A DNA stretch of 64,000 nt from positions 3,844,001 to 3,908,000 of the forward strand of contig NZ_CP009241.1 in the NCBI RefSeq assembly GCF_000758525.1. The letters are read 5' to 3'. This stretch comes from Paenibacillus sp. FSL H7-0357 (GTDB taxonomy: Bacteria > Bacillota > Bacilli > Paenibacillales > Paenibacillaceae). Below are positions 1-64,000 of this stretch, piece after piece (positions within the stretch are counted from its first letter, which is position 1; each line of letters starts with the position of its first letter). The translations under genes were made by a program, and so were the position numbers. Under the pieces are notes generated by a model. It had not been told where the DNA came from. It ran no database searches and was given only the letters and a program-made list of their open reading frames with translations.

Positions 1-1467
1 GCTATTCCTAACCGGCCGCTGACGAAGGACCAGCAGACCTTTAAGCGTTCAATTGTAAAGCTGGTAGAGCGGGTGGGCGCCAGGTTTGAAGAGCTTCCTC
101 TCACCCTTCAACGCCAGCTTCCTTCCGAACTGGTGCGTTATGCCATTCAAAACAATGTGACCCGGATCGTCATGGGCCACTCCCAAAAAAGCCGCTGGCA
201 GGAGCGGTGGCAAGGCTCGATCGCTGACCGTGTACTGCGTCAGACCCGCAATATTGATGTGTTTCTGATGGCCGACCGGGCCGAGCAGGAAGGAGAACGG
301 ATTCTGCCGATCAAACGTAATCCGCAAGGGAAGAAGGAGCCTTTCCACCGGTTGACCAGTCAAGAGATGGAGAAGAAGATTGAAGTGATCCGCCGTGGAT
401 CCTTTAAGGTATATATCGGTGCGGCTCCCGGAGTTGGCAAAACCTACAAGATGCTTCAGGAGGGGAATATACTTCAAAGCAGAGGCATCGATGTTGTCAT
501 CGGGCTGCTGGAAACCCATGGCAGGAAGGAAACCCAGGAGCAGATAGGCGAATTAATAACGGTACCCCGGGCCAAAATTCTATATCAAAATACGCATTTG
601 GAAGAAATGGACACGGACGCAATTATTACCCGCCGCCCGGAGGTCGTCCTGGTGGATGAGCTGGCACATACCAACGTGCCCGGCAGTATAACCAGAAAGC
701 GGTATGAAGATGTGATCCGTCTGCTCGAAAACGGCATTTCTGTCATTACAACTGTAAATGTGCAGCATCTGGAAAGCTTGAACGACGCGGTAGCCCAATT
801 AACCGGCGTACGTGTCAGGGAGACTGTGCCGGATGCGATTCTCAAAATGGCCAGTGAGGTCGAACTGATCGATGTAACGCCACAAATGCTGCAGGAGCGG
901 ATGCGGGAAGGGAAGATATACGCCTCAGAGAAAGTAAACCAGGCGCTGGAATCGTTTTTCAAGATCGGCAATCTTATTGCACTGCGTGAACTGGCCCTCC
1001 GCGAAATTGCGGATGATGTAGATGAAAGGCTGGAGGCCTGGGACCGGGACAATTCCTTGCGGGGCCCATGGAGCAGAAAAGAGGTGATCTTCGTCTGTGT
1101 GGATCTGGGACCAAGGGCAGAGCGGCTGATTCGCCGCGGATTCCGCATTGCGCATCGCTTGAAAGCCGAGTGGTATGTTCATTATGTGCACTGCAGTTCG
1201 AAAGAAACACCCGAGGAGCAGAAACGGCTGGAGACGCTGCGTCGTCTAACAGAACAGCTTGGAGGGAATTTAGAGGTGACTATGGCAGAAAGCCGTAAGA
1301 ACCTGCACGAGCATTTATTAATCAGGATCAATGAAGTGAAGACGACACAGCTGATCATCGGGCAGGTGAGGAAGCCGCTCTGGCGGACGCTCATCAAAAA
1401 AAGCTTCGTCCACTATCTGCTCCGTCATGCCCGGCATATGGATATGCTGGTGGTGGCTGATCAATGA
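1..1467 (+). CDS. KdpD-type sensor domain protein with universal-stress domains, lacking a kinase domain (5' partial)
   Basis: The reading frame is open from base 1, so the gene begins upstream of the window; the GTG at 73 is unlikely to be the true start. Order of domains seen: the end of a universal-stress (USP) domain with a nucleotide-binding GHS...GS pattern near 172-225, a KdpD domain with P-loop GAAPGVGKTY (about 418-447) and the VDELAHTN motif near 652, then a second USP-like domain from about 1080 to the end. No HisKA or HATPase region follows: the protein stops where classical KdpD would enter its membrane and kinase part. In Bacillota such short KdpD proteins accompany kdp potassium-uptake genes and their USP domains can bind c-di-AMP; that link is family knowledge, since no kdp gene is in the window. 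Followed by a good terminator. Confidence 0.85.
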   Translation, partial: AIPNRPLTKDQQTFKRSIVKLVERVGARFEELPLTLQRQLPSELVRYAIQNNVTRIVMGHSQKSRWQERWQGSIADRVLRQTRNIDVFLMADRAEQEGERILPIKRNPQGKKEPFHRLTSQEMEKKIEVIRRGSFKVYIGAAPGVGKTYKMLQEGNILQSRGIDVVIGLLETHGRKETQEQIGELITVPRAKILYQNTHLEEMDTDAIITRRPEVVLVDELAHTNVPGSITRKRYEDVIRLLENGISVITTVNVQHLESLNDAVAQLTGVRVRETVPDAILKMASEVELIDVTPQMLQERMREGKIYASEKVNQALESFFKIGNLIALRELALREIADDVDERLEAWDRDNSLRGPWSRKEVIFVCVDLGPRAERLIRRGFRIAHRLKAEWYVHYVHCSSKETPEEQKRLETLRRLTEQLGGNLEVTMAESRKNLHEHLLIRINEVKTTQLIIGQVRKPLWRTLIKKSFVHYLLRHARHMDMLVVADQ

Positions 1468-1487
1468 GAAGAGTGAGGAAGACAGAA

Positions 1488-1525
1488 GGAACCGATCCTG
1501 TGGATTGGTTCCTTTTACATTCTTC
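1488..1525 (+). terminator. Intrinsic terminator after the KdpD-type gene
   Basis: An 11-bp stem (1488-1498 with 1502-1512, one G-T wobble) closes a 3-nt loop and is followed by a T-rich tail. It ends the KdpD-type transcript, and its tail overlaps the -35 box of the next promoter. Confidence 0.85.
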
Positions 1526-1562
1526 TTTTAAAGTCTTATAATAGGAGAATGAATATTCATTC
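1514..1562 (+). promoter_or_regulatory. Promoter with a palindromic operator for the TetR-DegV pair
   Basis: TTTACA (1514-1519), a 17-bp spacer and TATAAT (1537-1542) form a near-consensus sigma-A promoter. A perfect 16-bp palindrome GAATGAATATTCATTC (1547-1562) covers the likely transcription start. This is the expected place for autorepression by the TetR-family protein encoded next; the assignment is an inference from position. Confidence 0.7.
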
Positions 1563-1613
1563 CGCTCAAATCTATACCGGTTGAATCCGGAACCATTCCA
1601 GTCTAAGGTAAGG

Positions 1614-2192
1614 GTGATTACACTGGCTACTAACAAACGGGAAGATATCATGAAAGCGGCCTTGGTGCTGTTTGCCGAGAGAGGATATGACGGCACAACC
1701 GTTCCGATGATTGCTGAAAGTGCGAAGGTAGGGGCAGGTACGATATATCGCTATTTTGCCAATAAAGAATCGCTTGTTAACGGATTGTTTCAGCATTGCG
1801 TGCAAGTGTTCTCGGACACGTTAAAATATGAGGGCATTCATTCCACGCCGGATATTCGGGAGCAATTTCATTATATTTTTCAGCGTTTAGTGAAGTTTGC
1901 CGATAATAATGTGAATGCGCTGCTCTTTATCGAATCCCATAATAGCGCTTATTATCTGGATGACCGAAGCAAGCAGGTGTTTGATGAGCTGCTTGGAACG
2001 TTTCGCCAAGTGTTGGAGAATGGTAAAAAAGTTGGGGTCATCAAAGAGTTCAATACAGATGCGCTGATTGCCATTGTATATGGTGCGTTTGTGCTGTTGT
2101 TCAAGCTGATTAAGTCTGGAGTGTTAACCGAAACCCCCGATCTGCTGGAAGGTGTCGAAGAAAGCTGTTGGAATGCCATTAGAATCCTATGA
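1614..2192 (+). CDS. TetR/AcrR-family transcriptional regulator
   Basis: About 192 residues. The N-terminal helix-turn-helix is typical of the family (DIMKAALVLFAERGYDG, then TIYRYFANKESLVNGLF), followed by an all-helical ligand domain not assignable to a subfamily. The start is uncertain: GTG at 1614 sits five bases after a TAAGG, CTG at 1623 has better spacing from the second AAGG, and TTG at 1581 would add residues that are not typical of the family. The next gene, degV-like, begins 26 bp after the stop and is probably cotranscribed, so the regulator may respond to a fatty acid or lipid-like ligand. That last point is inference only. Confidence 0.85.
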   Translation: MITLATNKREDIMKAALVLFAERGYDGTTVPMIAESAKVGAGTIYRYFANKESLVNGLFQHCVQVFSDTLKYEGIHSTPDIREQFHYIFQRLVKFADNNVNALLFIESHNSAYYLDDRSKQVFDELLGTFRQVLENGKKVGVIKEFNTDALIAIVYGAFVLLFKLIKSGVLTETPDLLEGVEESCWNAIRIL

Positions 2193-2218
2193 TTCTAGTG
2201 TTTTAAGGAGACTGCCAA

Positions 2219-3085
2219 ATGACAAAAGTAAAGATATTTACAGATAGTCTTTCAGATCTGCCGTCCACCGTAATAGAACAATATGAGATTGGCATAGCTC
2301 CTGTATATGTTGTTTTTAGTAATGAGCTGATATTCCGGCATACGGTCGATATAACTACTGAGGAGATCTACACCTACGTAAGAGAGAAGGGGACGATTCC
2401 CGGTATTGCTGCTCCAACATCTCATGACTTAAGTACTCTCTTTGCTCCTTGTATTGCTGCCGGAGACAATGTATTATTCATCAGCATGGCCTCGGGGTTA
2501 TCCCCAACCTACAAGAATGCAGTGGCAGCCGCCCAACAATTTCCGGAAGGGAGAGTCACTGTCATTGATTCCTCAAGCATTTCCTCAGGGACGGCGATGA
2601 TGGTCCTTCGGGCAGTCGCAGCGGCGAGGAAGAGAAGGCATCCCGCAACTATAACCAAAGAGCTGCATCACTCCCGGACAAACCTGGAAGAAGAAATGCT
2701 GCTTGATAAGCTTAACTTTGTAAATCAGGGTGGAAATGTTTACGGTTTGCATAATCGGATAAAAAGTCCTTTGAATTTAAAAAGTCCGGCAACGGTCAGA
2801 TCGGGGCGCATGCATTTCTCCATGAATGAGCCACAAGGCGGCGCCACAAAAGCGCTGGATAAGATGCTGCACAATGCAATTGACAACAAAGACGAGATTG
2901 ACCAGAAGCTCGTGCTTATCTCACAGACGATGGCAGAGCAGCCTGCTGAATATTTAAGGGAAGCATTGATTAAAAAAGTGGGATGCGACGAAGTGCTTGT
3001 GACTTCGAGCATCAGCGGCTTTCTCTCCCGCACCTCACCACGAAGTTTGGGTGTAAGCTACTACCGCAGAGCTGATCAGGACTGA
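2219..3085 (+). CDS. DegV family protein (fatty-acid-binding fold)
   Basis: 288 residues, the usual size of the DegV family. The start MTKVKIFTDSLSDLP is the conserved DegV opening (DSxSDLP) and is preceded by AAGGAG at 2205. The middle part LFISMASGLSPTYKNA and VTVIDS match the family's fatty-acid-binding core. Members bind long-chain fatty acids and act as FakB-type partners of the fatty acid kinase FakA in other Bacillota; no fakA is seen nearby. Tandem arrangement behind the TetR gene suggests joint control of lipid handling. Confidence 0.88.
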   Translation: MTKVKIFTDSLSDLPSTVIEQYEIGIAPVYVVFSNELIFRHTVDITTEEIYTYVREKGTIPGIAAPTSHDLSTLFAPCIAAGDNVLFISMASGLSPTYKNAVAAAQQFPEGRVTVIDSSSISSGTAMMVLRAVAAARKRRHPATITKELHHSRTNLEEEMLLDKLNFVNQGGNVYGLHNRIKSPLNLKSPATVRSGRMHFSMNEPQGGATKALDKMLHNAIDNKDEIDQKLVLISQTMAEQPAEYLREALIKKVGCDEVLVTSSISGFLSRTSPRSLGVSYYRRADQD

Positions 3086-3115
3086 TATATTACGGAAAAG
3101 CGGGGAATACAGCAA

Positions 3116-4462
3116 ATGAAGAACATGTATGCGAAATGGGCGGCGCTTACGGAAAGAAGCAGCCATCTGGCGCTGTGGAGCACTTTTTTGAAATGGATTG
3201 TCCTGGGCGGCATAGTAGGCGTATTGTCCGGAACGGCCTCGGTTTTTTTCCTCAAGAGTCTGGATTATGTTACTGAGGTTCGGCTGAATCATGGATGGCT
3301 GCTCTTTCTGCTTCCGGCGGGAGGCGCGCTGGTAAGTTTTCTATACATGCGCTACGGCAAAAACAGTGCCAAGGGAAATAATCTGATTTTGGAGCAAATC
3401 CGGGAGGGTAATGAAGCAATTCCGTTGCGGATGGCTCCTTTGGTGCTGTTTGGCACGCTTATCACTCATCTCTTCGGTGGTTCAGCCGGGCGGGAAGGAA
3501 CTGCAGTACAAATGGGAGGCAGCTTGGCCGAAGGATTCGGGAGACTTATTAAGATCAATGCGCTGGACCGAAAAATATTGCTGATGTGCGGGATAAGTGG
3601 TGGTTTCGGCTCAATCTTCGGGACACCTCTGGCCGGGACCATTTTTGGGCTGGAGGTGATTGCGATTGGACTCATCAGCCATAAAGCGCTGCTGCCCTGT
3701 TTCACAGCCAGTTTTGTGGGCGATCTGGTGACTACCCGCTTATGGAAGGTGCATCATACCCATTATCAGGTGGATGTTTTTCCGGCTCTGGATCTAGTCG
3801 TCCTGTTAAAAGTGATCGCTGCTGCGATAGTGTTTGGTTTAGTCAGTATGTTGTTCAGCGAACTGACCCACTTTTTAAAGCGAACGTTCACCTACTTCTT
3901 TAAAAACCCGATGCTAAAGAGTGCGGTAGGCGGGCTCATTATTATTACCTTAGTTTATGTCATAGGTTCCAGGGATTACTTGGGACTTGGTATTCCACTC
4001 ATCAGCGGGTCCTTTGAGACAGAAATGCCGCCATTTGCGTTCCTGTGGAAGCTCATTTTCACTGCATTTACTTTAGGCACAGGCTACCAGGGCGGTGAAG
4101 TTACTCCATTATTTGCTATAGGGGCGACACTCGGAAACAGCCTGGCTGGTGTACTTCATTTATATGCTCCTTTCCTGGCCTCACTGGGCTTTATTGCGGT
4201 ATTCTGCGGAGCCACCAATACACCTATTGCCTGTTTCATAATGGGGATTGAATTATTTGGTTCCACCGGGGCGGTTTATATGTTTATTGCTTGTCTGGTC
4301 AGTTTTTTATTCTCAGGACATACCGGTATTTATACATCCCAGCAGATCGGCGTATCGAAAAGTCATCTGATCCCTATCCCAGAAGGGACTACCCTAGCCT
4401 CCGTCAAGGGTCTGCGCAAACGAAAAACAAAAGCCAGCGGAAAAAAACATACCAATCAGTAG
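3116..4462 (+). CDS. ClC-type voltage-gated chloride channel/antiporter family protein
   Basis: 448 residues, strongly hydrophobic with about ten or more membrane segments. The signature SAGREGTAVQMGG places the gating glutamate at residue 127; GISGGFGSIFGTPLAG and GYQGGEVTPLFAIGATLGN are the other conserved ClC helices. The classical GSGIP selectivity motif is replaced by KGNNLI near residue 90, which matches the SycA-like ClC branch more than ClC-ec1. Substrate (chloride or another anion) cannot be decided from sequence. It starts 30 bp after degV with only a weak ribosome binding site and may be cotranscribed with it. Confidence 0.88.
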   Translation: MKNMYAKWAALTERSSHLALWSTFLKWIVLGGIVGVLSGTASVFFLKSLDYVTEVRLNHGWLLFLLPAGGALVSFLYMRYGKNSAKGNNLILEQIREGNEAIPLRMAPLVLFGTLITHLFGGSAGREGTAVQMGGSLAEGFGRLIKINALDRKILLMCGISGGFGSIFGTPLAGTIFGLEVIAIGLISHKALLPCFTASFVGDLVTTRLWKVHHTHYQVDVFPALDLVVLLKVIAAAIVFGLVSMLFSELTHFLKRTFTYFFKNPMLKSAVGGLIIITLVYVIGSRDYLGLGIPLISGSFETEMPPFAFLWKLIFTAFTLGTGYQGGEVTPLFAIGATLGNSLAGVLHLYAPFLASLGFIAVFCGATNTPIACFIMGIELFGSTGAVYMFIACLVSFLFSGHTGIYTSQQIGVSKSHLIPIPEGTTLASVKGLRKRKTKASGKKHTNQ

Positions 4463-4488
4463 ATTTGCTGATCAAAACCATGCTTGGG

Positions 4489-4517
4489 TTGAAATTAAAT
4501 AAAAGGTATGGTAAAAT
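4489..4517 (+). promoter_or_regulatory. Promoter of the ABC-F gene and its leader
   Basis: TTGAAA (4489-4494), 17 bp, TAAAAT (4512-4517). Transcription from here would give a leader of about 250 nt before the ABC-F start codon. Confidence 0.65.
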
Positions 4518-4561
4518 TCTGTTACTTTAATGACTGGAGTTGAAAAGGATAATGTAGAAAT

Positions 4562-4756
4562 TTTCTTGCGAATCTTTTAAACAATAAAACGACAAATGCG
4601 ATTTTATTTCGCATGTGTTTTATTCTTTATACGCAAGAAAGTTACGCATTTCTTTTCACTCAGACGAATATCCTTGTCTAACTCCGCTTTGGGGCTGGAT
4701 TTGCTGTATTTATTTGAGCTACAAGAAAGTAACTTTCTTGTAGCTCTTATTTTTTT
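4562..4756 (+). promoter_or_regulatory. Transcription attenuator leader of the ABC-F resistance gene
   Basis: Three segments can pair in exclusive ways. The 14-bp perfect hairpin 4716-4729/4733-4746 followed by a T-run (4750-4756) is an intrinsic terminator. Segment 4634-4644 (CAAGAAAGTTA) is perfectly complementary to 4730-4740, inside the terminator's loop and 3' arm, so it can act as antiterminator. Segment 4562-4570 (TTTCTTGCG) is complementary to 4632-4640 and can sequester that antiterminator. This is the layout expected for antibiotic-induced read-through, where a ribosome stalled on a leader ORF frees segment 4634-4644. Confidence 0.75.
4613..4681 (+). CDS. Candidate leader peptide of the attenuator (22 codons)
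   Basis: ATG 4613 to TAA 4679-4681 encodes a 22-residue peptide starting MCFILYTQESYAFLF. The antiterminator segment lies over its codons 7-11, where a stalled ribosome would change the pairing. No strong ribosome binding site precedes it. A competing possibility is the minimal ORF ATG-TAG at 4552-4557, which has a good AAAAGGA site at 4543, or initiation at ATG 4596, which would read in frame into the ABC-F gene. Confidence 0.35.
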   Translation: MCFILYTQESYAFLFTQTNILV

Positions 4757-4775
4757 ATATACAGGAGGAATATTT

Positions 4776-6254
4776 ATGTCATTAATCAATGTTGCGAACC
4801 TCACGTTTGCCTATGAAGGCAGCTACGATAATATATTTGAGAACGTAAGTTTTCAAATTGATACCGATTGGAAATTAGGATTTACGGGAAGAAACGGGAG
4901 AGGGAAAACAACCTTCCTAAGCTTGTTGCTTGGTAAATATGAATACAGCGGAACGATTTCGTCTAAGGTCGATTTCGACTATTTCCCGTTCCCTGTCGAG
5001 AATAAGGAAAATAATACCCTTGACGTAATCAGCGACATCTACCCGGATTATATTCACTGGAAGCTGATGCGGGAGCTTTCATTACTAAAAGTATCCGAGG
5101 ATGTTCTATACCGGCCCTTTGATTCCTTGTCCAACGGTGAGCAGACGAAGGTGCTGCTTGCTGCATTATTTATTAAGGAAAACAGCTTTTTGCTCATTGA
5201 TGAGCCTACCAATCATTTGGATCTGAATGCAAGAAAACTGGTCAGTGCTTATCTGAATACCAAAAGCGGCTTTATCCTGGTCTCCCACGACAGATCCTTT
5301 CTGGATAATTGTGTAGACCACATCCTGTCAATCAATAAAACCAACATAGAAATTCAAAAGGGGAATTTCTCCGCTTGGTGGGAAAATAAAAGGCGGCAAG
5401 ATCATTTTGAACTGGCAGAGAATGAAAAACTAAGAAGAGACATCAAGCGCTTGTCGGATTCTTCTAAACGAACGGGCAACTGGTCGCATGAGGTGGAGAA
5501 AAGCAAAAATGGAACACGGAATTCCGGTTCCAAGTTGGATAAAGGTTATGTTGGCCACAAGGCTGCTAAAATGATGAAACGCTCTAAAGCCATTGAGCAA
5601 AGACAGCAATCTGCCATTGCTGAAAAGTCTAAACTGCTGAAAAATATTGAAAATTCCGACAGCCTGGAGATTTCACAGCTTAATTATCATAAAAACGAGC
5701 TGGTTGAGCTTGAACATGTCTCGATTCAATACGGGGAGAAAATCGCCTGCGCAGATATCAGCTTTTCGATTGAGCAGGGGGAGCGAATTGCACTTTCCGG
5801 TATAAATGGCTCCGGTAAATCAAGCATTATCAAGCTGATTTGCGGCGAGGAGCTAGACTATACAGGCACACTCAGGAAGGACAGCCAGCTTACGGTATCT
5901 TACGTATCACAGGACACCTCGCATTTACAGGGCAATTTAACGGACTACGCCAGAAGCAACGGGATTGATGAAAGCCTGTTTAAATCGATTTTAAGAAAAC
6001 TTGATTTCTCCAGAGTACAGTTTGAAAAGGATATATCTGCGTTTAGCGGCGGGCAAAAGAAGAAAGTGCTTATTGCGAAAAGCCTTAGTGAGAAGGTCCA
6101 TTTGCATATTTGGGATGAGCCGCTTAATTTTATTGATATTATTTCCCGGATGCAGATTGAAGAGCTGCTGCTGGAATACACACCAACTATTCTTTTTGTC
6201 GAGCATGACAGTGAATTTTGCAACAATATTGCTACAAAAATCATTCATCTGTAA
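4776..6254 (+). CDS. Lsa-like ABC-F ribosomal protection protein
   Basis: 492 residues with two ATP-binding cassettes and no membrane segment. Walker A motifs are GRNGRGKTT (about residue 38) and GINGSGKSS (about 342); signature motifs are LSNGEQTKV and FSGGQKKKV; the first Walker B is LLIDEPTNHLD. The charged interdomain linker is the part that reaches the ribosomal peptidyl-transferase centre in antibiotic-resistance ABC-F proteins; known Lsa proteins protect against lincosamides, streptogramin A and pleuromutilins. The second cassette ends early, as in Lsa. Start chosen at ATG 4776 because of AGGAGG at 4763-4768; an in-frame ATG at 4596 lies in the attenuator. Substrate spectrum is inference. 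Confidence 0.85.
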   Translation: MSLINVANLTFAYEGSYDNIFENVSFQIDTDWKLGFTGRNGRGKTTFLSLLLGKYEYSGTISSKVDFDYFPFPVENKENNTLDVISDIYPDYIHWKLMRELSLLKVSEDVLYRPFDSLSNGEQTKVLLAALFIKENSFLLIDEPTNHLDLNARKLVSAYLNTKSGFILVSHDRSFLDNCVDHILSINKTNIEIQKGNFSAWWENKRRQDHFELAENEKLRRDIKRLSDSSKRTGNWSHEVEKSKNGTRNSGSKLDKGYVGHKAAKMMKRSKAIEQRQQSAIAEKSKLLKNIENSDSLEISQLNYHKNELVELEHVSIQYGEKIACADISFSIEQGERIALSGINGSGKSSIIKLICGEELDYTGTLRKDSQLTVSYVSQDTSHLQGNLTDYARSNGIDESLFKSILRKLDFSRVQFEKDISAFSGGQKKKVLIAKSLSEKVHLHIWDEPLNFIDIISRMQIEELLLEYTPTILFVEHDSEFCNNIATKIIHL

Positions 6255-6431
6255 TCCATTACCTGAATTTCTCAGGACCGGTCACTGCAGACTTTCTCGG
6301 CTCACCCGAAATAACTCCTAACTCGTAACCCAATGAGTTCTTTCGCGTATATGATATAACTATGATCCGACGAAGCTGCAGGGATTGAATGTTAAAGGTC
6401 CAAACTAAAAGAAGTTGAGGTAATCCATCTT

Positions 6432-8813
6432 ATGAATGAATTTACACTGCATGCCGATACAGCGTATAAGCTGGCTGAGCAGAAAGCTGCTCAATATTTT
6501 GCATCACTTTTTACACAGGTCAGGAATAGGAGTTATGTGCCTGCCTTAACTGCAGACTTCCATTTGTGGAAGAAGAGCCATATTCATCATCATTCATGGC
6601 TGTCCTTTTTTTCGCGAAACCAAAGGAACCCCGGATCTGCGGATTACCACCGGTATATTCAATGGCTGAATTATACAGGGAAATTAAATGATTATCTCGA
6701 CCGGAGCATTTCCTATATCTACATGAGGGATCTGGGCAAAGCGCTGGATTCTCCGGACACTCAAACCAGGATTCAGCGGATGGTTGCCGATATCAAAGAT
6801 CAATTGATACCCTCAGCCTCAGCAGGCGGGGAAACACAGCAGGACATGCTGAATTTGGCAAAGCTGTACCGCTGGGCCCAGAAAGAAGGGGTTGAAACAG
6901 CCACGATCTGGGTGATTACTAAACTCAAAACCGTCTCCGCCAATCTGCCGGAGGAAATGAATCCCGAGCAAGCCCAGCGTAAGCTGATTAAGATTATTAT
7001 CGGGGTTGTCATGTATGTGATGGAAGAGATGGAAGGTAACCTTGCCCCTGCAGAACGTGCCTTAAGACTTGATGAAGCCATACGGCTGGGGTATTCTTAT
7101 GGACTTACCTATCCTTTCATAGACGATCTTTTAGATTCTGCTGTCTTAACCGTTCCTGAGAAAGAACAGTATTCCCGGTTGATCCGTCAAGCGCTTCTGA
7201 GCGGAATAGTCCCGGAGCTGGGTGAGTGGGACGGTGAAAAGATTCCGCTGATGGAGTACGTGCATTCGGAGCTGCGGGAAGCCTTTGAGTACATTAAGAA
7301 CCATCAGCGGATGGAGACGCAGAAATCGTTTTTTGAGCGTTCCTATGTGTTTTTTCACTCTCAGGAAATAGACCGGGCAAAGAATCTGTCCCATGATGGT
7401 TATACCAATGAGGAGCTCTATATTCCTGTGATCCTAAAATCATCTTCCTCCCGCTTGATTGTCCGCTCTGTAATCAGTGCGCCGCTAGATGACGGTTTTG
7501 ATCATCGAACTTTCTATTATGGCTTATACAATCAGCTGGCGGATGATTTTGCCGATATGTCCGACGATATGCTGGAAGGCGCGGTTACCCCGTATACCTA
7601 TTATTTAAAATACCGCCAGCAGCGCAACGATTTGATCAATCCCTTTGAAATGTACTGGACTGTCATTTCCCATCTGCTCCATAATGTGTTTCATTCTGAT
7701 CCTAAAACTTGCGAGGTGATTCTGGACCGGGTCATTAACGGTTTGAAACGTTCTAGAGAACGTTTAGGCAGGGATAAATACAACGAAATCATGGAGATAT
7801 TTGCGTCTGGCAGCCCGGAATTCAAACGCCTGGTAGACCGGATGGTTCACAAAGCAGAGGATGTCGATTTCTTCGACAAATTGCTTCGGGACCAGCTGCT
7901 TAATACACTTCGTAACAACCGGAAGGAAAAGGAAGAGTTTCACGATACGATCAAAACGGTACGCGGAATGATCAATAGCCAGCTCCTAATCCCTAAGCCT
8001 GAGGGAATGCCACCGATGAAGGAACTGCTTATAGATGCTGCTAATTACAGTCTCGAAGGAGATGGGAAACGAATACGTCCAGTCTTAACGTGGGTTATGG
8101 GCGTAAGAGAATATGGACTGGAGCCAGCGGATATTGTGCCGCTGCTCAGATCCTTGGAATATATGCATACCGCTTCCTTGATCTTCGATGATCTGCCATC
8201 CCAGGATAATGCGTCAACCCGCAGAGGGCGTGAAACCCTGCATCAGGTGCATGATGCTGCGACTGCCGAATTAACCGGCCTGTTCCTGATCCAGAAGGCT
8301 ACAGAGGAACAAGCATCTCTCCGTCATTTCGATCCGAAAACCGTGCTTGCCCTGATGCAGTATTCAGCACAAAAGACTGGGGATATGTGCATGGGGCAGG
8401 CGATGGATCTGCATTCCAAAGGCGAAGATTTAACTCTGGAGCAACTGAATGAGATTTGCTTTTACAAGACCGGGATTGCCTTCGAGGCGGCGCTGGTCAT
8501 GCCAGCTATGCTGGCTCAGGTGAAGGAGGCGGAAATTACTGCGCTGAAGAAATTCGCTTATCATGCGGGGATCGCCTTCCAGATTAAAGATGATTTACTC
8601 GACCAGGAGGGTGACCGGCTATTGCTCGGCAAACCCGTTGGCCAGGATGCCGGAAATAACACTTCGACTTTCGTATCCATTCTTGGGCTGGAGAACGCCC
8701 GGAAAGAGCTGTGGGAACATTACTGTCTGGCCTCGGAAGCATTGAGCGAGCTGCCCCGGAATATTGCTTTTCTGAAGCATTTATTGAATTATATGGTTAA
8801 CAGGAACCGCTGA
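6432..8813 (+). CDS. Double-domain isoprenyl diphosphate synthase-like protein
   Basis: 793 residues, about twice the usual length. The C-terminal third (about 520-790) is a polyprenyl synthetase: first aspartate-rich motif DDLPSQD at 586-592 followed by RRG, second motif DDLLD at 720-724, and GDGKRIRP for diphosphate binding. These resemble short-chain (FPP/GGPP) enzymes. The N-terminal 500 residues are helical and carry two further aspartate clusters, DDLLD at 231-235 and DDFAD at 371-375, so a second class-I prenyltransferase or terpene-synthase-like domain is plausible but I cannot name it. Start has GTTGAGGT upstream. It is alone between the ABC-F gene and a terminator. It may couple chain synthesis and use of the chain by one polypeptide. 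Confidence 0.75.
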   Translation: MNEFTLHADTAYKLAEQKAAQYFASLFTQVRNRSYVPALTADFHLWKKSHIHHHSWLSFFSRNQRNPGSADYHRYIQWLNYTGKLNDYLDRSISYIYMRDLGKALDSPDTQTRIQRMVADIKDQLIPSASAGGETQQDMLNLAKLYRWAQKEGVETATIWVITKLKTVSANLPEEMNPEQAQRKLIKIIIGVVMYVMEEMEGNLAPAERALRLDEAIRLGYSYGLTYPFIDDLLDSAVLTVPEKEQYSRLIRQALLSGIVPELGEWDGEKIPLMEYVHSELREAFEYIKNHQRMETQKSFFERSYVFFHSQEIDRAKNLSHDGYTNEELYIPVILKSSSSRLIVRSVISAPLDDGFDHRTFYYGLYNQLADDFADMSDDMLEGAVTPYTYYLKYRQQRNDLINPFEMYWTVISHLLHNVFHSDPKTCEVILDRVINGLKRSRERLGRDKYNEIMEIFASGSPEFKRLVDRMVHKAEDVDFFDKLLRDQLLNTLRNNRKEKEEFHDTIKTVRGMINSQLLIPKPEGMPPMKELLIDAANYSLEGDGKRIRPVLTWVMGVREYGLEPADIVPLLRSLEYMHTASLIFDDLPSQDNASTRRGRETLHQVHDAATAELTGLFLIQKATEEQASLRHFDPKTVLALMQYSAQKTGDMCMGQAMDLHSKGEDLTLEQLNEICFYKTGIAFEAALVMPAMLAQVKEAEITALKKFAYHAGIAFQIKDDLLDQEGDRLLLGKPVGQDAGNNTSTFVSILGLENARKELWEHYCLASEALSELPRNIAFLKHLLNYMVNRNR

Positions 8814-8837
8814 ACTGCACACATGAAATCATACAGT

Positions 8838-8880
8838 AAACGGCAAGCCTCTGCACTTGGAGGTTTGCCGTTTCTTCTTG
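8838..8880 (+). terminator. Intrinsic terminator after the isoprenyl synthase gene
   Basis: 14-bp stem 8838-8851/8860-8873 with one G-T pair, loop of 8 nt, then TTTCTTCTT. Confidence 0.85.
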
Positions 8881-8902
8881 CTGCTGTCACCAAGAGAGAT
8901 AG

Positions 8903-8942
8903 TTAATAAATTTTTAATAAACAGCGCGTAAACTGACAATAC
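8903..8942 (+). promoter_or_regulatory. Copy 1 of an 11-bp-phased regulator box (degenerate)
   Basis: TTAATA at 8903 and TTAATA at 8914 are 11 bp apart and a -10-like CAATAC sits at 8937, the same geometry as the boxes at 10610, 13754 and 16214. The third repeat (TTCAC in the others) is not conserved here. It lies directly before a response-regulator relic. Confidence 0.45.
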
Positions 8943-8946
8943 AGTA

Positions 8947-9092
8947 AGGGGCAAAGATGTAGGAATAAACTGTTTGGACAGCGGAGCGGATGACTATCTT
9001 CCAAAGCCATTTGCACTCGAGGAATTGCTGGCAAGAATGAGGTCGACTAGGATATGTACTCCGAAAATAAGGGCAGTGCGATTACAGAAATG
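8947..9092 (+). pseudogene. Relic of an OmpR-family response regulator (receiver 3' end)
   Basis: In one frame the stretch encodes [17 protein letters not shown] followed by [11 protein letters not shown], the unmistakable end of a receiver domain including the conserved KPF lysine. Nothing upstream encodes the phospho-acceptor part and nothing downstream encodes a winged helix; the frame stops at about 9092. It begins only a few bases after the degenerate regulator box, so a deletion seems to have fused a promoter to the 3' part of the receiver and removed the rest of a former two-component system. Confidence 0.7.
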
Positions 9093-10524
9093 AAAATACG
9101 CTGCCATACGTCCCCTTATACACGGGTTGTCCGAATTTCCGTACCCATTCATCGAACAGCTTCTGGGAAATGCCATTGGCGACAATTACATAATCCGGAT
9201 GGTCATACTCAATAATGTCGGGAAGATATTCCGAAAATCCGTACATGGAGCGTTCAAAAGCAGTCCATCCCAGCGCGCCAAGGGAGGCTTTCGTAATAAA
9301 TGGATCCTGCCTGCCGTCACACAGCACATCACCGCCGCGGAACATCACATAACCGGATGAACCATAACGGTCAAGGACTTTGGGCCGGGTTCCTTCAGGG
9401 GTACGCTGCAGAATGTAGTTCATTTCATCCACCGGATAATTGTACGCATTAATGACAGGCGGAACCATGAATATATACGCAATATTTAGAAGTAACCCTG
9501 CTGCAAGCAACAGCCTTAGTGTGCTTTGCCGGATTAGAATACCTGGTTTGCGTAAGAACGCCAGGGGAATAGCTTCAAAAAATACAGCTCCAAAATAAGG
9601 GATGAAAAGCCACATAAACAAGTTCTGCTTAAAGTTGGACACACCCAGATACAATATACCGAGCATGAAAAAATAACGAAAAGGTTTTCCCTGTAGTGCA
9701 AAAGGAAGGGTACAGGCAAAAAACAGCAGCAATATCATAAGGGGCAGATTCTCCAGACTGTTGTAATGAATCGGCTTCCATTCATTGATAAGCAGATTGA
9801 AGTTTTTTTGCGTCACCGTCAGGATATACAGAAGACTCTTCAGTCCTCCAGGATTTGCAATGCCAATCAGCCAGACCAGGACAAAGACAATGGTTTTATG
9901 TAAATTCAGCGTTCGATTCAGTAAGGATTCTAGCAGTGCCATACCGGTAAATACGGCAATGACTAGCCACACACCTGCATGGAAATTGGCGATGGCCAAA
10001 GAAAGGGCGATCATAGCAACGGCATATTTAGTTTTAGCTGACAGTTGATACTCCCTCAGATAAACGAAGAACCAGACAATCATGAACGACGAAATCATCT
10101 GCGGACGGCCTTTGAAGTAGTTGTAATAAACCCAGCATGAAATCAGCAGTACAAAAGGGAGCAGAAGAACATGCTCCTCCTGAAGTCCCAGCTCTTTGCG
10201 CGATATTTTACCTAGACGTAACAGTCCAAGCACTAAAAAGAACAAACAAGCCGCAGTCAAAACGTACACTCCCGGCCAGCCGAATGCCTGATAGAGCGGT
10301 GCAACGAGGATTTGAAATCCAACTTCATGCGGGACATATGGCAGCTTGTCACCGTAAAACGTATGAATGGCATGATGCAGGACTTCTCCGTGATTGATCA
10401 TATAACGGCCAACCTCAATATGCCAGAAGGTATCGGGATCATTGTAGGAAAACTTGGGAAACATTAACAGAACAATCCCGATAATCACTATTCCGTATAT
10501 CGATTTGACTATTTTAAGCTTCAT
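9082..10524 (-). CDS. Multi-spanning membrane protein, GT-C glycosyltransferase-like
   Basis: 480 residues with about ten hydrophobic segments and a soluble C-terminal tail of about 110 residues. After the first membrane helix comes [15 protein letters not shown], an acidic first-loop motif in the style of GT-C (lipid-linked sugar) transferases; HEVGF follows in the same loop. A ribosome binding site GGGGGAGG precedes ATG 10524. The donor and acceptor are unknown and the GT-C assignment is by topology and motif only. It is divergently transcribed from dedA and its 3' end runs into the response-regulator relic. Confidence 0.6.
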
Positions 10525-10609
10525 GTTGACTGCCTCCCCCTGGGTTTTGAGTTCTATTATAACCTCCTATTCTTAAAGGAAGGTAAAGACATCCAATAAT
10601 CCTGCTAAA

Positions 10610-10649
10610 TTAATAGTTCGTTAAGAATTGCTTCACGGCCAGTTTATAC
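10610..10649 (+). promoter_or_regulatory. Copy 2 of the 11-bp-phased regulator box, dedA promoter
   Basis: TTAATA (10610), TTAAGA (10621) and TTCACG (10632) are spaced exactly 11 bp. TTAAGA also serves as -35 with a 17-bp spacer to TTATAC (10644-10649). Direct repeats with one helical turn spacing are typical of OmpR/PhoP-type regulators; the response regulator at 12988 is the obvious candidate. Confidence 0.65.
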
Positions 10650-10707
10650 TTAGCCATTACACTCAGACTAGACGAACCATAAATGGATAACAGGAGGATG
10701 TAAGGCT

Positions 10708-10746
10708 GTGCTTACTTTGTATAATTCCCCCTTACTGCTGCTCTAA
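10708..10746 (+). CDS. Possible 12-residue leader ORF upstream of dedA
   Basis: GTG 10708 to TAA 10744-10746 encodes MLTLYNSPLLLL and follows AGGAGG at 10692-10697. It lies between the dedA promoter and dedA. It may be a regulatory leader or chance; no hairpin with a T-run follows it. Confidence 0.25.
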   Translation: MLTLYNSPLLLL

Positions 10747-10803
10747 TCTCTATAGTTTCATCCTGCAGCGCACGATATGAACTAATGAAACGGAGTGAAG
10801 TGT

Positions 10804-11418
10804 ATGCATCAACTATTGACATGGATAACTGAAACGGCGCTTCATCTTGTACATTCACTGGGGATCTGGGGGATATGGATCGGAATGATCCTGGAGAGCG
10901 CCTGCATCCCTATCCCCAGTGAGGTAATTATGCTCAGCGGCGGCTTTCTGGTTGCCCAGGGATCACTTTCATTTTTGGAAGTGGTCGTGGCAGGTTGTAT
11001 TGGGAATCTCATCGGCTCGATCATTGCCTTTTATGTCGGCCGTGCCGGAGGAAGACGCTTGCTCGATAAATACGGCAAGTATATCCTGCTGAATGCGCAT
11101 CATCTTGAGCAGGCGGAACGCTGGTTCAATAAATTTGGAGAGGGCACCGTATTTTTTACGCGGATGCTACCCTTTATACGGACCTTTATCTCTTTGCCGG
11201 CAGGAATTGCCGGAATGAAAACTTGGAGATTTATAGGATTTACCTTGCTGGGTTGTATCCCTTGGAATGTGGCTCTTGTCTATTTGGGATACCGTTTAGG
11301 CGGGAACTGGAGCGTCGTGGAACAGTATTTGCGCCCAGTCAGTTATGCGGTTGCCGGAGCCGTAGTGCTTCTGTTGGCATGGTGGTTACTTCGTAGAAAG
11401 AAAGAACGGGCAGTTTAA
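10804..11418 (+). CDS. DedA family membrane protein
   Basis: 204 residues. Typical DedA/SNARE-associated features: LESACIPIPSEVIML near the N-terminus, GNLIGSIIAFYVGRAGG, then FFTRMLPFIRTFISLPAGIAGM with the conserved arginines, and a C-terminal positive cluster RRKKER. DedA proteins of this kind recycle undecaprenyl phosphate across the membrane or support proton-motive force and membrane lipid balance. ATG 10804 is preferred over GTG 10795 because GGAG at 10792 is then correctly spaced. The promoter carries the shared 11-bp-phased box, so it is likely part of the regulon of the adjacent two-component system. Confidence 0.88.
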   Translation: MHQLLTWITETALHLVHSLGIWGIWIGMILESACIPIPSEVIMLSGGFLVAQGSLSFLEVVVAGCIGNLIGSIIAFYVGRAGGRRLLDKYGKYILLNAHHLEQAERWFNKFGEGTVFFTRMLPFIRTFISLPAGIAGMKTWRFIGFTLLGCIPWNVALVYLGYRLGGNWSVVEQYLRPVSYAVAGAVVLLLAWWLLRRKKERAV

Positions 11419-11453
11419 ACAGTTTTACGTCTTAATAAATCCACCTTGTGCTT

Positions 11454-11481
11454 TTGGATTCTTCTTGAATTATCGTATGAT
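11454..11481 (+). promoter_or_regulatory. Promoter of the envelope two-component system
   Basis: TTGGAT (11454-11459), 16 bp, TATGAT (11476-11481), about 45 bp before the kinase start. No copy of the shared phased box is seen here. Confidence 0.5.
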
Positions 11482-11524
11482 AAGGAAATCATGGAACTAA
11501 TAAGAGGCGGGTGATTGACCGGAT

Positions 11525-12991
11525 ATGTCCATACGTTTGAAATTTCTGCTGTCCTATGCGGCTATGCTGGTGGTACCGCTGCTTCTGCTTGTTCTTACTG
11601 CTCTGCTGCTGACGGTTGTCTATCACGGAGATGTGCAAAGTCTGAAAAGCGCATATGAGAGCAAATTTGAAGGAATGGAAGAGAGCGATACTCGTAACCT
11701 GATTAAACATACCTTCATGCAAAATACAGATTTACTTACAGATACAGCCTTTCTGGACGAATTATCTGCTGATATGCTCAAAAAAAACACGTCAATCTAT
11801 ATCCGCTCAGGGAATAAGTCACACTATGCCTCAGAGGATCTCCAGCTTAAACAGGGGTTAACCGATGAATTGCCGCCGTTCAAACAAGCGGGATCCCATA
11901 GCGAGCCTTTCAGAACGAAATATGACAATGACTGGTATAAGGTTGCCCAGTTCGATTTATTGTCCAGCCATGCAGAGCCGGTAAGCATTTTCCTGGTGAG
12001 TAAAATTGATCCTTTGGTTCATTTTGTGCGGACATTCTTCCCTATTCTGTTTCTGTCGACGATAGTCGTACTTCTGCTGACACATACCCTGCTGACAACC
12101 TATATGTCGAGAAGGATTATCCGCCCCTTGCTCGAACTGCGCAAAGCAGCCCGAATGGTGTCGGAGGGGGATTTGGATTTTCAGGTCCAGATTGACGGCA
12201 AGGATGAATTGGGGCAGCTTGGGTTGGCCTTTGAGGAAATGAGGTCCCGACTTCAGCAGTCTATACAGATTCAGCAGCAATATGAAACGAACCGTAAAGA
12301 GCTGATCACGAACATATCACATGATTTAAAAACGCCAATTACTGCTATAAAAGGCTATGTGGATGGAATATTGGAGGGCGTGGCAGATTCACCCGAAAAA
12401 AACGAGAAATATATGCGAACCATTGCTGCCAAAGCCGGTGAAATGGATCATCTGATTGATGAATTATTTTTGTACTCGAAGCTGGATATGCAGAAGCTGC
12501 CTTTTGCGTTTGAGTCGGTACGTATTGTGCCTTTTCTAAATGATTGGGCGGAGGAGCTCAAGGTGGAGCTGGAGAAGCAGGAGGTAGATCTGCGCATAGC
12601 GATAAACGGCGGGGAAGAGGCAAGGGTAGCTGTAGACCGTGATTCCTTCAAACGTGTGTTTGGCAATATCATTCAAAACAGTCTGAAGTACATGGATAAG
12701 CCGGAAAAGAGAATCACCATCCAAACCTCGATAGAAGCGCAGCAGTTTACTCTGGCCATTGGCGATAACGGATCGGGGATTCCGGCGGAGGCGGCTGGGC
12801 ACATCTTTGAACGGTTTTACCGGGCAGAGCAGTCCAGGAATACAAAAACGGGCGGAAGCGGCCTGGGTCTTGCCATTGCCAAACAGATTATTGTGGAGCA
12901 TGGAGGGACCATTTATGCGGATAGTGAGCTAGGCGAGGGGACCGTGATACACATTGTTTTACCGATTGAACAAGGAGGTGCTGGAGAATGA
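11525..12991 (+). CDS. Sensor histidine kinase with extracytoplasmic sensor and HAMP domain
   Basis: 488 residues. Membrane helix at about 8-33, an extracytoplasmic region of about 135 residues, a second helix around 168-192, HAMP (MSRRIIRPLLELRKA onward), HisKA with NISHDLKTPITAIKG and phospho-acceptor His266, N-box NIIQNSLKYM, G1 DNGSGIP and G2 GGSGLGLAI. It overlaps the response regulator by 4 bp (ATGA), so the pair is translationally coupled. The large external loop differs from BceS-type intramembrane sensors. Neighbours (DedA, bacitracin-type ABC, UppP) suggest it senses envelope or lipid-carrier stress; that is inference. Confidence 0.92.
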   Translation: MSIRLKFLLSYAAMLVVPLLLLVLTALLLTVVYHGDVQSLKSAYESKFEGMEESDTRNLIKHTFMQNTDLLTDTAFLDELSADMLKKNTSIYIRSGNKSHYASEDLQLKQGLTDELPPFKQAGSHSEPFRTKYDNDWYKVAQFDLLSSHAEPVSIFLVSKIDPLVHFVRTFFPILFLSTIVVLLLTHTLLTTYMSRRIIRPLLELRKAARMVSEGDLDFQVQIDGKDELGQLGLAFEEMRSRLQQSIQIQQQYETNRKELITNISHDLKTPITAIKGYVDGILEGVADSPEKNEKYMRTIAAKAGEMDHLIDELFLYSKLDMQKLPFAFESVRIVPFLNDWAEELKVELEKQEVDLRIAINGGEEARVAVDRDSFKRVFGNIIQNSLKYMDKPEKRITIQTSIEAQQFTLAIGDNGSGIPAEAAGHIFERFYRAEQSRNTKTGGSGLGLAIAKQIIVEHGGTIYADSELGEGTVIHIVLPIEQGGAGE

Positions 12992-13677
12992 AACGAACGA
13001 TACTGATTGTAGAAGATGAGTCTTCGATTGCCGAGCTTCAGCGGGATTACCTGGAGATGAACGGTTTTGAAACCGAAATCGCTGTTAATGGAGAACAAGG
13101 TCTTGAGCTTGGTCTTAGCGGCAAATTCGAATTAATTATACTGGATGTTATGCTGCCCAAGCTGAATGGCTTTGAGGTGTGCAAAAAAATCCGCGATGAA
13201 CTGGACATTCCGATTCTTATGGTTACCGCCAGACGCGAGGATATTGACATTGTTCGCGGATTAGGCCTCGGTGCAGATGATTATATGACCAAACCCTTTA
13301 AACCCGGAGAACTGGTTGCCAGAGTAAAGGCCCATTTATCCCGGTATGACCGTTTGAAAGGGCGCGGCTCCTCTACAAGCGAATTGGAGATCAGAGGGCT
13401 TCGTCTGAATCCGGATGCCCGCAGCGCTTATGTCAGGGATGAGGAGATTACGCTGACGACCAAGGAATTTGATTTGCTATATTTTCTGGCGCTCCATCCC
13501 AATCATGTATTCAGCAAAGATCAGCTCTTTGAGCGCTTGTGGGGCGTAGACTCCCTGGGAGATACACAGACAGTGACTGTGCATATCCGCAAGCTGCGCG
13601 AAAAAATCGAAGAGAATTCGGCCAATCCGCTCTACATTGAGACGCTTTGGGGTTCCGGCTATCGTTTCCGTTCCTGA
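12988..13677 (+). CDS. OmpR-family response regulator of the envelope system
   Basis: 229 residues. Receiver domain with VEDES acidic pair, phospho-acceptor Asp53 in LIILDVML, conserved Thr in VTAR and Lys in TKPF; winged-helix output with TLTTKEFDLLYFL and GDTQTVTVHIRKLREKI. It is the probable binder of the 11-bp-phased boxes in front of dedA, the ABC transporter and the secreted protein gene at 16309. Followed by a terminator. Confidence 0.93.
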   Translation: MKRTILIVEDESSIAELQRDYLEMNGFETEIAVNGEQGLELGLSGKFELIILDVMLPKLNGFEVCKKIRDELDIPILMVTARREDIDIVRGLGLGADDYMTKPFKPGELVARVKAHLSRYDRLKGRGSSTSELEIRGLRLNPDARSAYVRDEEITLTTKEFDLLYFLALHPNHVFSKDQLFERLWGVDSLGDTQTVTVHIRKLREKIEENSANPLYIETLWGSGYRFRS

Positions 13678-13697
13678 GTGCCTCTATGTACACATAC

Positions 13698-13738
13698 AAG
13701 CCAATGCAAATCCATGGGATGCTGCTTTGGCTTTTTTT
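13698..13738 (+). terminator. Intrinsic terminator after the response regulator
   Basis: AAGCCAA (13698-13704) pairs with TTGGCTT (13727-13733), extended by GCA/TGC after one mismatch; followed by a run of seven T. Confidence 0.75.
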
Positions 13739-13743
13739 GTTGC

Positions 13744-13793
13744 TTAACGGGAGTTAAGAATTATTTAAGGGTCTGTTCACAGGCACTTTAGAT
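13744..13793 (+). promoter_or_regulatory. Copy 3 of the phased regulator box, ABC transporter promoter
   Basis: TTAACG (13744), TTAAGA (13754), TTAAGG (13765) and TTCACA (13776) recur at 10-11-bp steps. TTAAGG can act as -35 with 17 bp to TTAGAT (13788-13793). This is the fullest copy of the box. Confidence 0.7.
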
Positions 13794-13866
13794 TTACCCG
13801 TTAATCTAATAGCACGGGAAGCTTCCGGGAATAAAACTGAAGTATCCACACCAAGGGGGAGAGGTC

Positions 13867-14622
13867 ATGGAATATATAGCCAAGCTAACAGGAGTCAGCA
13901 AAAAATTCCGTAACGGTAGAGGCATTAGCGGCATGGATATGGCGCTGCAGCAGGGAGATATCTACGGTTTGCTTGGACCCAACGGTGCCGGCAAAACCAC
14001 ACTTTTGAAAATGCTGACCGGCTTGATTTCTCCGAGCGTCGGAAACATTTCATTGTTTGGGCAAGATCTGGAGGAATCCTTATCAGCAGGTATGCGGAGT
14101 GTGGGCTGTATGATCGAATCCGCCGATTTTTATGATTATATCACAGCAGCACAATACTTAAAGCTAAACACCAACTTCTATCCGGAACTCAGGTCCCGGC
14201 GGATTGATGAAGTTCTTGAAGCGGTGGGTCTTGCCGCTTTTGCCAAAGAGAAAATAAGAAACTTCTCTACCGGCATGAAGCAAAAGCTCGCAATGGCTTC
14301 TTCTATTCTGCATTATCCGGAGCTCGTGATCTGGGATGAACCGACAAACGGGCTGGATATTGAAGGCGTTGTTCATTTTCGTGCGCTCGTTAAGCAATTA
14401 TCCGTTGAAGAAGGAATTACCTTCCTGATTTCCAGCCACATGATTCATGAACTGGAGCAGCTATGCAATAGAGTGGGTATTTTGCATCAAGGCGTTTTGG
14501 TTCGCGAAGGTAATGTGCAGGAGCTGCTGACGGACAATATATCCCTGGAGGAGTATTATATTGCCGAATTACAAAAAGGGAAGGAGATGATGGAGCTTGG
14601 ACGGCTTAACAGCAGGGCTTAA
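13867..14622 (+). CDS. ABC transporter ATP-binding protein, bacitracin/lantibiotic-export type
   Basis: 251 residues with Walker A GPNGAGKTT, signature FSTGMKQKLAMA (the STGM form typical of BcrA/NatA-like ATPases), Walker B LVIWDEPTNGLD and a switch histidine in SSHMIHE. It pairs with the permease that starts inside its 3' end. BcrA-type exporters protect against peptide antibiotics that bind lipid-carrier intermediates. Start ATG 13867 after AGGGGGAGAGG. The promoter has the full phased box of the neighbouring two-component system. Confidence 0.88.
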   Translation: MEYIAKLTGVSKKFRNGRGISGMDMALQQGDIYGLLGPNGAGKTTLLKMLTGLISPSVGNISLFGQDLEESLSAGMRSVGCMIESADFYDYITAAQYLKLNTNFYPELRSRRIDEVLEAVGLAAFAKEKIRNFSTGMKQKLAMASSILHYPELVIWDEPTNGLDIEGVVHFRALVKQLSVEEGITFLISSHMIHELEQLCNRVGILHQGVLVREGNVQELLTDNISLEEYYIAELQKGKEMMELGRLNSRA

Positions 14623-15346
14623 AAATGAAATACAGCTCATGATCTACCGCAAAAAAACAATTTTCTTCTTTTTGGTTTCCGCGTTGCTTCCTGTTCTGCT
14701 GATTATATTACTCCATACGCTTCAACCCATTCTAGGACTTGCTGCCATCAGCCCTTCTTATCCGGTTCAAATGCTGGAAATCTATACTGTATTCTTGATT
14801 CCCTTGTTTATGTTTCTAGAGATTGCCGATTGTTTTCCGCAGGAAATATCATCGCGCACCCTGAAGCTGGCGCTGCTGAGGCCGATCACAAGATTGGGGG
14901 CTTACACGGCAAAATTTCTGGCTCTCGGAGTGGCCATCGGCGTGTTGCTCATGCTTCTGGGTATCGTGAGCACGCTGTGCAATCTATTCTTCGGGACACC
15001 AGGGGCGGGAAGCATTAATCTCTTCGGTGTAGGGAAAGCCTACGCCGCAGCCTTCCTGTCCATGTGGTCTATGGCCGCCCTATTCGTATTCATCGCTCAA
15101 TTTTTCCGCAGCGCCTCCGGGTTTCTGATATTTTCCATACTATTCTATACCGGAGCTAAGGCAGTTCCTTACCTTATAAACGGATTTTCTTCTTTCTCCA
15201 TTACTGCCTATACAGATTGGTATTCGTTATGGTTAAGCCACAGCATCGCCAGCGGCAGGCTCGTTACATCTTCTTTATTCCTCTTGTCCAGTTTGGTTAT
15301 GTTTCTAATGTTAGGCTATATCTTCTTTGAACGTAAGGAGGTCTAG
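14597..15346 (+). CDS. ABC-2 type permease partner of the bacitracin-type transporter
   Basis: 249 residues with six predicted membrane helices and the ABC-2 permease pattern (CFPQEISSRTLKLALLRPITR in the first cytoplasmic loop). TTG 14597 is used as start because AAGGAG (14581-14586) is 10 bp upstream; the gene overlaps the ATPase by 26 bp, so translation is coupled. Together they form a BcrAB/NatAB-like exporter of unknown substrate. Confidence 0.85.
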   Translation: MDGLTAGLKNEIQLMIYRKKTIFFFLVSALLPVLLIILLHTLQPILGLAAISPSYPVQMLEIYTVFLIPLFMFLEIADCFPQEISSRTLKLALLRPITRLGAYTAKFLALGVAIGVLLMLLGIVSTLCNLFFGTPGAGSINLFGVGKAYAAAFLSMWSMAALFVFIAQFFRSASGFLIFSILFYTGAKAVPYLINGFSSFSITAYTDWYSLWLSHSIASGRLVTSSLFLLSSLVMFLMLGYIFFERKEV

Positions 15347-15409
15347 CGGTTAAATTGCCTCAGGTTATGAACTTGTCAATTAATGCATAAATGAGAGGGG
15401 AATCCACCT

Positions 15410-16189
15410 ATGAATACAATTCATCCGCCCGGGCAGGAAGAACGCCAGCTATGGAATAAGGTTCCACAAGTTACGATTTTCTTCTGGATTATTAAAATTA
15501 TGGCCACCACTGTAGGTGAGACCGCAGCAGACTTTCTTAATTTCAATCTGAATTGGGGCCTGACCATCACAACGCTTGCGATCAGTGGTTTGCTCCTAAT
15601 CTCCCTATACTTCCAGATGGACGCCAAAAAATACGTACCGTCATTGTATTGGATCACCGTTGTGCTGATAAGTGTGGTTGGTACACTGATCACCGATAAT
15701 CTTGTAGACAATCTTGGAGTTCCGCTGGAATCAGCTACGCTTTGTTTCTCTATAGCTTTATTGATAACTTTTGTAGCTTGGTACGCCAGTGAGAAAACCT
15801 TGTCGATCCATTCCATTACCACTGCTAAGCGGGAAGCCTTCTACTGGCTGGCGATTCTTTTTACCTTCGCCTTGGGTACGGCTGCTGGTGATCTTGTCGC
15901 AGAGAGTATGAACTTGGGATATGGGGTCTCAGCGGTAATCTTCGCAATAATCATTGGTGCTGTTACCTTCGCGCACTTCCGTTTGAAGCTGAATGCTGTG
16001 GCTGCATTCTGGATCGCTTATATATTAACCCGTCCTTTGGGAGCCTCGCTCGGAGATTATTTATCGCAACCCCGCAGTGAAGGTGGACTTGAATTAGGTA
16101 CGACCGGTACCAGCTTAATTTTTATTGTGATTATTTTCGGATTGATCCTGTATTTAACCAAGTCCAAGAAGGATCAGATTGCGGCTTAA
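15410..16189 (+). CDS. Four-repeat membrane protein (COG4705-like)
   Basis: 259 residues, all hydrophobic. Four internal repeats are visible, each starting with a small polar motif before an Asp or Glu: VGETAADFLNFNL, VGTLITDNLVDNL, LGTAAGDLVAESM and LGASLGDYLSQ. This pattern fits the COG4705 uncharacterised membrane-anchored proteins. Function unknown. It follows the ABC pair by 63 bp with a clear GAGAGGGG site and may be cotranscribed. Confidence 0.75.
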   Translation: MNTIHPPGQEERQLWNKVPQVTIFFWIIKIMATTVGETAADFLNFNLNWGLTITTLAISGLLLISLYFQMDAKKYVPSLYWITVVLISVVGTLITDNLVDNLGVPLESATLCFSIALLITFVAWYASEKTLSIHSITTAKREAFYWLAILFTFALGTAAGDLVAESMNLGYGVSAVIFAIIIGAVTFAHFRLKLNAVAAFWIAYILTRPLGASLGDYLSQPRSEGGLELGTTGTSLIFIVIIFGLILYLTKSKKDQIAA

Positions 16190-16213
16190 GTTCGCTTGTC
16201 CCTGATCCAATAC

Positions 16214-16253
16214 TTAAGATTTATTTAATAGTCTATTCACGGTGAATTTAGGA
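16214..16253 (+). promoter_or_regulatory. Copy 4 of the phased regulator box, promoter of the secreted protein gene
   Basis: TTAAGA (16214), TTAATA (16225) and TTCACG (16236) are 11 bp apart; TTAATA to TTAGGA (16248) has the same 17-bp spacing as in copy 3. About 55 bp before the start codon. Confidence 0.65.
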
Positions 16254-16308
16254 ATATGGCTTAGGCTGAAGCAGCAAGTGAATTTAGCATTGAGAGGAAG
16301 ATAGAAGA

Positions 16309-17247
16309 ATGAAGAAGAAGTGGTTGTTAACTGGAAGCACGCTAGGAATTAGCGGTGCTATAATGCTGGCTACCGGATTTACGGTGTTTGCGGGAACCTC
16401 TGGTTATGATGATTACAAGGCTGCGCTGAAGAATACGGCGCAGAATCTGGAGAGTGTTACTGTCCAGGCGGAAGCTCGCCTTAAGGACAATGGCAGCCTG
16501 CTTAGCCAGGTGCAGAGCAATTTGAAGGCCAGCCTGCAGAATGAAGTGGTGAGCGGAACCGTCAAAATCGACGGCAGCGCTGGTTCGCAGAACATCAGCC
16601 TTTACAGTCAGCCGGATGGCCAAGTCTGGAAAAGTGATGCTTCCGATACTTACTATGTGAAGCAAGACCAAGCCGATAAGGATGATCAGACAGCGGGTAA
16701 GAAAACAAATGACGATGTTTGGTTCAGCAATCAGGGAGAGACGGTTATTGATGCGCTAATCGGGAACTTAAAGAATGAAATTACTTCTACTACCGGCAGT
16801 GACGGGTCCAAGAATATTTCACTTCAACTGGAAAGCGCGCAAATTCCGGCTGCCTTGCAGGCCCTGGCACCTATCGCCTTTAAACAACTGTCGGATCCTT
16901 CAGAACGAGGGGACCGTCCAGACAATGATTCGGTTGATATTCAAAGTGATCCCGAAGAACTGTTTCAACAAAGTCTGTTTAACATTAAGGAGATTGCTCT
17001 GACAGATGGTGTGCAAATTCAAAGCATCAGCCTGAATGCAGTGATTAATCCATCCAATGAAATTCAGCGCCAGCAATTTGAGATCACATTTACCGGACTG
17101 GACGCGAAGGGAGTATCCCATACCCTGACTGCCAACCTGGATGTCCAACTGTCCGGCATGAATGGAACAACTCCGGATACCATTGACTTGACCGGTAAGC
17201 ATGTAGTGCAAGTAAAGGATGATCATGAAGACGGGCATCACGAATAA
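16309..17247 (+). CDS. Secreted or membrane-anchored protein of unknown function
   Basis: 312 residues. An N-terminal signal segment (KKKWLLTGSTLGISGAIML, ending near FAGTS) exports the protein. The rest is polar, rich in Gln, Asn and Asp, without cysteine or a recognisable catalytic motif; the late region looks beta-rich, as in LolA-like or anti-sigma-type extracellular domains, but I cannot assign a family. The C-terminus DDHEDGHHE is histidine/acid rich. It sits directly behind copy 4 of the shared regulator box, so it probably belongs to the envelope-stress regulon. Confidence 0.7.
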   Translation: MKKKWLLTGSTLGISGAIMLATGFTVFAGTSGYDDYKAALKNTAQNLESVTVQAEARLKDNGSLLSQVQSNLKASLQNEVVSGTVKIDGSAGSQNISLYSQPDGQVWKSDASDTYYVKQDQADKDDQTAGKKTNDDVWFSNQGETVIDALIGNLKNEITSTTGSDGSKNISLQLESAQIPAALQALAPIAFKQLSDPSERGDRPDNDSVDIQSDPEELFQQSLFNIKEIALTDGVQIQSISLNAVINPSNEIQRQQFEITFTGLDAKGVSHTLTANLDVQLSGMNGTTPDTIDLTGKHVVQVKDDHEDGHHE

Positions 17248-17287
17248 CCCCGGCGGAGAATGACTATCCCATTGGATTGGAATACGG

Positions 17288-17320
17288 GCGGATTAAGGAC
17301 ATGACGTTCTTATCCGCTCT
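17288..17320 (+). terminator. Probable terminator between the secreted protein gene and uppP
   Basis: GCGGAT (17288-17293) pairs with ATCCGC (17312-17317), with further imperfect pairing inside, followed by TCTTCTT. Weak T-run, so efficiency is uncertain. Confidence 0.45.
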
Positions 17321-17370
17321 TCTTATAGCCACCTATATTAATAATTGCAGCAGAGAGGAGCGAACTATAC

Positions 17371-18189
17371 ATGTACGATTATATAATTGCTGTGATTCAA
17401 GGCATTGTCGAAGGAGTAACTGAATTTCTGCCGGTATCCTCCACAGGCCATTTAATACTTAGCGGTTCCCTTCTGGGATTCACCGGAGATAAAGCTGACA
17501 CCTTTGAAATCATTATTCAACTGGGAGCCATTCTAGCCGTTGCAGTCATTTACTGGCGGAGGATTCTTGGTCTGCTAGGTCTGGTAAAAGCTGAATCCGG
17601 GAGCATGAACACAAATGGAGGGTGGAAATTGAATCTTATCCATATCATCCTGGCTTGTCTGCCCGCGATGGTGCTTGGACTCGTTCTTCATTCCTTCATC
17701 AAAACCTATCTGTTCTCTCCCTATACCGTGCTTGCTGGACTTGTGTTTGGAGGATTGTTTATGCTGTACGGCCAGAAGAGACAAATTGCGGTACTAGCGG
17801 AGAATATTGACCAGCTAACCTACAAGCAAGCCATTAAGATAGGTTTGTTCCAGTGTTTGGCCTTGTGGCCGGGCTTTTCCCGTTCCGGAGCAACAATCGC
17901 AGGGGGCTTGCTTGGGGGGGCAGGCTACAAAGCCGCAACTGATTTCTCCTTCCTTATTGCTATTCCGATGATGGTGGCAGCGAGTGGTTATGAACTTCTT
18001 AAGAGCTATCAAACCTTAACAGCGGCCGATGCCGGATTTTTCATCACCGGCTTTCTTGTAGCCTTTGTCGTTGCACTGCTGGCCGTAATTACATTCCTGA
18101 AGCTGCTGCAGCGGTTGAAGCTTGCACCCTTTGCTTATTACCGGTTTGTACTGGCTGCCGTATTTTTGATTTATCTGCTGGTTCGCTGA
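17371..18189 (+). CDS. uppP: Undecaprenyl-diphosphatase UppP (BacA family)
   Basis: 272 residues with the expected set of membrane helices. Motif 1 QGIVEGVTEFLPVSSTGH (residues 10-27) supplies the two catalytic glutamates, serine and histidine of the family; motif 2 PGFSRSGATIAGG supplies the catalytic arginine. The enzyme removes one phosphate from undecaprenyl diphosphate, renewing the lipid carrier for cell-wall synthesis and giving bacitracin tolerance. Its location beside DedA, a bacitracin-type exporter and an envelope two-component system makes a lipid-carrier module, although no clear copy of the shared regulator box precedes it. Confidence 0.95.
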   Translation: MYDYIIAVIQGIVEGVTEFLPVSSTGHLILSGSLLGFTGDKADTFEIIIQLGAILAVAVIYWRRILGLLGLVKAESGSMNTNGGWKLNLIHIILACLPAMVLGLVLHSFIKTYLFSPYTVLAGLVFGGLFMLYGQKRQIAVLAENIDQLTYKQAIKIGLFQCLALWPGFSRSGATIAGGLLGGAGYKAATDFSFLIAIPMMVAASGYELLKSYQTLTAADAGFFITGFLVAFVVALLAVITFLKLLQRLKLAPFAYYRFVLAAVFLIYLLVR

Positions 18190-18213
18190 TATCTCACTGG
18201 GTTTACAAAGGTT

Positions 18214-19101
18214 CTATCTCCAAATGTCGATAGGCTTGGCATCCCGGCTTTTACCGAGGGTGCTCAGCCCGTAGATATCTTCAAGGGTCCGCAACAATGA
18301 ATAATGATTTGTTTTTACCGCTAGTGCACCTTTCTTAACATTAGCGCCGACGATGAATGTCGGTATTTTATTATGTTCGCTCATATCATCCTCATCCCAG
18401 GTTACAATGAGCAGACTGTTATGTTTAATGGCCCAGGCAGCATAGGAGGACAGATGATTCTTAAGCCACTGGTCCGCTGTTTTGACGCTGCCGTCATGCA
18501 TATCATTATTCAGGCTCGGAATGACAAAAGAAACGGTCGGCAACTGATTGAAATCCTTGGGAAAATTGGATAACGGCATGTTGAGGCTGGCAGGCAAATT
18601 GGAGAAATTCACCCAGGGGTTATGTTTTCGTGCATATTTCGTCTTCAGATCATAAGGACCCGTATAGCCAACTTTAGGCAAGCCTTCGGAGTAGCCTCCA
18701 AATGTAAGTCCATGACGAATGAGCTCGGAAGCCAGATTAGCGCGGTGAATTGGAGCGTGGGAAAGGTCATCCGTAACCCCTTGATTAGAGCCGGAGAAGA
18801 GATCTAAATAGTTCGGCTGGCTTGGGTGTTCTATGGCATAATGGTTGGTAAGGCTCAAACCTTGTTTGGCCAGGCTGTTCATATACGGTGCAGATGGATT
18901 GTTTAGAATCTTGTGTGAGGAATGGTTTTCTTCGACTACAATGACGATATGCTCAATAGTTGGCTTAACAGCATTGGACTTATTCGCCGTCAGAGAAGTG
19001 GAAGCCAGCATAGCCGCACTGTCTGAAACGGGGTGGGCCGGAGAATTGACCCCTATTGTTATTAAAGCTATAGAAGCTATCATTAGTTTGGATTTGAACA
19101 T
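18214..19101 (-). CDS. Secreted phosphoesterase (acid phosphatase/phospholipase C-like family)
   Basis: 295 residues with a signal peptide (MFKSKLMIASIALITIGVNS). The motif HIVIVVEENHS near residue 50 is the metal-binding opening of the phosphoesterase family PF04185; QPNYLDLFSG, FVIPSLNNDMHDG and LLIVTWDEDD follow in family order. Members hydrolyse phosphate esters outside the cell, releasing phosphate from organic compounds. The length is near that of bacterial acid phosphatases of this family. Convergent with uppP, ending 24 bp from it. Substrate unknown. Confidence 0.85.
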   Translation of the reverse strand: MFKSKLMIASIALITIGVNSPAHPVSDSAAMLASTSLTANKSNAVKPTIEHIVIVVEENHSSHKILNNPSAPYMNSLAKQGLSLTNHYAIEHPSQPNYLDLFSGSNQGVTDDLSHAPIHRANLASELIRHGLTFGGYSEGLPKVGYTGPYDLKTKYARKHNPWVNFSNLPASLNMPLSNFPKDFNQLPTVSFVIPSLNNDMHDGSVKTADQWLKNHLSSYAAWAIKHNSLLIVTWDEDDMSEHNKIPTFIVGANVKKGALAVKTNHYSLLRTLEDIYGLSTLGKSRDAKPIDIWR

Positions 19102-19258
19102 TATCCTTACCTCTTTCGTATGTAAAATCTAGAGCATTTCTTATTCTACACTCTATTTATTAAAATTCTCTAAAGAATGAGAGCCGTTGTACAATTCAAT
19201 CTGTCTGGACGGTTCAAGATATATCCAGACTAGTGTTCAGAGAACGGGAGAGATAACA

Positions 19259-19330
19259 TTGAGCGCTTTATTCGAAGTACATTGCCGTAGGAACTGTCCG
19301 GTCAGCGGTTTAGCTAGGCGGTTTGCATAA
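19259..19330 (+). CDS. Small cysteine-containing ORF before the metal-transport operon (23 codons)
   Basis: TTG 19259 to TAA 19328-19330 follows GGGAG (19246-19250) at ideal 8-bp spacing. The peptide includes HCRRNCPVSG with two cysteines. A strong terminator follows 23 bp later and a separate promoter for the transport operon comes after that, so the ORF would sit on its own short transcript. Upstream an inverted repeat GTCTGGA/TCCAGAC (19203-19209/19224-19230) is present. It could be a regulatory leader peptide; no homologue is recalled. Confidence 0.4.
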   Translation: MSALFEVHCRRNCPVSGLARRFA

Positions 19331-19352
19331 GGGCAAATAGAAACAAGGCATT

Positions 19353-19382
19353 ACCGGCACCCATAAGGGGTGCCGGTTTTTT
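19353..19382 (+). terminator. Strong intrinsic terminator upstream of the metal-transport promoter
   Basis: Ten perfect pairs ACCGGCACCC (19353-19362) with GGGTGCCGGT (19368-19377), short loop, then a run of T. No annotated gene precedes it on this strand except the small ORF at 19259, so it marks an unannotated short transcript. Confidence 0.85.
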
Positions 19383-19436
19383 CATTCTCAAGAAAGGTCA
19401 TTTGTTTATCCGTTCATTATGAAAAAAAAGTAAAGA

Positions 19437-19499
19437 TTGACATACTTAATAGTAATAATTACAATTAAACTCAATGTTAATAGTAATAATTACTATTAA
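19437..19499 (+). promoter_or_regulatory. Sigma-A promoter with two Zur-like operators
   Basis: TTGACA (19437-19442), 17 bp, TACAAT (19460-19465). Two 23-bp palindromes overlap it: 19446-19468 (one mismatch) and 19477-19499 (perfect 11-1-11). Both contain AGTAATAATTAC. The core TAGTAAT-A-ATTACTA is a 7-1-7 Fur-superfamily operator, one base per arm from the Bacillus Zur consensus TCGTAATNATTACGA and two from Fur or PerR. Zinc-dependent repression of the transporter is inferred. Confidence 0.75.
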
Positions 19500-19607
19500 A
19501 ACTGCAATCCAATTCTAACCGCTTGGAAAGGAGTATATAAAACTTTCGGCATAGGGGTTCTGCCAGAAATCTTATCATTGCGAATTATCATTCTATGGAG
19601 GTATCAA

Positions 19608-21260
19608 ATGAAAGAAAATCAAAAGAAACTCACAAACAAGCGAGCTTTTTCTTATGCAGCCTTGGTGTTGTCAGTGCTCTTATTGCTGGCCGGCTGTTCA
19701 ACGGGTTCCAAGCAATCTGACCCTTCACCCGGCGCACAAAACACCAGCAAAGTGAAAGACGATTTAGTACTGGCCGTTGGTATCATGGATGGCGGACAGT
19801 TTGATCCTAAAAAAGGCTGGGGAATGACCCAAATCCGTCTGACCCATAGCTCACTGCTGGCTATCGACTCTGATCTCAACTTTATTGGGGATCTTGCAAA
19901 ATCCTATACGATCAGTGAGGATGCACTAACATGGACCTTCCCGCTTCGCGAGGAAGCCAAATTCTCCAACGGGGAGCAGGTTACTCCGGAAGATGTCAAG
20001 TATACATACGAAATGCTCAAGGAAGACGGCATTAAATTCGATTTATCTTTCGTTAAGTCGATTGATGTATTAGAGAACAACACGATCGCTATTACGCTTA
20101 ATGAACCGCGCTCTACCTTTGTAAGCCAGCTTACAGAGATCGGAATTGTGCCTAAGGCCCACTATGATGAACATTATTCCGAGAACCCGGTCGGTTCCGG
20201 CCCTTATAAGGTGGTTCAATACAATGAAGGACAGCAAGTTATCATGGAATACAATACGTACTGGTACGGCAAAGAGCCGCAGTTCAAAAAATTGACCTTC
20301 CTGCTTCTCGAAGAAGATGCCGCCCTTGCCGCCGCAAAAGCTGGAGAAGCCGACATTGTCTACGTTCCGCCGACTTTCGCAGAGCAAAAGGTAGAGGGAA
20401 TGACCCTACGCAGCTATGAGAGTATTGATTCCCGCGGGATCATGCTGCCTGCAGTCCCTAGCGGCGGTAAAGGCTTGACCAATGGCAAGGAAGTGGAAAC
20501 AGGTAATGATGTGACCTCAGATCTCGCTATCCGTCAGGCACTTAATGTTGGTCTGGACCGCCAGAAGCTACTGGATGTGGCACTTGATGGACATGGTAAA
20601 AAAGCATATTCCCTCGCCGATGGTTTGCCATGGTTTAACGAAAAAACCGTGATCGAGGACGGGAACATTGAAGCGGCAACCAAAATCCTCGCCGATAGCG
20701 GCTGGGTAGATACGAACAAGGACGGCATTGTGGAAAAAGACGGCCGCAAGGCTGAGTTTGACATGTATTTCAGCTCCAGTGACCAGCTTCGCAGTGACCT
20801 GTCCCTAGCTGCTGCAGATCAAGCGAGTGCTTTCGGCATCAAGATCAACCTCATCGGGGTTACATGGGATGAGATTTATCTTAAAGGCAAGACAGCAGCA
20901 GTGGCATGGGGAGGAGGTAGGCATCACCCTTACCAGCTGTATACGATGAATGCCTCAGACCAAATCGACAAGGGCATTGGCAATATGTCTAATTACCACA
21001 ATCCCAAGGTGGATGAGTACCTGCATCAGGCGCTCACGTCTTCCTCACTCGAAGAGGCCAATAAATACTGGAAGCTTGCCCAATGGGATGGAGAAACGGG
21101 CTTCAGTGGCATCGGAGATGCTCCGATCGTTTGGCTGGTGCGCGTTGACCACTTGTATTTGGCCAATGAGAAGCTGGATCTTGGTAAACAGCCGATTCAC
21201 TCGCACGGTCATGAGTGGGCATTATTCGGCAATGTAACCGAATGGACATGGGGTAAGTAG
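19608..21260 (+). CDS. Nickel/opine-metallophore-type ABC transporter substrate-binding lipoprotein
   Basis: 550 residues. Signal peptide with lipobox LLAGC, so the mature protein is lipid-anchored. The rest is a cluster-C (OppA/NikA) binding protein: WTFPLREEAKFSNGEQVTPEDV and VGSGPYKVVQYNEGQ are family hallmarks. The pocket segment WGGGRHHPYQLYTMN resembles CntA-like metallophore binders more than di-/oligopeptide binders; this is a judgement from memory, not an alignment. ATG 19608 has GGAGG at 19597-19601. First gene of a five-gene import operon behind Zur-like operators, so zinc or nickel (free or chelated) is the likely cargo. Confidence 0.8.
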   Translation: MKENQKKLTNKRAFSYAALVLSVLLLLAGCSTGSKQSDPSPGAQNTSKVKDDLVLAVGIMDGGQFDPKKGWGMTQIRLTHSSLLAIDSDLNFIGDLAKSYTISEDALTWTFPLREEAKFSNGEQVTPEDVKYTYEMLKEDGIKFDLSFVKSIDVLENNTIAITLNEPRSTFVSQLTEIGIVPKAHYDEHYSENPVGSGPYKVVQYNEGQQVIMEYNTYWYGKEPQFKKLTFLLLEEDAALAAAKAGEADIVYVPPTFAEQKVEGMTLRSYESIDSRGIMLPAVPSGGKGLTNGKEVETGNDVTSDLAIRQALNVGLDRQKLLDVALDGHGKKAYSLADGLPWFNEKTVIEDGNIEAATKILADSGWVDTNKDGIVEKDGRKAEFDMYFSSSDQLRSDLSLAAADQASAFGIKINLIGVTWDEIYLKGKTAAVAWGGGRHHPYQLYTMNASDQIDKGIGNMSNYHNPKVDEYLHQALTSSSLEEANKYWKLAQWDGETGFSGIGDAPIVWLVRVDHLYLANEKLDLGKQPIHSHGHEWALFGNVTEWTWGK

Positions 21261-21274
21261 GAAGGGGAAATATT

Positions 21275-22243
21275 GTGGCCAAAAGCATCGTTATTCGCCT
21301 GATTCGCGTTGTAACCCTGCTGATCGGATTATCCATTCTGACCTTTTCACTTATTCATCTGTCTCCAATGGACCCGGTCAATGCCTATATCGGTGGGGAC
21401 AGCTCAGCGTCGCCAGAGCAAATTGAAAAAATCAAACAATATTGGGGTGTAGACAAAAGCCCGGTGGAACAATACCTTGCTTGGGCAAAAGCATTGCTGC
21501 AAGGCAACTTTGGGATTTCAAAGCTGTATCGCAGCCCGGTCATCGACATTATCCAAAGCCGGTTTTTAACATCACTTGCTTTAATGGGGACAGCATGGAT
21601 TTTATCGGGAGTCATCGGATATGTACTAGGAATGACTGCCGCAATGAACCGGGGCAAATGGATGGACAAGCTCATTAAATGGTACAGCTATACGCTGGTA
21701 TCCACTCCAATCTTCTGGATGGGCCTCATTCTATTAATCGTATTTGCTGTCTGGCTTAAATGGTTTCCTGTGGGTTTGGCCATGCCGGCCGGGGTGATGG
21801 AAAGTGATGTGCGGTTCATCGACCGGATTCATCACTTTGTGCTGCCTGCTCTGACATTGAGCATTCTGGGAGTCGCCAATGTTGCGATGCACACCCGCGA
21901 GAAAATGATTGATATTCTAAACACAGAGTATGTCATTTTTGCCAGAGCAAGAGGGGAAAGCAAGTGGCAGATATTTAAAAATCATGGTGTTCGAAATTCG
22001 ATCATTCCCGCGATTTCCCTGCAATTTGCCTACTTTGGCGAACTTTTTGGGGGCTCTATGCTGGCCGAGCAGGTATTTGCTTATCCCGGGCTGGGCAGCA
22101 CCTTGACCACTGCAGGTTTAAAGGGGGACCTCCCGTTAATGGTGGGCATTATTCTGATTAGCTCCTTGTTTGTTTTTGCAGGGAATCTGATCGCCGACAT
22201 TTTGAATAAGGTTGTAGATCCGCGCATGAAGGGGGAGGCCTGA
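21275..22243 (+). CDS. ABC transporter permease, NikB/CntB type
   Basis: 322 residues with six membrane helices. N-terminal MDPVNAYIGGDSSASPEQIEKIK is the usual NikB/DppB opening, and the EAA loop appears as FARARGESKWQIFKNHGVRNSIIP. GTG start 21275 after GGAAGGGG. The stop codon is one base from the start of the second permease, showing operon organisation. Confidence 0.88.
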   Translation: MAKSIVIRLIRVVTLLIGLSILTFSLIHLSPMDPVNAYIGGDSSASPEQIEKIKQYWGVDKSPVEQYLAWAKALLQGNFGISKLYRSPVIDIIQSRFLTSLALMGTAWILSGVIGYVLGMTAAMNRGKWMDKLIKWYSYTLVSTPIFWMGLILLIVFAVWLKWFPVGLAMPAGVMESDVRFIDRIHHFVLPALTLSILGVANVAMHTREKMIDILNTEYVIFARARGESKWQIFKNHGVRNSIIPAISLQFAYFGELFGGSMLAEQVFAYPGLGSTLTTAGLKGDLPLMVGIILISSLFVFAGNLIADILNKVVDPRMKGEA

Positions 22244-22244
22244 G

Positions 22245-23081
22245 ATGCTGACCATACCTGAAGGAATGAATGTACGCAAGAAAATGATTCTGCTGCTTGC
22301 GTTGTCTTCCGGCTTTCTGCTGGCCATATTGATTCTCAGCTTTTGGCTGAGCAATGACAATCTCCGATTGAGTGCGGCAAGCAAGAATCTTGCCCCAAAT
22401 CTTCAATATATATTCGGTACAGACTGGCTCGGCAGAGATATGTTCACACGTACCCTCAAAGGACTGCGCCTCTCACTGGCGGTAGGAGCGTTCGCCTCCA
22501 TCCTCAGTGTCATCATCGCTACTGTAATGGGGATTTGTGCGGCGACCTTTGGCAAGACAGTAGATGCCGTCATTTCCTGGTTAATTGATTTGTTTATCGG
22601 TATGCCTCATCTCGTGTTTATGGTTTTGATCTGCTTCATTGCAGGTGGTGGAATACAAGGCATCGTACTCGGTGTATCCCTTACGCATTGGACAGGGCTG
22701 GCAAGGGTAGTCCGTTCCGAAGTGCTGCAAATTAAAGGTGCGGAATACATTCAAATCTCTAAAAGCTATGGAAAATCAGCTTGGTATATCGCAACAAAAC
22801 ATATACTGCCTTCTATTTTCCCCCAAATTATGATTGGTTTTCTGCTGATGTTTCCGCATGTGATTTTGCATGAAGCCGCATTAACATTCCTGGGTTTCGG
22901 GCTTTCTCCTCAAACTCCGGCTATTGGGATCATATTATCTGAAGCGATGAACCATATTTCAACCGGCAAATGGTGGCTGGTGGTGTTTCCGGGACTGCTT
23001 CTGGTCGTAGTGGTTAAGAGCTTTGACAGTATCGGCGAACAGCTTCGTATTCTGATGGAGCCTGCCAGTTCCAATGAATAG
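22245..23081 (+). CDS. ABC transporter permease, NikC/CntC type
   Basis: 278 residues, membrane protein. LGRDMFTRTLKGLRLSLAVG is the conserved DppC/NikC motif, and EYIQISKSYGKSAWYIATKHILPSI is the coupling loop. Forms the channel with the preceding permease. One base separates it from the upstream gene. Confidence 0.88.
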   Translation: MLTIPEGMNVRKKMILLLALSSGFLLAILILSFWLSNDNLRLSAASKNLAPNLQYIFGTDWLGRDMFTRTLKGLRLSLAVGAFASILSVIIATVMGICAATFGKTVDAVISWLIDLFIGMPHLVFMVLICFIAGGGIQGIVLGVSLTHWTGLARVVRSEVLQIKGAEYIQISKSYGKSAWYIATKHILPSIFPQIMIGFLLMFPHVILHEAALTFLGFGLSPQTPAIGIILSEAMNHISTGKWWLVVFPGLLLVVVVKSFDSIGEQLRILMEPASSNE

Positions 23082-23092
23082 AGGGATGGATA

Positions 23093-23920
23093 ATGACTAA
23101 TGTACAGAATAAACGGCTGTTGCAGGTTGAGAACCTGTCCATTGGCTTTTCACAATATGTGAAAGGTACGCAAAGACGGATGATCCAACCGATAACGGAT
23201 ATGCATGTGGACATTGATGAAGGTGAAATTGTTGCCGTGGTAGGAGCGAGCGGTTCAGGGAAAAGCCTGTTGGCACATGCTGTGCTGGGTATCTTGCCAG
23301 GCAATGCGATCAGCAGCGGAAGCATCTTATACCAGGGAGAAGAGTTGACGCAAAAGAGAAAGGAACAGCTCCGGGGCCGGGAGATCTCATTCATTCCACA
23401 GTCCGTCAATTATCTTGATCCTCTTATGCGAGTCGGGAAGCAGGTACAGATCGGGCTGGATCAGGCAACCGCACAGGCTAAGCAAGAAGAGCTATTCGCA
23501 AGGTATGACCTGAAAAAAAGTGATGGACGTCTGTTTCCGTTTGAATTATCGGGCGGGATGCTGCGCAGGGTGTTGTTCGCGACAAGTGTCAGAGAAGGGG
23601 TGAAGCTGGTTATTGCCGATGAGCCGACCCCCGGAATTCATCCGCAGGCACTCTCCGAAATCTTGCGGCAACTTAAGCAATTCGCTAAAGAGGGGGCCGG
23701 AGTAATGCTGATTACTCACGATATCATGTCGGCGCTGGAAATTGCTGACCGGGTGGCCGTGATCAAGGATGGAACAACAGTGGAAATCTCCGCCGTTTCG
23801 GCTTTTGAAGGCAAAGGGGAACGATTAAAAACCGATTACACCCGAAGGTTATGGCGGGCCTTGCCGCAGAATGATTTTGATTTGGAATTTAAGCGAGAGG
23901 AGGCGGAGTCATGTCTCTGA
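23093..23920 (+). CDS. ABC transporter ATPase, NikD/CntD type
   Basis: 275 residues: Walker A GASGSGKSL, Q-loop in SFIPQSVNYLDPLM, signature LSGGMLRRVLFA, Walker B LVIADEPTPGIH, switch HD in LITHDI. Slightly longer N-terminal insert than usual. Overlaps the next ATPase gene by 10 bp. Confidence 0.88.
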   Translation: MTNVQNKRLLQVENLSIGFSQYVKGTQRRMIQPITDMHVDIDEGEIVAVVGASGSGKSLLAHAVLGILPGNAISSGSILYQGEELTQKRKEQLRGREISFIPQSVNYLDPLMRVGKQVQIGLDQATAQAKQEELFARYDLKKSDGRLFPFELSGGMLRRVLFATSVREGVKLVIADEPTPGIHPQALSEILRQLKQFAKEGAGVMLITHDIMSALEIADRVAVIKDGTTVEISAVSAFEGKGERLKTDYTRRLWRALPQNDFDLEFKREEAESCL

Positions 23921-24513
23921 TCGGAGAAAGCTTAGGTCATTATTATCAAAAAGACCGCTGGATTTTTAAAGAGATCAACCTGTCAGTAGCCCCGGGCGAG
24001 GTTCTTGGGTTATCAGGTTACAGCGGATGCGGAAAAACTACACTGTCCCGAATATTGGCCGGGTATATCCCCCCGCGTGAAGGGAAGGTAACGTCAGATC
24101 AGATAGACATGAAGGGGCCGGGATTTCGGCCTGTCCAGTTAATCTACCAGCATCCGGAAAAAGCGATTAACCCCAAGTGGCGTATGCGGGATGTTGTAAC
24201 GGAGTCCTATACTCCTTCTCAGGACATTCTGGATGCTTTCGAAATCCGCAAGGAATGGATGGACCGTTGGCCGATTGAACTCTCAGGGGGAGAGAAGCAG
24301 CGCTTCTGCATCGTCCGTTCCCTGAATCCTGCCACCAAATATATTATTGCCGACGAGATGACCACAATGCTGGACGCTATTACACAGGCACAAATCTGGA
24401 ACACTTTTCTCCGCATTTGTAAAAGCAGGGAAATTGGAGTTATTGTGGTCAGCCACGAGACCAGCCTTCTGAACCGGATATGCGATACGATCTATAAGGT
24501 GGGCAGCAGTTAA
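23911..24513 (+). CDS. ABC transporter ATPase, NikE/CntF type (short)
   Basis: 200 residues, about 50 shorter than typical NikE/CntF because the C-terminal regulatory extension of oligopeptide-type ATPases is absent. The core is complete: Walker A GYSGCGKTT, signature LSGGEKQRF, Walker B YIIADEMTTMLD and switch VVSHE. Start ATG 23911 lies within the end of the preceding gene. A terminator follows at once, so the short length is not caused by a frameshift that I can see. Confidence 0.85.
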   Translation: MSLIGESLGHYYQKDRWIFKEINLSVAPGEVLGLSGYSGCGKTTLSRILAGYIPPREGKVTSDQIDMKGPGFRPVQLIYQHPEKAINPKWRMRDVVTESYTPSQDILDAFEIRKEWMDRWPIELSGGEKQRFCIVRSLNPATKYIIADEMTTMLDAITQAQIWNTFLRICKSREIGVIVVSHETSLLNRICDTIYKVGSS

Positions 24514-24519
24514 AAAAAG

Positions 24520-24560
24520 GAACATCTGTAAGGTCATTAGCCCTACGGATGTTCTTTTTT
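24520..24560 (+). terminator. Intrinsic terminator of the metal-transport operon
   Basis: Eleven pairs 24520-24530/24544-24554 (GAACATCTGTA with TACGGATGTTC, one wobble) followed by TTTTTT. Confidence 0.9.
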
Positions 24561-24653
24561 AGCCTGCATAGTTTTATAATGAGAATAATGCGGATGATCC
24601 GTTGTTATTGTATTATTCGATTCAAATACCAGCCAAAAATTATATGAATAAGG

Positions 24654-24682
24654 TTTACAATCCTAACATATCAAACTATGAT
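24654..24682 (+). promoter_or_regulatory. Promoter of the bioY operon
   Basis: TTTACA (24654-24659), 17 bp, TATGAT (24677-24682). The -35 is part of GGTTTACAA, which resembles one arm of a BirA operator, but no matching second arm is seen at usual spacing. An imperfect dyad (CTATGATTT at 24676 with AAATCTCATAG at 24703) covers the -10 and start region. BirA control is expected from family knowledge of bioY/yhfUTS operons but is not proven by these sites. Confidence 0.55.
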
Positions 24683-24750
24683 TTAGCTTGAATATAGATG
24701 ACAAATCTCATAGGAATTAATATTTACATCACACTAACGGAGGTCGCAAG

Positions 24751-25293
24751 TTGAAGACAAAAGAGATGGTATTTGCCGCATTATTTGCTGCACTAATAGG
24801 GGTATTAGGTATGATTCCACCGATTCCGCTAGGGTTTATCCCGGTGCCCATTACCGCACAAACACTTGGTGTCATGCTGGCGGGAAGTTTTTTAGGTAAG
24901 AAGACAGGAAGTCTTAGCCTGATTTTATTTATCGTGTTAGTCGCTCTGGGTTTACCTTTATTATCCGGAGGACGTGGAGGTTTCTCTGCATTAGTCGGGC
25001 CGTCAGCCGGTTACATTTTAAGCTGGCCCGTAGCTGCATTTTGTATCGGATATGCGACAGAAAAAGTCTGGTCCAATGTAAAAACATGGAAAGTTATCGT
25101 CATTAACTTAGTTTTTGGTGTGATGCTTGTTAGTTTGATCGGTGCGCCGGTTATGGCTTTGATTACACATACCTCTATTTGGGCCGGACTTGTGGGAGCA
25201 ACCGCATTTTTGCCGGGGGATTGTATTAAAGCGGTCATAGCTGCTATTATAGCGCTACAATTAAAAGCCGTCAGTCCAATCGAAGAGAAGTGA
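24751..25293 (+). CDS. bioY: BioY, biotin-specific S component of an ECF transporter
   Basis: 180 residues, six hydrophobic helices. PITAQTLGVMLAG and LVGPSAGYILSWPVAAF are the BioY signatures, and LPGDCIKAVIAA near the end contains the conserved Asp/Lys of the binding region. TTG start 24751 with GGAGG seven bases upstream. It opens a ten-gene cluster that includes its own ECF energy module (29473-31910). Overlap with the downstream CoA ligase region shows tight coupling. Confidence 0.95.
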   Translation: MKTKEMVFAALFAALIGVLGMIPPIPLGFIPVPITAQTLGVMLAGSFLGKKTGSLSLILFIVLVALGLPLLSGGRGGFSALVGPSAGYILSWPVAAFCIGYATEKVWSNVKTWKVIVINLVFGVMLVSLIGAPVMALITHTSIWAGLVGATAFLPGDCIKAVIAAIIALQLKAVSPIEEK

Positions 25294-25298
25294 TAAAG

Positions 25299-26789
25299 AT
25301 GAATCTGATTGAACCCTTACTGCGTTATGCAGAGCAGCAGCCCGACCATATCGCTTTAACCGATGGCGAAGAGAGCCGTACTTATGGGTCATTGGTACAG
25401 CGTATGACTACAATTGCACAGGGTATACGGCAAAATGGCCTTCACCATGATAAGATTGCCATTTTATCTGCGAACCGCATTGAATTTGTAGAGGTGTTTT
25501 TAGGAGCTATTTATGCCGGGTGTGTTCCCATCCCTTTGGATCCCAAATGGAGTATAAATCAAGTGAACGCTGTTCTACAGCAATGTCAGCCGAAAATGAT
25601 TTTTGCAGAGACCCATTTGGCAAAGATTCTAGACTTACAGGACACGGCAATTCAACTTCTAACTTTTTCTGATCAGGACATGGGTTCAGGTTCTTATGAC
25701 AGCTGGTTGCTCACTCTCAAGCCGGAAGCTGAAATGGATGAATCGAATGAATTATTGTTTATCGGCTTTACTTCAGGCACAACAGGAACACCTAAGGGGT
25801 ATATGCGCACCCACTTGTCGTGGATTCAGAGCTTCGAGGCGACCAAAGAGGCTTTCCTGCTAAACCGCATAGAGCATATGTTAGCTCCAGGCCCCTTTGT
25901 TCATTCCTTGTCTTTATTCGCGGTAATGCAGAGCCTATACAGCGGTGCAACCTTTCATATCGTAAAAGAGTTCGATGCCGGCAAGGTTCTACAGTTGTGT
26001 AAACAGAATCCCGATGTTATTTTGTTCGTCGTGCCGACGATGATTGAAGCACTGCTCCAGCAGAAGGATAAATTTGGTCAGACACAAATCCAGGCATTAA
26101 TCAGCTCAGGCGGGAAATGGTCAGAGAGGTCTAAGAATAGGTGCAGGGAGATATTCGGCGCAGCGAAGCTATATGAATTTTATGGCTCATCTGAAGCTAG
26201 TTATATCAGTTACCTGGATGTTCATGCCGACAACAAGCCGGATTCAGTAGGCAAACCCTTTTCTGGTGTACAGATATCAATTCGTGATGAGCATCTTCAG
26301 GAGGTAACCCCAGGGGGCATCGGGCAGCTTTATATTCGGAGTGATATGATGTTTACCGGGTATTATCATTTGCCGGAAGAGACTTCAGCGGTTTTTCGTG
26401 ACGGATGGCTGATCATCGGAGACTTTATGTATATGGATCAGGATGGATATTTGTATTTGGCTGGCCGCTCAAAAAACATGATGGTTTCCGGTGGCCTTAA
26501 TGTTTTCCCGGAAGAAGTAGAGTCTGTGCTGCAGCAGATGCCGGAAATTCAAGAAGTGATGGTACTGGGAGTACAGGATGCCTATTGGGGTGAACAGGTG
26601 ACAGCACTTGTGAAGTGGAGCGGACAAACGCGTTTATCTGTAGAACAAATCAAGGATTACTGCTGCCGGCAAATTGCGAACTACAAGGCCCCAAAACAGC
26701 TCATCACGGTAGAGCAGTTCATTTATACAAGTAGCGGAAAAATTGCCCGGCAGGCAATGAAAGACTACGCGAAAAGATGGATGATATGA
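25299..26789 (+). CDS. Acyl-CoA synthetase (ANL superfamily, YhfT-like)
   Basis: 496 residues. The P-loop-like motif FTSGTTGTPKGYM binds ATP; YEFYGSSEASYISYLD is the A5 motif; GWLIIGDFMYMDQDGYLYLAGRSKNMMVSGG spans the hinge; the C-terminal catalytic lysine is in TSSGKIAR. It should activate a carboxylic acid to its CoA thioester. In B. subtilis the gene order yhfU(bioY)-yhfT-yhfS is the same as here and belongs to the BirA regulon. ATG 25299 preferred to GTG 25290, which overlaps the bioY stop. Substrate unknown; a short dicarboxylate is proposed from context. Confidence 0.85.
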   Translation: MNLIEPLLRYAEQQPDHIALTDGEESRTYGSLVQRMTTIAQGIRQNGLHHDKIAILSANRIEFVEVFLGAIYAGCVPIPLDPKWSINQVNAVLQQCQPKMIFAETHLAKILDLQDTAIQLLTFSDQDMGSGSYDSWLLTLKPEAEMDESNELLFIGFTSGTTGTPKGYMRTHLSWIQSFEATKEAFLLNRIEHMLAPGPFVHSLSLFAVMQSLYSGATFHIVKEFDAGKVLQLCKQNPDVILFVVPTMIEALLQQKDKFGQTQIQALISSGGKWSERSKNRCREIFGAAKLYEFYGSSEASYISYLDVHADNKPDSVGKPFSGVQISIRDEHLQEVTPGGIGQLYIRSDMMFTGYYHLPEETSAVFRDGWLIIGDFMYMDQDGYLYLAGRSKNMMVSGGLNVFPEEVESVLQQMPEIQEVMVLGVQDAYWGEQVTALVKWSGQTRLSVEQIKDYCCRQIANYKAPKQLITVEQFIYTSSGKIARQAMKDYAKRWMI

Positions 26790-27937
26790 TAGAGGCTGTA
26801 ATTGTGATCGCTAAACGGACACCCATTGGCAGGATCGGCGGAGTATTAAGTGCTCTTGAGCCGGAAGCATTATTAGCACCGCTTATTCAGCATATTGTCG
26901 CAGAAACGAATGTGCCGAAGGAATTAATTGATGATGTCATCATTGGCAATGTAGTAGGTCCAGGCGGCAACATCGCACGGCTTTCTGCTCTGGAAGCAGG
27001 ACTGCCAGTGACGGTCCCGGGTGTCACGGTTGACCGGCAGTGTGGTTCTGGTCTGGAGGCAGTCAATCTTGCGGCAAGGCTGATTCAAAGTGGTGCTGGT
27101 GAGATTTATTTGGCTGGTGGAGTTGAGAGTACGAGCCGTGCCCCATGGAAAATGGCCAAACCGCAATCGCTAACGGGTGCACCGCAGCTATATACACGGG
27201 CCCGTTTCACTCCAAGCGCCTACGGCGACCCGGATATGGGCATTGCAGCCGAGAATGTCGCCCGTAAATATGCGATTTCCCGGGAAGAACAGGACCGTTA
27301 TGCTTTGAAAAGCCATCAAAAAGCCATTCATTCGCAGCAAACCGGCCGATTTCTGCAAGAGATCGTTCCTGTACAAGCGAATGGCGGATGGGTTACCCTA
27401 GATGAATGCCCCAGAGCCAATACTAGCCTGGAAAAGCTGCAGCAGCTGCCGCCAATCTTTCTGGAACAGGGTACGGTAACGGCTGGCAATGCATGTCCTC
27501 TGAATGATGGAGCGGCTCTGGTTCTGATGATGTCCCGTGAGAAATGCCGGGAGCTTCAACTAAAGCCTATTTTGCGTGTCGTCGATGCCCAAGCGGCAGG
27601 TGTTGATCCCAATTATTTAGGTATGGGGCCTGTTCCAGCTGTTCAAAAGGTGCTTAACCGCCAGCACCTGAGTGTTGCCGATTTGGATATCGTGGAGTTT
27701 AACGAAGCTTTTGCCTCACAAGTATTAGCCTCACTACAGGAGCTTCAGATTCCGCAGGAAAAGGTGAATCGTGGAGGCGGAGCACTGGCCATTGGCCATC
27801 CTTACGGTGCTTCCGGCAGCATCTTGATCACACGGTTATGCACGGAGATGTTATATAAACCTTATAAACGAGGGCTGGCCACACTAGGCATTGGTGGCGG
27901 GATAGGTCTGGCCACGCTGGTGGAGGCGGTCCAATGA
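26786..27937 (+). CDS. Thiolase (acetyl-CoA C-acyltransferase, YhfS-like) with altered second catalytic cysteine
   Basis: 383 residues. Nucleophile Cys86 lies in VDRQCGSGLEA; NEAFA and GHPYGASGS supply the other active-site parts. The C-terminal motif that normally reads CxGGGxG is GIGGGIG here: the cysteine that deprotonates acetyl-CoA in classical thiolases is glycine. The reaction is therefore uncertain: condensation could be weakened, altered in substrate or replaced by thiolysis-only or decarboxylative chemistry. Start ATG 26786 overlaps the ligase stop (ATGA); ATG 26777 is an alternative. Places a carbon-carbon bond forming or breaking step in the bioY operon. Confidence 0.87.
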   Translation: MIEAVIVIAKRTPIGRIGGVLSALEPEALLAPLIQHIVAETNVPKELIDDVIIGNVVGPGGNIARLSALEAGLPVTVPGVTVDRQCGSGLEAVNLAARLIQSGAGEIYLAGGVESTSRAPWKMAKPQSLTGAPQLYTRARFTPSAYGDPDMGIAAENVARKYAISREEQDRYALKSHQKAIHSQQTGRFLQEIVPVQANGGWVTLDECPRANTSLEKLQQLPPIFLEQGTVTAGNACPLNDGAALVLMMSREKCRELQLKPILRVVDAQAAGVDPNYLGMGPVPAVQKVLNRQHLSVADLDIVEFNEAFASQVLASLQELQIPQEKVNRGGGALAIGHPYGASGSILITRLCTEMLYKPYKRGLATLGIGGGIGLATLVEAVQ

Positions 27938-28308
27938 ATACAGTCCGGCATCAGGTTCATATCACTGCGGAGTGGATTTCTGACTATGCACAAAGTATCG
28001 GAGCTCCCTTGAAAATGATAAAAGGTGATCTGATCGCACCTGCCACAATGCCGATTATTTTCTGGCAATTTTTCGATATTCCCTGGTTGAAGACGGATGC
28101 CCCCTTAATTCACGGCACGCAGCATTTTACCTACCAGGAACCAATTACCGCAGGGATGATCCTGGATTGTGAATTATCCTTAACGAGGATGGATAAGAAA
28201 GAAGTTAGACAGGAACGGATGACCTTTTATTACCACACGCTTATTTATACCTGTGGCGGTAATCTCATAGGGACGGCAGATACCATATTAATCCGGGCAG
28301 GTGATTAA
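27934..28308 (+). CDS. MaoC N-terminal/FAS1-like dehydratase domain protein
   Basis: 124 residues with a single hot-dog fold. HGTQHFTYQEPITAGMILDCELSL is typical of the noncatalytic N-terminal half of MaoC-type dehydratases (PF13452). The D-x4-H catalytic pair is missing; it is expected to dimerise with the next protein, which has the pair. Overlaps both neighbours by a few bases. Confidence 0.75.
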   Translation: MNTVRHQVHITAEWISDYAQSIGAPLKMIKGDLIAPATMPIIFWQFFDIPWLKTDAPLIHGTQHFTYQEPITAGMILDCELSLTRMDKKEVRQERMTFYYHTLIYTCGGNLIGTADTILIRAGD

Positions 28309-28651
28309 GATTAAGAAACGTATAACTGCCGAGGCTGTCCGGCAATATGGTGCTGTCTCTAAAGATACGGCTGCCATTCATCTGAATGCCGAAGCTGCTG
28401 TTAAGGCTGGCTATAAGCGGCCTATAGCGCATGGTATGTATATCATGGGGCTGGCACAATCGTTATATCTAACCGATCATCCAGCACAGTGGATTACAAC
28501 GTATAGCATGAAATTTCATAAACCGCTTGTAGTAGATACAGATGTGGTGTTTCACTTTGAGCCTAGCGACGGTCATATCGAAGTGAAAGTCACATTAGAA
28601 TCTGGTGATGTGATTGCTTCAGGTACCTTTTCAGTGAAAGAGATGAAGTGA
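28301..28651 (+). CDS. MaoC-type (R)-specific enoyl-CoA hydratase/dehydratase
   Basis: 116 residues. The hydratase-2 motif is SKDTAAIHLNAEAAV followed by RPIAHGM, with Asp and His five residues apart. GTG start 28301 overlaps the preceding gene by 8 bp; its own stop overlaps the next start (TGATG). It would dehydrate a 3-hydroxyacyl-CoA to the trans-2-enoyl-CoA, or the reverse. Confidence 0.82.
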   Translation: MIKIKKRITAEAVRQYGAVSKDTAAIHLNAEAAVKAGYKRPIAHGMYIMGLAQSLYLTDHPAQWITTYSMKFHKPLVVDTDVVFHFEPSDGHIEVKVTLESGDVIASGTFSVKEMK

Positions 28652-29472
28652 TGGATAAAGTAGCCGTAATTACAGGAGCCACCAGAGGGATTGGGCGCAG
28701 CATCGCCTTAAAGCTTGGCCAATCCGGTTATCAAGTGATTGTCAACGGGACAAAGCAGGCGCTAATCGACGAGGTTGTGCAGGAGATTCACCGGACAGGC
28801 GGCGAGGCGCTGGGGATTTGTGCCAATGTCGCAGATCCGCTTGAGGTCACTGCGATGGTGGATGCTGTCATCGCTAAGTATGGCCGTATAGATGTATTGA
28901 TACATAACGCCGGTAATTTGCATGACCAGCAATGTCTGCATATGACGGATGAAGAATGGAATTCGGTGCTGGATGTGCATCTGAATGGAGCTTTTTATAG
29001 CATTCGCCGGGCACTGCCTCATATGCAACATCATGGCGGAGACATTCTTCTGATGACCTCCACTGCCGGATTAACAGGTTCGATTAAGCAGGTGAATTAC
29101 AGTGCGGCCAAAGCTGGAATGCTTGGAATGATGTGGACGCTCGCAGCCGAACTAAAGCGCAACGGTATTAGGGTAAATGCCATTGCGCCTGCTGCCTTAA
29201 CGGATATGACCCGGCCTGTCATCCAGCATATGAAGGAAAAGTACGCCAGCCGCAAAGAGCCGTTCCCGGAGTTCTGGCAGGTGGGGGAAGCAGATGATAT
29301 TGCCCGGTTCGCAGCCGCATTGCTGGAACAGCCGGATATTGAGTTAACAGGTGAAATATTTGGTGTGAATGGTTCGAAGGTAACGAAGTGGCAAAAGCCG
29401 GAGCCTGCTTTTACCGAAACCGGCATAGAGGCATTTTTCAAAACATGGCGGCAACAGAAGGGTAGTCATTAA
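28651..29472 (+). CDS. Short-chain dehydrogenase/reductase, 3-oxoacyl reductase (FabG-like)
   Basis: 273 residues. Nucleotide-binding TGATRGIGRS, NAGN, catalytic Ser in TSTAG and YSAAK with Tyr and Lys intact. A C-terminal extension of about 25 residues goes beyond typical FabG. It is the natural ketoreductase between the thiolase and the MaoC pair. ATG 28651 chosen over GTG 28648 because of the TGATG coupling. Confidence 0.87.
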   Translation: MDKVAVITGATRGIGRSIALKLGQSGYQVIVNGTKQALIDEVVQEIHRTGGEALGICANVADPLEVTAMVDAVIAKYGRIDVLIHNAGNLHDQQCLHMTDEEWNSVLDVHLNGAFYSIRRALPHMQHHGGDILLMTSTAGLTGSIKQVNYSAAKAGMLGMMWTLAAELKRNGIRVNAIAPAALTDMTRPVIQHMKEKYASRKEPFPEFWQVGEADDIARFAAALLEQPDIELTGEIFGVNGSKVTKWQKPEPAFTETGIEAFFKTWRQQKGSH

Positions 29473-30273
29473 ATGCTGACATTCGATCACGTTCATTTTT
29501 ATTATAAAAAAGGGCAGCCCGTCATAGAGGATTTAAGCTTTACGATTGAGACGGGGGAGTTCGTGGCAATTGTCGGGGCGAATGGCTGCGGCAAGTCTAC
29601 AATTGCCAAGCTAATGGATGGATTGCTGCTTCCAAAACAAGGGGATGTAACCTTTCAGGATCTAAACACCTCCAGACCCGCAGACCTTAGGATGATCCAT
29701 GAGCAGATAGGGTTTGTATTCCAGAATCCGGAGGACCAATTCATTACTACAACGGTGATGGATGAAGTGATCTTTGGATTGGAAAACATTCGTGTGCCAA
29801 GGGAAGAAATACGCTGCCGGTTGGATCAAGCCCTACAGGCTGTGCAAATGGAGAATTATTTGGAGTCGATGCCCCATCAGCTCTCAGGCGGTCAAAAGCA
29901 ACGGGTAGCTATTGCCGCCATCCTGGCTATGCAGCCCCGGATTATTATTTTTGACGAAGCTACTTCCATGCTTGATCCGCAGGGGAGGGAGCAAGTGCTT
30001 TCGATCATGCAGGAGCTGCACCGCCAAGGCATGACCATTATCCACATCACCCATCATATGGAGGAAGTGCTGGCTGCGGGGCGTATTTTACTCATGGATA
30101 AGGGGCGTCTTGTATTTGATGGAGATCCGGTTTCTTTTTTTGAAACGGTGCCCGTTGAAGACTACCAATTAGAACTTCCTTTTGCGGTTCGAGTATATCG
30201 AATGCTGCATCCGGACATGCCGCTAACGGTAGATTGGAAGGAGATGATCCGCTCACAATGGTCTACCATCTAA
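29473..30273 (+). CDS. ecfA1: ECF transporter ATPase EcfA1
   Basis: 266 residues: Walker A GANGCGKST, Q-loop FVFQNPEDQFITTTV, signature LSGGQKQRVAIA, Walker B IIIFDEATSMLD, switch ITHHMEE. The FQNPEDQ pattern is characteristic of ECF ATPases. Begins right after the SDR stop codon (TAAATG). Together with EcfA2 and EcfT it forms the energy module for BioY; such modules can also serve other S components. Confidence 0.9.
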   Translation: MLTFDHVHFYYKKGQPVIEDLSFTIETGEFVAIVGANGCGKSTIAKLMDGLLLPKQGDVTFQDLNTSRPADLRMIHEQIGFVFQNPEDQFITTTVMDEVIFGLENIRVPREEIRCRLDQALQAVQMENYLESMPHQLSGGQKQRVAIAAILAMQPRIIIFDEATSMLDPQGREQVLSIMQELHRQGMTIIHITHHMEEVLAAGRILLMDKGRLVFDGDPVSFFETVPVEDYQLELPFAVRVYRMLHPDMPLTVDWKEMIRSQWSTI

Positions 30274-31106
30274 ACAATCTAAGCGTGAGTTATGCCGATC
30301 GGGCAGCTCTGCAAAATGTCAGCTGCACGATTCAAGAAGGCAAGTGGATCTCTGTCATTGGCCATACAGGCGCCGGCAAGTCTACATTTGTCAAAGTGCT
30401 GAAGGGGCTGATTCCGGACATTGCCGGAGAGTATTTGATTAATGATCATCCCATTCCCAAGGACCGTAAAGGACAACTAAAAGCCCTACCTGATATAGGC
30501 TACGTATTTCAATATCCCGAGCATCAATTATTTGAATCGACGGTGTACAAGGAGCTTGCCTTTGCTCCTAAGCTGCGTGGGGATACGCCTCAGCAGATAA
30601 AGAAGTCGATAGAAATCATTCTTTCGCAAGTAGGTCTGACAGAAGATATCCTGCCATTGGTTCCGTTTCAGCTAAGCGGGGGGCAAAAGCGCCGTGTAGC
30701 TATCGCTTCCGTATTGATGATGGATCCGAAGCTGCTTATTCTGGATGAACCTACAGCAGGTCTCGATCCAGTAAGCCATGCCGCATTGCTTCAGCTGCTG
30801 AGTAAATGGCAGCAGCAAGGTAATCGCACCGTTATATTCGTATCCCATCAAATGAACGATGTTGCCGAATACTCGGATGAAGTCATGGTATTTCACGAGG
30901 GGCAACTCATGGGGCATTATGAGACCGGCACTTTATTTCTGGAACAAGCGGAATTGCTGGAGAAACTGGGTTTATCCCTTCCGGAACCTGTACAAATGTT
31001 AAAGGTAGTTGAGGAAATGTCCGGTGAGATAATTGAAGTGGCGAGCTGCAGAGAGCAGGATATATTCGCAAAAGTGCTGCCCATCTGGCAGGCAAGGAGA
31101 CTCTAA
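30258..31106 (+). CDS. ecfA2: ECF transporter ATPase EcfA2
   Basis: 282 residues: Walker A GHTGAGKST, FQYPEHQLFESTVYKEL (EcfA2-type), signature LSGGQKRRVAIA, Walker B LLILDEPTAGLD. The start is taken at ATG 30258, overlapping ecfA1 by 16 bp; an in-frame TTG at 30234 would add eight residues. Stop codon directly abuts ecfT. Confidence 0.88.
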   Translation: MVYHLNNLSVSYADRAALQNVSCTIQEGKWISVIGHTGAGKSTFVKVLKGLIPDIAGEYLINDHPIPKDRKGQLKALPDIGYVFQYPEHQLFESTVYKELAFAPKLRGDTPQQIKKSIEIILSQVGLTEDILPLVPFQLSGGQKRRVAIASVLMMDPKLLILDEPTAGLDPVSHAALLQLLSKWQQQGNRTVIFVSHQMNDVAEYSDEVMVFHEGQLMGHYETGTLFLEQAELLEKLGLSLPEPVQMLKVVEEMSGEIIEVASCREQDIFAKVLPIWQARRL

Positions 31107-31910
31107 ATGTCTAATACCCTGTTAATGGGACAATATTTGGAGACGCACTCCATATTTCACCGTCTGGACCCGCGGACAAAGCTTGTGAGCATGATTATTA
31201 TCATGCTGAGCTTCCTAATGCTGGACACGTTCGTCAGCTACGTTGTCGCAACCCTTTTTTTGGTTGGCATTATGTGGTTATCCAAAATCCCGTTACAGGT
31301 CTTTTGGAGAGGCATGAAGCCGGTCTTGTTTATTTTGATGTTTACTTTTCTCTATAATGCCTTATCCACGAAGGGGAATATCATTTGGTCCTGGTCCGTT
31401 ATAGAGGTGACAGAAGAGGGACTGCTGAACGGGTTACGTTTCGTTTGGCGTATTGTCTTAATCATCTTGCTGGCTTCTATTTTAACGTTAACTACAAAAC
31501 CGCTGACCTTAACCCATGGGCTGGAGAAATTACTGGCCCCTTTATCCAAACTCAATGTGCCGGTGGAGCAGTTTTCACTAATGATTGTGATTGCGATCCG
31601 GTTTATCCCAACGATTATGCAAGAGCTTGATCGGATTCTCCTGGCCCAGAAGGCCAGAGATTATGATATTACCACCTTAAAGCTGCCAAAACGTATATTT
31701 GCCTATATTCCGATTCTCGTGCCTTTGCTTCTAACGGTGATTCAACGTGCCGAACAACTGACTCATGCCATTGATGCGCGTGCTTATGGGAATGGGAAAG
31801 GGAGAACTTCCTATAAGCAATTGACATTCCAGCGTGTCGATTATCAAGCAGGCGGAGCAGTTATACTAATGACCGTGATCCTGCTGCTGTTGAAAATTTG
31901 GGGATTTTAA
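31107..31910 (+). CDS. ecfT: ECF transporter transmembrane protein EcfT
   Basis: 267 residues with several membrane helices. The two Ala-Arg coupling motifs that contact the ATPases are visible as AQKARDYD and AIDARAYG. N-terminal LDPRTKLV is the family opening. Begins at the base after ecfA2. Confidence 0.9.
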   Translation: MSNTLLMGQYLETHSIFHRLDPRTKLVSMIIIMLSFLMLDTFVSYVVATLFLVGIMWLSKIPLQVFWRGMKPVLFILMFTFLYNALSTKGNIIWSWSVIEVTEEGLLNGLRFVWRIVLIILLASILTLTTKPLTLTHGLEKLLAPLSKLNVPVEQFSLMIVIAIRFIPTIMQELDRILLAQKARDYDITTLKLPKRIFAYIPILVPLLLTVIQRAEQLTHAIDARAYGNGKGRTSYKQLTFQRVDYQAGGAVILMTVILLLLKIWGF

Positions 31911-31929
31911 GTGGATAGAAGGAGAGATA

Positions 31930-32892
31930 ATGATGAAATGGGCTACACGGGTAACTGAATTATTACAAATTAAATATCCTATTATTCAAGGGGGACTTGC
32001 CTATTTAGCCTATGCAGATCTTGCGGCTGCGGTTTCAAATGCAGGGGGATTAGGCCAAATTACCGCTATGAGTCTCCCGGATGCAGATGCCTTGCGCTCG
32101 GAAATTGAGCGTGCGCGCACCCTGACGAACCAGCCCTTTGGTGTCAATTTTGCTATTGGCAACCATAATATTAACTATAGGGATCGGGTCCAGACTGCTA
32201 TTGATGAGAAGGTCCACGCTGTGACGATCACTGGTGGAGATCCTACGGCGATATTAGAGATGATGCAACCCACGGCAATAAAAACACTGGTGCTCGTTTC
32301 CTCACGAAGACAAGCTCAAAAAGCGGAACAGCTGGGCGCATCGGCGGTGATTGTTGTCGGGCAGGAAGGCGGCGGGCACTTAGGGCGTGATGATGTTGGA
32401 ACGCTGGTGCTTGTCCCGCAAGTGGTTGATGCTGTTCAAATTCCCGTCGTTGCTTCAGGTGGAATTGGGGATGGCCGGGGCTGGATGGCTGCCCATGCCC
32501 TTGGTGCTGAAGGTATTGAAATGGGGACACGCTTTATCGCCACTCAGGAATGTGTGGACGCCTCCGCCTCTTACAAAAAAGCCTTGATTGAGAGTTCGGA
32601 GGCAGATACAACAGTGATCAAACGTTCTATCCATTCACCGGCCAGGGTATTGCGAAGTGCCTACACGGAGAAAATTCTCGAAATCGAGCGCGTAACCCCC
32701 ACCTATGAAGCATTAAAAGAATATATTAGCGGTGAAGCCAACAAACGCTGGATTTATGAGGATTGTGAAGAAGAGGGGTTCGGTTGGGCAGGTCAAGTGA
32801 CCGGCATGATCCATGATATCCCAACCGTCGCCGAATTGATCAATAGAATGGTCCAAGAGGCGGAGAAGGTTCGCGGAAAATGGGGAAGCTAG
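31930..32892 (+). CDS. FMN-dependent enoyl reductase/nitronate monooxygenase family protein (FabK-like)
   Basis: 320 residues, TIM-barrel flavoprotein. IIQGGLAYLAYADLAAAVSNAGGLG at the start (residues about 17-41), GQEGGGHLGR and VVASGGIGDGRG are the FMN-binding motifs shared by FabK and nitronate monooxygenases. In this operon an enoyl-thioester reductase role would complete a condense-reduce-dehydrate-reduce cycle; nitronate oxidation is the alternative that sequence alone cannot exclude. GAAGGAGAG precedes the start. Its 3' end overlaps the convergent epoxide hydrolase gene by 4 bp. Confidence 0.82.
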   Translation: MMKWATRVTELLQIKYPIIQGGLAYLAYADLAAAVSNAGGLGQITAMSLPDADALRSEIERARTLTNQPFGVNFAIGNHNINYRDRVQTAIDEKVHAVTITGGDPTAILEMMQPTAIKTLVLVSSRRQAQKAEQLGASAVIVVGQEGGGHLGRDDVGTLVLVPQVVDAVQIPVVASGGIGDGRGWMAAHALGAEGIEMGTRFIATQECVDASASYKKALIESSEADTTVIKRSIHSPARVLRSAYTEKILEIERVTPTYEALKEYISGEANKRWIYEDCEEEGFGWAGQVTGMIHDIPTVAELINRMVQEAEKVRGKWGS

Positions 32893-34073
32893 CGTCCACG
32901 GAAAGTCCGGCGCAAGTCCTCGGTCCATTTGTCCGGGATTTCCCAGGGGATAAAATGTCCACCTTCTGCATGGGCTGTGATATTGACATGGTTATACCAG
33001 GGAGCGCGATCGCTGTCCAGGAAGTTCTGTACGCGGTTTTCGGTTGTGATCCCTGGCGGATTTTCGTAGCCCACGAAGCTAATACCGGTTGGTGCCTCAA
33101 TGACAGGCCAGCGATCATGAGCGGGTGTCCACGGATAGCGGTTGGCGTTGGCGTAGACGCGTATTGAGGTTTCGATGGCGTTGTTAACCCAGTAGATTGT
33201 TGCGTGTGTAAGGATGTCGTCCTTGGAAAAAACATTCTCAACGTTGCCTTTATTATCACTCCATCTTGCCCAGCGTTCCAAGATCCAAGCGAGCATGCCT
33301 GCGGGCGAATCGCTTAGTCCAAAGGCGAGGGTGGCTGGGTCAAGGACATGTACGGCGAGATGCGATGCGAAACGGCGATCCAGATTTAGAATCCCCTTCC
33401 GGATGTCTTCAGGGATATTGCCGGGTATAGGACGGCCTCCTGCGAAATCCCAAGCGCGCTCCCCGTTGAAGAAGTTAAGTTTCAGCGCTGACCCAATGTG
33501 TATCGCATAGAGCTCATCTGGATATTTATGTCCCAGTTGACCTGTCACGAGAGCGCCTACATCACATCCTCCTGCAGCGTATTTAGTATAGCCGAGGATA
33601 TCTGTCATGAGTGTATGCCAGAGATCAGCAATTTTCCAAAAGTTCATATCCGGGTTGTCCGGCAGTGGCGTCGAAAATCCGAAACCGGGAAGTGAGGGGA
33701 CGATTACGTCAAAAGCTTCGGCTGGATCGCCTCCGAAGGCGCCAGGATCCGCAAGCTGATCAATGACCTTGGACCAGTGCCAGAATGTCCAGGGCCAGCC
33801 ATGAGACAAAATTAAGGGTGTAGGGTCTGGTCCTACGCCTGGTTTACGCATAAAGTGCACAGAAACTCCCTCAATGTCTACTTTATAATGTTCATAGACG
33901 TTGATCGCTTTCTCGGCTTTGCGCCAGTCAAACTCGTGAATCCAGTAATCAACGAGTCCCTCAAGATAGTTCCGGTTTACCCCGTAAAACCAGTCATCGT
34001 TACCGGCGTCTAAAGGCCATCTCGTAGACTTCAGACGAGATAGAACGAACTTAATAACTACACAAAAGGGCAA
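32889..34073 (-). CDS. Epoxide hydrolase-family alpha/beta hydrolase with irregular N-terminus
   Basis: About 394 residues. The epoxide-hydrolase N-terminal domain is clear (YGVNRNYLEGLVDYWIHEFDWRKAE), followed by ILSHGWPWTFWHW (oxyanion hole), GCDVGA with nucleophile Asp, and a C-terminal AHAEGGHFIPWE with the catalytic His. The only available start is TTG 34073 without a good ribosome binding site, and the first about 12 residues do not match the usual opening of the family, so the 5' end may be damaged or fused to unrelated DNA. It may be functional from a cryptic start or decaying. No terminator separates it from the convergent bioY operon. Confidence 0.78.
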   Translation of the reverse strand: MPFCVVIKFVLSRLKSTRWPLDAGNDDWFYGVNRNYLEGLVDYWIHEFDWRKAEKAINVYEHYKVDIEGVSVHFMRKPGVGPDPTPLILSHGWPWTFWHWSKVIDQLADPGAFGGDPAEAFDVIVPSLPGFGFSTPLPDNPDMNFWKIADLWHTLMTDILGYTKYAAGGCDVGALVTGQLGHKYPDELYAIHIGSALKLNFFNGERAWDFAGGRPIPGNIPEDIRKGILNLDRRFASHLAVHVLDPATLAFGLSDSPAGMLAWILERWARWSDNKGNVENVFSKDDILTHATIYWVNNAIETSIRVYANANRYPWTPAHDRWPVIEAPTGISFVGYENPPGITTENRVQNFLDSDRAPWYNHVNITAHAEGGHFIPWEIPDKWTEDLRRTFRGR

Positions 34074-34285
34074 AAGTAGCGGAGGGGAATTTTGGAACTG
34101 TAGGAGCGATAGCGACCGCCTTTGTCACCGGATTTCCACCGCATACAACGGGCTAAATCAAGAAATCTGGGGACAACAGCGGCCGGAAGTCCAAATATTC
34201 ACCGTAGTTACGTCCTAGCCAAAATGGGAAAATTTTAAATTCAATCTATATAGCTTCCTAATATCCACTATTGAGGTGAAGATCC

Positions 34286-34771
34286 ATGAAGCAACCAGAG
34301 ATAAGAAAAGCCGCCGTCAAAGATGGCATAACCGTATCAAAGATTATTACTGAATCATTTAAAAGACGAACCGAATTACTTCAGGTATCAGAAACAGAAT
34401 ATCCCAATCATGTTGCGTTTGAAACGGAAAGGATGGCAATAACCAGAATTAACAATTCAACGGTTAAGATTTTATTTGTGAATGATGAACCAATAGGGAC
34501 CATAGGCACCCGGCAGGAAGGAGAGATTGGAATTATTGATAGACTGGCTATCCTCCCATCCTACAGAGGTGAAAATTACGGAAGGTTATTATTAGAGCAT
34601 TCAGAAAATGAATTATTTAACAACGATTGTACAGAAATACATATTTCCTTAGTTGCCAGCTATCAAAATTTAAGGAGGTTTTATGTTGAACACGGGTATA
34701 CCTGCATAAGTTCAACAACTCTATCAGGCTTGCCCTGTGAAGTGCTTTCATTACGAAAATATAAAAGATGA
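34286..34771 (+). CDS. GNAT-family N-acetyltransferase
   Basis: 161 residues. Acetyl-CoA binding motif A is visible as IDRLAILPSYRGENYGRLLLE, followed by ISLVASYQNLRRFYVEHGY (motif B). TTGAGGTGAAGAT precedes ATG 34286. Substrate unknown. A-T rich compared with the neighbouring hydrolase. Confidence 0.85.
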   Translation: MKQPEIRKAAVKDGITVSKIITESFKRRTELLQVSETEYPNHVAFETERMAITRINNSTVKILFVNDEPIGTIGTRQEGEIGIIDRLAILPSYRGENYGRLLLEHSENELFNNDCTEIHISLVASYQNLRRFYVEHGYTCISSTTLSGLPCEVLSLRKYKR

Positions 34772-34785
34772 GTTGAGCTGAGAAT

Positions 34786-34898
34786 GGACCATGGTGCATT
34801 ACCGGGAAGAGAAGAAGGCCGATACAGAAGCCTTTATACAATTTCTCCAGGATCTTCTCTCTGCCTATTCGAATAGAAAAAACGCCTTAGAATCTTAA
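34786..34898 (+). pseudogene. Possible transposase fragment
   Basis: One frame reads VHYREEKKADTEAFIQFLQDLL (split here as VHYREEKKADTE and AFIQFLQDLLSAY) and then stops at 34896. This resembles the middle of IS630-type DDE transposases, but the fragment is only about 35 residues, without start or catalytic context. The stretch 34899-35010 shows nothing recognisable. Confidence 0.3.
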
Positions 34899-35010
34899 TT
34901 GTGGTCTATATAGTTGCTATATACCACAGCATATGATATTTTTGTATGAAAATAACAGTACTTTGTACACGCTCTAAAGTTCACCTAGTAATGTTAATAT
35001 CTACAAGAGG

Positions 35011-35116
35011 TTAAGATTGTTTTTAACTATTGTTTAAATTAGGAATAGGCCAACAAACGACCACCCTGGAAATGAAGTTGGCTGTCTCTTCAACATTATT
35101 AAGAAAGCGCTTACAA
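35011..35116 (+). promoter_or_regulatory. 11-bp-phased repeats and a cre site before the orphan regulator
   Basis: TTAAGA (35011), TTTAAC (35022) and TTTAAA (35033) are phased by 11 bp, as expected for an OmpR-type binding site, possibly autoregulation. AAGAAAGCGCTTACAA (35101-35116) matches the CcpA cre consensus WTGNAARCGNWWWCAW with one mismatch and lies just before the ribosome binding site. Confidence 0.55.
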
Positions 35117-35139
35117 ATCTTATGAAAGGAGAAAATTGA

Positions 35140-35862
35140 ATGCGGGAAAAAATTATAATCATTGATGATGATACTGAAACTCGCAAAATATTGGTTCAAT
35201 CCTTACTAGAGCATGAATATGAAGCTGTTGGATACCCTCACAGCGGACAAGCATTGGTAAGCTTCATTCATTCTCACGATCCTGATTTAATTATTCTTGA
35301 CCTGTCAATGCCAGGGGCGGGCGGCTTGAACTTATGCACGGAATTGCGTAAATTCAGCGATAAACCAGTCCTTATTACAAGTCATCATACCGAAGATTAT
35401 CTTAGGATTGAAGCCTTGAACCGGGGGGCAGATGAGTTTATTGCCAAACCCTCCAGCTTTGAGGTATTGCTCGCCCGGATCAGAGCACACCTCCGCAGGT
35501 ATAAACGGGCTTTCCCTGTTAATCAACGTCATTTAATTGTTTATCCAGGCCTGCAGATCGATCCTACTACCCACACAGTAATGGTCTATGGCAAGGAAGT
35601 CTCTTTATCCTCTAAAGAATTCCGACTCCTTGTTGTTCTCGCAAAGAACCCGAATCGAGTATTCCACACCGAAACCTTATACGATCTTATTTGGAAAGAC
35701 ATTAAGCATGGGGACATACGAACCGTCATGGTCCATATTTATAAATTGCGGCAAAAAATTGAAAAAAAACCGAGTGAACCGCTATATATTCATACTGTCA
35801 GAGGTGCCGGCTATAAATTTAACGGATCGGTTTCACTATTGATGGAATCCATGGATGCGTAG
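35140..35862 (+). CDS. Orphan OmpR-family response regulator
   Basis: 240 residues. Receiver with IDDDTE, Asp54 in LIILDLSMPG, Ser in ITSHH in the usual Thr/Ser position and Lys in AKPSSF; winged helix with SLSSKEFRLLVVLA and RTVMVHIYKLRQKI. AAAGGAG at 35125 supports ATG 35140. No histidine kinase is adjacent. The next gene is the giant amylase, whose promoter carries the same 11-bp CTTTAAC repeat, so the regulator probably controls starch degradation. Confidence 0.9.
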   Translation: MREKIIIIDDDTETRKILVQSLLEHEYEAVGYPHSGQALVSFIHSHDPDLIILDLSMPGAGGLNLCTELRKFSDKPVLITSHHTEDYLRIEALNRGADEFIAKPSSFEVLLARIRAHLRRYKRAFPVNQRHLIVYPGLQIDPTTHTVMVYGKEVSLSSKEFRLLVVLAKNPNRVFHTETLYDLIWKDIKHGDIRTVMVHIYKLRQKIEKKPSEPLYIHTVRGAGYKFNGSVSLLMESMDA

Positions 35863-35920
35863 TATTAAAACACCGTTTATCGAATAATCTAAGACTTTGC
35901 TAAAAAAACTTATTTCATTA

Positions 35921-35977
35921 CTTTAACTAGACTTTAACATACGTTGGTAAGATGGACTTGGATGCAAACGATTGCAG
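35921..35977 (+). promoter_or_regulatory. Regulatory region of the amylase gene: direct repeat and cre site
   Basis: CTTTAAC at 35921 and 35932 repeats with an 11-bp step. ATGCAAACGATTGCAG (35962-35977) fits the CcpA cre consensus with two mismatches and contains the 14-bp palindrome-like TGCAAACGATTGCA. A -10-like TAAGAT lies at 35948. Arrangement suggests activation by a phased-repeat regulator and catabolite repression by CcpA. Confidence 0.6.
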
Positions 35978-36074
35978 TCCGCAAAAAACCAGCTTTTTAG
36001 CAGTATATACCTTGCTGGTTTACGGATCACATACTCGTTTTCATACCAAAGGGTACAGGAGGAGAAAAAAGCTA

Positions 36075-39000
36075 ATGGTGAAAAAGAGTTGCAAAGTATT
36101 TCTAAGCATGATGCTGCTCTGCTCAATGCTGTGGAGCGTTGCAGTATTGCCAGCGGGCCAAGCAACAGCGGCCACAGTGACCCCGACAGCACCGTCCACA
36201 GCAGCGTCTGCAACAACCAGCAACGCGCCGGTTAATAACACGATGATGCAGTTTTTCGAATGGAATACACCTAAGGATGGTGGACATTGGAACCATCTTG
36301 CTGCCGAAGCAGCTAATCTGAGCGATGTGGGGATCACGGCAATCTGGATACCCCCTGCTTATAAAGGCCATGTGGGAACCGACGATGTTGGTTATGGCGT
36401 TTACGATTTCTACGATCTGGGTGAATTCAACCAGAAAGGAACCGTACGTACCAAATATGGTACAAAAGCTGAACTGAAATCGGCGATCAGCTCGCTTCAC
36501 AACAACAATGTTCAAGTCTACGGCGATATCGTTGTCAACCATATGTTGGGCGGCGATCAAAGCGAGAACATTAAAGTGACACAAGTACAGGGCAACAACC
36601 GCAACCAGACGATTGGCGAGTTTAATACAAACGTTTGGACAAAATACAATTTTGATGGCCGCAACAATGCCTATTCCAATTTCAAATGGAATTGGACGCA
36701 TTTTGACGGTTCAGGTGACTACGATAAAATTTACCGCTTTCCAGACAAAGCATGGGATTGGGAAGTTAGCACCGAGAACGGTAACTATGACTACCTGATG
36801 GGTACCGACATTGACTATGACAACACTGCAGTTGCAGATGAAATAAAAAAATGGGGCGTATGGTATGTCAACGAAATGGGTCTGGATGGTTACAGACTAG
36901 ATGCTGTTAAACATATCAAATACGGCTTCATGAAGGAGTTTGTAGAAAATGCCCGTGCCAAAACAGGTAAAGAGTTGTTCACTGTCGGTGAATTTATCGG
37001 TGGTACAGCTGAATTGAATTCCTACCTGGGCAAAGTGAATCAAAGCATGTCCTTATTTGATTTCCCGCTCCGCAACAACTTTGCGACAGCTTCCAGTTCC
37101 AACGGAGGTTATAGCATGCGCAACCTGGCCAGCGGAACATTGACGGGAACAAATTCGGATAAATCCGTTACTTTCATTGAAAATCATGATACGCAGCCTG
37201 ACCGTTCAGATGCTCATGGCGCACAGGTTCTTGATTGGTTTAAACCGCTTGCTTATGCGTACACTCTGACACGACAGGAAGGTTATCCTTCAGTATTCTA
37301 TGGTGACTACTATGGAACCAGAAGCAGCAACACTGCTGGTCCTGGAACAGGAAAAATTAAATCGCTGAAGAGCAAGCTTGATCCGCTTCTGAAAGCACGC
37401 AAGGATTACGCTTACGGTAAACAAAACGACTATCTTGATAGTGATGACATGATCGGCTGGACTCGTGAAGGTTTGGCTTCCAAACCAAACTCCGGATTGG
37501 CAACGGTCATGACAGACCGTGCCGGCGGATCGAAAACGATGTATGTGGGAACAAGCCACGCCGGTGAACAATGGAAAGATATCACAGGCAACTTCTCTGA
37601 TAAAGTAACTATCGGCTCCAGCGGTAATGGTACATTCAAGGTTAAAGAGGGTTCTGTATCGGTATGGGTACCAGATGTGGCAACTCCAACCGATCAAGCC
37701 CCTACAGTACCAACAAATGTACAAGGAACAGCAGTAGGCACTACATCTGTAAATCTGAGTTGGACAGCTTCTACTGACGACAAGGGAGTTGCTAAATACG
37801 AGGTTTATCGTGACAGCGCTCTCATTGGTGAATCCACCAGCACTACTTACAACGATTCAACAGTAGCAGCCAACAAGACCTACGCCTATACGGTTAAGTC
37901 TGTAGATACAATCGGACAGAAATCAGGCTTCAGCGTTGAGGCTACTGTTACCGTCGGCGGCGGAGGAACGCAAGATCAGCTTCCAACTGCGCCAACGAAT
38001 GTGAAGGGAACAGCAATAGGCACAACATCTGTCAACCTGACATGGAGTCCTTCCACGGATGACAAGGATGTTGTGAAATATGAGATTTACCGTGACGGTA
38101 CGCTAAAAGGCGAAGCCACGGGAACAGCATATTCAGACAACACTATAGTGAATGACAAAACGTATTCCTACACAGTCAAGGCTGTAGATACAATCGGACA
38201 GAATTCAGCATATAGTGTTCCTGCTGTCGTGAAAATCGGCAACGGTGGACAGCAGCAGCAAGAAGCAAGCTTATTCAGTTGGGATAATGCAAACGTTTAC
38301 TTCGTCATGACAGACCGTTTCAATAACGGTAATACCAGCAATGACGGCGCTTATGGCAGACCTAAGACTGATGCTTGGGGCTCGAATGTGGGTACATTCC
38401 ACGGTGGAGATATTAAAGGTTTGACCAAGAAGCTGGAAGAAGGCTACTTCACAGATTTGGGTACAAATGCAATATGGATCTCGGCTCCGTGGGAACAAAT
38501 GCACGGCTGGGTAGGCGGTAAAGACGGTGACTTTGCTCACTATGGCTACCATGGCTATTATGCACTTGATTTCACTGCGATGGACAAGAGTATGGGCACC
38601 ATTGATGAAATGCGCGAGTTCGTTGACCTCGCTCATACCAAAGGAATTCGTGTTGTCCTTGACGTGGTTATGAACCATGTCGCTTATCCGACACTTGTGG
38701 ATATGGCGGAATACGGATACGGTGACCGCGGCGGACTCGCCGGAAACTGGACTCCGGATAAAGGCCAAGGCCAGAACTGGCACACGCACAACAACATTAT
38801 GAACACAAATAATTCCAGTGCATGGGCTTCCTGGTGGGGCAGCAGTTGGATTCGCGCCAACACTATTGCGGGTTACGATCAATGCGGCAGCAACGATCAG
38901 ACGCTGTGTGTAGGGTTCCTGCCTGATATTAAGACCGAATCCACTAGTGGTACCAGTTTGCCGCCGCTACTGAAGACGAAGTTCAACAAAGAAACAAGCG

Positions 39001-42000
39001 GTTACGACAACTGGATCGTTCCGGCTGCCAAGCAATACCGCAAAGATCTGAATGTCGCCCCTAAGGATTACATGATCAAATGGCTGTCTTCATGGGTCGA
39101 AGAATTCGGAGTTGATGGTTTCCGTATTGATACTGCGAAGCATGTTCAAGCAGACAAATGGAAAGAACTCAAGACAAGCGCAAGTAGTGCGCTTGCGAAA
39201 TGGAGACAGAATAACCCGTCGAAACCGGGAGCAGATTGGACAGATAACTTCTGGATGACAGGGGAAGTTTGGGGTCAAGGCCTTGGAAGAGACAGCACTT
39301 ATTTCGATAACGGGTTTGATTCCTTAATCAACTTTTCTTTCCAAGGTGCGAATATGAGTGACCTGGAAGGCCTTTTCTCCCGATATGCAAGTGAATTAAA
39401 TGGAGATCTGCCTAACTATAATATGCTCAGCTATCTTTCTTCCCACGATAAAGGGTTGTACACCCGTGGAGGCTTGATTCAGGCAGGCACCGCGCTTCTG
39501 CTTCTTCCGGGCGGAGTGCAGACGTACTATGGAGATGAAACGGCAAGACCGTTCGGGGCTACTGGCTCTGACCCGTATCAGGGTACGCGCTCATTCATGA
39601 ACTGGAGCGGCATTAACCAAGGTGTTCTGTCACACTGGCAGAAGATTGGGCAATTCAGAAACAATCACATTGCAGTAGGTGCAGGAACTCATAAGAAAAT
39701 TGCAGACAGCCCGTATACGTTCTCACGCACCTATGAGAAGGATGATGTTCTGGATAAAGTAGTCGTGGCTACAGGAGCTTCCGGAACTGTGGATGTGAAT
39801 GTATCCGGCATCTTCCCGGATGGCACTACGGTACGCGATACTTACACGCAGAACGAAGTGGTTGTAAGCGGAGGCAAGGCCAAATTCACTGCTGGAACCA
39901 ACGGCGTTATTCTGATTGAAAATGTTGGCGTAAACAAAAAGTTCCCGGTTCTGACGGCCTCACCAGCAGGCGGTAAATTCAAAACCGAAACTACCTCTGT
40001 AACGCTTTCGATCAAGAATGCGGACAGCGGCAAGTACACGCTGGATGGCAGTGATCCGGTTAACGGAACTGCATTTACCAATGGAACAACAATCACAATT
40101 GGCGCAGACATGGCCATTAATGACAAGAAAACACTGAAGATGTACGCCACGAATGAAAATGGCGAAGGTACGGCGTCGCACGATTTTACTAAGGGTGATC
40201 CTAACGCCAAGCTGGAAGTTTACCTCAAGAAACCGGCTGGATGGGGAACACCTTCCATTTACTTCTACGACACAGCACCTAAGGACAATGACCCAACCTG
40301 GGCTACAGCTCCAGCTATGACAAGCGCTGGCGGAGACTGGTATGTCTACAGCTTCGACAAAGCTGAACAAGCTACAATTATCTTTAAAGACAGCACAGGT
40401 AAACAAGTGCCTGCTCAGAACCAAGCTGGATTCACCAGAACAGCAACAGGCTGGTATGACGGAAGCGCTTGGTCCGATACAGATCCGCGTGTCGTGACTA
40501 AACCGACGGCTCCATCGAACCTGGCTAGTTCTGTAAAGACAGACAAGACAGTAACATTGACTTGGAATGCGTCCACTGACAGCTCCGGAATTGCCGGATA
40601 CGACGTATACCGTAACAATGTGAAGGTTGGATCGGCTACAGCAGCGACTTATAAGGACACAGGCTTGACTGCAGAAACAACGTATACCTATAAAGTTATT
40701 GCCAGAAGCCAAACCGGCGGAACCTCCGATCCAAGTAACGAGCTCAGCGTTAAGACTAACCCGTCTGAACAAGGCACAGACAACACCGTTACGGTTTACT
40801 ACAAAAAGGGATACGCAACTCCCTACATTCACTACCGCGCTGAAGGTGGCAACTGGACAGCCAGTCCTGGTGTGAAGATGGAGGATTCTGTAATTCCGGG
40901 ATATGCTGTGCACACGATTGACCTGGGAACCTCATTGGCAACACGAGCAGAGGTAGCATTCAACAATGGCAGCGGTCAATGGGACAGCAACAATCAAAAG
41001 AACTATTTCTTCAATATAGGCGACAATACCTATGACACAGGTAAAGTGACCGCTGGTAAACCGGAAGGTCCAAAGCCAGGAAATAAGGTTACCGTCTACT
41101 ACAAAGAGGGCTGGACAAATGTAAACATTCATTATCGCGCCGAGGGTGGTACCTGGACATCCGTTCCAGGTGTGAAGATGGAGAATGATTCGTTGAACCC
41201 TGGCTACAAAAAAATAACTGTTGATATTGGAACCGCTAGCCGTCTGGAAGCTTGTTTCAATAACGGAAGCAATGTTTGGGACACCAACAATCAGAAGAAC
41301 TACTTCTTCAACGCAGGCGACAATATTTACATTCCTGGCAACAATAATGCTGCAGGACAAGTGAAGCTTGGGGAGAAACCGGTGGGAGTAGATACGATTG
41401 CTCCTTCAGTTCCAGCTAACCTGGCTGGCAATCTCAGCAGTGGAACTCCTAAGACGATCACTTTGTCTTGGGGTGCCTCTACTGACAATATTGGCGTAGC
41501 AGATTATCAAATTACCCGTAAGGCTGGTACAAGCACGGAGACATTTACGGTGAATGTAACAACTTTTATCGACAGCACGGTAACGGAAGGTACGACTTAC
41601 AAGTACCAAGTCCGTGCTCGTGATGCTGCAAATAATTTCTCTGCTAACAGCAATGAAGTAATCATTGAAACTTCAGCCGGAACCGATACAGAGGCGCCAA
41701 GCGTTCCAGCCAGTCTTATATCGACCGGTAAGACAACTTCAACGGTGAGTCTGTCCTGGGCAGCTTCAACAGATAATGTGGCTGTAGCAGGTTACGACAT
41801 CTATCGTGGTGCAGTAAAAGCAGGAACATCAACAACACCTGCATTCACGGACACCGGTTTGGCTGAAGAAACATCATATACCTACACTGTAAAAGCTTTC
41901 GATGCTGCAAATAACTTCTCAGCAGCAAGTGCTGAGCTTACAGTGGTCACATTGAAAGGAACGATCGTTATTCCTGGTGGTGACAAGCCCTATTCCACTA

Positions 42001-42857
42001 ATCCTTCATTTGGTAAACGCGTAACTACTCCAATCACAATTGACGGAACTAACAGTGGTGAATGGACAGATGACATGCTGATTGCTATTGACATGGCCGG
42101 CGATGATCCGCGTACACTTGGCAGCAATTGGTCTCTTCATGAAGCGCCAATGGATCTTAGCCATCTGTGGGCAGCTTGGGACAACGAGTTCCTGTATTTG
42201 GCTTGGCAGTATATAGATGTTACAGACATCGTTGATCCTGCTAATGCTGGTTCTGCAGGCGGTACAACGATCCGCTCCATGGATATGCCGCAGACGATTG
42301 CCATTGATACGATTCGTGGTGCTGGTGCAACAAATGATATGTGGAAGAAGAATGGAAATCAGCCGCTCTGGGGCGGGCTGGATCTACCTGATTATCAATT
42401 CAACATCGCTTCGAATATGTTCCACTCCGGTTACATTTCCAGAGCCGTAAACGGTGTGTTCCCTGTCGACGATGCTGGAGTGAACTATAAGACAGGCGCA
42501 GCAGCAGGTATTACCGTTAAATTTGCTAAAGGCAAAGGTTATACATCCCTGTGGGGCGTGAAAGATGCTGATGATGTTAATGATTCAAGCAAGCTTGTAA
42601 ACTTCATGGCACTTGGCCACGATCCAAATCGTGACACGCTCTATGAAGCGAAAATTCCTCTCAGCGCACTCGGAAATCCGGATATTGAAAATGCAGGTAT
42701 CGGCATAATGCTGCACCAAGGCGAGTACTCGCCAATGGACACCCTTCCAAATGATCCAGGGACTTCGAACACGCCAGGGGTTTCGGATTCCAACTCTCCA
42801 AAAGAGTGGGGCGACATAGATTTATTGACAGCACCATTCGCACGTATCGGCAGATAA
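36075..42857 (+). CDS. Giant secreted multidomain alpha-amylase with two GH13 catalytic domains
   Basis: 2260 residues. ATG 36075 follows AGGAGGA and begins a signal peptide (VKKSCKVFLSMMLLCSM, cleavage near ATAA). Order: GH13 domain 1 (about 55-530; liquefying type, MMQFFEW), catalytic D276, E306, D372; fibronectin-III repeats at about 540-630 and 636-722; GH13 domain 2 (about 733-1280), catalytic D1019, E1064, D1125, very like MalS (TDRFNNGN, WGSNVGTFHGGDIKGL, FLPDIKTES); a sugar-enzyme Ig-like domain; a CBM26-like starch module; FN3; two CBM25-like modules (NTVTVYYKKGY and NKVTVYYKEGW); two more FN3; and a C-terminal DOMON/glucodextranase-like region from about 1975. Both active sites are complete. 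It should cut starch outside the cell and bind granules tightly. No sortase or SLH anchor is seen. Confidence 0.93.
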   Translation: MVKKSCKVFLSMMLLCSMLWSVAVLPAGQATAATVTPTAPSTAASATTSNAPVNNTMMQFFEWNTPKDGGHWNHLAAEAANLSDVGITAIWIPPAYKGHVGTDDVGYGVYDFYDLGEFNQKGTVRTKYGTKAELKSAISSLHNNNVQVYGDIVVNHMLGGDQSENIKVTQVQGNNRNQTIGEFNTNVWTKYNFDGRNNAYSNFKWNWTHFDGSGDYDKIYRFPDKAWDWEVSTENGNYDYLMGTDIDYDNTAVADEIKKWGVWYVNEMGLDGYRLDAVKHIKYGFMKEFVENARAKTGKELFTVGEFIGGTAELNSYLGKVNQSMSLFDFPLRNNFATASSSNGGYSMRNLASGTLTGTNSDKSVTFIENHDTQPDRSDAHGAQVLDWFKPLAYAYTLTRQEGYPSVFYGDYYGTRSSNTAGPGTGKIKSLKSKLDPLLKARKDYAYGKQNDYLDSDDMIGWTREGLASKPNSGLATVMTDRAGGSKTMYVGTSHAGEQWKDITGNFSDKVTIGSSGNGTFKVKEGSVSVWVPDVATPTDQAPTVPTNVQGTAVGTTSVNLSWTASTDDKGVAKYEVYRDSALIGESTSTTYNDSTVAANKTYAYTVKSVDTIGQKSGFSVEATVTVGGGGTQDQLPTAPTNVKGTAIGTTSVNLTWSPSTDDKDVVKYEIYRDGTLKGEATGTAYSDNTIVNDKTYSYTVKAVDTIGQNSAYSVPAVVKIGNGGQQQQEASLFSWDNANVYFVMTDRFNNGNTSNDGAYGRPKTDAWGSNVGTFHGGDIKGLTKKLEEGYFTDLGTNAIWISAPWEQMHGWVGGKDGDFAHYGYHGYYALDFTAMDKSMGTIDEMREFVDLAHTKGIRVVLDVVMNHVAYPTLVDMAEYGYGDRGGLAGNWTPDKGQGQNWHTHNNIMNTNNSSAWASWWGSSWIRANTIAGYDQCGSNDQTLCVGFLPDIKTESTSGTSLPPLLKTKFNKETSGYDNWIVPAAKQYRKDLNVAPKDYMIKWLSSWVEEFGVDGFRIDTAKHVQADKWKELKTSASSALAKWRQNNPSKPGADWTDNFWMTGEVWGQGLGRDSTYFDNGFDSLINFSFQGANMSDLEGLFSRYASELNGDLPNYNMLSYLSSHDKGLYTRGGLIQAGTALLLLPGGVQTYYGDETARPFGATGSDPYQGTRSFMNWSGINQGVLSHWQKIGQFRNNHIAVGAGTHKKIADSPYTFSRTYEKDDVLDKVVVATGASGTVDVNVSGIFPDGTTVRDTYTQNEVVVSGGKAKFTAGTNGVILIENVGVNKKFPVLTASPAGGKFKTETTSVTLSIKNADSGKYTLDGSDPVNGTAFTNGTTITIGADMAINDKKTLKMYATNENGEGTASHDFTKGDPNAKLEVYLKKPAGWGTPSIYFYDTAPKDNDPTWATAPAMTSAGGDWYVYSFDKAEQATIIFKDSTGKQVPAQNQAGFTRTATGWYDGSAWSDTDPRVVTKPTAPSNLASSVKTDKTVTLTWNASTDSSGIAGYDVYRNNVKVGSATAATYKDTGLTAETTYTYKVIARSQTGGTSDPSNELSVKTNPSEQGTDNTVTVYYKKGYATPYIHYRAEGGNWTASPGVKMEDSVIPGYAVHTIDLGTSLATRAEVAFNNGSGQWDSNNQKNYFFNIGDNTYDTGKVTAGKPEGPKPGNKVTVYYKEGWTNVNIHYRAEGGTWTSVPGVKMENDSLNPGYKKITVDIGTASRLEACFNNGSNVWDTNNQKNYFFNAGDNIYIPGNNNAAGQVKLGEKPVGVDTIAPSVPANLAGNLSSGTPKTITLSWGASTDNIGVADYQITRKAGTSTETFTVNVTTFIDSTVTEGTTYKYQVRARDAANNFSANSNEVIIETSAGTDTEAPSVPASLISTGKTTSTVSLSWAASTDNVAVAGYDIYRGAVKAGTSTTPAFTDTGLAEETSYTYTVKAFDAANNFSAASAELTVVTLKGTIVIPGGDKPYSTNPSFGKRVTTPITIDGTNSGEWTDDMLIAIDMAGDDPRTLGSNWSLHEAPMDLSHLWAAWDNEFLYLAWQYIDVTDIVDPANAGSAGGTTIRSMDMPQTIAIDTIRGAGATNDMWKKNGNQPLWGGLDLPDYQFNIASNMFHSGYISRAVNGVFPVDDAGVNYKTGAAAGITVKFAKGKGYTSLWGVKDADDVNDSSKLVNFMALGHDPNRDTLYEAKIPLSALGNPDIENAGIGIMLHQGEYSPMDTLPNDPGTSNTPGVSDSNSPKEWGDIDLLTAPFARIGR

Positions 42858-42901
42858 TAGCGGAAGGCCATTATTGAATTACACATTCCCCGCAACAACA
42901 C

Positions 42902-42936
42902 AAAGAGGTCGGCCAGTTTTCTGGCTGACCTCTTTT
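42902..42936 (+). terminator. Intrinsic terminator of the amylase gene
   Basis: Fifteen pairs 42902-42916/42921-42935 with a TTTT loop and T-rich end. Confidence 0.9.
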
Positions 42937-42939
42937 CAA

Positions 42940-43365
42940 TGAAACACTGTCAATGAACAACAAAACCATATAGCAATCTTTTGCACATTGATATTTCCAT
43001 CTGTATAAGTTTCAGTAATGGAAAATTATAGGAAATCCAATAATTTGTGAATCATAATGATTTGTTGTTATGAAATAAATGATGAATAATAATGAAATAA
43101 AAAAAGATATTTTAGTATATATTTCACTAAAAGCATTACTATATTCCGAGTTCATGTCGATAATAAGGTCAAGATAGGCGGATATTCATAATATTTTGCT
43201 AACTCAAGGTGAAAAAGTTGTTTTTTCACTTCACAAAACTTAATATCTATGATTAAATGATTATGAAACGATAGTAAATATTTATGAAACTTATTTCACT
43301 ATGATTGCATCACGGTGATAAGCGTTCACAGCTTTTATAATACGGAAAGGGGGTGAATACAACTA
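42940..43365 (+). promoter_or_regulatory. AT-rich control region upstream of the maltodextrin operon
   Basis: No gene is seen here. TATAAT at 43336-43341 lacks a good -35, so an activator is likely. TTATGAAA recurs at 43068, 43261 and 43282 (the last two 21 bp apart), and a GTGATAAGCGTTCAC half-palindrome at 43315-43329, just before the -10, resembles a LacI/CcpA-type operator. The LacI-family gene at 50693 is a candidate binder. Confidence 0.45.
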
Positions 43366-43989
43366 TTGCATCTGTATGTCATTCGACATGGACAGTCGAC
43401 AATGAATATCGGGAAAGGGGGAGGTGCGGATTGTGAGCTGTCCGCTATAGGTTATTGGCAAGCCGAACAAATCCCATCCTTCTTCCGGAACATTAAAGTT
43501 AAGGTCATTTATTGTAGTCCACTTCGAAGAGCGATTTTATCAGCATTGCCTCTTGCGCGGTTCTGTAATTTGCCGGTAATTCTTGTTCCTGAAATGTCAG
43601 AGATGTTCCTGGAGCCTTGGACGTATTATCGGGATTACGAGTGGCAGAGTTGCGTTCAAATTGAAAGCGGTTACCAAAACGTGCGATTCATACATACACA
43701 TGATGAAAGCAAGCGATGGTGGCCGGTATGGCCGGAAGTACCGAGCTCAGTCAGAGTAAGAGTTCAGTCCTTCTACGATGCTCATATTGCTCCGGAACTT
43801 GGGACGGACGAACATATTGTCGTATTTGGGCATGGGCAGTCCACAGCGGACTTGAAACAAATCGCCAACCCTGGCGACCTCATCCCAGTCTACAATGCGG
43901 GAATCGTACAGTTCGTTATGAATGCTGCTGGTAAATGCGAGTCTGCCGTAGTCCATACAGAGCATCTTGGGGTTCATGTGTCTGATTAA
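43366..43989 (+). CDS. Histidine phosphatase (phosphoglycerate mutase-like) family protein
   Basis: 207 residues. The RHG motif YVIRHGQST contains the phospho-acceptor His; second His in VVFGHGQST; Arg in CSPLRRAI. TTG start 43366 after AAAGGGGGTG. It lies 43 bp before the maltodextrin-binding protein gene and is probably the first gene of that operon. A role in dephosphorylating a sugar phosphate is plausible, unproven. Confidence 0.85.
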   Translation: MHLYVIRHGQSTMNIGKGGGADCELSAIGYWQAEQIPSFFRNIKVKVIYCSPLRRAILSALPLARFCNLPVILVPEMSEMFLEPWTYYRDYEWQSCVQIESGYQNVRFIHTHDESKRWWPVWPEVPSSVRVRVQSFYDAHIAPELGTDEHIVVFGHGQSTADLKQIANPGDLIPVYNAGIVQFVMNAAGKCESAVVHTEHLGVHVSD

Positions 43990-44032
43990 AACTGCAACAA
44001 CAAACACAATAGATTGAAAGGGGTTTCACACA

Positions 44033-45352
44033 ATGGAATTCAAAAAAGCAACATTACTGTTGACAGCACTTATTACAGCTTTTTCTGTTAGTGCATGTTC
44101 ATCTAATAAAGACAATACGCCGACGTCAAGCGCAAGTCCTGCTGCTGCAAACAATACTCAAGGAGCTGCAGAAAACGTGGGGGAAGAGGGGCTTGCTCCT
44201 GAAGCAGGCGCAAAGTTAGTAGTCTGGGAAGCTAAAGATGAGAAACCTTTCCTTGATGCGATTGCAAAAGAGTTTACAGCTAAATACAATATCCCGGTTG
44301 AATTCCAGGAAGTACCGTCAACGGAGCAACGTAAAAAATTGAAAACTGACGGCCCTGCAGGACTGGGCGCTGACGTTCTGGTTATGCCTCATAATACGCT
44401 TGGTGATGCAGTTGCTTCCGGGATTGTCCTTCCTAACGATTTCTACTCAGAAGATACAGTGGCTAATTATCCTGAAAAATTAGTTGATGCCGTATCACTG
44501 GACGGTATGATCTATGGTTACCCTCGTAACGTAGAAACGTACCTCTTGTACTACAATAAGAGCCTCGTGAAAGAGGAAGATCTCGCATCATGGGACAACA
44601 TTATCAAATTTGCCAAGGGCTATAATGACGTAGCGAATAACAAGTTCGGCTTTATGTGGCAAGTGACCGATTTCTACTATAACTATTCATGGATTGCCGG
44701 AAGCGGCGGGTATGTTTTTGGTGCTAACGGCACAGATCCAACCGATATTGGTTTGAACAATGATGGAGCTGTTGAAGGCATGAAGTTTTTCCAAAGCCTG
44801 CGTGAGGCGCTGCCGATTAAAGGTGTAGATGCTACCGCAGACGTAAAAACGAACCTGTTCCAAACCGGTAAGCTGCCAATCAATATGGATGGCGTTTCCC
44901 AATTGAGCAACTTTACAACTGAAAAACTTGGATTTGAAGTAGGAGCTGTTCCGCTTCCTCCTATGCCAAATGGTAAAGCACCGATTAGCTTCTCAGGCGT
45001 TAAAGCCTATTATGTAAGCTCTTTCAGCCAATACCCTAACGCTGCGAAACTCTTCATTCATTTTGCCACTTCTGAAGCTGCTGCGAAGAAAAACTTTGAA
45101 TTGACGGGTCTCATTCCTGCACGCAACGGCATGGATTCGGATCCGGCTATTGCAAACAATGAAGTTGCAAAGGCCTTCACCGAACAAATTAAAAACTCCC
45201 AGCCAATGCCGAACATTCTGCCTGCAACTCAAATTTGGGGACCATCGACTGCTTCACTGGAATTGATTTGGGATGGCGCAGATGTGAAGGAGACTTTAGA
45301 CAAGTCTGTTGCTGATATTAAGGCCGGTATCGAACAACAAGGAAAGAAATAG
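44033..45352 (+). CDS. Maltose/maltodextrin-type ABC transporter substrate-binding lipoprotein
   Basis: 439 residues. Signal peptide with SVSAC lipobox, then an acidic, Ala/Ser-rich linker. The MalE-type fold shows KLVVWEAKDEKPFLDAIAKEF, GADVLVMPHNTLGDAV, YGYPRNVETYLLYYNK and PEKLVDAVSLDGMIYGYP. It should bind maltodextrins made by the upstream amylase; the two permease genes follow, but no ATPase gene is nearby, so a shared MsmX-type ATPase is expected as in B. subtilis. Confidence 0.9.
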   Translation: MEFKKATLLLTALITAFSVSACSSNKDNTPTSSASPAAANNTQGAAENVGEEGLAPEAGAKLVVWEAKDEKPFLDAIAKEFTAKYNIPVEFQEVPSTEQRKKLKTDGPAGLGADVLVMPHNTLGDAVASGIVLPNDFYSEDTVANYPEKLVDAVSLDGMIYGYPRNVETYLLYYNKSLVKEEDLASWDNIIKFAKGYNDVANNKFGFMWQVTDFYYNYSWIAGSGGYVFGANGTDPTDIGLNNDGAVEGMKFFQSLREALPIKGVDATADVKTNLFQTGKLPINMDGVSQLSNFTTEKLGFEVGAVPLPPMPNGKAPISFSGVKAYYVSSFSQYPNAAKLFIHFATSEAAAKKNFELTGLIPARNGMDSDPAIANNEVAKAFTEQIKNSQPMPNILPATQIWGPSTASLELIWDGADVKETLDKSVADIKAGIEQQGKK

Positions 45353-45407
45353 ATTTCGAAGCAGAATACAAAATTGGCAATTACCCGCTGAATAAGTGGG
45401 TATAAGA

Positions 45408-45494
45408 TGAACTTGAGAATGAGGCGGCGGAATCGCTGGGAAGCCCTATACACCGGGTACTCAGCCATTTTAAAACGTAAGATTCTCAAGTTCA
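45408..45494 (+). repeat. Long inverted repeat between binding-protein and permease genes
   Basis: TGAACTTGAGAAT (45408-45420) pairs perfectly with ATTCTCAAGTTCA (45482-45494), with an inner imperfect hairpin around 45440-45470. There is no T-run, so it is more likely an RNA-stabilising or processing structure that raises binding protein over permease levels than a terminator. Confidence 0.6.
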
Positions 45495-45536
45495 CGTTCT
45501 ATAATTGCTTCATTTAAAGGAGATGTGTCACTGAAG

Positions 45537-46847
45537 ATGAACCAGAAAAGGAAGACGGCTACAATTCTCTCCGTTCTAGCAATGGGTTTAGGGCAAATCT
45601 ATAATCGCCAATACATAAAGGGAATTCTGATGCTCCTATTATATGGTTGTGGATTATATTACATTATCTTTAACCTGAAAGAAGCATTATGGGGGATCTT
45701 TACCCTTGGAGAGAATGCGCAGCACTTAGAGCTTGTCGGTAAAATATATAAGATGGTTCCCGGAGATCATTCGATTTTCCTTATTGTTCAGGCCTTGATT
45801 GTCTTATTCGGACTTATTGTCTTTGTTTATATGTACATTGCGAACATTAAAGATGCATATAAAACAGGGAAGTCCCGTGAACAAGGGATTACACCCCATA
45901 CATTCATAGAAACGGTACATTATATTAATCAGCATAAATTTCCACAGTTCATTATTGCTCTCCCGCTTGTATTTGTATTGTTCTTCACTGTCTTGCCTCT
46001 AGTATTCTCGGTAATGATTGCTTTTACGAATTACTCTTCGCCAAAGCATCTGCCTCCAGCCAATTTGATAGACTGGATTGGCTTCGATGCCTTTAAAGAA
46101 CTGTTTACGTTAAGCAAATGGGCCAAGACATTTTATGGAGTATTCACTTGGAATGTCATCTGGGCAATACTTGCAACGCTATCCACATTTTTCGGGGGTT
46201 TTGCGGTAGCGCTGCTTGTACAGAATTCGCGTACCCGCCTGAAGCCTTTATGGCGCACAATCTATATCCTGCCATTTGCAATTCCGAGCTTTGTCTCCTA
46301 TTTGGTTATGCGCAACATGTTTAACTCCCAGTTTGGTCCTATTAACCAGTATCTGAAATGGTTTGGTATACAGGGCCCGTCGTGGCTCTCGGATCCAACT
46401 TGGGCCAAGGCAACGGTTCTGCTGGTTAATCTATGGCATGGTTATCCTATATCTATGCTGCTCATTATCGGGATTCTGACCACCATCTCCAAAGAGCTGT
46501 ATCAGGCTGCGGATGTTGATGGAGCATCGGCATTTCAGCAGTTCAAAATGATCACCTTCCCAAGTGTCATGTTCTCGTTATCTCCGATTCTGATTGGTAT
46601 GTTCGCTGGCAACGTGAACAGCTTCAGCGCTATATTCCTGTTGACTAACGGTAATCCGGCCAATAGTGAATATCAATTTGCAGGAAGCACGGACATTCTG
46701 ATCACATGGTTGTATAACTTGACGATGAACCAAGGAAATTACAATTTCGCTTCCGTAATTGGAATCATTATATTTGTCATTCTGGCGACCTTGTCCATTT
46801 GGAATGTGCGTCGGACACGTTCGTTTACAGAGGAGGAGATTAACTGA
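45537..46847 (+). CDS. mdxF: Maltodextrin ABC transporter permease, MdxF/MalF type
   Basis: 436 residues, matching MdxF. An N-terminal GLGQIYNRQYIKGILMLLLYG is typical of Bacillota MalF proteins; the EAA loop is ELYQAADVDGASAFQQFKMITFP. ATG 45537 is chosen, but AAAGGAG at 45516 is better placed for CTG 45531. Its stop overlaps the start of the second permease (TGATG). Confidence 0.88.
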   Translation: MNQKRKTATILSVLAMGLGQIYNRQYIKGILMLLLYGCGLYYIIFNLKEALWGIFTLGENAQHLELVGKIYKMVPGDHSIFLIVQALIVLFGLIVFVYMYIANIKDAYKTGKSREQGITPHTFIETVHYINQHKFPQFIIALPLVFVLFFTVLPLVFSVMIAFTNYSSPKHLPPANLIDWIGFDAFKELFTLSKWAKTFYGVFTWNVIWAILATLSTFFGGFAVALLVQNSRTRLKPLWRTIYILPFAIPSFVSYLVMRNMFNSQFGPINQYLKWFGIQGPSWLSDPTWAKATVLLVNLWHGYPISMLLIIGILTTISKELYQAADVDGASAFQQFKMITFPSVMFSLSPILIGMFAGNVNSFSAIFLLTNGNPANSEYQFAGSTDILITWLYNLTMNQGNYNFASVIGIIIFVILATLSIWNVRRTRSFTEEEIN

Positions 46848-47686
46848 TGGTTAGTAAACTGAAACTCAAGAATATGTTCAGCACTGTAGTCCACCATATT
46901 CTGCTGGCAGTTATCGCCATTATAACCATCTACCCGGCAATATGGGTTGTGTTAGCCTCCTTTCGGCCAGGGACTGCGCTGTACAGCGAGCACCTGCTTC
47001 CTGATCGATTTACAATAGAGCATTACAAGGAACTGTTTAAATCATTCCCCTTTTCACAATGGTATGTGAACACACTGAAGATTGCTGTTATTTCAATGAT
47101 TTGCAGTACTTTTTTTGTATTGCTGACGGGCTACGCGTTTTCACGGTTCCGTTTTAAGGGGCGGAAAACCTTAATGTCGGGGTTGTTCGTTCTCAATATG
47201 TTCCCATCCTTTATGAGTATGATTGCGGTCTATATTTTGCTCCTGAACATGAACTTGCTGAATACTCACTCTGCACTGATATTTGTATATTCCGCAGGGG
47301 CAGCTATGGGATATTTGCTCGTTAAGGGTTTTTTCGACACCATTCCAAGGAGTTTGGAAGAAGCAGCAAGAATAGACGGGGCCAACCATTGGATCGTATT
47401 CTTTAAAATATTTATGCCATTGTCCAAACCTTTGGTTGTGTACTTGGCTGTTACCTCGTTTGCGGCGGCATTTAACGACTTTATCTTCGCCCAAATGGTA
47501 CTGCGTACCAAGGAGCAGCAAACGCTCGCAGTGGGATTGTATAACATGGTAAATACTCAGTTTTCTACGCAGTTTACCATTTTTGCGGCAGGATGCGTAT
47601 TGGTTGCATTGCCAATTACAATCGTATTTATGTGCTTCCAGCGCTTCTTGGTGGAGGGTCTGACTGCAGGGGCTGAAAAAGGATAA
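46847..47686 (+). CDS. mdxG: Maltodextrin ABC transporter permease, MdxG/MalG type
   Basis: 279 residues, six helices. The EAA loop is RSLEEAARIDGANHWIVFFKIFMPLSKP and the C-terminal part QRFLVEGLTAGAEKG is typical of MalG. GAGGAGG lies before the start. It completes the channel with the MdxF-like subunit. Confidence 0.9.
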   Translation: MVSKLKLKNMFSTVVHHILLAVIAIITIYPAIWVVLASFRPGTALYSEHLLPDRFTIEHYKELFKSFPFSQWYVNTLKIAVISMICSTFFVLLTGYAFSRFRFKGRKTLMSGLFVLNMFPSFMSMIAVYILLLNMNLLNTHSALIFVYSAGAAMGYLLVKGFFDTIPRSLEEAARIDGANHWIVFFKIFMPLSKPLVVYLAVTSFAAAFNDFIFAQMVLRTKEQQTLAVGLYNMVNTQFSTQFTIFAAGCVLVALPITIVFMCFQRFLVEGLTAGAEKG

Positions 47687-47723
47687 CCGTTAAACCGTTT
47701 ATTGAAGATTGGAGGAGAAGCAG

Positions 47724-48533
47724 TTGTTTGATTTGCATACACATCACGAACGATGCGGCCATGCTGTAGGTTTGCTGGAACGATATATAGAGAACGCAAT
47801 TTCAAAAGAAATAAAGATTCTTGGAATTTCGGATCATTCACCTTATTTTTTCTCGGAGGAGGACAGACCTTTTCCGGGACTGGCAATGGCCAAAAGTGAA
47901 TTTTTCAAATACGTAGAAGAAATTATCAGGTTGAAGAAGAAATACGAGGATCGCATTGAGCTGCTGATTGGCGTGGAATCGGATGTTTTCAAAGAGCACA
48001 TCGATTTATATGGCCAAGTCTACAGCGGATTTCCTCTTGACTTTGTAATCGGATCGATCCACTTCACATCCCCATCTTGTATTATGAGAGGGCTGGACTG
48101 GAGTATCGCTTCCGAGGAAGAACGCGAGGCAGAATTCAGGCGGTTTATTGAACTCATACAGCTCACTGTTCAAAGCGAGTGGGTTAACATTATCGGACAT
48201 ATGGACAGGTTCAACCGGGGATATCAGTCATTTACTGATTTGTACAAGCCACATATCGCTCCTACGCTTAAAATGATGGCAGAACGGGGCGTGGCTATGG
48301 AAGTGAACACAGGCGGCTTCCGGACGGCTTTAGAGGACTGGTATCCAGCGATGGATGTGATTGAGCAAGCCCACTATTATGGGGTGGAAATTACATTTGG
48401 TTCGGATGCTCATAAGCCTGAGCGGGTCGGCAATGAATGGGAGCAGGTTCGTGACACACTGGAACATATAGGTTATAAACGATGGGTTATTTTTAAACAA
48501 CGGAAGCCGTATTATTTAGATCTCAAATCCTAG
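47724..48533 (+). CDS. PHP-domain phosphatase, histidinol-phosphatase (HisJ) family
   Basis: 269 residues. The metal-binding opening FDLHTHHERCGHA, then GISDHSPYF, GVESDVF, IGSIHF, HMDRF and FGSDAHKP are the PHP/HisJ motifs in order. TTG 47724 is the best start because GGAGGAG (47711-47717) is six bases upstream; TTG 47709 would start before that site. No his operon genes are near; it is the last gene of the maltodextrin cluster, so its natural substrate may be a sugar phosphate rather than histidinol phosphate. Confidence 0.85.
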   Translation: MFDLHTHHERCGHAVGLLERYIENAISKEIKILGISDHSPYFFSEEDRPFPGLAMAKSEFFKYVEEIIRLKKKYEDRIELLIGVESDVFKEHIDLYGQVYSGFPLDFVIGSIHFTSPSCIMRGLDWSIASEEEREAEFRRFIELIQLTVQSEWVNIIGHMDRFNRGYQSFTDLYKPHIAPTLKMMAERGVAMEVNTGGFRTALEDWYPAMDVIEQAHYYGVEITFGSDAHKPERVGNEWEQVRDTLEHIGYKRWVIFKQRKPYYLDLKS

Positions 48534-48549
48534 AAATCTGGAGGAGTCC

Positions 48550-49821
48550 ATGAAAAACAGAATGTCAGGTGCGAGATTGCTCGGCAGCCTTAAAAGATCG
48601 GTCGGAATAAAACTCTTTTTCATGTTTTTTTGCACTATAGTTGTACTGGTATCCATACTTGGAGTAGCTTCCTACACTGTCTCAAAGAATGTTATTAAGA
48701 AAAAGGTTGCTGCAGCCTCTCTGCAAACGGTTGTACAGGCGTCAGACAAGCCAAAAACATTATCCAAATCACGATGATTATCGCCATACTCTCTGCTCTT
48801 GTAAGCATTGGTATTGGATTGATTATGATACGGATGGTAGCTAAACCGCTGGTTAAACTCTCATCCTTGATGGAAGAAGGGGAAAAAGGGAATCTGTCCG
48901 TGCGTACGAATTTTAAGGGACAGGACGAAATTGGCCGACTGGGACAAAGCTTTAACCAAATGATGGGACAAATTTCCCTGCTGGTGGAGAAAACCAATGA
49001 TTCCGCGCAACATGTATTGCAAACAGCATTTGAGTTGTCTGAAGTTTCCCAGAACACTTCCACGATGGCGAAAGAGGTCGCTGTGGCAGTCGAGGAAATT
49101 GCACAAGGGGCAATGGGGCTTTCGATGGAAGCAGAGAACGGGATGAATTACGCTGACAACATCGGGATGAATATGAATAAAGTGATTGATATCAATTCAA
49201 AGATGGAAGGCTCGGCTGATCGGGTGTATCAAATCAGTAATGAGGGAACCGGGTATATGGGTGATCTCATCACAAAAACGAATTCGACTGAAGAATTGAC
49301 CAGATCCATGATAGGTAAAGTGGATAAGCTCAAAGACAGCACAAGCTCGATTCGAAAAATTCTGGAAGTGCTCACAACAATGGCCCAGCAGACGAATATT
49401 CTGTCCTTGAATGCGTCAATAGAGGCGGTCAGAGCTGGTGCGGTAGGGAAAGGATTTATGGTCATCGCGGATGAGATACGAAAACTTTCGGATCAATCCA
49501 AAGTATCGATAAGCGTTGTTCAGAACATTACAAACGATATTCAAAAGGAAGTTGAGGAAGGGCTTGTTTATCCAGGAAAGTGCATCATCAACGGCTTCCA
49601 TCAGGGAACTGAATCAATCACAGTTCATATTATCCGAATCGATAAGCAACGTAAGCGCGGTGGCAGAGCAATCATCCGCAGCCTCGGAAGAAGTAGCTTC
49701 TATAGCGACCGAGCAATTAAAAATTAGTGAGAAGCTGGTATTCCTTTCCGACAAATTGGAGAATTTGTCAGAGACGCTTAAAGAATCCCTGGTTCAATTC
49801 CATACGAATAGGGGAGAGTGA
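48550..49821 (+). pseudogene. Decayed methyl-accepting chemotaxis protein
   Basis: Three frame segments are needed: 48550-48777 (TM1, KLFFMFFCTIVVLVSILG), about 48745-49600 (TM2, HAMP, signalling helix with QQTNILSLNASIEAVRAG) and about 49580-49821 (SIRELNQSQF to the C-terminus). At the first joint the entire extracellular sensor domain is missing, with a frame change; at the second, part of the adaptation helix is lost, with another frame change. Two independent deletions mean no intact receptor is made, although the middle ORF could still give a cytoplasmic signalling fragment. Confidence 0.85.
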
Positions 49822-49843
49822 ATACGAAGGGAAGTGGAAGTGA

Positions 49844-50626
49844 ATGGGTAGCGCAAGCTCAGCTATATGGCACATCAGCTATTGGGATATGACGCTGCGA
49901 ATTCTGATGGCCTTATTACTGGGCGGATTGATCGGATTTGAACGGGAAGTCAATAACCATGCGGCCGGATTCCGGACCCACATTCTCGTTTGCGTCGGTT
50001 CTGCAACAATTATGTTGTTGTCTATCTATGGATTCAGTGATTTCGCGGATCAGCCCTATGTCAGAATGGATCCTGCACGGTTAGCGGCTCAGGTCATTAC
50101 AGGTATCGGATTTCTAGGTGCAGGAGCAATTATTCGCACGGGTTCGTATGTTTCCGGTTTGACTACAGCGGCTTCCATCTGGGTTGTGGCAGGCATCGGC
50201 CTCTGTGCCGGTGCAGGGTTTTATTTCGGAGCTGTTCTGGCTGCATTTCTTGTACTCGTCAGCTTGTTTGTATTCAATAAGTGGGAGAAATACATGCTGC
50301 GTAAATATCGAAAATATGAAATGAACATCAAAATGTATAATAGACAAGACATATTAGCACAAATTGTGGCCGAATTAGGGACCCAAGAGATACAAATTTC
50401 TGAAATGCTGGTTCAATCCAACCAAAAGAAGGAAGAAAATCAGCAGCAGACAGTCCATGTACGCTTAAATGTCAAACTGACCCGCGGGGATAAAATTATG
50501 AGTGCGGTTAATAGAATCTTCACATTTGAAGATGTACTGTCGGTTGAAATACCTAATTTTTCCAACCTTTCAAAAGAAACCGTTGATTGGGGTGAATCAA
50601 CAAAGAGAAAACTGGATTTAAACTGA
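49844..50626 (+). CDS. MgtC/SapB family membrane protein
   Basis: 260 residues. N-terminal membrane part with GGLIGFEREVNNHAAGFRTHILVCVGSA and ITGIGFLGAGAIIR is the MgtC signature; a C-terminal soluble domain of about 90 residues resembles the ACT-like regulatory part. MgtC proteins act in magnesium-limited growth and modulate ATP or membrane potential. It has an AAGTGGAAGTG site and is 22 bp from the chemoreceptor relic. Confidence 0.85.
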   Translation: MGSASSAIWHISYWDMTLRILMALLLGGLIGFEREVNNHAAGFRTHILVCVGSATIMLLSIYGFSDFADQPYVRMDPARLAAQVITGIGFLGAGAIIRTGSYVSGLTTAASIWVVAGIGLCAGAGFYFGAVLAAFLVLVSLFVFNKWEKYMLRKYRKYEMNIKMYNRQDILAQIVAELGTQEIQISEMLVQSNQKKEENQQQTVHVRLNVKLTRGDKIMSAVNRIFTFEDVLSVEIPNFSNLSKETVDWGESTKRKLDLN

Positions 50627-50692
50627 ATATTCATAGTAGAATAAACAGATAGGGAATGTTGTTATAGAAAAAAGTTCTCTCATTTTTCGGGG

Positions 50693-51718
50693 GTGGTTGA
50701 AATCACTACTATAAAAGACGTAGCTCTCCTAGCGGGTGTATCGCCCGCGACTGTTTCCAGAGTGATTACCCAAAAGGGCAATATCGCTAGCGAGACCAGG
50801 GCTAAGGTTTTCTCTGCTATGGAGCAAATAAATTATGTGCCGGTACAATCTCAATTACAGAATAAATCCGGAACGATAGGCTTCTCGATTGCAAGAGATC
50901 CTAAGGACATGCTCGAGAATCTATTTTTTAGCGATGTGTTGTGCGGAATTTCGAATGCGGCGAAAAAGTTAGATTATAACGTACAGTTCTCGCTTTACTA
51001 TAATGTTGAAGAACAAATCGAGAAGTCGATTCAATTGTTTAAGAAGAACCAGGTAAAGGGATTTATCTTTACAAGCGTGAGGTCTTCGGATAAGGATTTA
51101 TTGTTAAATAGTATGCAGGAGAACAATATTCCTTTTGTCATGATCGGGAGCAGTCTGAACCACAATGTATTTTCCGTACACAACGACAATATCCGTGACA
51201 GTTATATGGCGACCCGATACTTGCTTGATAAAGGATACCGCAATATTTTGTTTCTGACGGCGAACGTGAAGCAGGATTTCACTTACGATCGTATTCACGG
51301 CTATCAGAGAGCTATTGAAGAGAGTGTGGAAGAGGCTTCTACGAACATCGTTTACTCCAGTAACGAAGAGGCAGACATAACGAATGCGCTGGACAAAGTT
51401 CTCGGAGAAGGGACCAGCTTCGATGCGATCCTGACGATGGAACCTATTGTGTCTCTAATCGCGACGAAATATTGTCAACGCAAGCAGATGAGAGTGCCGG
51501 AAGACGTCGGTATGCTTACCTTCAATGATGCAGCCTATTTGGATAAAGTGTCGCCATCAATTACCGGCTTGAACCTCAATCCATCAGTGCTTGGAGCCGA
51601 AGCATTCCAGCTCGTATATGAGTTGATATATACTAATTCGCCAGCCTTAGTACACAAGAGTGTAACAATTCCCTCGGAAATTATCGAACGGGAGTCCACG
51701 AATCGTATTGTTGTTTAG
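50693..51718 (+). CDS. LacI-family transcriptional regulator
   Basis: 341 residues. N-terminal HTH TTIKDVALLAGVSPATVSRVI with the hinge helix near QINYVP, then a periplasmic-binding-like domain (GFSIARDPKDMLENLFFSDVLCGI). GTG 50693 is the only fitting start; its ribosome binding site overlaps a G-run. It is probably the local sugar regulator of the maltodextrin cluster; the operator candidate is at 43315-43329. Followed by a terminator. Confidence 0.88.
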   Translation: MVEITTIKDVALLAGVSPATVSRVITQKGNIASETRAKVFSAMEQINYVPVQSQLQNKSGTIGFSIARDPKDMLENLFFSDVLCGISNAAKKLDYNVQFSLYYNVEEQIEKSIQLFKKNQVKGFIFTSVRSSDKDLLLNSMQENNIPFVMIGSSLNHNVFSVHNDNIRDSYMATRYLLDKGYRNILFLTANVKQDFTYDRIHGYQRAIEESVEEASTNIVYSSNEEADITNALDKVLGEGTSFDAILTMEPIVSLIATKYCQRKQMRVPEDVGMLTFNDAAYLDKVSPSITGLNLNPSVLGAEAFQLVYELIYTNSPALVHKSVTIPSEIIERESTNRIVV

Positions 51719-51744
51719 ATCGCTGTTCTATCACTACAAAAAAT

Positions 51745-51792
51745 GAAGCACCTTGCTTGCAGAATTTTTATATTCTGTGAGCAGGGTGCTTC
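51745..51792 (+). terminator. Intrinsic terminator of the LacI-family gene
   Basis: A 21-nt arm (51745-51765) pairs with 51772-51792 with few mismatches; the T-run after it is short. Confidence 0.75.
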
Positions 51793-51853
51793 TTTAGTTC
51801 AAATATAAGAATTTATATGCTTCACGCTATAAATTATCCTTCTATTTCTCGCT

Positions 51854-51937
51854 GAAACGGATACCGTCCTTTTGAGGACGGCGAAGCCGTTTCCACTTGG
51901 CCCGGCTTGAAAGTATGGCAAGACTCCGGGTTTTTTT
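51854..51937 (+). ncRNA. Candidate structured small RNA with its own terminator
   Basis: A two-level hairpin GAAACGG/CCGTTTC (51854-51860/51887-51893) encloses CCGTCC/GGACGG (51864-51869/51876-51881). A terminator hairpin CCCGG-CTTG / CAAG-act-CCGGG (51901-51930) with seven T follows. It lies between a terminated LacI gene and a gene on the opposite strand, so neither explains it. No ORF or known riboswitch consensus is recognised; a possible -10 TATAAA lies at about 51828. Confidence 0.45.
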
Positions 51938-51956
51938 GCCGTTACCGGAATCCACG

Positions 51957-52316
51957 TTATTCTGAATGGCAGCACCCAGTCTCTTTATATCCTTCCAGCA
52001 CTTTTAGATGCTCCCGCCCCCAGCCGCACATGTTGTCCAAAAGGGTGCTCAGCGTTTTACCGTGAGCGGAGAGGCTGTATTCAACCTTTGCGGGGATACT
52101 GGGGAACACTTTCCGTTCTATTAACATGGCCTCTTCCAGCTCCCGGAGCTGTTTGGACAGGGTCCCTTGCGAGACATCCGGAATGAGGCGCCGCAGTTCA
52201 CCGAAGCGCTTCGTGCCGTCGATTAATAAAATGAATAAAATCAGCGGCTTCCATTTCCCCTCGATCGCTTCGAGTGTTGCCAGCACCCCGTCCAGTCTGG
52301 GCTCTTGCAGATTCAC
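51957..52316 (-). CDS. HxlR-family transcriptional regulator
   Basis: 119 residues, the standard HxlR size. Winged helix with [26 protein letters not shown] and [21 protein letters not shown]-terminal [10 protein letters not shown]. Two terminal cysteines (GCCHSE) could be redox sensors as in YodB/HypR-like proteins. GTG 52316 has AAGGAGG nine bases upstream. It is divergent from a short-chain dehydrogenase and shares with it an operator region rich in GTAC. Confidence 0.88.
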
Positions 52317-52410
52317 AGATCATTTCCTCCTTCACCTTCTTGTAGATGTACTTTTATCATACTGGAATATATTTTTTTGTGCATCCTTCGCAGTCCGCAC
52401 ACCACCTGAA

Positions 52411-52478
52411 GGTACGAAAATTCGTACCAGGTACGAATAAAGTGCGTACTGGACGACGACACTCTTTCATTCCATAAT
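52411..52478 (+). promoter_or_regulatory. Operator/promoter between the HxlR regulator and the dehydrogenase
   Basis: GGTACGAAAATTCGTACC (52411-52428) is a perfect 18-bp palindrome. A second pair of GTAC elements lies at 52431 and 52446. The last overlaps the -35-like TGGACG (52450-52455), which is 17 bp from CATAAT (52473-52478). HxlR proteins bind GTAC-type dyads, so repression of the dehydrogenase and autoregulation are likely. Confidence 0.7.
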
Positions 52479-52515
52479 GAACAAAAATGTACAGAACCAC
52501 GGAGGAGAAACAGAT

Positions 52516-53241
52516 ATGGACTATTGGAATTTAGCAGATAAGAAAGTGGTTATTATTGGAGGAAGCTCAGGTATCGGTTTAGCTACGGCTGTGGCTGCCG
52601 CCAAGCTAGGGGCGCAGGTTATCATCGCAGGACGGTCGCAGGACAAGCTGCTTCAGGCGGCGGAGCATGTGAAACAGCAGGCAGGAAGCGTTATGGAGTT
52701 CCATGTGCTGGATAACCGGAATGAAAGTCAGCTGGAGCAGTTTTTTGCGCAAATCGGAACGTTTGACCACTTGTTTACGCCTGGCGCTGCTTATGTTCGC
52801 GGTCCGCTCACGGCAGACCGCGATGTTGCGGTCAGCTGTTTTGAAGGCAAGTTCTGGCCGCAGTACTTTGCTGCTAAATATGCTGCCCCTTATTTGTCAG
52901 CTACGGGCTCAATAGTGCTGATGTCCGGAGCATTCAGTCAGCGGCCGCTGGATGGAGGGGCTTCTTACGCCGCGTGCAACGGTGCGATCGAGAGCTTAGG
53001 CAAAGCGCTGGCAGTGGAGTTAGCCCCCGCTCGTGTTAATGTGGTCTCACCCGGCACGATCTGGAGAGAGGGACAGGAGGGCAGTGCACGGGGAGAACAT
53101 TTTAAAGAATACGAGAAGCTGTCGCTTCTGGGACGTGTGGGCTATGATGAGGAGGTTGCGCATACGGTACTATACCTGATGACGAATCCCTTCACAACAG
53201 GCAGCACCTTGTTCCCGGATGGAGGTTATCTTTTGCAGTAG
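52516..53241 (+). CDS. Short-chain dehydrogenase/reductase with a changed active-site lysine
   Basis: 241 residues. Nucleotide-binding GGSSGIGLA and a Rossmann fold are clear, as is Ser in VLMSGAFS. The usual YxxxK reads YAACN: the lysine is asparagine. ATG 52516 follows GGAGGAG at 52501. Induction by an electrophile or oxidant through the divergent HxlR protein is plausible. With the lysine missing, it may use a different proton relay or be a binding protein; related SDR subgroups with this change exist. Confidence 0.82.
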   Translation: MDYWNLADKKVVIIGGSSGIGLATAVAAAKLGAQVIIAGRSQDKLLQAAEHVKQQAGSVMEFHVLDNRNESQLEQFFAQIGTFDHLFTPGAAYVRGPLTADRDVAVSCFEGKFWPQYFAAKYAAPYLSATGSIVLMSGAFSQRPLDGGASYAACNGAIESLGKALAVELAPARVNVVSPGTIWREGQEGSARGEHFKEYEKLSLLGRVGYDEEVAHTVLYLMTNPFTTGSTLFPDGGYLLQ

Positions 53242-53326
53242 CATCTGCTTCGTTTACATGTTGGGACGTCAACAAAGCCAATGGCGGTTTCAATCCTAAG
53301 ATTACCTTCGAGTAAAAATAAATAAA

Positions 53327-53366
53327 CAAAACACCCGTGAGTATTGGCGGGTGTTTTGCTTTTTTA
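53327..53366 (+). terminator. Intrinsic terminator of the dehydrogenase gene
   Basis: Eleven perfect pairs CAAAACACCCG (53327-53337) and CGGGTGTTTTG (53348-53358), followed by six T. Confidence 0.9.
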
Positions 53367-53460
53367 TAACTCTTTTTCACCAGAACACGCTGCTGAAACG
53401 GTCATACATATTAATGCTTTGTATCGGTAGCATCATACATAGTGATATAGACTAAGTGAT

Positions 53461-53505
53461 TTCTAATGTGATTCTAAGAGTGCTCTAATTTATTGAAATT
53501 ATACT
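53461..53505 (+). promoter_or_regulatory. Phased repeats in the PepSY gene promoter
   Basis: TTCTAA (53461), TTCTAA (53472) and CTCTAA (53483) are exactly 11 bp apart, with TATACT (53500-53505) as -10. The last two repeats, TTCTAA-N5-CTCTAAT, recur in reverse orientation upstream of the NlpC/P60 gene (57132-57149). Confidence 0.6.
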
Positions 53506-53544
53506 ATGAGATGTAAGAAGACATCGAATTCAAGGAGGAAGAAA

Positions 53545-54090
53545 ATGAATAAGAAGTGGCTTTTATCTGTTGGTTTAGTTAGTGCGGTGACACTTGGAAG
53601 TGGAGCTTTACTGCACTCAGCCTTTGCAGCATCCAATGTTCCGGTCAAAACAACTGCCCAGGCAACTGGACAAGCTGTATCGGATGGAGATGGAGAAACT
53701 GCTGATGATCAAGTCAATTCAACCCTAAATTCTACCCAGGAGCAATCGGACGGAGACGGAGAAGTTGCGGATGATCAAGAGCAATCAGACGGTGACGGAG
53801 AAGTTGCAGATGCTAAGGAAGAAGCTGATTTATTGAAGCAGGCTAAAATCTCAAAACAGCAAAGCATTACCCTTGCGCAAGGTCAGGTGAAGGGAACCGT
53901 AAAACAGGTAGAGCTTGAAGACGAAGATGGTGCTGTGGTTTACAGTGTTGAAATTATCAGCGATTCGAAGTTGGAAACTGAAGTGAAGGTGGACGCAATA
54001 ACCGGCAAAATCATTAAAGTTGAGAAAGCCGATGCTTCAGATACGGACAACAACCAACAGGAGCAAGATACAGAAACTGCTGATGAATAA
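53545..54090 (+). CDS. Secreted PepSY-domain protein with acidic repeats
   Basis: 181 residues. Signal peptide (NKKWLLSVGLVSAVTLGSGAL, cleavage near AFA). A low-complexity region with three copies of SDGDGE[VT]AD, then a PepSY domain (SITLAQGQVKGTVKQVELEDE...VDAITGKIIKVEK). PepSY domains often inhibit proteases or act beside sensor kinases. ATG 53545 follows AAGGAGG; the ORF upstream of it is not supported. Located directly before a two-component system, so it may modulate its sensor or be its output. Confidence 0.83.
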   Translation: MNKKWLLSVGLVSAVTLGSGALLHSAFAASNVPVKTTAQATGQAVSDGDGETADDQVNSTLNSTQEQSDGDGEVADDQEQSDGDGEVADAKEEADLLKQAKISKQQSITLAQGQVKGTVKQVELEDEDGAVVYSVEIISDSKLETEVKVDAITGKIIKVEKADASDTDNNQQEQDTETADE

Positions 54091-54100
54091 TAAATGAAAG

Positions 54101-54144
54101 AGGACAGGATACTACTCCAATACGGGGGGTTCCTGTCCTTTTTT
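54101..54144 (+). terminator. Intrinsic terminator after the PepSY gene
   Basis: AGGACAGGA (54101-54109) and TCCTGTCCT (54131-54139) pair perfectly; T-run follows. It separates the PepSY gene from the two-component genes or works as a partial terminator. Confidence 0.8.
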
Positions 54145-54170
54145 CGGCTTGAAAATGGTTAAAAGGGGAA

Positions 54171-54875
54171 ATGTCATTGGTACATTCAATACTGATTGTT
54201 GAAGATGAAGTGAAAATTTCACGCCTTCTGGAGTTGGAGCTGACCTATGAGGGCTACCATGTAGAAATTGCCGAAAACGGCAGGGACGGATTGGAGAAAG
54301 CGCTCGCTCAAGGCTGGAATCTAATCATTTTGGATATCATGCTTCCGGAACTTAATGGTGTGGAAGTCTTAAGAAGATTAAGAAAAGTAGATGCCTATAC
54401 TCCAGTGATTCTGGTAACTGCCCGAAATAGCACGTCCGAAAAAGTAGCAGGTTTAGATCAGGGGGCAAATGATTACATTACCAAACCGTTTGAGATTGAA
54501 GAACTGCTGGCCAGAATTAGAGCAAATATCAGGCTTGGCGGCGAAAAGTCCAATTCTCCACAAGAACCGTCAATTATTCAAATCAATAATCTGATCATTA
54601 ACAAACATACCAGAGATGTGATCCGTGAAGGCCAAAAGATTGAGCTTACCCCTAAAGAGTTCGATTTATTGGTTTTTCTGACAGAGAATAAAAACCAAGT
54701 ACTGAACCGGGAGCAAATTATTAATCACGTTTGGGGTTATGATTTTGTTGGAGATACGAATGTTGTTGATGTTTATATCCTATATGTTAGAAAAAAGATC
54801 GATTCCGGTTTCAAGAATAAGTTAATCAAAACAATTCGCGGCATCGGATACTGCATCAAGGAGGAAGACGGTTGA
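54171..54875 (+). CDS. OmpR-family response regulator of the PepSY-linked system
   Basis: 234 residues. Receiver with VEDEVK, Asp55 in LIILDIMLPE, VTAR and TKPF; winged helix with ELTPKEFDLLVFL and NVVDVYILYVRKKI. AAAAGGGG lies before ATG 54171. Its TGA overlaps the kinase TTG start. It is the likely binder of the TTCTAA repeats in front of the PepSY gene and NlpC/P60 gene. Confidence 0.92.
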   Translation: MSLVHSILIVEDEVKISRLLELELTYEGYHVEIAENGRDGLEKALAQGWNLIILDIMLPELNGVEVLRRLRKVDAYTPVILVTARNSTSEKVAGLDQGANDYITKPFEIEELLARIRANIRLGGEKSNSPQEPSIIQINNLIINKHTRDVIREGQKIELTPKEFDLLVFLTENKNQVLNREQIINHVWGYDFVGDTNVVDVYILYVRKKIDSGFKNKLIKTIRGIGYCIKEEDG

Positions 54876-56254
54876 AGCTAGGAACTAAAATCACCTTGTT
54901 GACCTCTCTTTTGCTTATTGGCATATTATTGTGCGTTGATATTGCAGTATATTTGTTATTCATTAAAAATGCCGGCCAAAATGCGGGTGAAATGCTCTTA
55001 AGTAAATGGGAGCCAATTATTGCGCAAGCAGAATTCTTGAGCAAAGAAGCTCAGGAGACTTTACTTTATAATTCATTAACAGAAGATACCCTCATTCGAA
55101 TTTCCGTCCCTGGCTCTAATATCGTGCGTAATATCTCGAATGATGCTGATTTTGATTTGAATGAGATTCCGTTTAGCTATAGCAAAACTAAAAGTACTAA
55201 ACTTTTACATCATGACGGGAGAAGAATACTTATCGTCTATATTCCTGTGATGAACGCGAGCGGGACCTTAGACCGTTTTGAAATTGCTGAGAAATTAGAT
55301 GATTTGGAGACCAACATTCAAATTCTTGTGACAATACTGACGTTCACCACTTTCGGAGCAGCCTTAGTCTGTATGTTGGGTGGAAGCATTCTCTCCCGTA
55401 CAATCGTTAAGCCTATTGCAAGCAGTATAAGAACGATGAGGGAGATTGAAAGCAGTCTCACTTATAAGAAGATTCCTTTTAAAAGAAAGGGAACTGATGA
55501 AATCTATGAAATGACGGAGACTTTCAATCGAATGATCGAAAGACTGGAGGAGAGCTTTTGGAATCAGCAGCAATTTGTCTCCGATGCCTCTCATGAACTC
55601 AATACGACTCTAATGATCATAGAGGGCTATTCGAACATGCTTAGACGCTGGGGAGCCCAGGATAAAAAAGTGCAGGAAGAAGCCGTGAAGTCCATCTACG
55701 AGGAAACTAAACGGATGAGGGTAATGACTCAGCAGCTGCTAAATTTGGCTTCATCCCAGCAAGGGGGACAATTTACGTTGAGTTCGGTGGATTTAATCCA
55801 AACCTGTAAACAGGTGATTGCTCACTTCGGTCAATTAAGCTCCAGAAAAATCGTAGTTCATACAAGGGAGAAGCAATTAGCGATACAAGCGGATCACAGC
55901 AAAATTAAACAGCTAATGATTATTTTGCTCGATAACGCCTTGAAATACAGCACGGCCGCTATAGAACTGCATTTAACCAGCCAACACGACTGTGTTCAAT
56001 TTATCGTTAAAGATTATGGAATCGGAATTCCTCCAGAGGAGGTAAAACATGTGTTTGAACGTTTTTACCGTATCGACAGCTCTCGCCACAGGAAGACAGG
56101 AGGGACTGGACTTGGACTGCCTATTGCAAAAGCAATTGTGAAGGAGCATCAAGGATCGATCCGAATTGAGAGCAGTGAAGGTAAGGGAACAGAAGTAATT
56201 GTTGAGCTGCCGACAATACCTCGCTCATCCGTAGTGCTTGATTATCAGGTTTAA
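54872..56254 (+). CDS. Sensor histidine kinase of the PepSY-linked system
   Basis: 460 residues. Two membrane helices (about 8-31 and 150-177) with an extracytoplasmic domain of about 120 residues, HAMP, HisKA with His241, N-box LLDNALKYS, DYGIGIP and GGTGLGLPIAKAI. The H-box reads HELNTTLMII instead of the usual HELRTPLTxI; the phospho-acceptor and the H+4 threonine are kept. TTG 54872 has AAGGAGG six bases upstream. Overlaps the response regulator by 4 bp. Confidence 0.9.
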   Translation: MKLGTKITLLTSLLLIGILLCVDIAVYLLFIKNAGQNAGEMLLSKWEPIIAQAEFLSKEAQETLLYNSLTEDTLIRISVPGSNIVRNISNDADFDLNEIPFSYSKTKSTKLLHHDGRRILIVYIPVMNASGTLDRFEIAEKLDDLETNIQILVTILTFTTFGAALVCMLGGSILSRTIVKPIASSIRTMREIESSLTYKKIPFKRKGTDEIYEMTETFNRMIERLEESFWNQQQFVSDASHELNTTLMIIEGYSNMLRRWGAQDKKVQEEAVKSIYEETKRMRVMTQQLLNLASSQQGGQFTLSSVDLIQTCKQVIAHFGQLSSRKIVVHTREKQLAIQADHSKIKQLMIILLDNALKYSTAAIELHLTSQHDCVQFIVKDYGIGIPPEEVKHVFERFYRIDSSRHRKTGGTGLGLPIAKAIVKEHQGSIRIESSEGKGTEVIVELPTIPRSSVVLDYQV

Positions 56255-56333
56255 ATTTATCTTTGAAAGAAGGATCTGCTCTTTTGATGCCAAATCAGCT
56301 GCCGTAGCTGGAAAAGCAATACATTCGGTAAAC

Positions 56334-56369
56334 AGCAAGCCGCCTCTGATTATTCAGAGGCGGCTTGCT
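56334..56369. terminator. Bidirectional terminator between kinase and NlpC/P60 genes
   Basis: A perfect 16-bp stem (56334-56349/56354-56369) with a TTAT loop serves two convergent genes; a T/A-rich end is present on both sides. Confidence 0.85.
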
Positions 56370-56384
56370 TAATTGATTAATATA

Positions 56385-57011
56385 TTAATTTACGGCTTTC
56401 TCACCATCTTGTCCCGTTTGATCAGGAAAAGGATTAACGGATGGTGCGGGAACTGAAGCAGCGGGGGATATTGTTTCTGGGCTGCTGTTTACAGAGTTCA
56501 CTGTTACTTGTCCGTTTGTAGGCAATACCCGGCGTGCTGTTGTGTAATGAGAATTCCACCAGCCTGTATTCAGCGGAGTGATCGTCACTCCCCCTTTTCC
56601 AAACGTGTGGAGAATCTTTCCATCGCCCATATAAATGGCTACATGATGTATAGGAGAATAGAAGAATACAAGGTCTCCAGGTTGCAGCTGATCCCTAGTT
56701 ACGAACGTTCCGACATTGGACTGTTGACTGGATGAGCGGGGAATAGATACTCCATTTTGTTTAAATACAAACTGAGTAAATGAGGAGCAATCGAAAGCAT
56801 CAGTTTTACCGGACTGCGCCCCGAATTTATAAGGGACTCCTTGGTATTTCAGACCAGTTGAAATAACTTTATCCCCAACAGTTGCAGCTGTTGCTGCATA
56901 AGCCGTGCTGGTGCTGTCTATAAATCCAGTTCCTGCAGACAACAAGGCTATACCTAGAGTGACACCAATACCCAAATTGCGAAACCGTCTTTTACTGTGA
57001 GTTGTATTCAT
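56385..57011 (-). CDS. Secreted NlpC/P60 cell-wall endopeptidase
   Basis: 208 residues. Signal peptide (LGIGVTLGIALLSAGTGF), then an NlpC/P60 domain: catalytic Cys in DAFDCSSFTQFVF, His in IHHVAIYMG and ILHTFG, with PGDLVFFYSP between. A C-terminal Pro/Ser-rich tail without a wall-binding module. It hydrolyses peptide bonds in peptidoglycan stems. The promoter shares the TTCTAA-N5-CTCTAAT motif with the PepSY gene, suggesting control by the convergent two-component system. Confidence 0.9.
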   Translation of the reverse strand: MNTTHSKRRFRNLGIGVTLGIALLSAGTGFIDSTSTAYAATAATVGDKVISTGLKYQGVPYKFGAQSGKTDAFDCSSFTQFVFKQNGVSIPRSSSQQSNVGTFVTRDQLQPGDLVFFYSPIHHVAIYMGDGKILHTFGKGGVTITPLNTGWWNSHYTTARRVLPTNGQVTVNSVNSSPETISPAASVPAPSVNPFPDQTGQDGEKAVN

Positions 57012-57131
57012 ATGTTACCTCCCGTTGTTGTAATCTGGGTGATCACCTGAATACACTGTAGCACGTTAAATATTTACATAAATTGTTAAGGGTTGAAATT
57101 TTGTTCTCTCCTTGAGGGATTACCGCCTTTT

Positions 57132-57149
57132 ATTAGAGTACGATTAGAA
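57132..57149 (-). promoter_or_regulatory. TTCTAA-N5-CTCTAAT motif upstream of the NlpC/P60 gene
   Basis: On the minus strand TTCTAA and CTCTAA are 11 bp apart, matching 10 of 13 defined positions or better with the PepSY promoter (53472-53489). A -10-like GTAATC follows at comparable distance. Confidence 0.55.
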
Positions 57150-57408
57150 TTTTCACATCTGTTTCTTATTGACAGGTCGCCCGGGAATGGGCACAAGCGC
57201 TTGTCCTCCGAAGTAAGAAGGACAAAACCTGTCCTATCGTAAAGATTAAACATTCTACAAGAGATGAGAAAGCGCTGATAACCGGAACAATAAATATCCC
57301 AGCTCCGACTTCAGTCCCAGGTCAGCCGCGATCAAGAATATAAAGCGGCGTCCCGCTCCCGCATAACAGCACTTCTTTCTTATCTAGTTACATGATACAT
57401 GTCAGACT
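57150..57408. other. Intergenic region without a gene
   Basis: No ORF or RNA is supported. ACAAGCGCTTGT (57193-57204) is a perfect palindrome and GACAGGT (57171) with ACCTGTC (57227) forms a wider inverted repeat; neither can be assigned. Confidence 0.4.
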
Positions 57409-58602
57409 TTATTGGTATAAGTTTGGTATAGCAACTTCCGGGTTCGTGTCTGCTTCATAGTTGATATCAGCATTCTCAAAGCCAAACAACTGGAAGAACT
57501 CTCTGCGGTAGCCTTGCAGGTCGGTAAGTTCATTCATATTCTCTGTGGACAAAAGGTTCCAGATGCGGGTTACCTCAGCTTGAACGGCAGGCGACATTTC
57601 GCAGTCATCAATACGAATGCGTCCTTCCTCATCCAGCGGAACTTCTCCACTTGTATAGAGACGATCTGCAAACAGTCGGTACGTCTGTTCAATACAGCCT
57701 TCGTGCAGTTCTAGTTCCTTCATCACTTTGTATAGGACTGAGATGTATAAAGGAACAACCGGCAAGGCGGAACTCGATTGGGTCACCAGCCCTTTACTAA
57801 CCACGACGAATGCGCGACCGCCATGAACCTTCATCTGCGCGTTAAGCTCTCTGGCGGTGGCTTCCAGATGATCCTTAGCCCGGCCGATGGTTCCGGAGCG
57901 GTAGACCGCATCCGTAAGCTCCGGCCCGATATAGGAGTAAGCTATCGTTGTCGCATCGTCTGCCAGCACATCTGCTTCCCGGAGAGCATTAATCTACAGC
58001 AGCCAATCTTCACCGCCCATCACTTTGACCGTGCCGCGGATTTCCTCTTCTGTGGCAGGCTCAATAGATATGGTGCTTACTTCACCGGTATGGAAGTCTA
58101 CCGTTTTATTAGTGTAGGTGCGCCCGATAGGCTTCAGCGCAGATTGATACACCTCACCTGTCTGCGGATCACTCCGTCGTCCTGTAGAAACACTGTAGAC
58201 CACAAGATCGACCTGTCCCAGCTTCTGGCGGATCAGCTCAATCGTTCGCTCTTTGGTTTCTTGCGAGAAAGCATCACCGGCGACACTGTAGGACTGCAGG
58301 CCTGCTTCTTCGGCAAGCCGTTCAAACGCCGCTGAATTATACCAGCCAGCGGATGCTGTCCGTTTTCCGTTTGGACTGCTCTGCCGGTACACGCCCACTG
58401 TGCTTGCGCCCGCACCGAAAGCAGATGTAATACGGGAAGCAAGACCATATCCGGTTGAGGCTCCAATTACCAGAACATTACGGGGGCCCTGGATCTTCGG
58501 CCGTTTTGTTATCGCTTGTATTTGCTGCTGAACTTGGCTGGCGCATCCCTCTGGATGTGCAGTTGTGCATATGAAGCCGCGTGTTCTTGGTTTGATTATC
58601 AT
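57409..58602 (-). pseudogene. fabV: fabV, trans-2-enoyl reductase gene split by one amber codon
   Basis: Reading through one TAG at 57994-57996 gives 397 residues, the normal FabV length. The upstream half carries the Rossmann motif VLVIGASTGYGLASR and TVKVMGGEDW; the downstream half carries the active-site YSYIGPELTDAVYRSGTIGRAK. Both halves are in the same frame with no other defect. At the stop, homologues carry tryptophan (EDWELW), so a single TGG to TAG change explains it. FabV reduces enoyl-ACP/CoA with NADH and is triclosan-insensitive. The N-terminal half lacks catalytic Tyr, so enzyme requires read-through or is lost. Confidence 0.87.
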
Positions 58603-58782
58603 GGTCTATGCTCCTCACTTTATGTATATTGACGTGACAGGAAACACTTGTTTGTATTCAATACTTCTCATATGTTTATTACTGTAAAATCGACAAAAAT
58701 ACAATATACTCCCTTTTTATTACAAATGCACAAAAGGAAGCTATTCCTAAATTTTGAATGGTTTAAAAAAAGGGGGAGGGTT

Positions 58783-58824
58783 ATGGCTTTTTGGAATACA
58801 GGACCAATTGAAAATAACGCATGA
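58783..58824 (+). pseudogene. Possible DUF4259-type gene remnant (13 codons)
   Basis: ATG 58783 follows AGGGGGAGGG and encodes MAFWNTGPIENNA before a stop. The pattern W-x-T-G-x-x-E/D-N resembles the opening of DUF4259 proteins. The rest of such a gene is not present. It may equally be a chance small ORF. Confidence 0.3.
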
Positions 58825-58970
58825 AGTCCTCCGTAGTGAACAATCTGATTCGTCCGAGACAAAATAAATCATTGAGTGAAAGATGAAGGATAGTTGAATC
58901 AAACAAGGAGTAGTTTGCCACGGCAGAGCCGCTACCTTGTTTTCATTAAGCTCAAATTAGGTAAGAGGCT

Positions 58971-59190
58971 GGTGCAACAATCAGAGCAGGATTAATCTCC
59001 CATGAGTGCTTCCAGATAGGAGTGACAATCTGTGATGCACCGTGATCGTTGGAGTCAGACTAACGGATGGGCTCGTAGGCACCATAGCTTATCCACCTTC
59101 TTCTTCCAGCCATAGTAGCAGTATAACAGATACATATATTTTCATCATCTGTGGTGCGTCGTTTGCGCTGCATGTATGGCTAACGGGAAA
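58971..59190 (-). repeat. First copy of the IS110-associated noncoding end
   Basis: From GGTGCAACAA (58971) to TAACGGG (59181) this stretch is alignable over its whole length, with frequent mismatches and small gaps, to 60452-60680. The two copies are 1481 bp apart, a length typical of one IS110-family element. No ORF is seen in it. Confidence 0.75.
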
Positions 59191-59387
59191 CGATAGTTGA
59201 AAAAAACCAAACCAACTCGGCAGTTCAGTCCAAAAGGAAAGGCTGCTTTTGATTGAACTACTATGAAAATTCATTGCACCAAAGTGTGGAAAAAGGCAGC
59301 ACTAAAGAAGACGCAGCTCGTTCGTTTTTTAAAAGGGGAGAGCGCCAGAATAGCTTTTTATTGCAGCTTTATACAGATTAAGTGCCT

Positions 59388-60423
59388 TCTGGTTTAGTGA
59401 TGGTAATGGAGTAGCCTAGTCCTTCAAGTCTGCGTAAAGCATGTCGCACAATGGACTGTTCCCTTTGCTTATCAAAGTAGTCTTCCCCTAGATCAACATA
59501 CATTTCTTTACGAGTTAGAAGGTAATAGGAGATTCTCAACATGGCATGGGCGACTACTATTCCTGCTCGTTTCCTTCCTTTCCGTGCAGCTGTACGCCTA
59601 TAAAGTGCACCGAGGTAGTTCTTTTAACCTTTTACGGAGCAGCTTCCGTTAAGCCTGATCTCAAATATTTATTGCCCTTTTTGGTTTTAGCCGATTTCCT
59701 TTTGCCCGCACTTTCGTTATGGCCAGGAACAAGTCCTGCGCAGGAACACATATGAGCTGCGCTTGAAAACTGGTTTTTAATATCAGTACCGATTTCAGCC
59801 AGGATTTGTTCGGCCATTCGTGTTGATATGCCTGGAATTGAGTCTAATCGTTCGATATCTTCTTGGTAAGGATTTACTCGCCGTGCAACTTCTTGATCCA
59901 GCATATCAATTTGTTGAGTTAGAAAGTCGATGTGAGTTAGAATGGTTTTTATCATTAGGCGTTGATGGGGGCTTGCGTATCCTTGGAGGGCAAGTTCAAG
60001 TTCGTCTTTTTTTCGTTTTAGTGTTCGAAGGGCCATGTTGGCCAGTTGCTCAGGATCATCTATACCTTCAGCAATCGCATAAAGCATGTATCTAGAGGAA
60101 ACTCCCATAATATCTGAGACAACGGAACCAAGCTTAATATTGCTCTCTCTAATACTTTTTGGATTCGATTATGCGGTCTGGCACGTTCTTCGATGATACT
60201 CCGACGATAACGAACAAGCTCTCTTAACTCACATTGATTACGGTCTGGAATGAAACTGGCTTTGATCAGGCCGTGGCGAAGGAGTTGGCAAATCCATTCT
60301 GCATCTTTAACATCGGTTTTGCGTCCAGGTACAGCTTTCATATGCTGGGCATTAAGCAGTAATATTGTCTTTATGGACATCCATACCGCACGCCCGTTCA
60401 ATAATTACATCCACGCCATTCAA
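59388..60423 (-). pseudogene. IS110-family transposase relic
   Basis: Reading from 60423: [11 protein letters not shown], then a stop; about 60 residues including the catalytic Glu region are deleted; [19 protein letters not shown] and ELRELVRYR follow; a frame change near 60105; SIPGISTRMAEQILAEIGTD and NKYLRSGLTEAA; another frame change near 59630; then ARKGRKRAGIVVAHAML to the stop at 59388. Conserved RuvC-like Asp and the C-terminal Tnp20 region are recognisable but the gene is broken in at least three places and cannot transpose. Confidence 0.88.
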
Positions 60424-60451
60424 CCTTTCTACGGCATCATGATTGGAGATT

Positions 60452-60680
60452 GGTGCAACAACCAGAATAGGATTAATCTACTATGAGTGCTTCCCAGCGG
60501 GAGCAACATTCAGTGGTGCACCGAGGTCGTTGGAGTCAGAATAACGGATGGGCTCTAATCGCACCATAGTTCATCGACCTTCCTCTCCCAGCCGTACTTC
60601 CAGTATAAAATACCGAGCTGAAATTTTCATTCTCTGTGGTGCAGCGCTGATTTTGCGCTGCATGGTTGGCTAACGGGCAG
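60452..60680 (-). repeat. Second copy of the IS110-associated noncoding end, candidate bridge-RNA region
   Basis: Lies immediately 5' of the transposase relic and matches 58971-59190. Recognisable blocks in both copies: GGATTAATCT, GTCGTTGGAGTCAGA-like, TAACGGATGGGCTC, CTGTGGTGC and GCGCTGCATG. Internal complementarity (GTGGTGCAGCG with CGCTGCA) points to an RNA fold. Confidence 0.55.
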
Positions 60681-60749
60681 CATTGTGGCACCGTTCAGTA
60701 TGAAAGTGTTTGACTAATTTGAATATCAATCTATAATTATGAAAGAAAA

Positions 60750-60896
60750 TTGGACTTGGACAGGACACAGACAGATTGTCCTGATTTGTGCCCTCCTGAA
60801 TGGATTGAAATGCCGACATGCTTCAAAATGGCCGAGGGCTATGAGGAAAACGATAATCGGTATAGCTGTATGTATATTCACAGCAAGCTTCCATAA
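60750..60896 (+). CDS. Short cysteine-rich ORF, possibly the 3' end of a truncated gene
   Basis: 48 codons from TTG 60750 to TAA 60894-60896. The peptide has four cysteines (TDCPDLCPPEW, PTCFKMAEG and RYSCMYIH) and a composition that looks coding, unlike the alternative ORF from ATG 60739 in another frame. No good ribosome binding site is present and the IS110 relic ends about 60 bp upstream, so it may be a remnant of an interrupted gene. The terminator hairpin starts inside its end. Confidence 0.35.
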   Translation: MDLDRTQTDCPDLCPPEWIEMPTCFKMAEGYEENDNRYSCMYIHSKLP

Positions 60897-60920
60897 GTAG
60901 GAGCTTGTTGTTTCATTTTT
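60881..60920 (+). terminator. Intrinsic terminator before the YesM-type kinase gene
   Basis: Eleven pairs 60881-60891/60900-60910 including wobbles, then TTTCATTTTT. It lies 20-60 bp before the kinase start, so it either ends the short upstream transcript or works as an attenuator. Confidence 0.65.
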
Positions 60921-60939
60921 AGAAGGAGAACAGGTCAAA

Positions 60940-62652
60940 ATGACACTAAAAAAAAGAATCTTTTTATTGTTCTTTCTCAGTGCGTTTATCCCCTTTATCA
61001 GCATATTTGCAATTTCTTACTATACCATTGACTCCATTTTCGCAAATAAGATCGATGATGGCATCCGTAGCAATTTACAGCAGGTGACATCCTCATTGGA
61101 GAATTCAATCACCAATCTGAATCACGTTACGCAGCAATTGTCTTACAGTGGCACTGTAGGCAAAAGGATGGATGAATTTTTGAATCCGTCCTCCGATATC
61201 TTCGAATTGATCGAGGCCAGGGACGAATTAAAGAGCGAGTTAAGCGTTGTCACGTTTACCAATCCAAATATCGGTTTGACCTTATATTACTTCCAGAAAG
61301 AAGGCACTACGCAGTTCGGTAACTTTCCGATCAAGGATCATTTTTCTCCTGAGTCTTTGCCTGTGCTCTTCCAAACCTATGGAATTAAGTACTATGGTCC
61401 CCATATCAGCATGAATCGATTCGATGACAAACTCGTTCTGTCTGCTATGCGAAGAGTACAACTTCCCAAAAGGGACGATGCGTACATTTACGTAGAATCC
61501 GGCTTTCGTCTTACAGAGGATATCTTGGGTTACAATCAATACAACGGCGCTTTATCTCATTTGATCCTGGATGGAGAAGGCAACATTGTGTACAGTGAAA
61601 TACCGGAAGCCATGAAGGTCGGGGAGAATTTCTCCAGCTTAACAGTCGACCCTGTGAAGGACGGAATATCCCGCGGGTACCACTGGTTTAAAGAGGATTC
61701 CTCACAGAAATGGAGTATCGTATCGGTCATTTCACAGGCTCAATATCAACAGGAGAAAAACCAGTGGCTGCTTCAAATATTGCTGGTCGCTTTATTTTTC
61801 CTTGGCTTTACCGTATTTCTTGCTTGGCTTCTGTGGAAGATGGTCTACAAACCACTCGGACTCTTCCATTCCGAAATCAATGGGATGTCCAAGAATCCAC
61901 AATCGACAGGGAGCCGAGCTCGAACTCAGATTCCCGAATTTGATTTTCTGCTGGGTGAATTTACCAATATGCAGCATCAAATCGGTGACCTCTTCAAGGA
62001 AGTGCAGCAGAAAGAGAAGATTCGTGCAGACCTGGAAGTGGAAAAACTGCTCTATCAGATCAACCCGCACTTTCTGATGAATACGCTGGATACGGTGCAC
62101 TGGCTGGCCGTCATGAACGGACAAGGGGAGATCGACAAGCTGGTGCAGTCCTTGAACAAGCTGTTGTATTACAATTTGGGCAAATTAGGGCAAGTATCCA
62201 CGATGGAAGAGGAAATTGATGCGTTAAGGCAGTATCTGATTTTGCAGCAAATTCGATATGACTTTGAATTTGACGTCCGCATTACTGCAGATGAACAAGT
62301 GCTTCAAATTCCTGTGCCTCGCTTTATTTTGCAACCGCTGGTTGAAAATTCGCTATATCATGGGTTGAGTGACGAAGGTTTTATTCAAATTGAAGTTACA
62401 CGCACTGAAACGTTGAACATTATGATACAAGATAATGGTGCAGGCATGACCGAGGAAGCCATTCATAAACTGCTGAACAATCGTGTAGCTGAACAACAAA
62501 AAGTAGGGATGGGTATAGGACTCAATTACGTTCACCGTATGTTGAAGGCACAGTACGGGGATCAAGCACAACTGGTGATCGAGAGTGAAGTGGGAACGGG
62601 GACAAGCATACTGCTCATATTGCCTATTAAAGGAGAAGATATCCCGGCATGA
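60940..62652 (+). CDS. YesM-type sensor histidine kinase
   Basis: 570 residues. Membrane helix at about 6-28, large extracytoplasmic Cache-like sensor of about 240 residues, second helix near 275-300 (WLLQILLVALFFLGFTVFLA), HAMP, then the His_kinase motif YQINPHFLMNTLD with His377 and the ATPase domain (LQPLVENSLYHG, IQDNGAGM). AGAAGGAG supports ATG 60940. Such pairs in Paenibacillus usually sense or control uptake of sugars derived from plant polysaccharides. Overlaps the next gene by 4 bp. Confidence 0.92.
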   Translation: MTLKKRIFLLFFLSAFIPFISIFAISYYTIDSIFANKIDDGIRSNLQQVTSSLENSITNLNHVTQQLSYSGTVGKRMDEFLNPSSDIFELIEARDELKSELSVVTFTNPNIGLTLYYFQKEGTTQFGNFPIKDHFSPESLPVLFQTYGIKYYGPHISMNRFDDKLVLSAMRRVQLPKRDDAYIYVESGFRLTEDILGYNQYNGALSHLILDGEGNIVYSEIPEAMKVGENFSSLTVDPVKDGISRGYHWFKEDSSQKWSIVSVISQAQYQQEKNQWLLQILLVALFFLGFTVFLAWLLWKMVYKPLGLFHSEINGMSKNPQSTGSRARTQIPEFDFLLGEFTNMQHQIGDLFKEVQQKEKIRADLEVEKLLYQINPHFLMNTLDTVHWLAVMNGQGEIDKLVQSLNKLLYYNLGKLGQVSTMEEEIDALRQYLILQQIRYDFEFDVRITADEQVLQIPVPRFILQPLVENSLYHGLSDEGFIQIEVTRTETLNIMIQDNGAGMTEEAIHKLLNNRVAEQQKVGMGIGLNYVHRMLKAQYGDQAQLVIESEVGTGTSILLILPIKGEDIPA

Positions 62653-64000
62653 TTAAGGTATTGATTGTGGATGACGATAAGCTCGTACGCAAAGGCATTA
62701 GCTCTGCGATGCCATGGAACGAGTTCAACATGGAAGTTGTAGGAGAAGCAAGTAACGGGGCGAAAGCACTGGATTTTCTGAAATCCCAACCGGTCGATCT
62801 AATGTTGACGGATCTTGCCATGCCGGTAATGTCAGGGATTGAACTGATGCATGCTGCGAGGCAGCTCTATCCGGAACTTCATATCGTTGTGTTAACACTG
62901 CATCAGGATTTCGATTATATCCAGGAAGCGCTCAGGCTGGGAGCCATCGACTATATAGCCAAAGTCCAGCTGGAGAAAGAGCAATTCGAACATGTTCTGC
63001 ATCGGATACATACCCGAATTAACGGGTTGACGAACACGAAAATAAAGATGCCTTCACAGAATGCAATTAATGTCCATTATCGAAATGTGTATGCACTTGT
63101 TTCACTGGATCGCAAATCAGAACATACGTGGACAATGGAGCTAACTGCGCATGAAGAAGAGATAAGGTGGGAGGTTGAGCGGAATAGCTGGATGTGGGCA
63201 GTACCCCAGTACGAAGAGGATCAGCTTTTTCATCAATTAAAGGAATCCCTGAATCAGGTCCCCCAAAGTACGTTGTTGGTTTTGTCTGATGTACAAGAGC
63301 GAACGTGGTCGCAAATCAAAAACTGGATTATGAATTATACAGAGACGTCATTATTCTATGCGTACAACCCCAGTGACCAAGTCATTCCCGTTTCGATGAA
63401 AGAGGGAGACATATTTTCAAAAGAACCGCAGGATGAGGACATTGACCGGATTAAGCAAAGTTGGTTCCAAACACTATGGACCCATCATGACAGTTACTAC
63501 AACCAACTTATTGACCAGTTCAAATTATTACGATTACATAAAGGTCAGTTGATGGGATTGCTGTACTCGATCGTTATGGAGTGGAACCACCTTTTTGCCC
63601 AAACTACGCTTGGAAGAATCTCCATGATCCATTCTTTCGAGTCCTGGTTCGAGGTCGAAGAGTGGATCAAGCAGACTGCTGCAGGCATTCGAAAGACCGA
63701 TGAACAGACTTCATATTCACCGGAAATCATCGATGCCGTGAAAAAAGCGGTGATGATCGTGCAACATGATTTGGAGCAGGCATATACAGCTTCAGGTCTC
63801 TCCCAACAACTCAACATCAGCCGAAGCTATTTCAGTCAATGTTTCAAAGATCTGATGGGGAAAACCTTTAATGAGTACTCCCGGTTCATCCGGGTAGAGA
63901 AGTCCAAAGAGTATTTGCTCAATACGAACAACACGATTTTCTGGATTGCGGAGCGAGTGGGTTATACGGATGAAAAATATTTCAGCCGGATTTTCCGTGA
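62649..64000 (+). CDS. YesN-type response regulator with AraC DNA-binding domain (3' partial)
   Basis: Open to the window end, about 450 residues visible. Receiver with VDDDK, Asp55 in LMLTDLAMPVMSGI, TLH and a lysine in YIAKVQ; a long middle domain; and AraC-type HTH starting near 63720 (YTASGLSQQLNISRSYFSQCFKDLMGKTFNEY and the second helix ...IAERVGYTDEKYFSRIF). The stop lies beyond 64000. ATG 62649 overlaps the kinase stop (ATGA). Confidence 0.92.
   Translation, partial: MIKVLIVDDDKLVRKGISSAMPWNEFNMEVVGEASNGAKALDFLKSQPVDLMLTDLAMPVMSGIELMHAARQLYPELHIVVLTLHQDFDYIQEALRLGAIDYIAKVQLEKEQFEHVLHRIHTRINGLTNTKIKMPSQNAINVHYRNVYALVSLDRKSEHTWTMELTAHEEEIRWEVERNSWMWAVPQYEEDQLFHQLKESLNQVPQSTLLVLSDVQERTWSQIKNWIMNYTETSLFYAYNPSDQVIPVSMKEGDIFSKEPQDEDIDRIKQSWFQTLWTHHDSYYNQLIDQFKLLRLHKGQLMGLLYSIVMEWNHLFAQTTLGRISMIHSFESWFEVEEWIKQTAAGIRKTDEQTSYSPEIIDAVKKAVMIVQHDLEQAYTASGLSQQLNISRSYFSQCFKDLMGKTFNEYSRFIRVEKSKEYLLNTNNTIFWIAERVGYTDEKYFSRIFR

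Follow-up and report, generated by a model that had tools for sequence, protein, structure and literature searches.

A biotin-transporter operon in Paenibacillus sp. FSL H7-0357 with a YhfS-like thiolase-fold protein and a possible role in the re-elongation of shortened biotin vitamers

The operon and its genes

The window (the whole 64,000-nucleotide stretch of the Paenibacillus sp. FSL H7-0357 genome that was analysed) carries a ten-gene operon at 24751-32892 on the + strand. All ten open reading frames (ORFs) were found in the order first described, and the tight packing reported in an earlier note (overlaps or gaps below 20 bp) holds, with intergene spacings, from 5' to 3', of -4, -13, -4, -8, -4, 0, -40, 0, and +19 bp. 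The gene identities proposed there agree with Pfam and NCBIfam matches, and its description of a single operon that includes biotin import and is akin to bioY-yhfT-yhfS was borne out. The features are as follows.

24652..24660, + strand: half-site GGTTTACAA, putative promoter-proximal half of a BirA box (position; alignment of 12 upstream regions)
24654..24682, + strand: predicted sigma-70-like promoter TTTACA-17-TATGAT (promoter scan; conserved in relatives)
24751..25293, + strand: bioY, biotin S-component of an ECF transporter, TTG start (PF02632, 1.2e-36; L. lactis BioY 4dve, 5.8e-36)
25290..26789, + strand: YhfT-like AMP-forming acyl-CoA ligase (PF00501; best NCBIfam model NF005797, which we take to be the YhfT model, 450/518, below cut-off)
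26777..27937, + strand: YhfS-like thiolase-fold protein (Pfam Thiolase N/C; NF005212, 438/498, below cut-off)
27934..28308, + strand: hotdog 1, HadA-like, without the catalytic Asp/His motif (Pfam FAS1_DH_region)
28301..28651, + strand: hotdog 2, MaoC/HadB-like (PF01575; HadB/MaoC structure chains)
28648..29472, + strand: FabG-like short-chain reductase (PF00106, 2.8e-51; TIGR01830, 196.6/297.75)
29473..30273, + strand: EcfA1 ATPase (ABC_tran; TIGR04520, 321.4/315)
30234..31106, + strand: EcfA2 ATPase (ABC_tran; TIGR04521, 279.5/330, best model, below cut-off)
31107..31910, + strand: EcfT transmembrane component (CbiQ, PF02361, 1.2e-37)
31930..32892, + strand: FabK-like flavin enoyl reductase (NMO, PF03060, 4.4e-63; FabK 7l00, 1.5e-64)

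The BioY protein, recognized both by its Pfam family and by a relative of known structure (L. lactis 4dve), is the only BioY match in this genome. The operon shares the A-T-BioY set with the bioMNY-type biotin ECF transporter, and Azospirillum kin loci show the order A-T-BioY-ligase-thiolase; in the window, by contrast, the ATPase is split into EcfA1 and EcfA2, and enzyme genes separate bioY from the A-A-T genes. The best NCBIfam model for the FabK-like gene is TIGR03151 (FabK), whose cut-off of 453.1 is not reached (score 271.7). Since the order of the operon recurs across other genomes and genera, it lies above chance. A convergent ORF on the minus strand (32889-34073) overlaps the 3' end of the operon. 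An Rfam scan of the whole window at the gathering threshold gave 0 matches and found no known riboswitch.

The two hotdog proteins resemble mycobacterial HadAB, which likewise pairs a non-catalytic with a catalytic hotdog; however, identity is only about 20%, and the FW...PW stretch of hotdog 1 is missing from the aligned HadA chains. Hotdog 1 has a HadA-like fold, with HadA as its best fold match, and the curated HadA and HadB cut-offs are not reached (20.9/180 and 30.9/203). In hotdog 2, Asp22 and His27, presumably the catalytic residues, are invariant in 11/11 aligned sequences.

BirA boxes and biotin-synthesis genes in cassette genomes

In Bacillus subtilis and Staphylococcus aureus, respectively, bioY-yhfT-yhfS and yhfS-yhfT are under BirA control, and the relevant passages of the papers describing them call the yhfS-yhfT function putative or leave it open (PMC6391492, PMC7235819, PMC11089781). 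In the window, bioY is also followed by an acyl-CoA ligase and a thiolase, as it is in G272, one of two genomes exceeding the YhfS model cut-off, whose locus consists of these three genes only; the B. subtilis control genome matches the YhfS model as well. The operon described here differs in that it adds the ECF A1-A2-T genes, two hotdogs, and the FabG-like and FabK-like genes, its ligase and thiolase both score under the YhfT and YhfS cut-offs, and its genome lacks both a BirA box and an HTH-bearing BirA. It supplies likely partners for the BirA-controlled yhfS-yhfT of both species.

Of the 37 named loci, 29 have a BirA box matching at least 16/18 positions ahead of their first gene, as do 8/12 family loci, while three Markov shuffles of 583 kb produced no box as good as 16/18. 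The other eight named loci have no box of at least 15/18 at the expected place (best 11 to 14). Cassettes that stand alone, no longer next to bioY, have boxes of their own. In four such genomes (G041, G079, G083, and G133), genome-wide matches to the box pattern, a strict one that can miss weaker sites, are limited to two places, ahead of bioY and ahead of the cassette; G011, a fifth, has these two plus one extra match inside an ORF. Because relatives have BirA boxes and relocated cassettes keep their own, the link of the cassette to biotin is strong, and the biotin-related role suggested earlier gains support from these boxes. The cassette could instead be an unrelated acyl-CoA pathway that neighbours bioY by chance, as the three Rhizobium kin loci read, which lie beside a thioesterase and not bioY, might suggest. 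We consider this very improbable, as bioY linkage is seen across Bacillota, Pseudomonadota, and Actinomycetota, and BirA boxes precede cassettes that have left bioY.

In the window's own genome, BirA control looks lost, judging from the upstream region and the regulator. No BirA box was found upstream of the operon (best match 13/18), and the sole BirA of the genome lacks an HTH (no HTH_11), a domain present in 8/9 of the other BirA proteins in a scan that covered 10 of 23. The sole genome-wide match to the box pattern sits elsewhere, at 1766167. Binding of BirA at 24640-24715, which the earlier note had proposed to check, is therefore not expected, and BirA control of this operon was rejected. 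What is left appears to be a remnant: GGTTTACAA matches the placement seen in relatives and probably represents the promoter-proximal half of a former BirA box whose distal half has decayed. It lies 90 bases 5' of the bioY start (position 91 by the box-position measure), and boxes occupy positions 85-92 in 18/22 box-bearing bioY-first loci. The chance of such a half-site in this intergenic stretch is 0.0044, with the half-site and the -35 element having bases in common. Taken as a whole, the promoter scan gave 16 hits where 14.5 were expected, which is no more than chance. Across all 12 aligned upstream regions, these being the window and 11 relatives picked for having BirA boxes, TTTACA and the -10 core TATnAT do not vary, and a -10-like hexamer follows TTTACA by 16-18 bp in 20/22 bioY-first relatives.

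The extended cassette occurs mainly where biotin cannot be made. In the window's genome, neither BioA nor BioB reaches its cut-off, and nothing matches BioW. Among the 42 genomes with a ligase-thiolase-hotdog cassette, BioB is missing in 36 and BioA in 40 (the BioW search took in 28 of the 42). In family genomes, BioB exceeds the cut-off in 0/11 with hotdog 1 versus 75/137 others (Fisher 0.00028), and outside the window's genus in 0/6 versus 75/126 (p 0.0055); three type C genomes, two of them with BioB, and G130 are left out of these family cassette counts, and the thiolase-subfamily genomes including them have BioB in 2/15. Across the 31 named-locus genomes (those of L139 and L142 being left out of the BioB test), BioB is present in six and BioA in two, and two of the six BioB-positive genomes also have BioA and BioW. 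In five BioB-positive genomes (four with the cassette, one of type C), bioB has no adjoining bioA, bioF, or bioD, as judged by eye from ORF starts, an arrangement that fits vitamer scavenging.

These counts bear on the earlier proposal that the operon makes a pimeloyl (C7 dicarboxyl) precursor of biotin, for example from glutaryl-CoA. An analogy exists in the condensation of glutaryl-CoA with malonyl-ACP by the FabH-like enzyme BioZ (PMC11089781), and a KAS-like active site would fit such a reaction. However, pimelate cannot become biotin without BioB, so its absence from most cassette genomes, together with that of BioA, disfavours the proposal. Pimelate supply was rejected for the window's genome on account of the BioA, BioB, and BioW results given above, and the proposal as a whole appears extremely improbable.

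The altered thiolase active site

The YhfS-like protein belongs to the same family as biosynthetic and degradative thiolases (PF00108/PF02803) and has in common with them Cys89, the NEAF motif (Asn309), and the GHP motif (His341). It differs from them in that Gly371 replaces the second catalytic cysteine and Cys240 occupies the Ser247 site. Of the classical thiolase residues Cys89, Asn316, His348, and Cys378, it thus matches all but the last; the roles of these residues and of Ser247 are presumed to hold in this alignment. The same changed residues occur in YhfS of B. subtilis and S. aureus. Among 53 cassette or YhfS loci, two (L124 and L147) had no readable thiolase and were dropped, and the Cys378 site is Gly in all 51 others. 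These represent 47 distinct loci, as L145, L148, L154, and L155 duplicate G041, G106, G079, and G133; the duplicates stay among the 37 named and 53 total loci, while the BioB and BioA counts include each of these genomes only once. The two replacements, Gly for Cys378 and Cys for Ser247, are found together in 7/7 kin loci from Azospirillum, Rhizobium, and Streptantibioticus, 4/7 of which adjoin bioY, versus 0/10 other thiolases, all ten of which retain Cys378. This active-site change is hidden by annotation.

In classical thiolases, Cys378 deprotonates acetyl-CoA, and thiolysis is not expected without it. As read from the alignment, the residue change speaks against classical acetyl-CoA-dependent condensation. 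A plain version of the reverse-beta-oxidation-style cycle proposed earlier is doubtful, since the thiolase lacks its second catalytic cysteine. The same consideration argues against a degradative role, in which biotin or biotin antimetabolites would be removed by beta-oxidation. Such a role might be read from the type C variant of the cassette, which has an acyl-CoA dehydrogenase, an adenine-deaminase-like amidohydrolase, and no FabK-like gene. However, types A and B have the FabK-like reductase instead, and the type C dehydrogenase that was scanned, the one in G086, has an acryloyl-CoA reductase model as its nearest match, with a score far under the cut-off. Repression by BirA in the presence of biotin is also the opposite of what biotin breakdown needs. 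BioA and BioB are the targets of known biotin antimetabolites, and most hosts lack both. We regard degradation as quite improbable.

Possible functions of the cassette

Our preferred reading, which we hold tentatively, is that the operon pairs a biotin ECF importer with enzymes that, after uptake, re-elongate biotin vitamers whose side chain has been shortened, bisnorbiotin for example. Once the ligase had converted the vitamer to its CoA ester, the YhfS-type enzyme, with the acyl group on Cys89, would add a two-carbon unit from malonyl-CoA in a KAS-like manner or, alternatively, from acetyl-CoA, with Cys240 or a similar residue serving as a relocated base. The FabG-like, HadAB-like, and FabK-like enzymes would then carry out reduction, dehydration, and reduction to the saturated acyl-CoA, in this case biotinyl-CoA. 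This reading is favoured because the enzyme inventory suffices for one reductive two-carbon extension and because cassette genomes mostly cannot make biotin. The BirA boxes, the recurrence of bioY-ligase-thiolase in Azospirillum and Streptantibioticus, and the changed thiolase residues of the kin loci also count in its favour. It is possible, if more doubtful, that beta-oxidised biotin (bisnor- and tetranorbiotin) is returned to biotin by a vitamin-repair pathway not described before, which would restore the side chain and use as its condensing enzyme the bioY-linked subfamily with Gly in place of Cys378 and Cys in place of Ser247. We know of no biotin vitamer elongase for comparison, and searches of open-licence papers returned no recognisable description of the cassette or of vitamer re-elongation. 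If shortened vitamers are indeed rescued, the food range of biotin auxotrophs is wider than assumed, and community biotin availability has so far been misread.

Several observations weaken re-elongation. The operon has no thioesterase gene for freeing biotin, and the Rhizobium kin loci adjoin a thioesterase and not bioY. BioB occurs in 6/31 named-locus genomes, two of them with BioA and BioW, and eight named loci and the window's genome are without a box. The gene subset also varies: G130 has ligase, thiolase, and reductase but neither of the hotdogs nor the enoyl reductase, Alkalihalobacillus and Halalkalibacter lack both ketoreductase and enoyl reductase, and G272 and type C depart as described above.

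The same enzymes could serve biotin-sparing elongation, in which, at low biotin and with acetyl-CoA carboxylase failing, activated fatty acids are lengthened with acetyl-CoA and no malonyl-CoA. The low-biotin expression implied by the BirA boxes, the full reductive enzyme set, and the prevalence of the cassette in genomes without BioB are consistent with this. Nevertheless, it seems rather unlikely, as the condensing enzyme lacks the cysteine that deprotonates acetyl-CoA, the bypass fails if that enzyme is malonyl-dependent, and close linkage to bioY and a dedicated ECF transporter would not be needed.

A distinctly unlikely alternative starts from the constant core of the cassette, the ligase and thiolase, as seen in G272 and in Azospirillum and Streptantibioticus, where the order bioY-ligase-thiolase recurs. 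The two could form a two-step acyltransferase that traps biotin or a vitamer, or passes it on from CoA, the other enzymes being later additions; the retention of Cys89, His, and Asn with the loss of Cys378 agrees with this. However, no acceptor is known, and the ketoreductase in 35/37 and the enoyl reductase in 26/37 named loci imply a 3-ketoacyl product.

The cassette can also be compared with staphylococcal vraA-vraB-vraC-vraP. Protein searches aimed at staphylococcal VraC returned no staphylococcal protein. The reported gene order comprises a ligase, a thiolase, vraC (120 aa), and another small gene, and the same paper describes VraC and VraP as likely forming a complex, crediting this to Wang and Sun 2021 (PMC10620731). 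By this reported order, the ligase-thiolase-small-gene arrangement is alike in the two systems.

Gene content and relatives of the operon

The dense packing of ten genes described in the earlier note was confirmed, with ten open reading frames in the expected order and intergenic spacings of -40 to +19 bp. Each of the ten roles is backed by Pfam and NCBIfam, with several NCBIfam scores below the curated cut-offs. The operon, two of its variants and their gene orders are as follows.

Window 24751-32892 (+): bioY, AMP-forming CoA ligase, thiolase, two hotdog proteins, FabG-like reductase, EcfA1, EcfA2, EcfT, FabK-like reductase
Stand-alone cassettes (G041, G083, G133, G079, G011): ligase (partial match only in G133), thiolase, hotdogs, reductase, FabK-like
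Type C cousin operon (L060 of G086, 1441-15625; also L059 of G061 and L061 of G103): bioY, EcfA1, EcfA2, EcfT, adenine-deaminase-like amidohydrolase, ligase, thiolase, reductase, EryCIII-like glycosyltransferase, MFS, family 2 glycosyltransferase, acyl-CoA dehydrogenase

The operon's own bioY is the single BioY match in the window genome (G000; 7.69 Mb, completeness 99.98%). By eye, an inverted repeat with a trailing run of T at 24515-24560, 3' of the upstream peptide-type ABC transporter genes, looks like their terminator; it is absent from the scan listing. Also by eye, a 2301 aa reading frame at 35952-42857 resembles a secreted multi-domain amylase or pullulanase.

Among 148 genomes of the family, the first hotdog protein gave 11 strong matches in five genera, the window included, and three weak ones, which represent type C. 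The order noted earlier in the window was found again, complete, in G090, G106 and G029, and without bioY in G013 and G049. The stand-alone cassettes have neither bioY nor Ecf genes, and the G130 locus is restricted to bioY, ligase, thiolase, reductase and EcfA1-A2-T. A bioY remnant lies 5' of the ligase in G013 (L016, near 7306-7380), a genome that elsewhere carries a full bioY adjoining an HTH-bearing birA.

A broader scan yielded 37 named loci in Paenibacillus, Fontibacillus, Cohnella, Psychrobacillus, Alkalihalobacillus and Halalkalibacter. Every one of the 37 carries the ligase, the thiolase and the two hotdogs; the reductase is present in 35, bioY and the Ecf genes in 28 each, and the FabK-like gene in 26. 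Several of these loci hold a small zinc-finger gene between EcfT and the FabK-like gene (PF05495 in the one locus scanned), as at L122:13978-14304, which encodes a CHY zinc-finger protein of ~108 aa; such a gene comes after EcfT in 5 of the 9 loci without a FabK-like gene that were examined. In type C the cassette cousin has other partners, acyl-CoA dehydrogenase among them; a fused HadA-HadB-like protein is encoded on the opposite strand, and a search for BirA boxes at these operons found none.

BirA control and biotin synthesis in the hosts

With the palindrome TTGTWAACC-N14-17-GGTTWACAA, which we take to be the BirA box consensus, boxes matching at 16-18 of 18 positions were found 5' of the operon in G106, G130, G029, G011, G133, G079, G083 and G041; no box reached 16/18 in three order-1 Markov shuffles of 583 kb. 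Of the 37 named loci, 29 carry a box scoring 16/18 or higher no more than 330 bp from the first gene. The best box scores 11 to 14 in the remaining eight, including four Psychrobacillus loci that have a variant in the corresponding position. Genome-wide, the strict pattern matched solely at bioY and cassette sites in G041, G079, G083 and G133, and in G011 at such sites plus one inside an ORF. The reversed pattern, run as a control, matched 0 to 3 times per genome.

The window genome has only a decayed box at the operon, with a best score of 13/18. Its promoter-proximal half, GGTTTACAA, is kept 90 bases 5' of bioY, overlapping the -35, at the position of the proximal half-site in relatives (18 of 22 box-bearing bioY-first loci). 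The sole BirA of this genome is without an HTH, as is a second BirA in G106; the eight other BirAs scanned have one. In G013, G049 and G090, a full-consensus box lies at a birA-bioY pair outside the operon and none at the operon, with further partial matches elsewhere in G013 and G049. BirA therefore most likely no longer controls the operon in the window genome. Of six genomes examined in the window's genus (L086 to L090, L077, L081 to L084), five have a longer and a shorter BirA; in G106 the longer bears the HTH and the shorter does not, and G000 has only the short HTH-less form.

Of the 148 family genomes, 75 have a BioB above its cut-off, and none of the 11 with a strong hotdog 1 match is among them (Fisher 0.00028); because BioB is missing throughout the 16 genomes of the window's genus, the test outside the genus is fairer (0/6 cassette genomes vs. 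75/126 others, p 0.0055), and both p values overstate independence, since the counts cover sampled genomes and related species. BioA exceeded its cut-off in none of the 11, and sub-cut-off BioA matches in cassette genomes were treated as other aminotransferases. Among 31 further cassette genomes, six have BioB and two BioA; combined, 36 of 42 are without BioB and 40 of 42 without BioA. A BioW search of 40 genomes, 28 carrying the cassette, detected it in two, each of which has both the cassette and BioA (Alkalihalobacillus, Halalkalibacter). These counts speak against the earlier proposal that the operon supplies a pimeloyl precursor for biotin synthesis. By eye, from ORF starts, bioA, bioF and bioD were not seen around bioB in G557, G559, G548, G565 and G061, as expected for cells finishing scavenged dethiobiotin.

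The altered thiolase and the predicted substrate

The window thiolase retains Cys89 (DRQCGSG), Asn309 (NEAF) and His341 (GHP), and its second catalytic Cys motif reads ATLGIGGG. This site is Cys in three aligned solved thiolases (1ulq, 4e1l, 8jg3) and Gly in all 51 readable of 53 cassette or YhfS loci, two of the 51 scoring above the YhfS cut-off (YhfS being the thiolase-like protein of the B. subtilis bioY-yhfT-yhfS operon). The Ser247 site is an invariant Cys (Cys240) in alignments of 8 and 14 sequences. In classical thiolases the second catalytic Cys (Cys378) deprotonates acetyl-CoA or CoA, and its loss stops thiolysis.

In a plasmid survey, 124 records held a thiolase match with an E-value of 1e-85 or lower (111 Rhizobium, 5 Azospirillum, 4 Sinorhizobium, 2 Streptantibioticus, 1 Shinella, 1 Niallia). 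The order is EcfA, EcfT, BioY, ligase, thiolase in the three Azospirillum records read; EcfA, bioY, ligase, thiolase in Streptantibioticus (tblastn); and thioesterase, ligase, thiolase in three Rhizobium records. In these Rhizobium records, which are large plasmids (L175:7059-10173, L174, L178), the altered-thiolase cluster does not adjoin bioY. Gly occupies the Cys378 site, and Cys the Ser247 site, in all seven kin loci from these three genera; in ten comparison thiolases (nine further down the ranking and one from a Niallia beta-oxidation locus), the Cys378 site is always Cys and the Ser247 site never.

Judged from sequence, this is a biotin-importer operon, with BirA boxes before most relatives and hosts mostly without biotin synthesis, that also encodes a predicted reductive set of acyl-CoA enzymes, together with a condensing enzyme whose active site is changed. 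Beta-oxidation of biotin is known to give bisnorbiotin and tetranorbiotin; one or two turns of the enzyme set would turn them back into biotin, and traces suffice. Our leading, still tentative reading is that such shortened vitamers are the substrate. The main rival, a bypass of acetyl-CoA carboxylase, requires acetyl-CoA condensation, which the thiolase active site makes less likely. The vraA-vraB-vraC operon of Staphylococcus aureus may be the same cassette core; protein-altering mutations in it are reported to be enriched during colonisation (PMC11730646).
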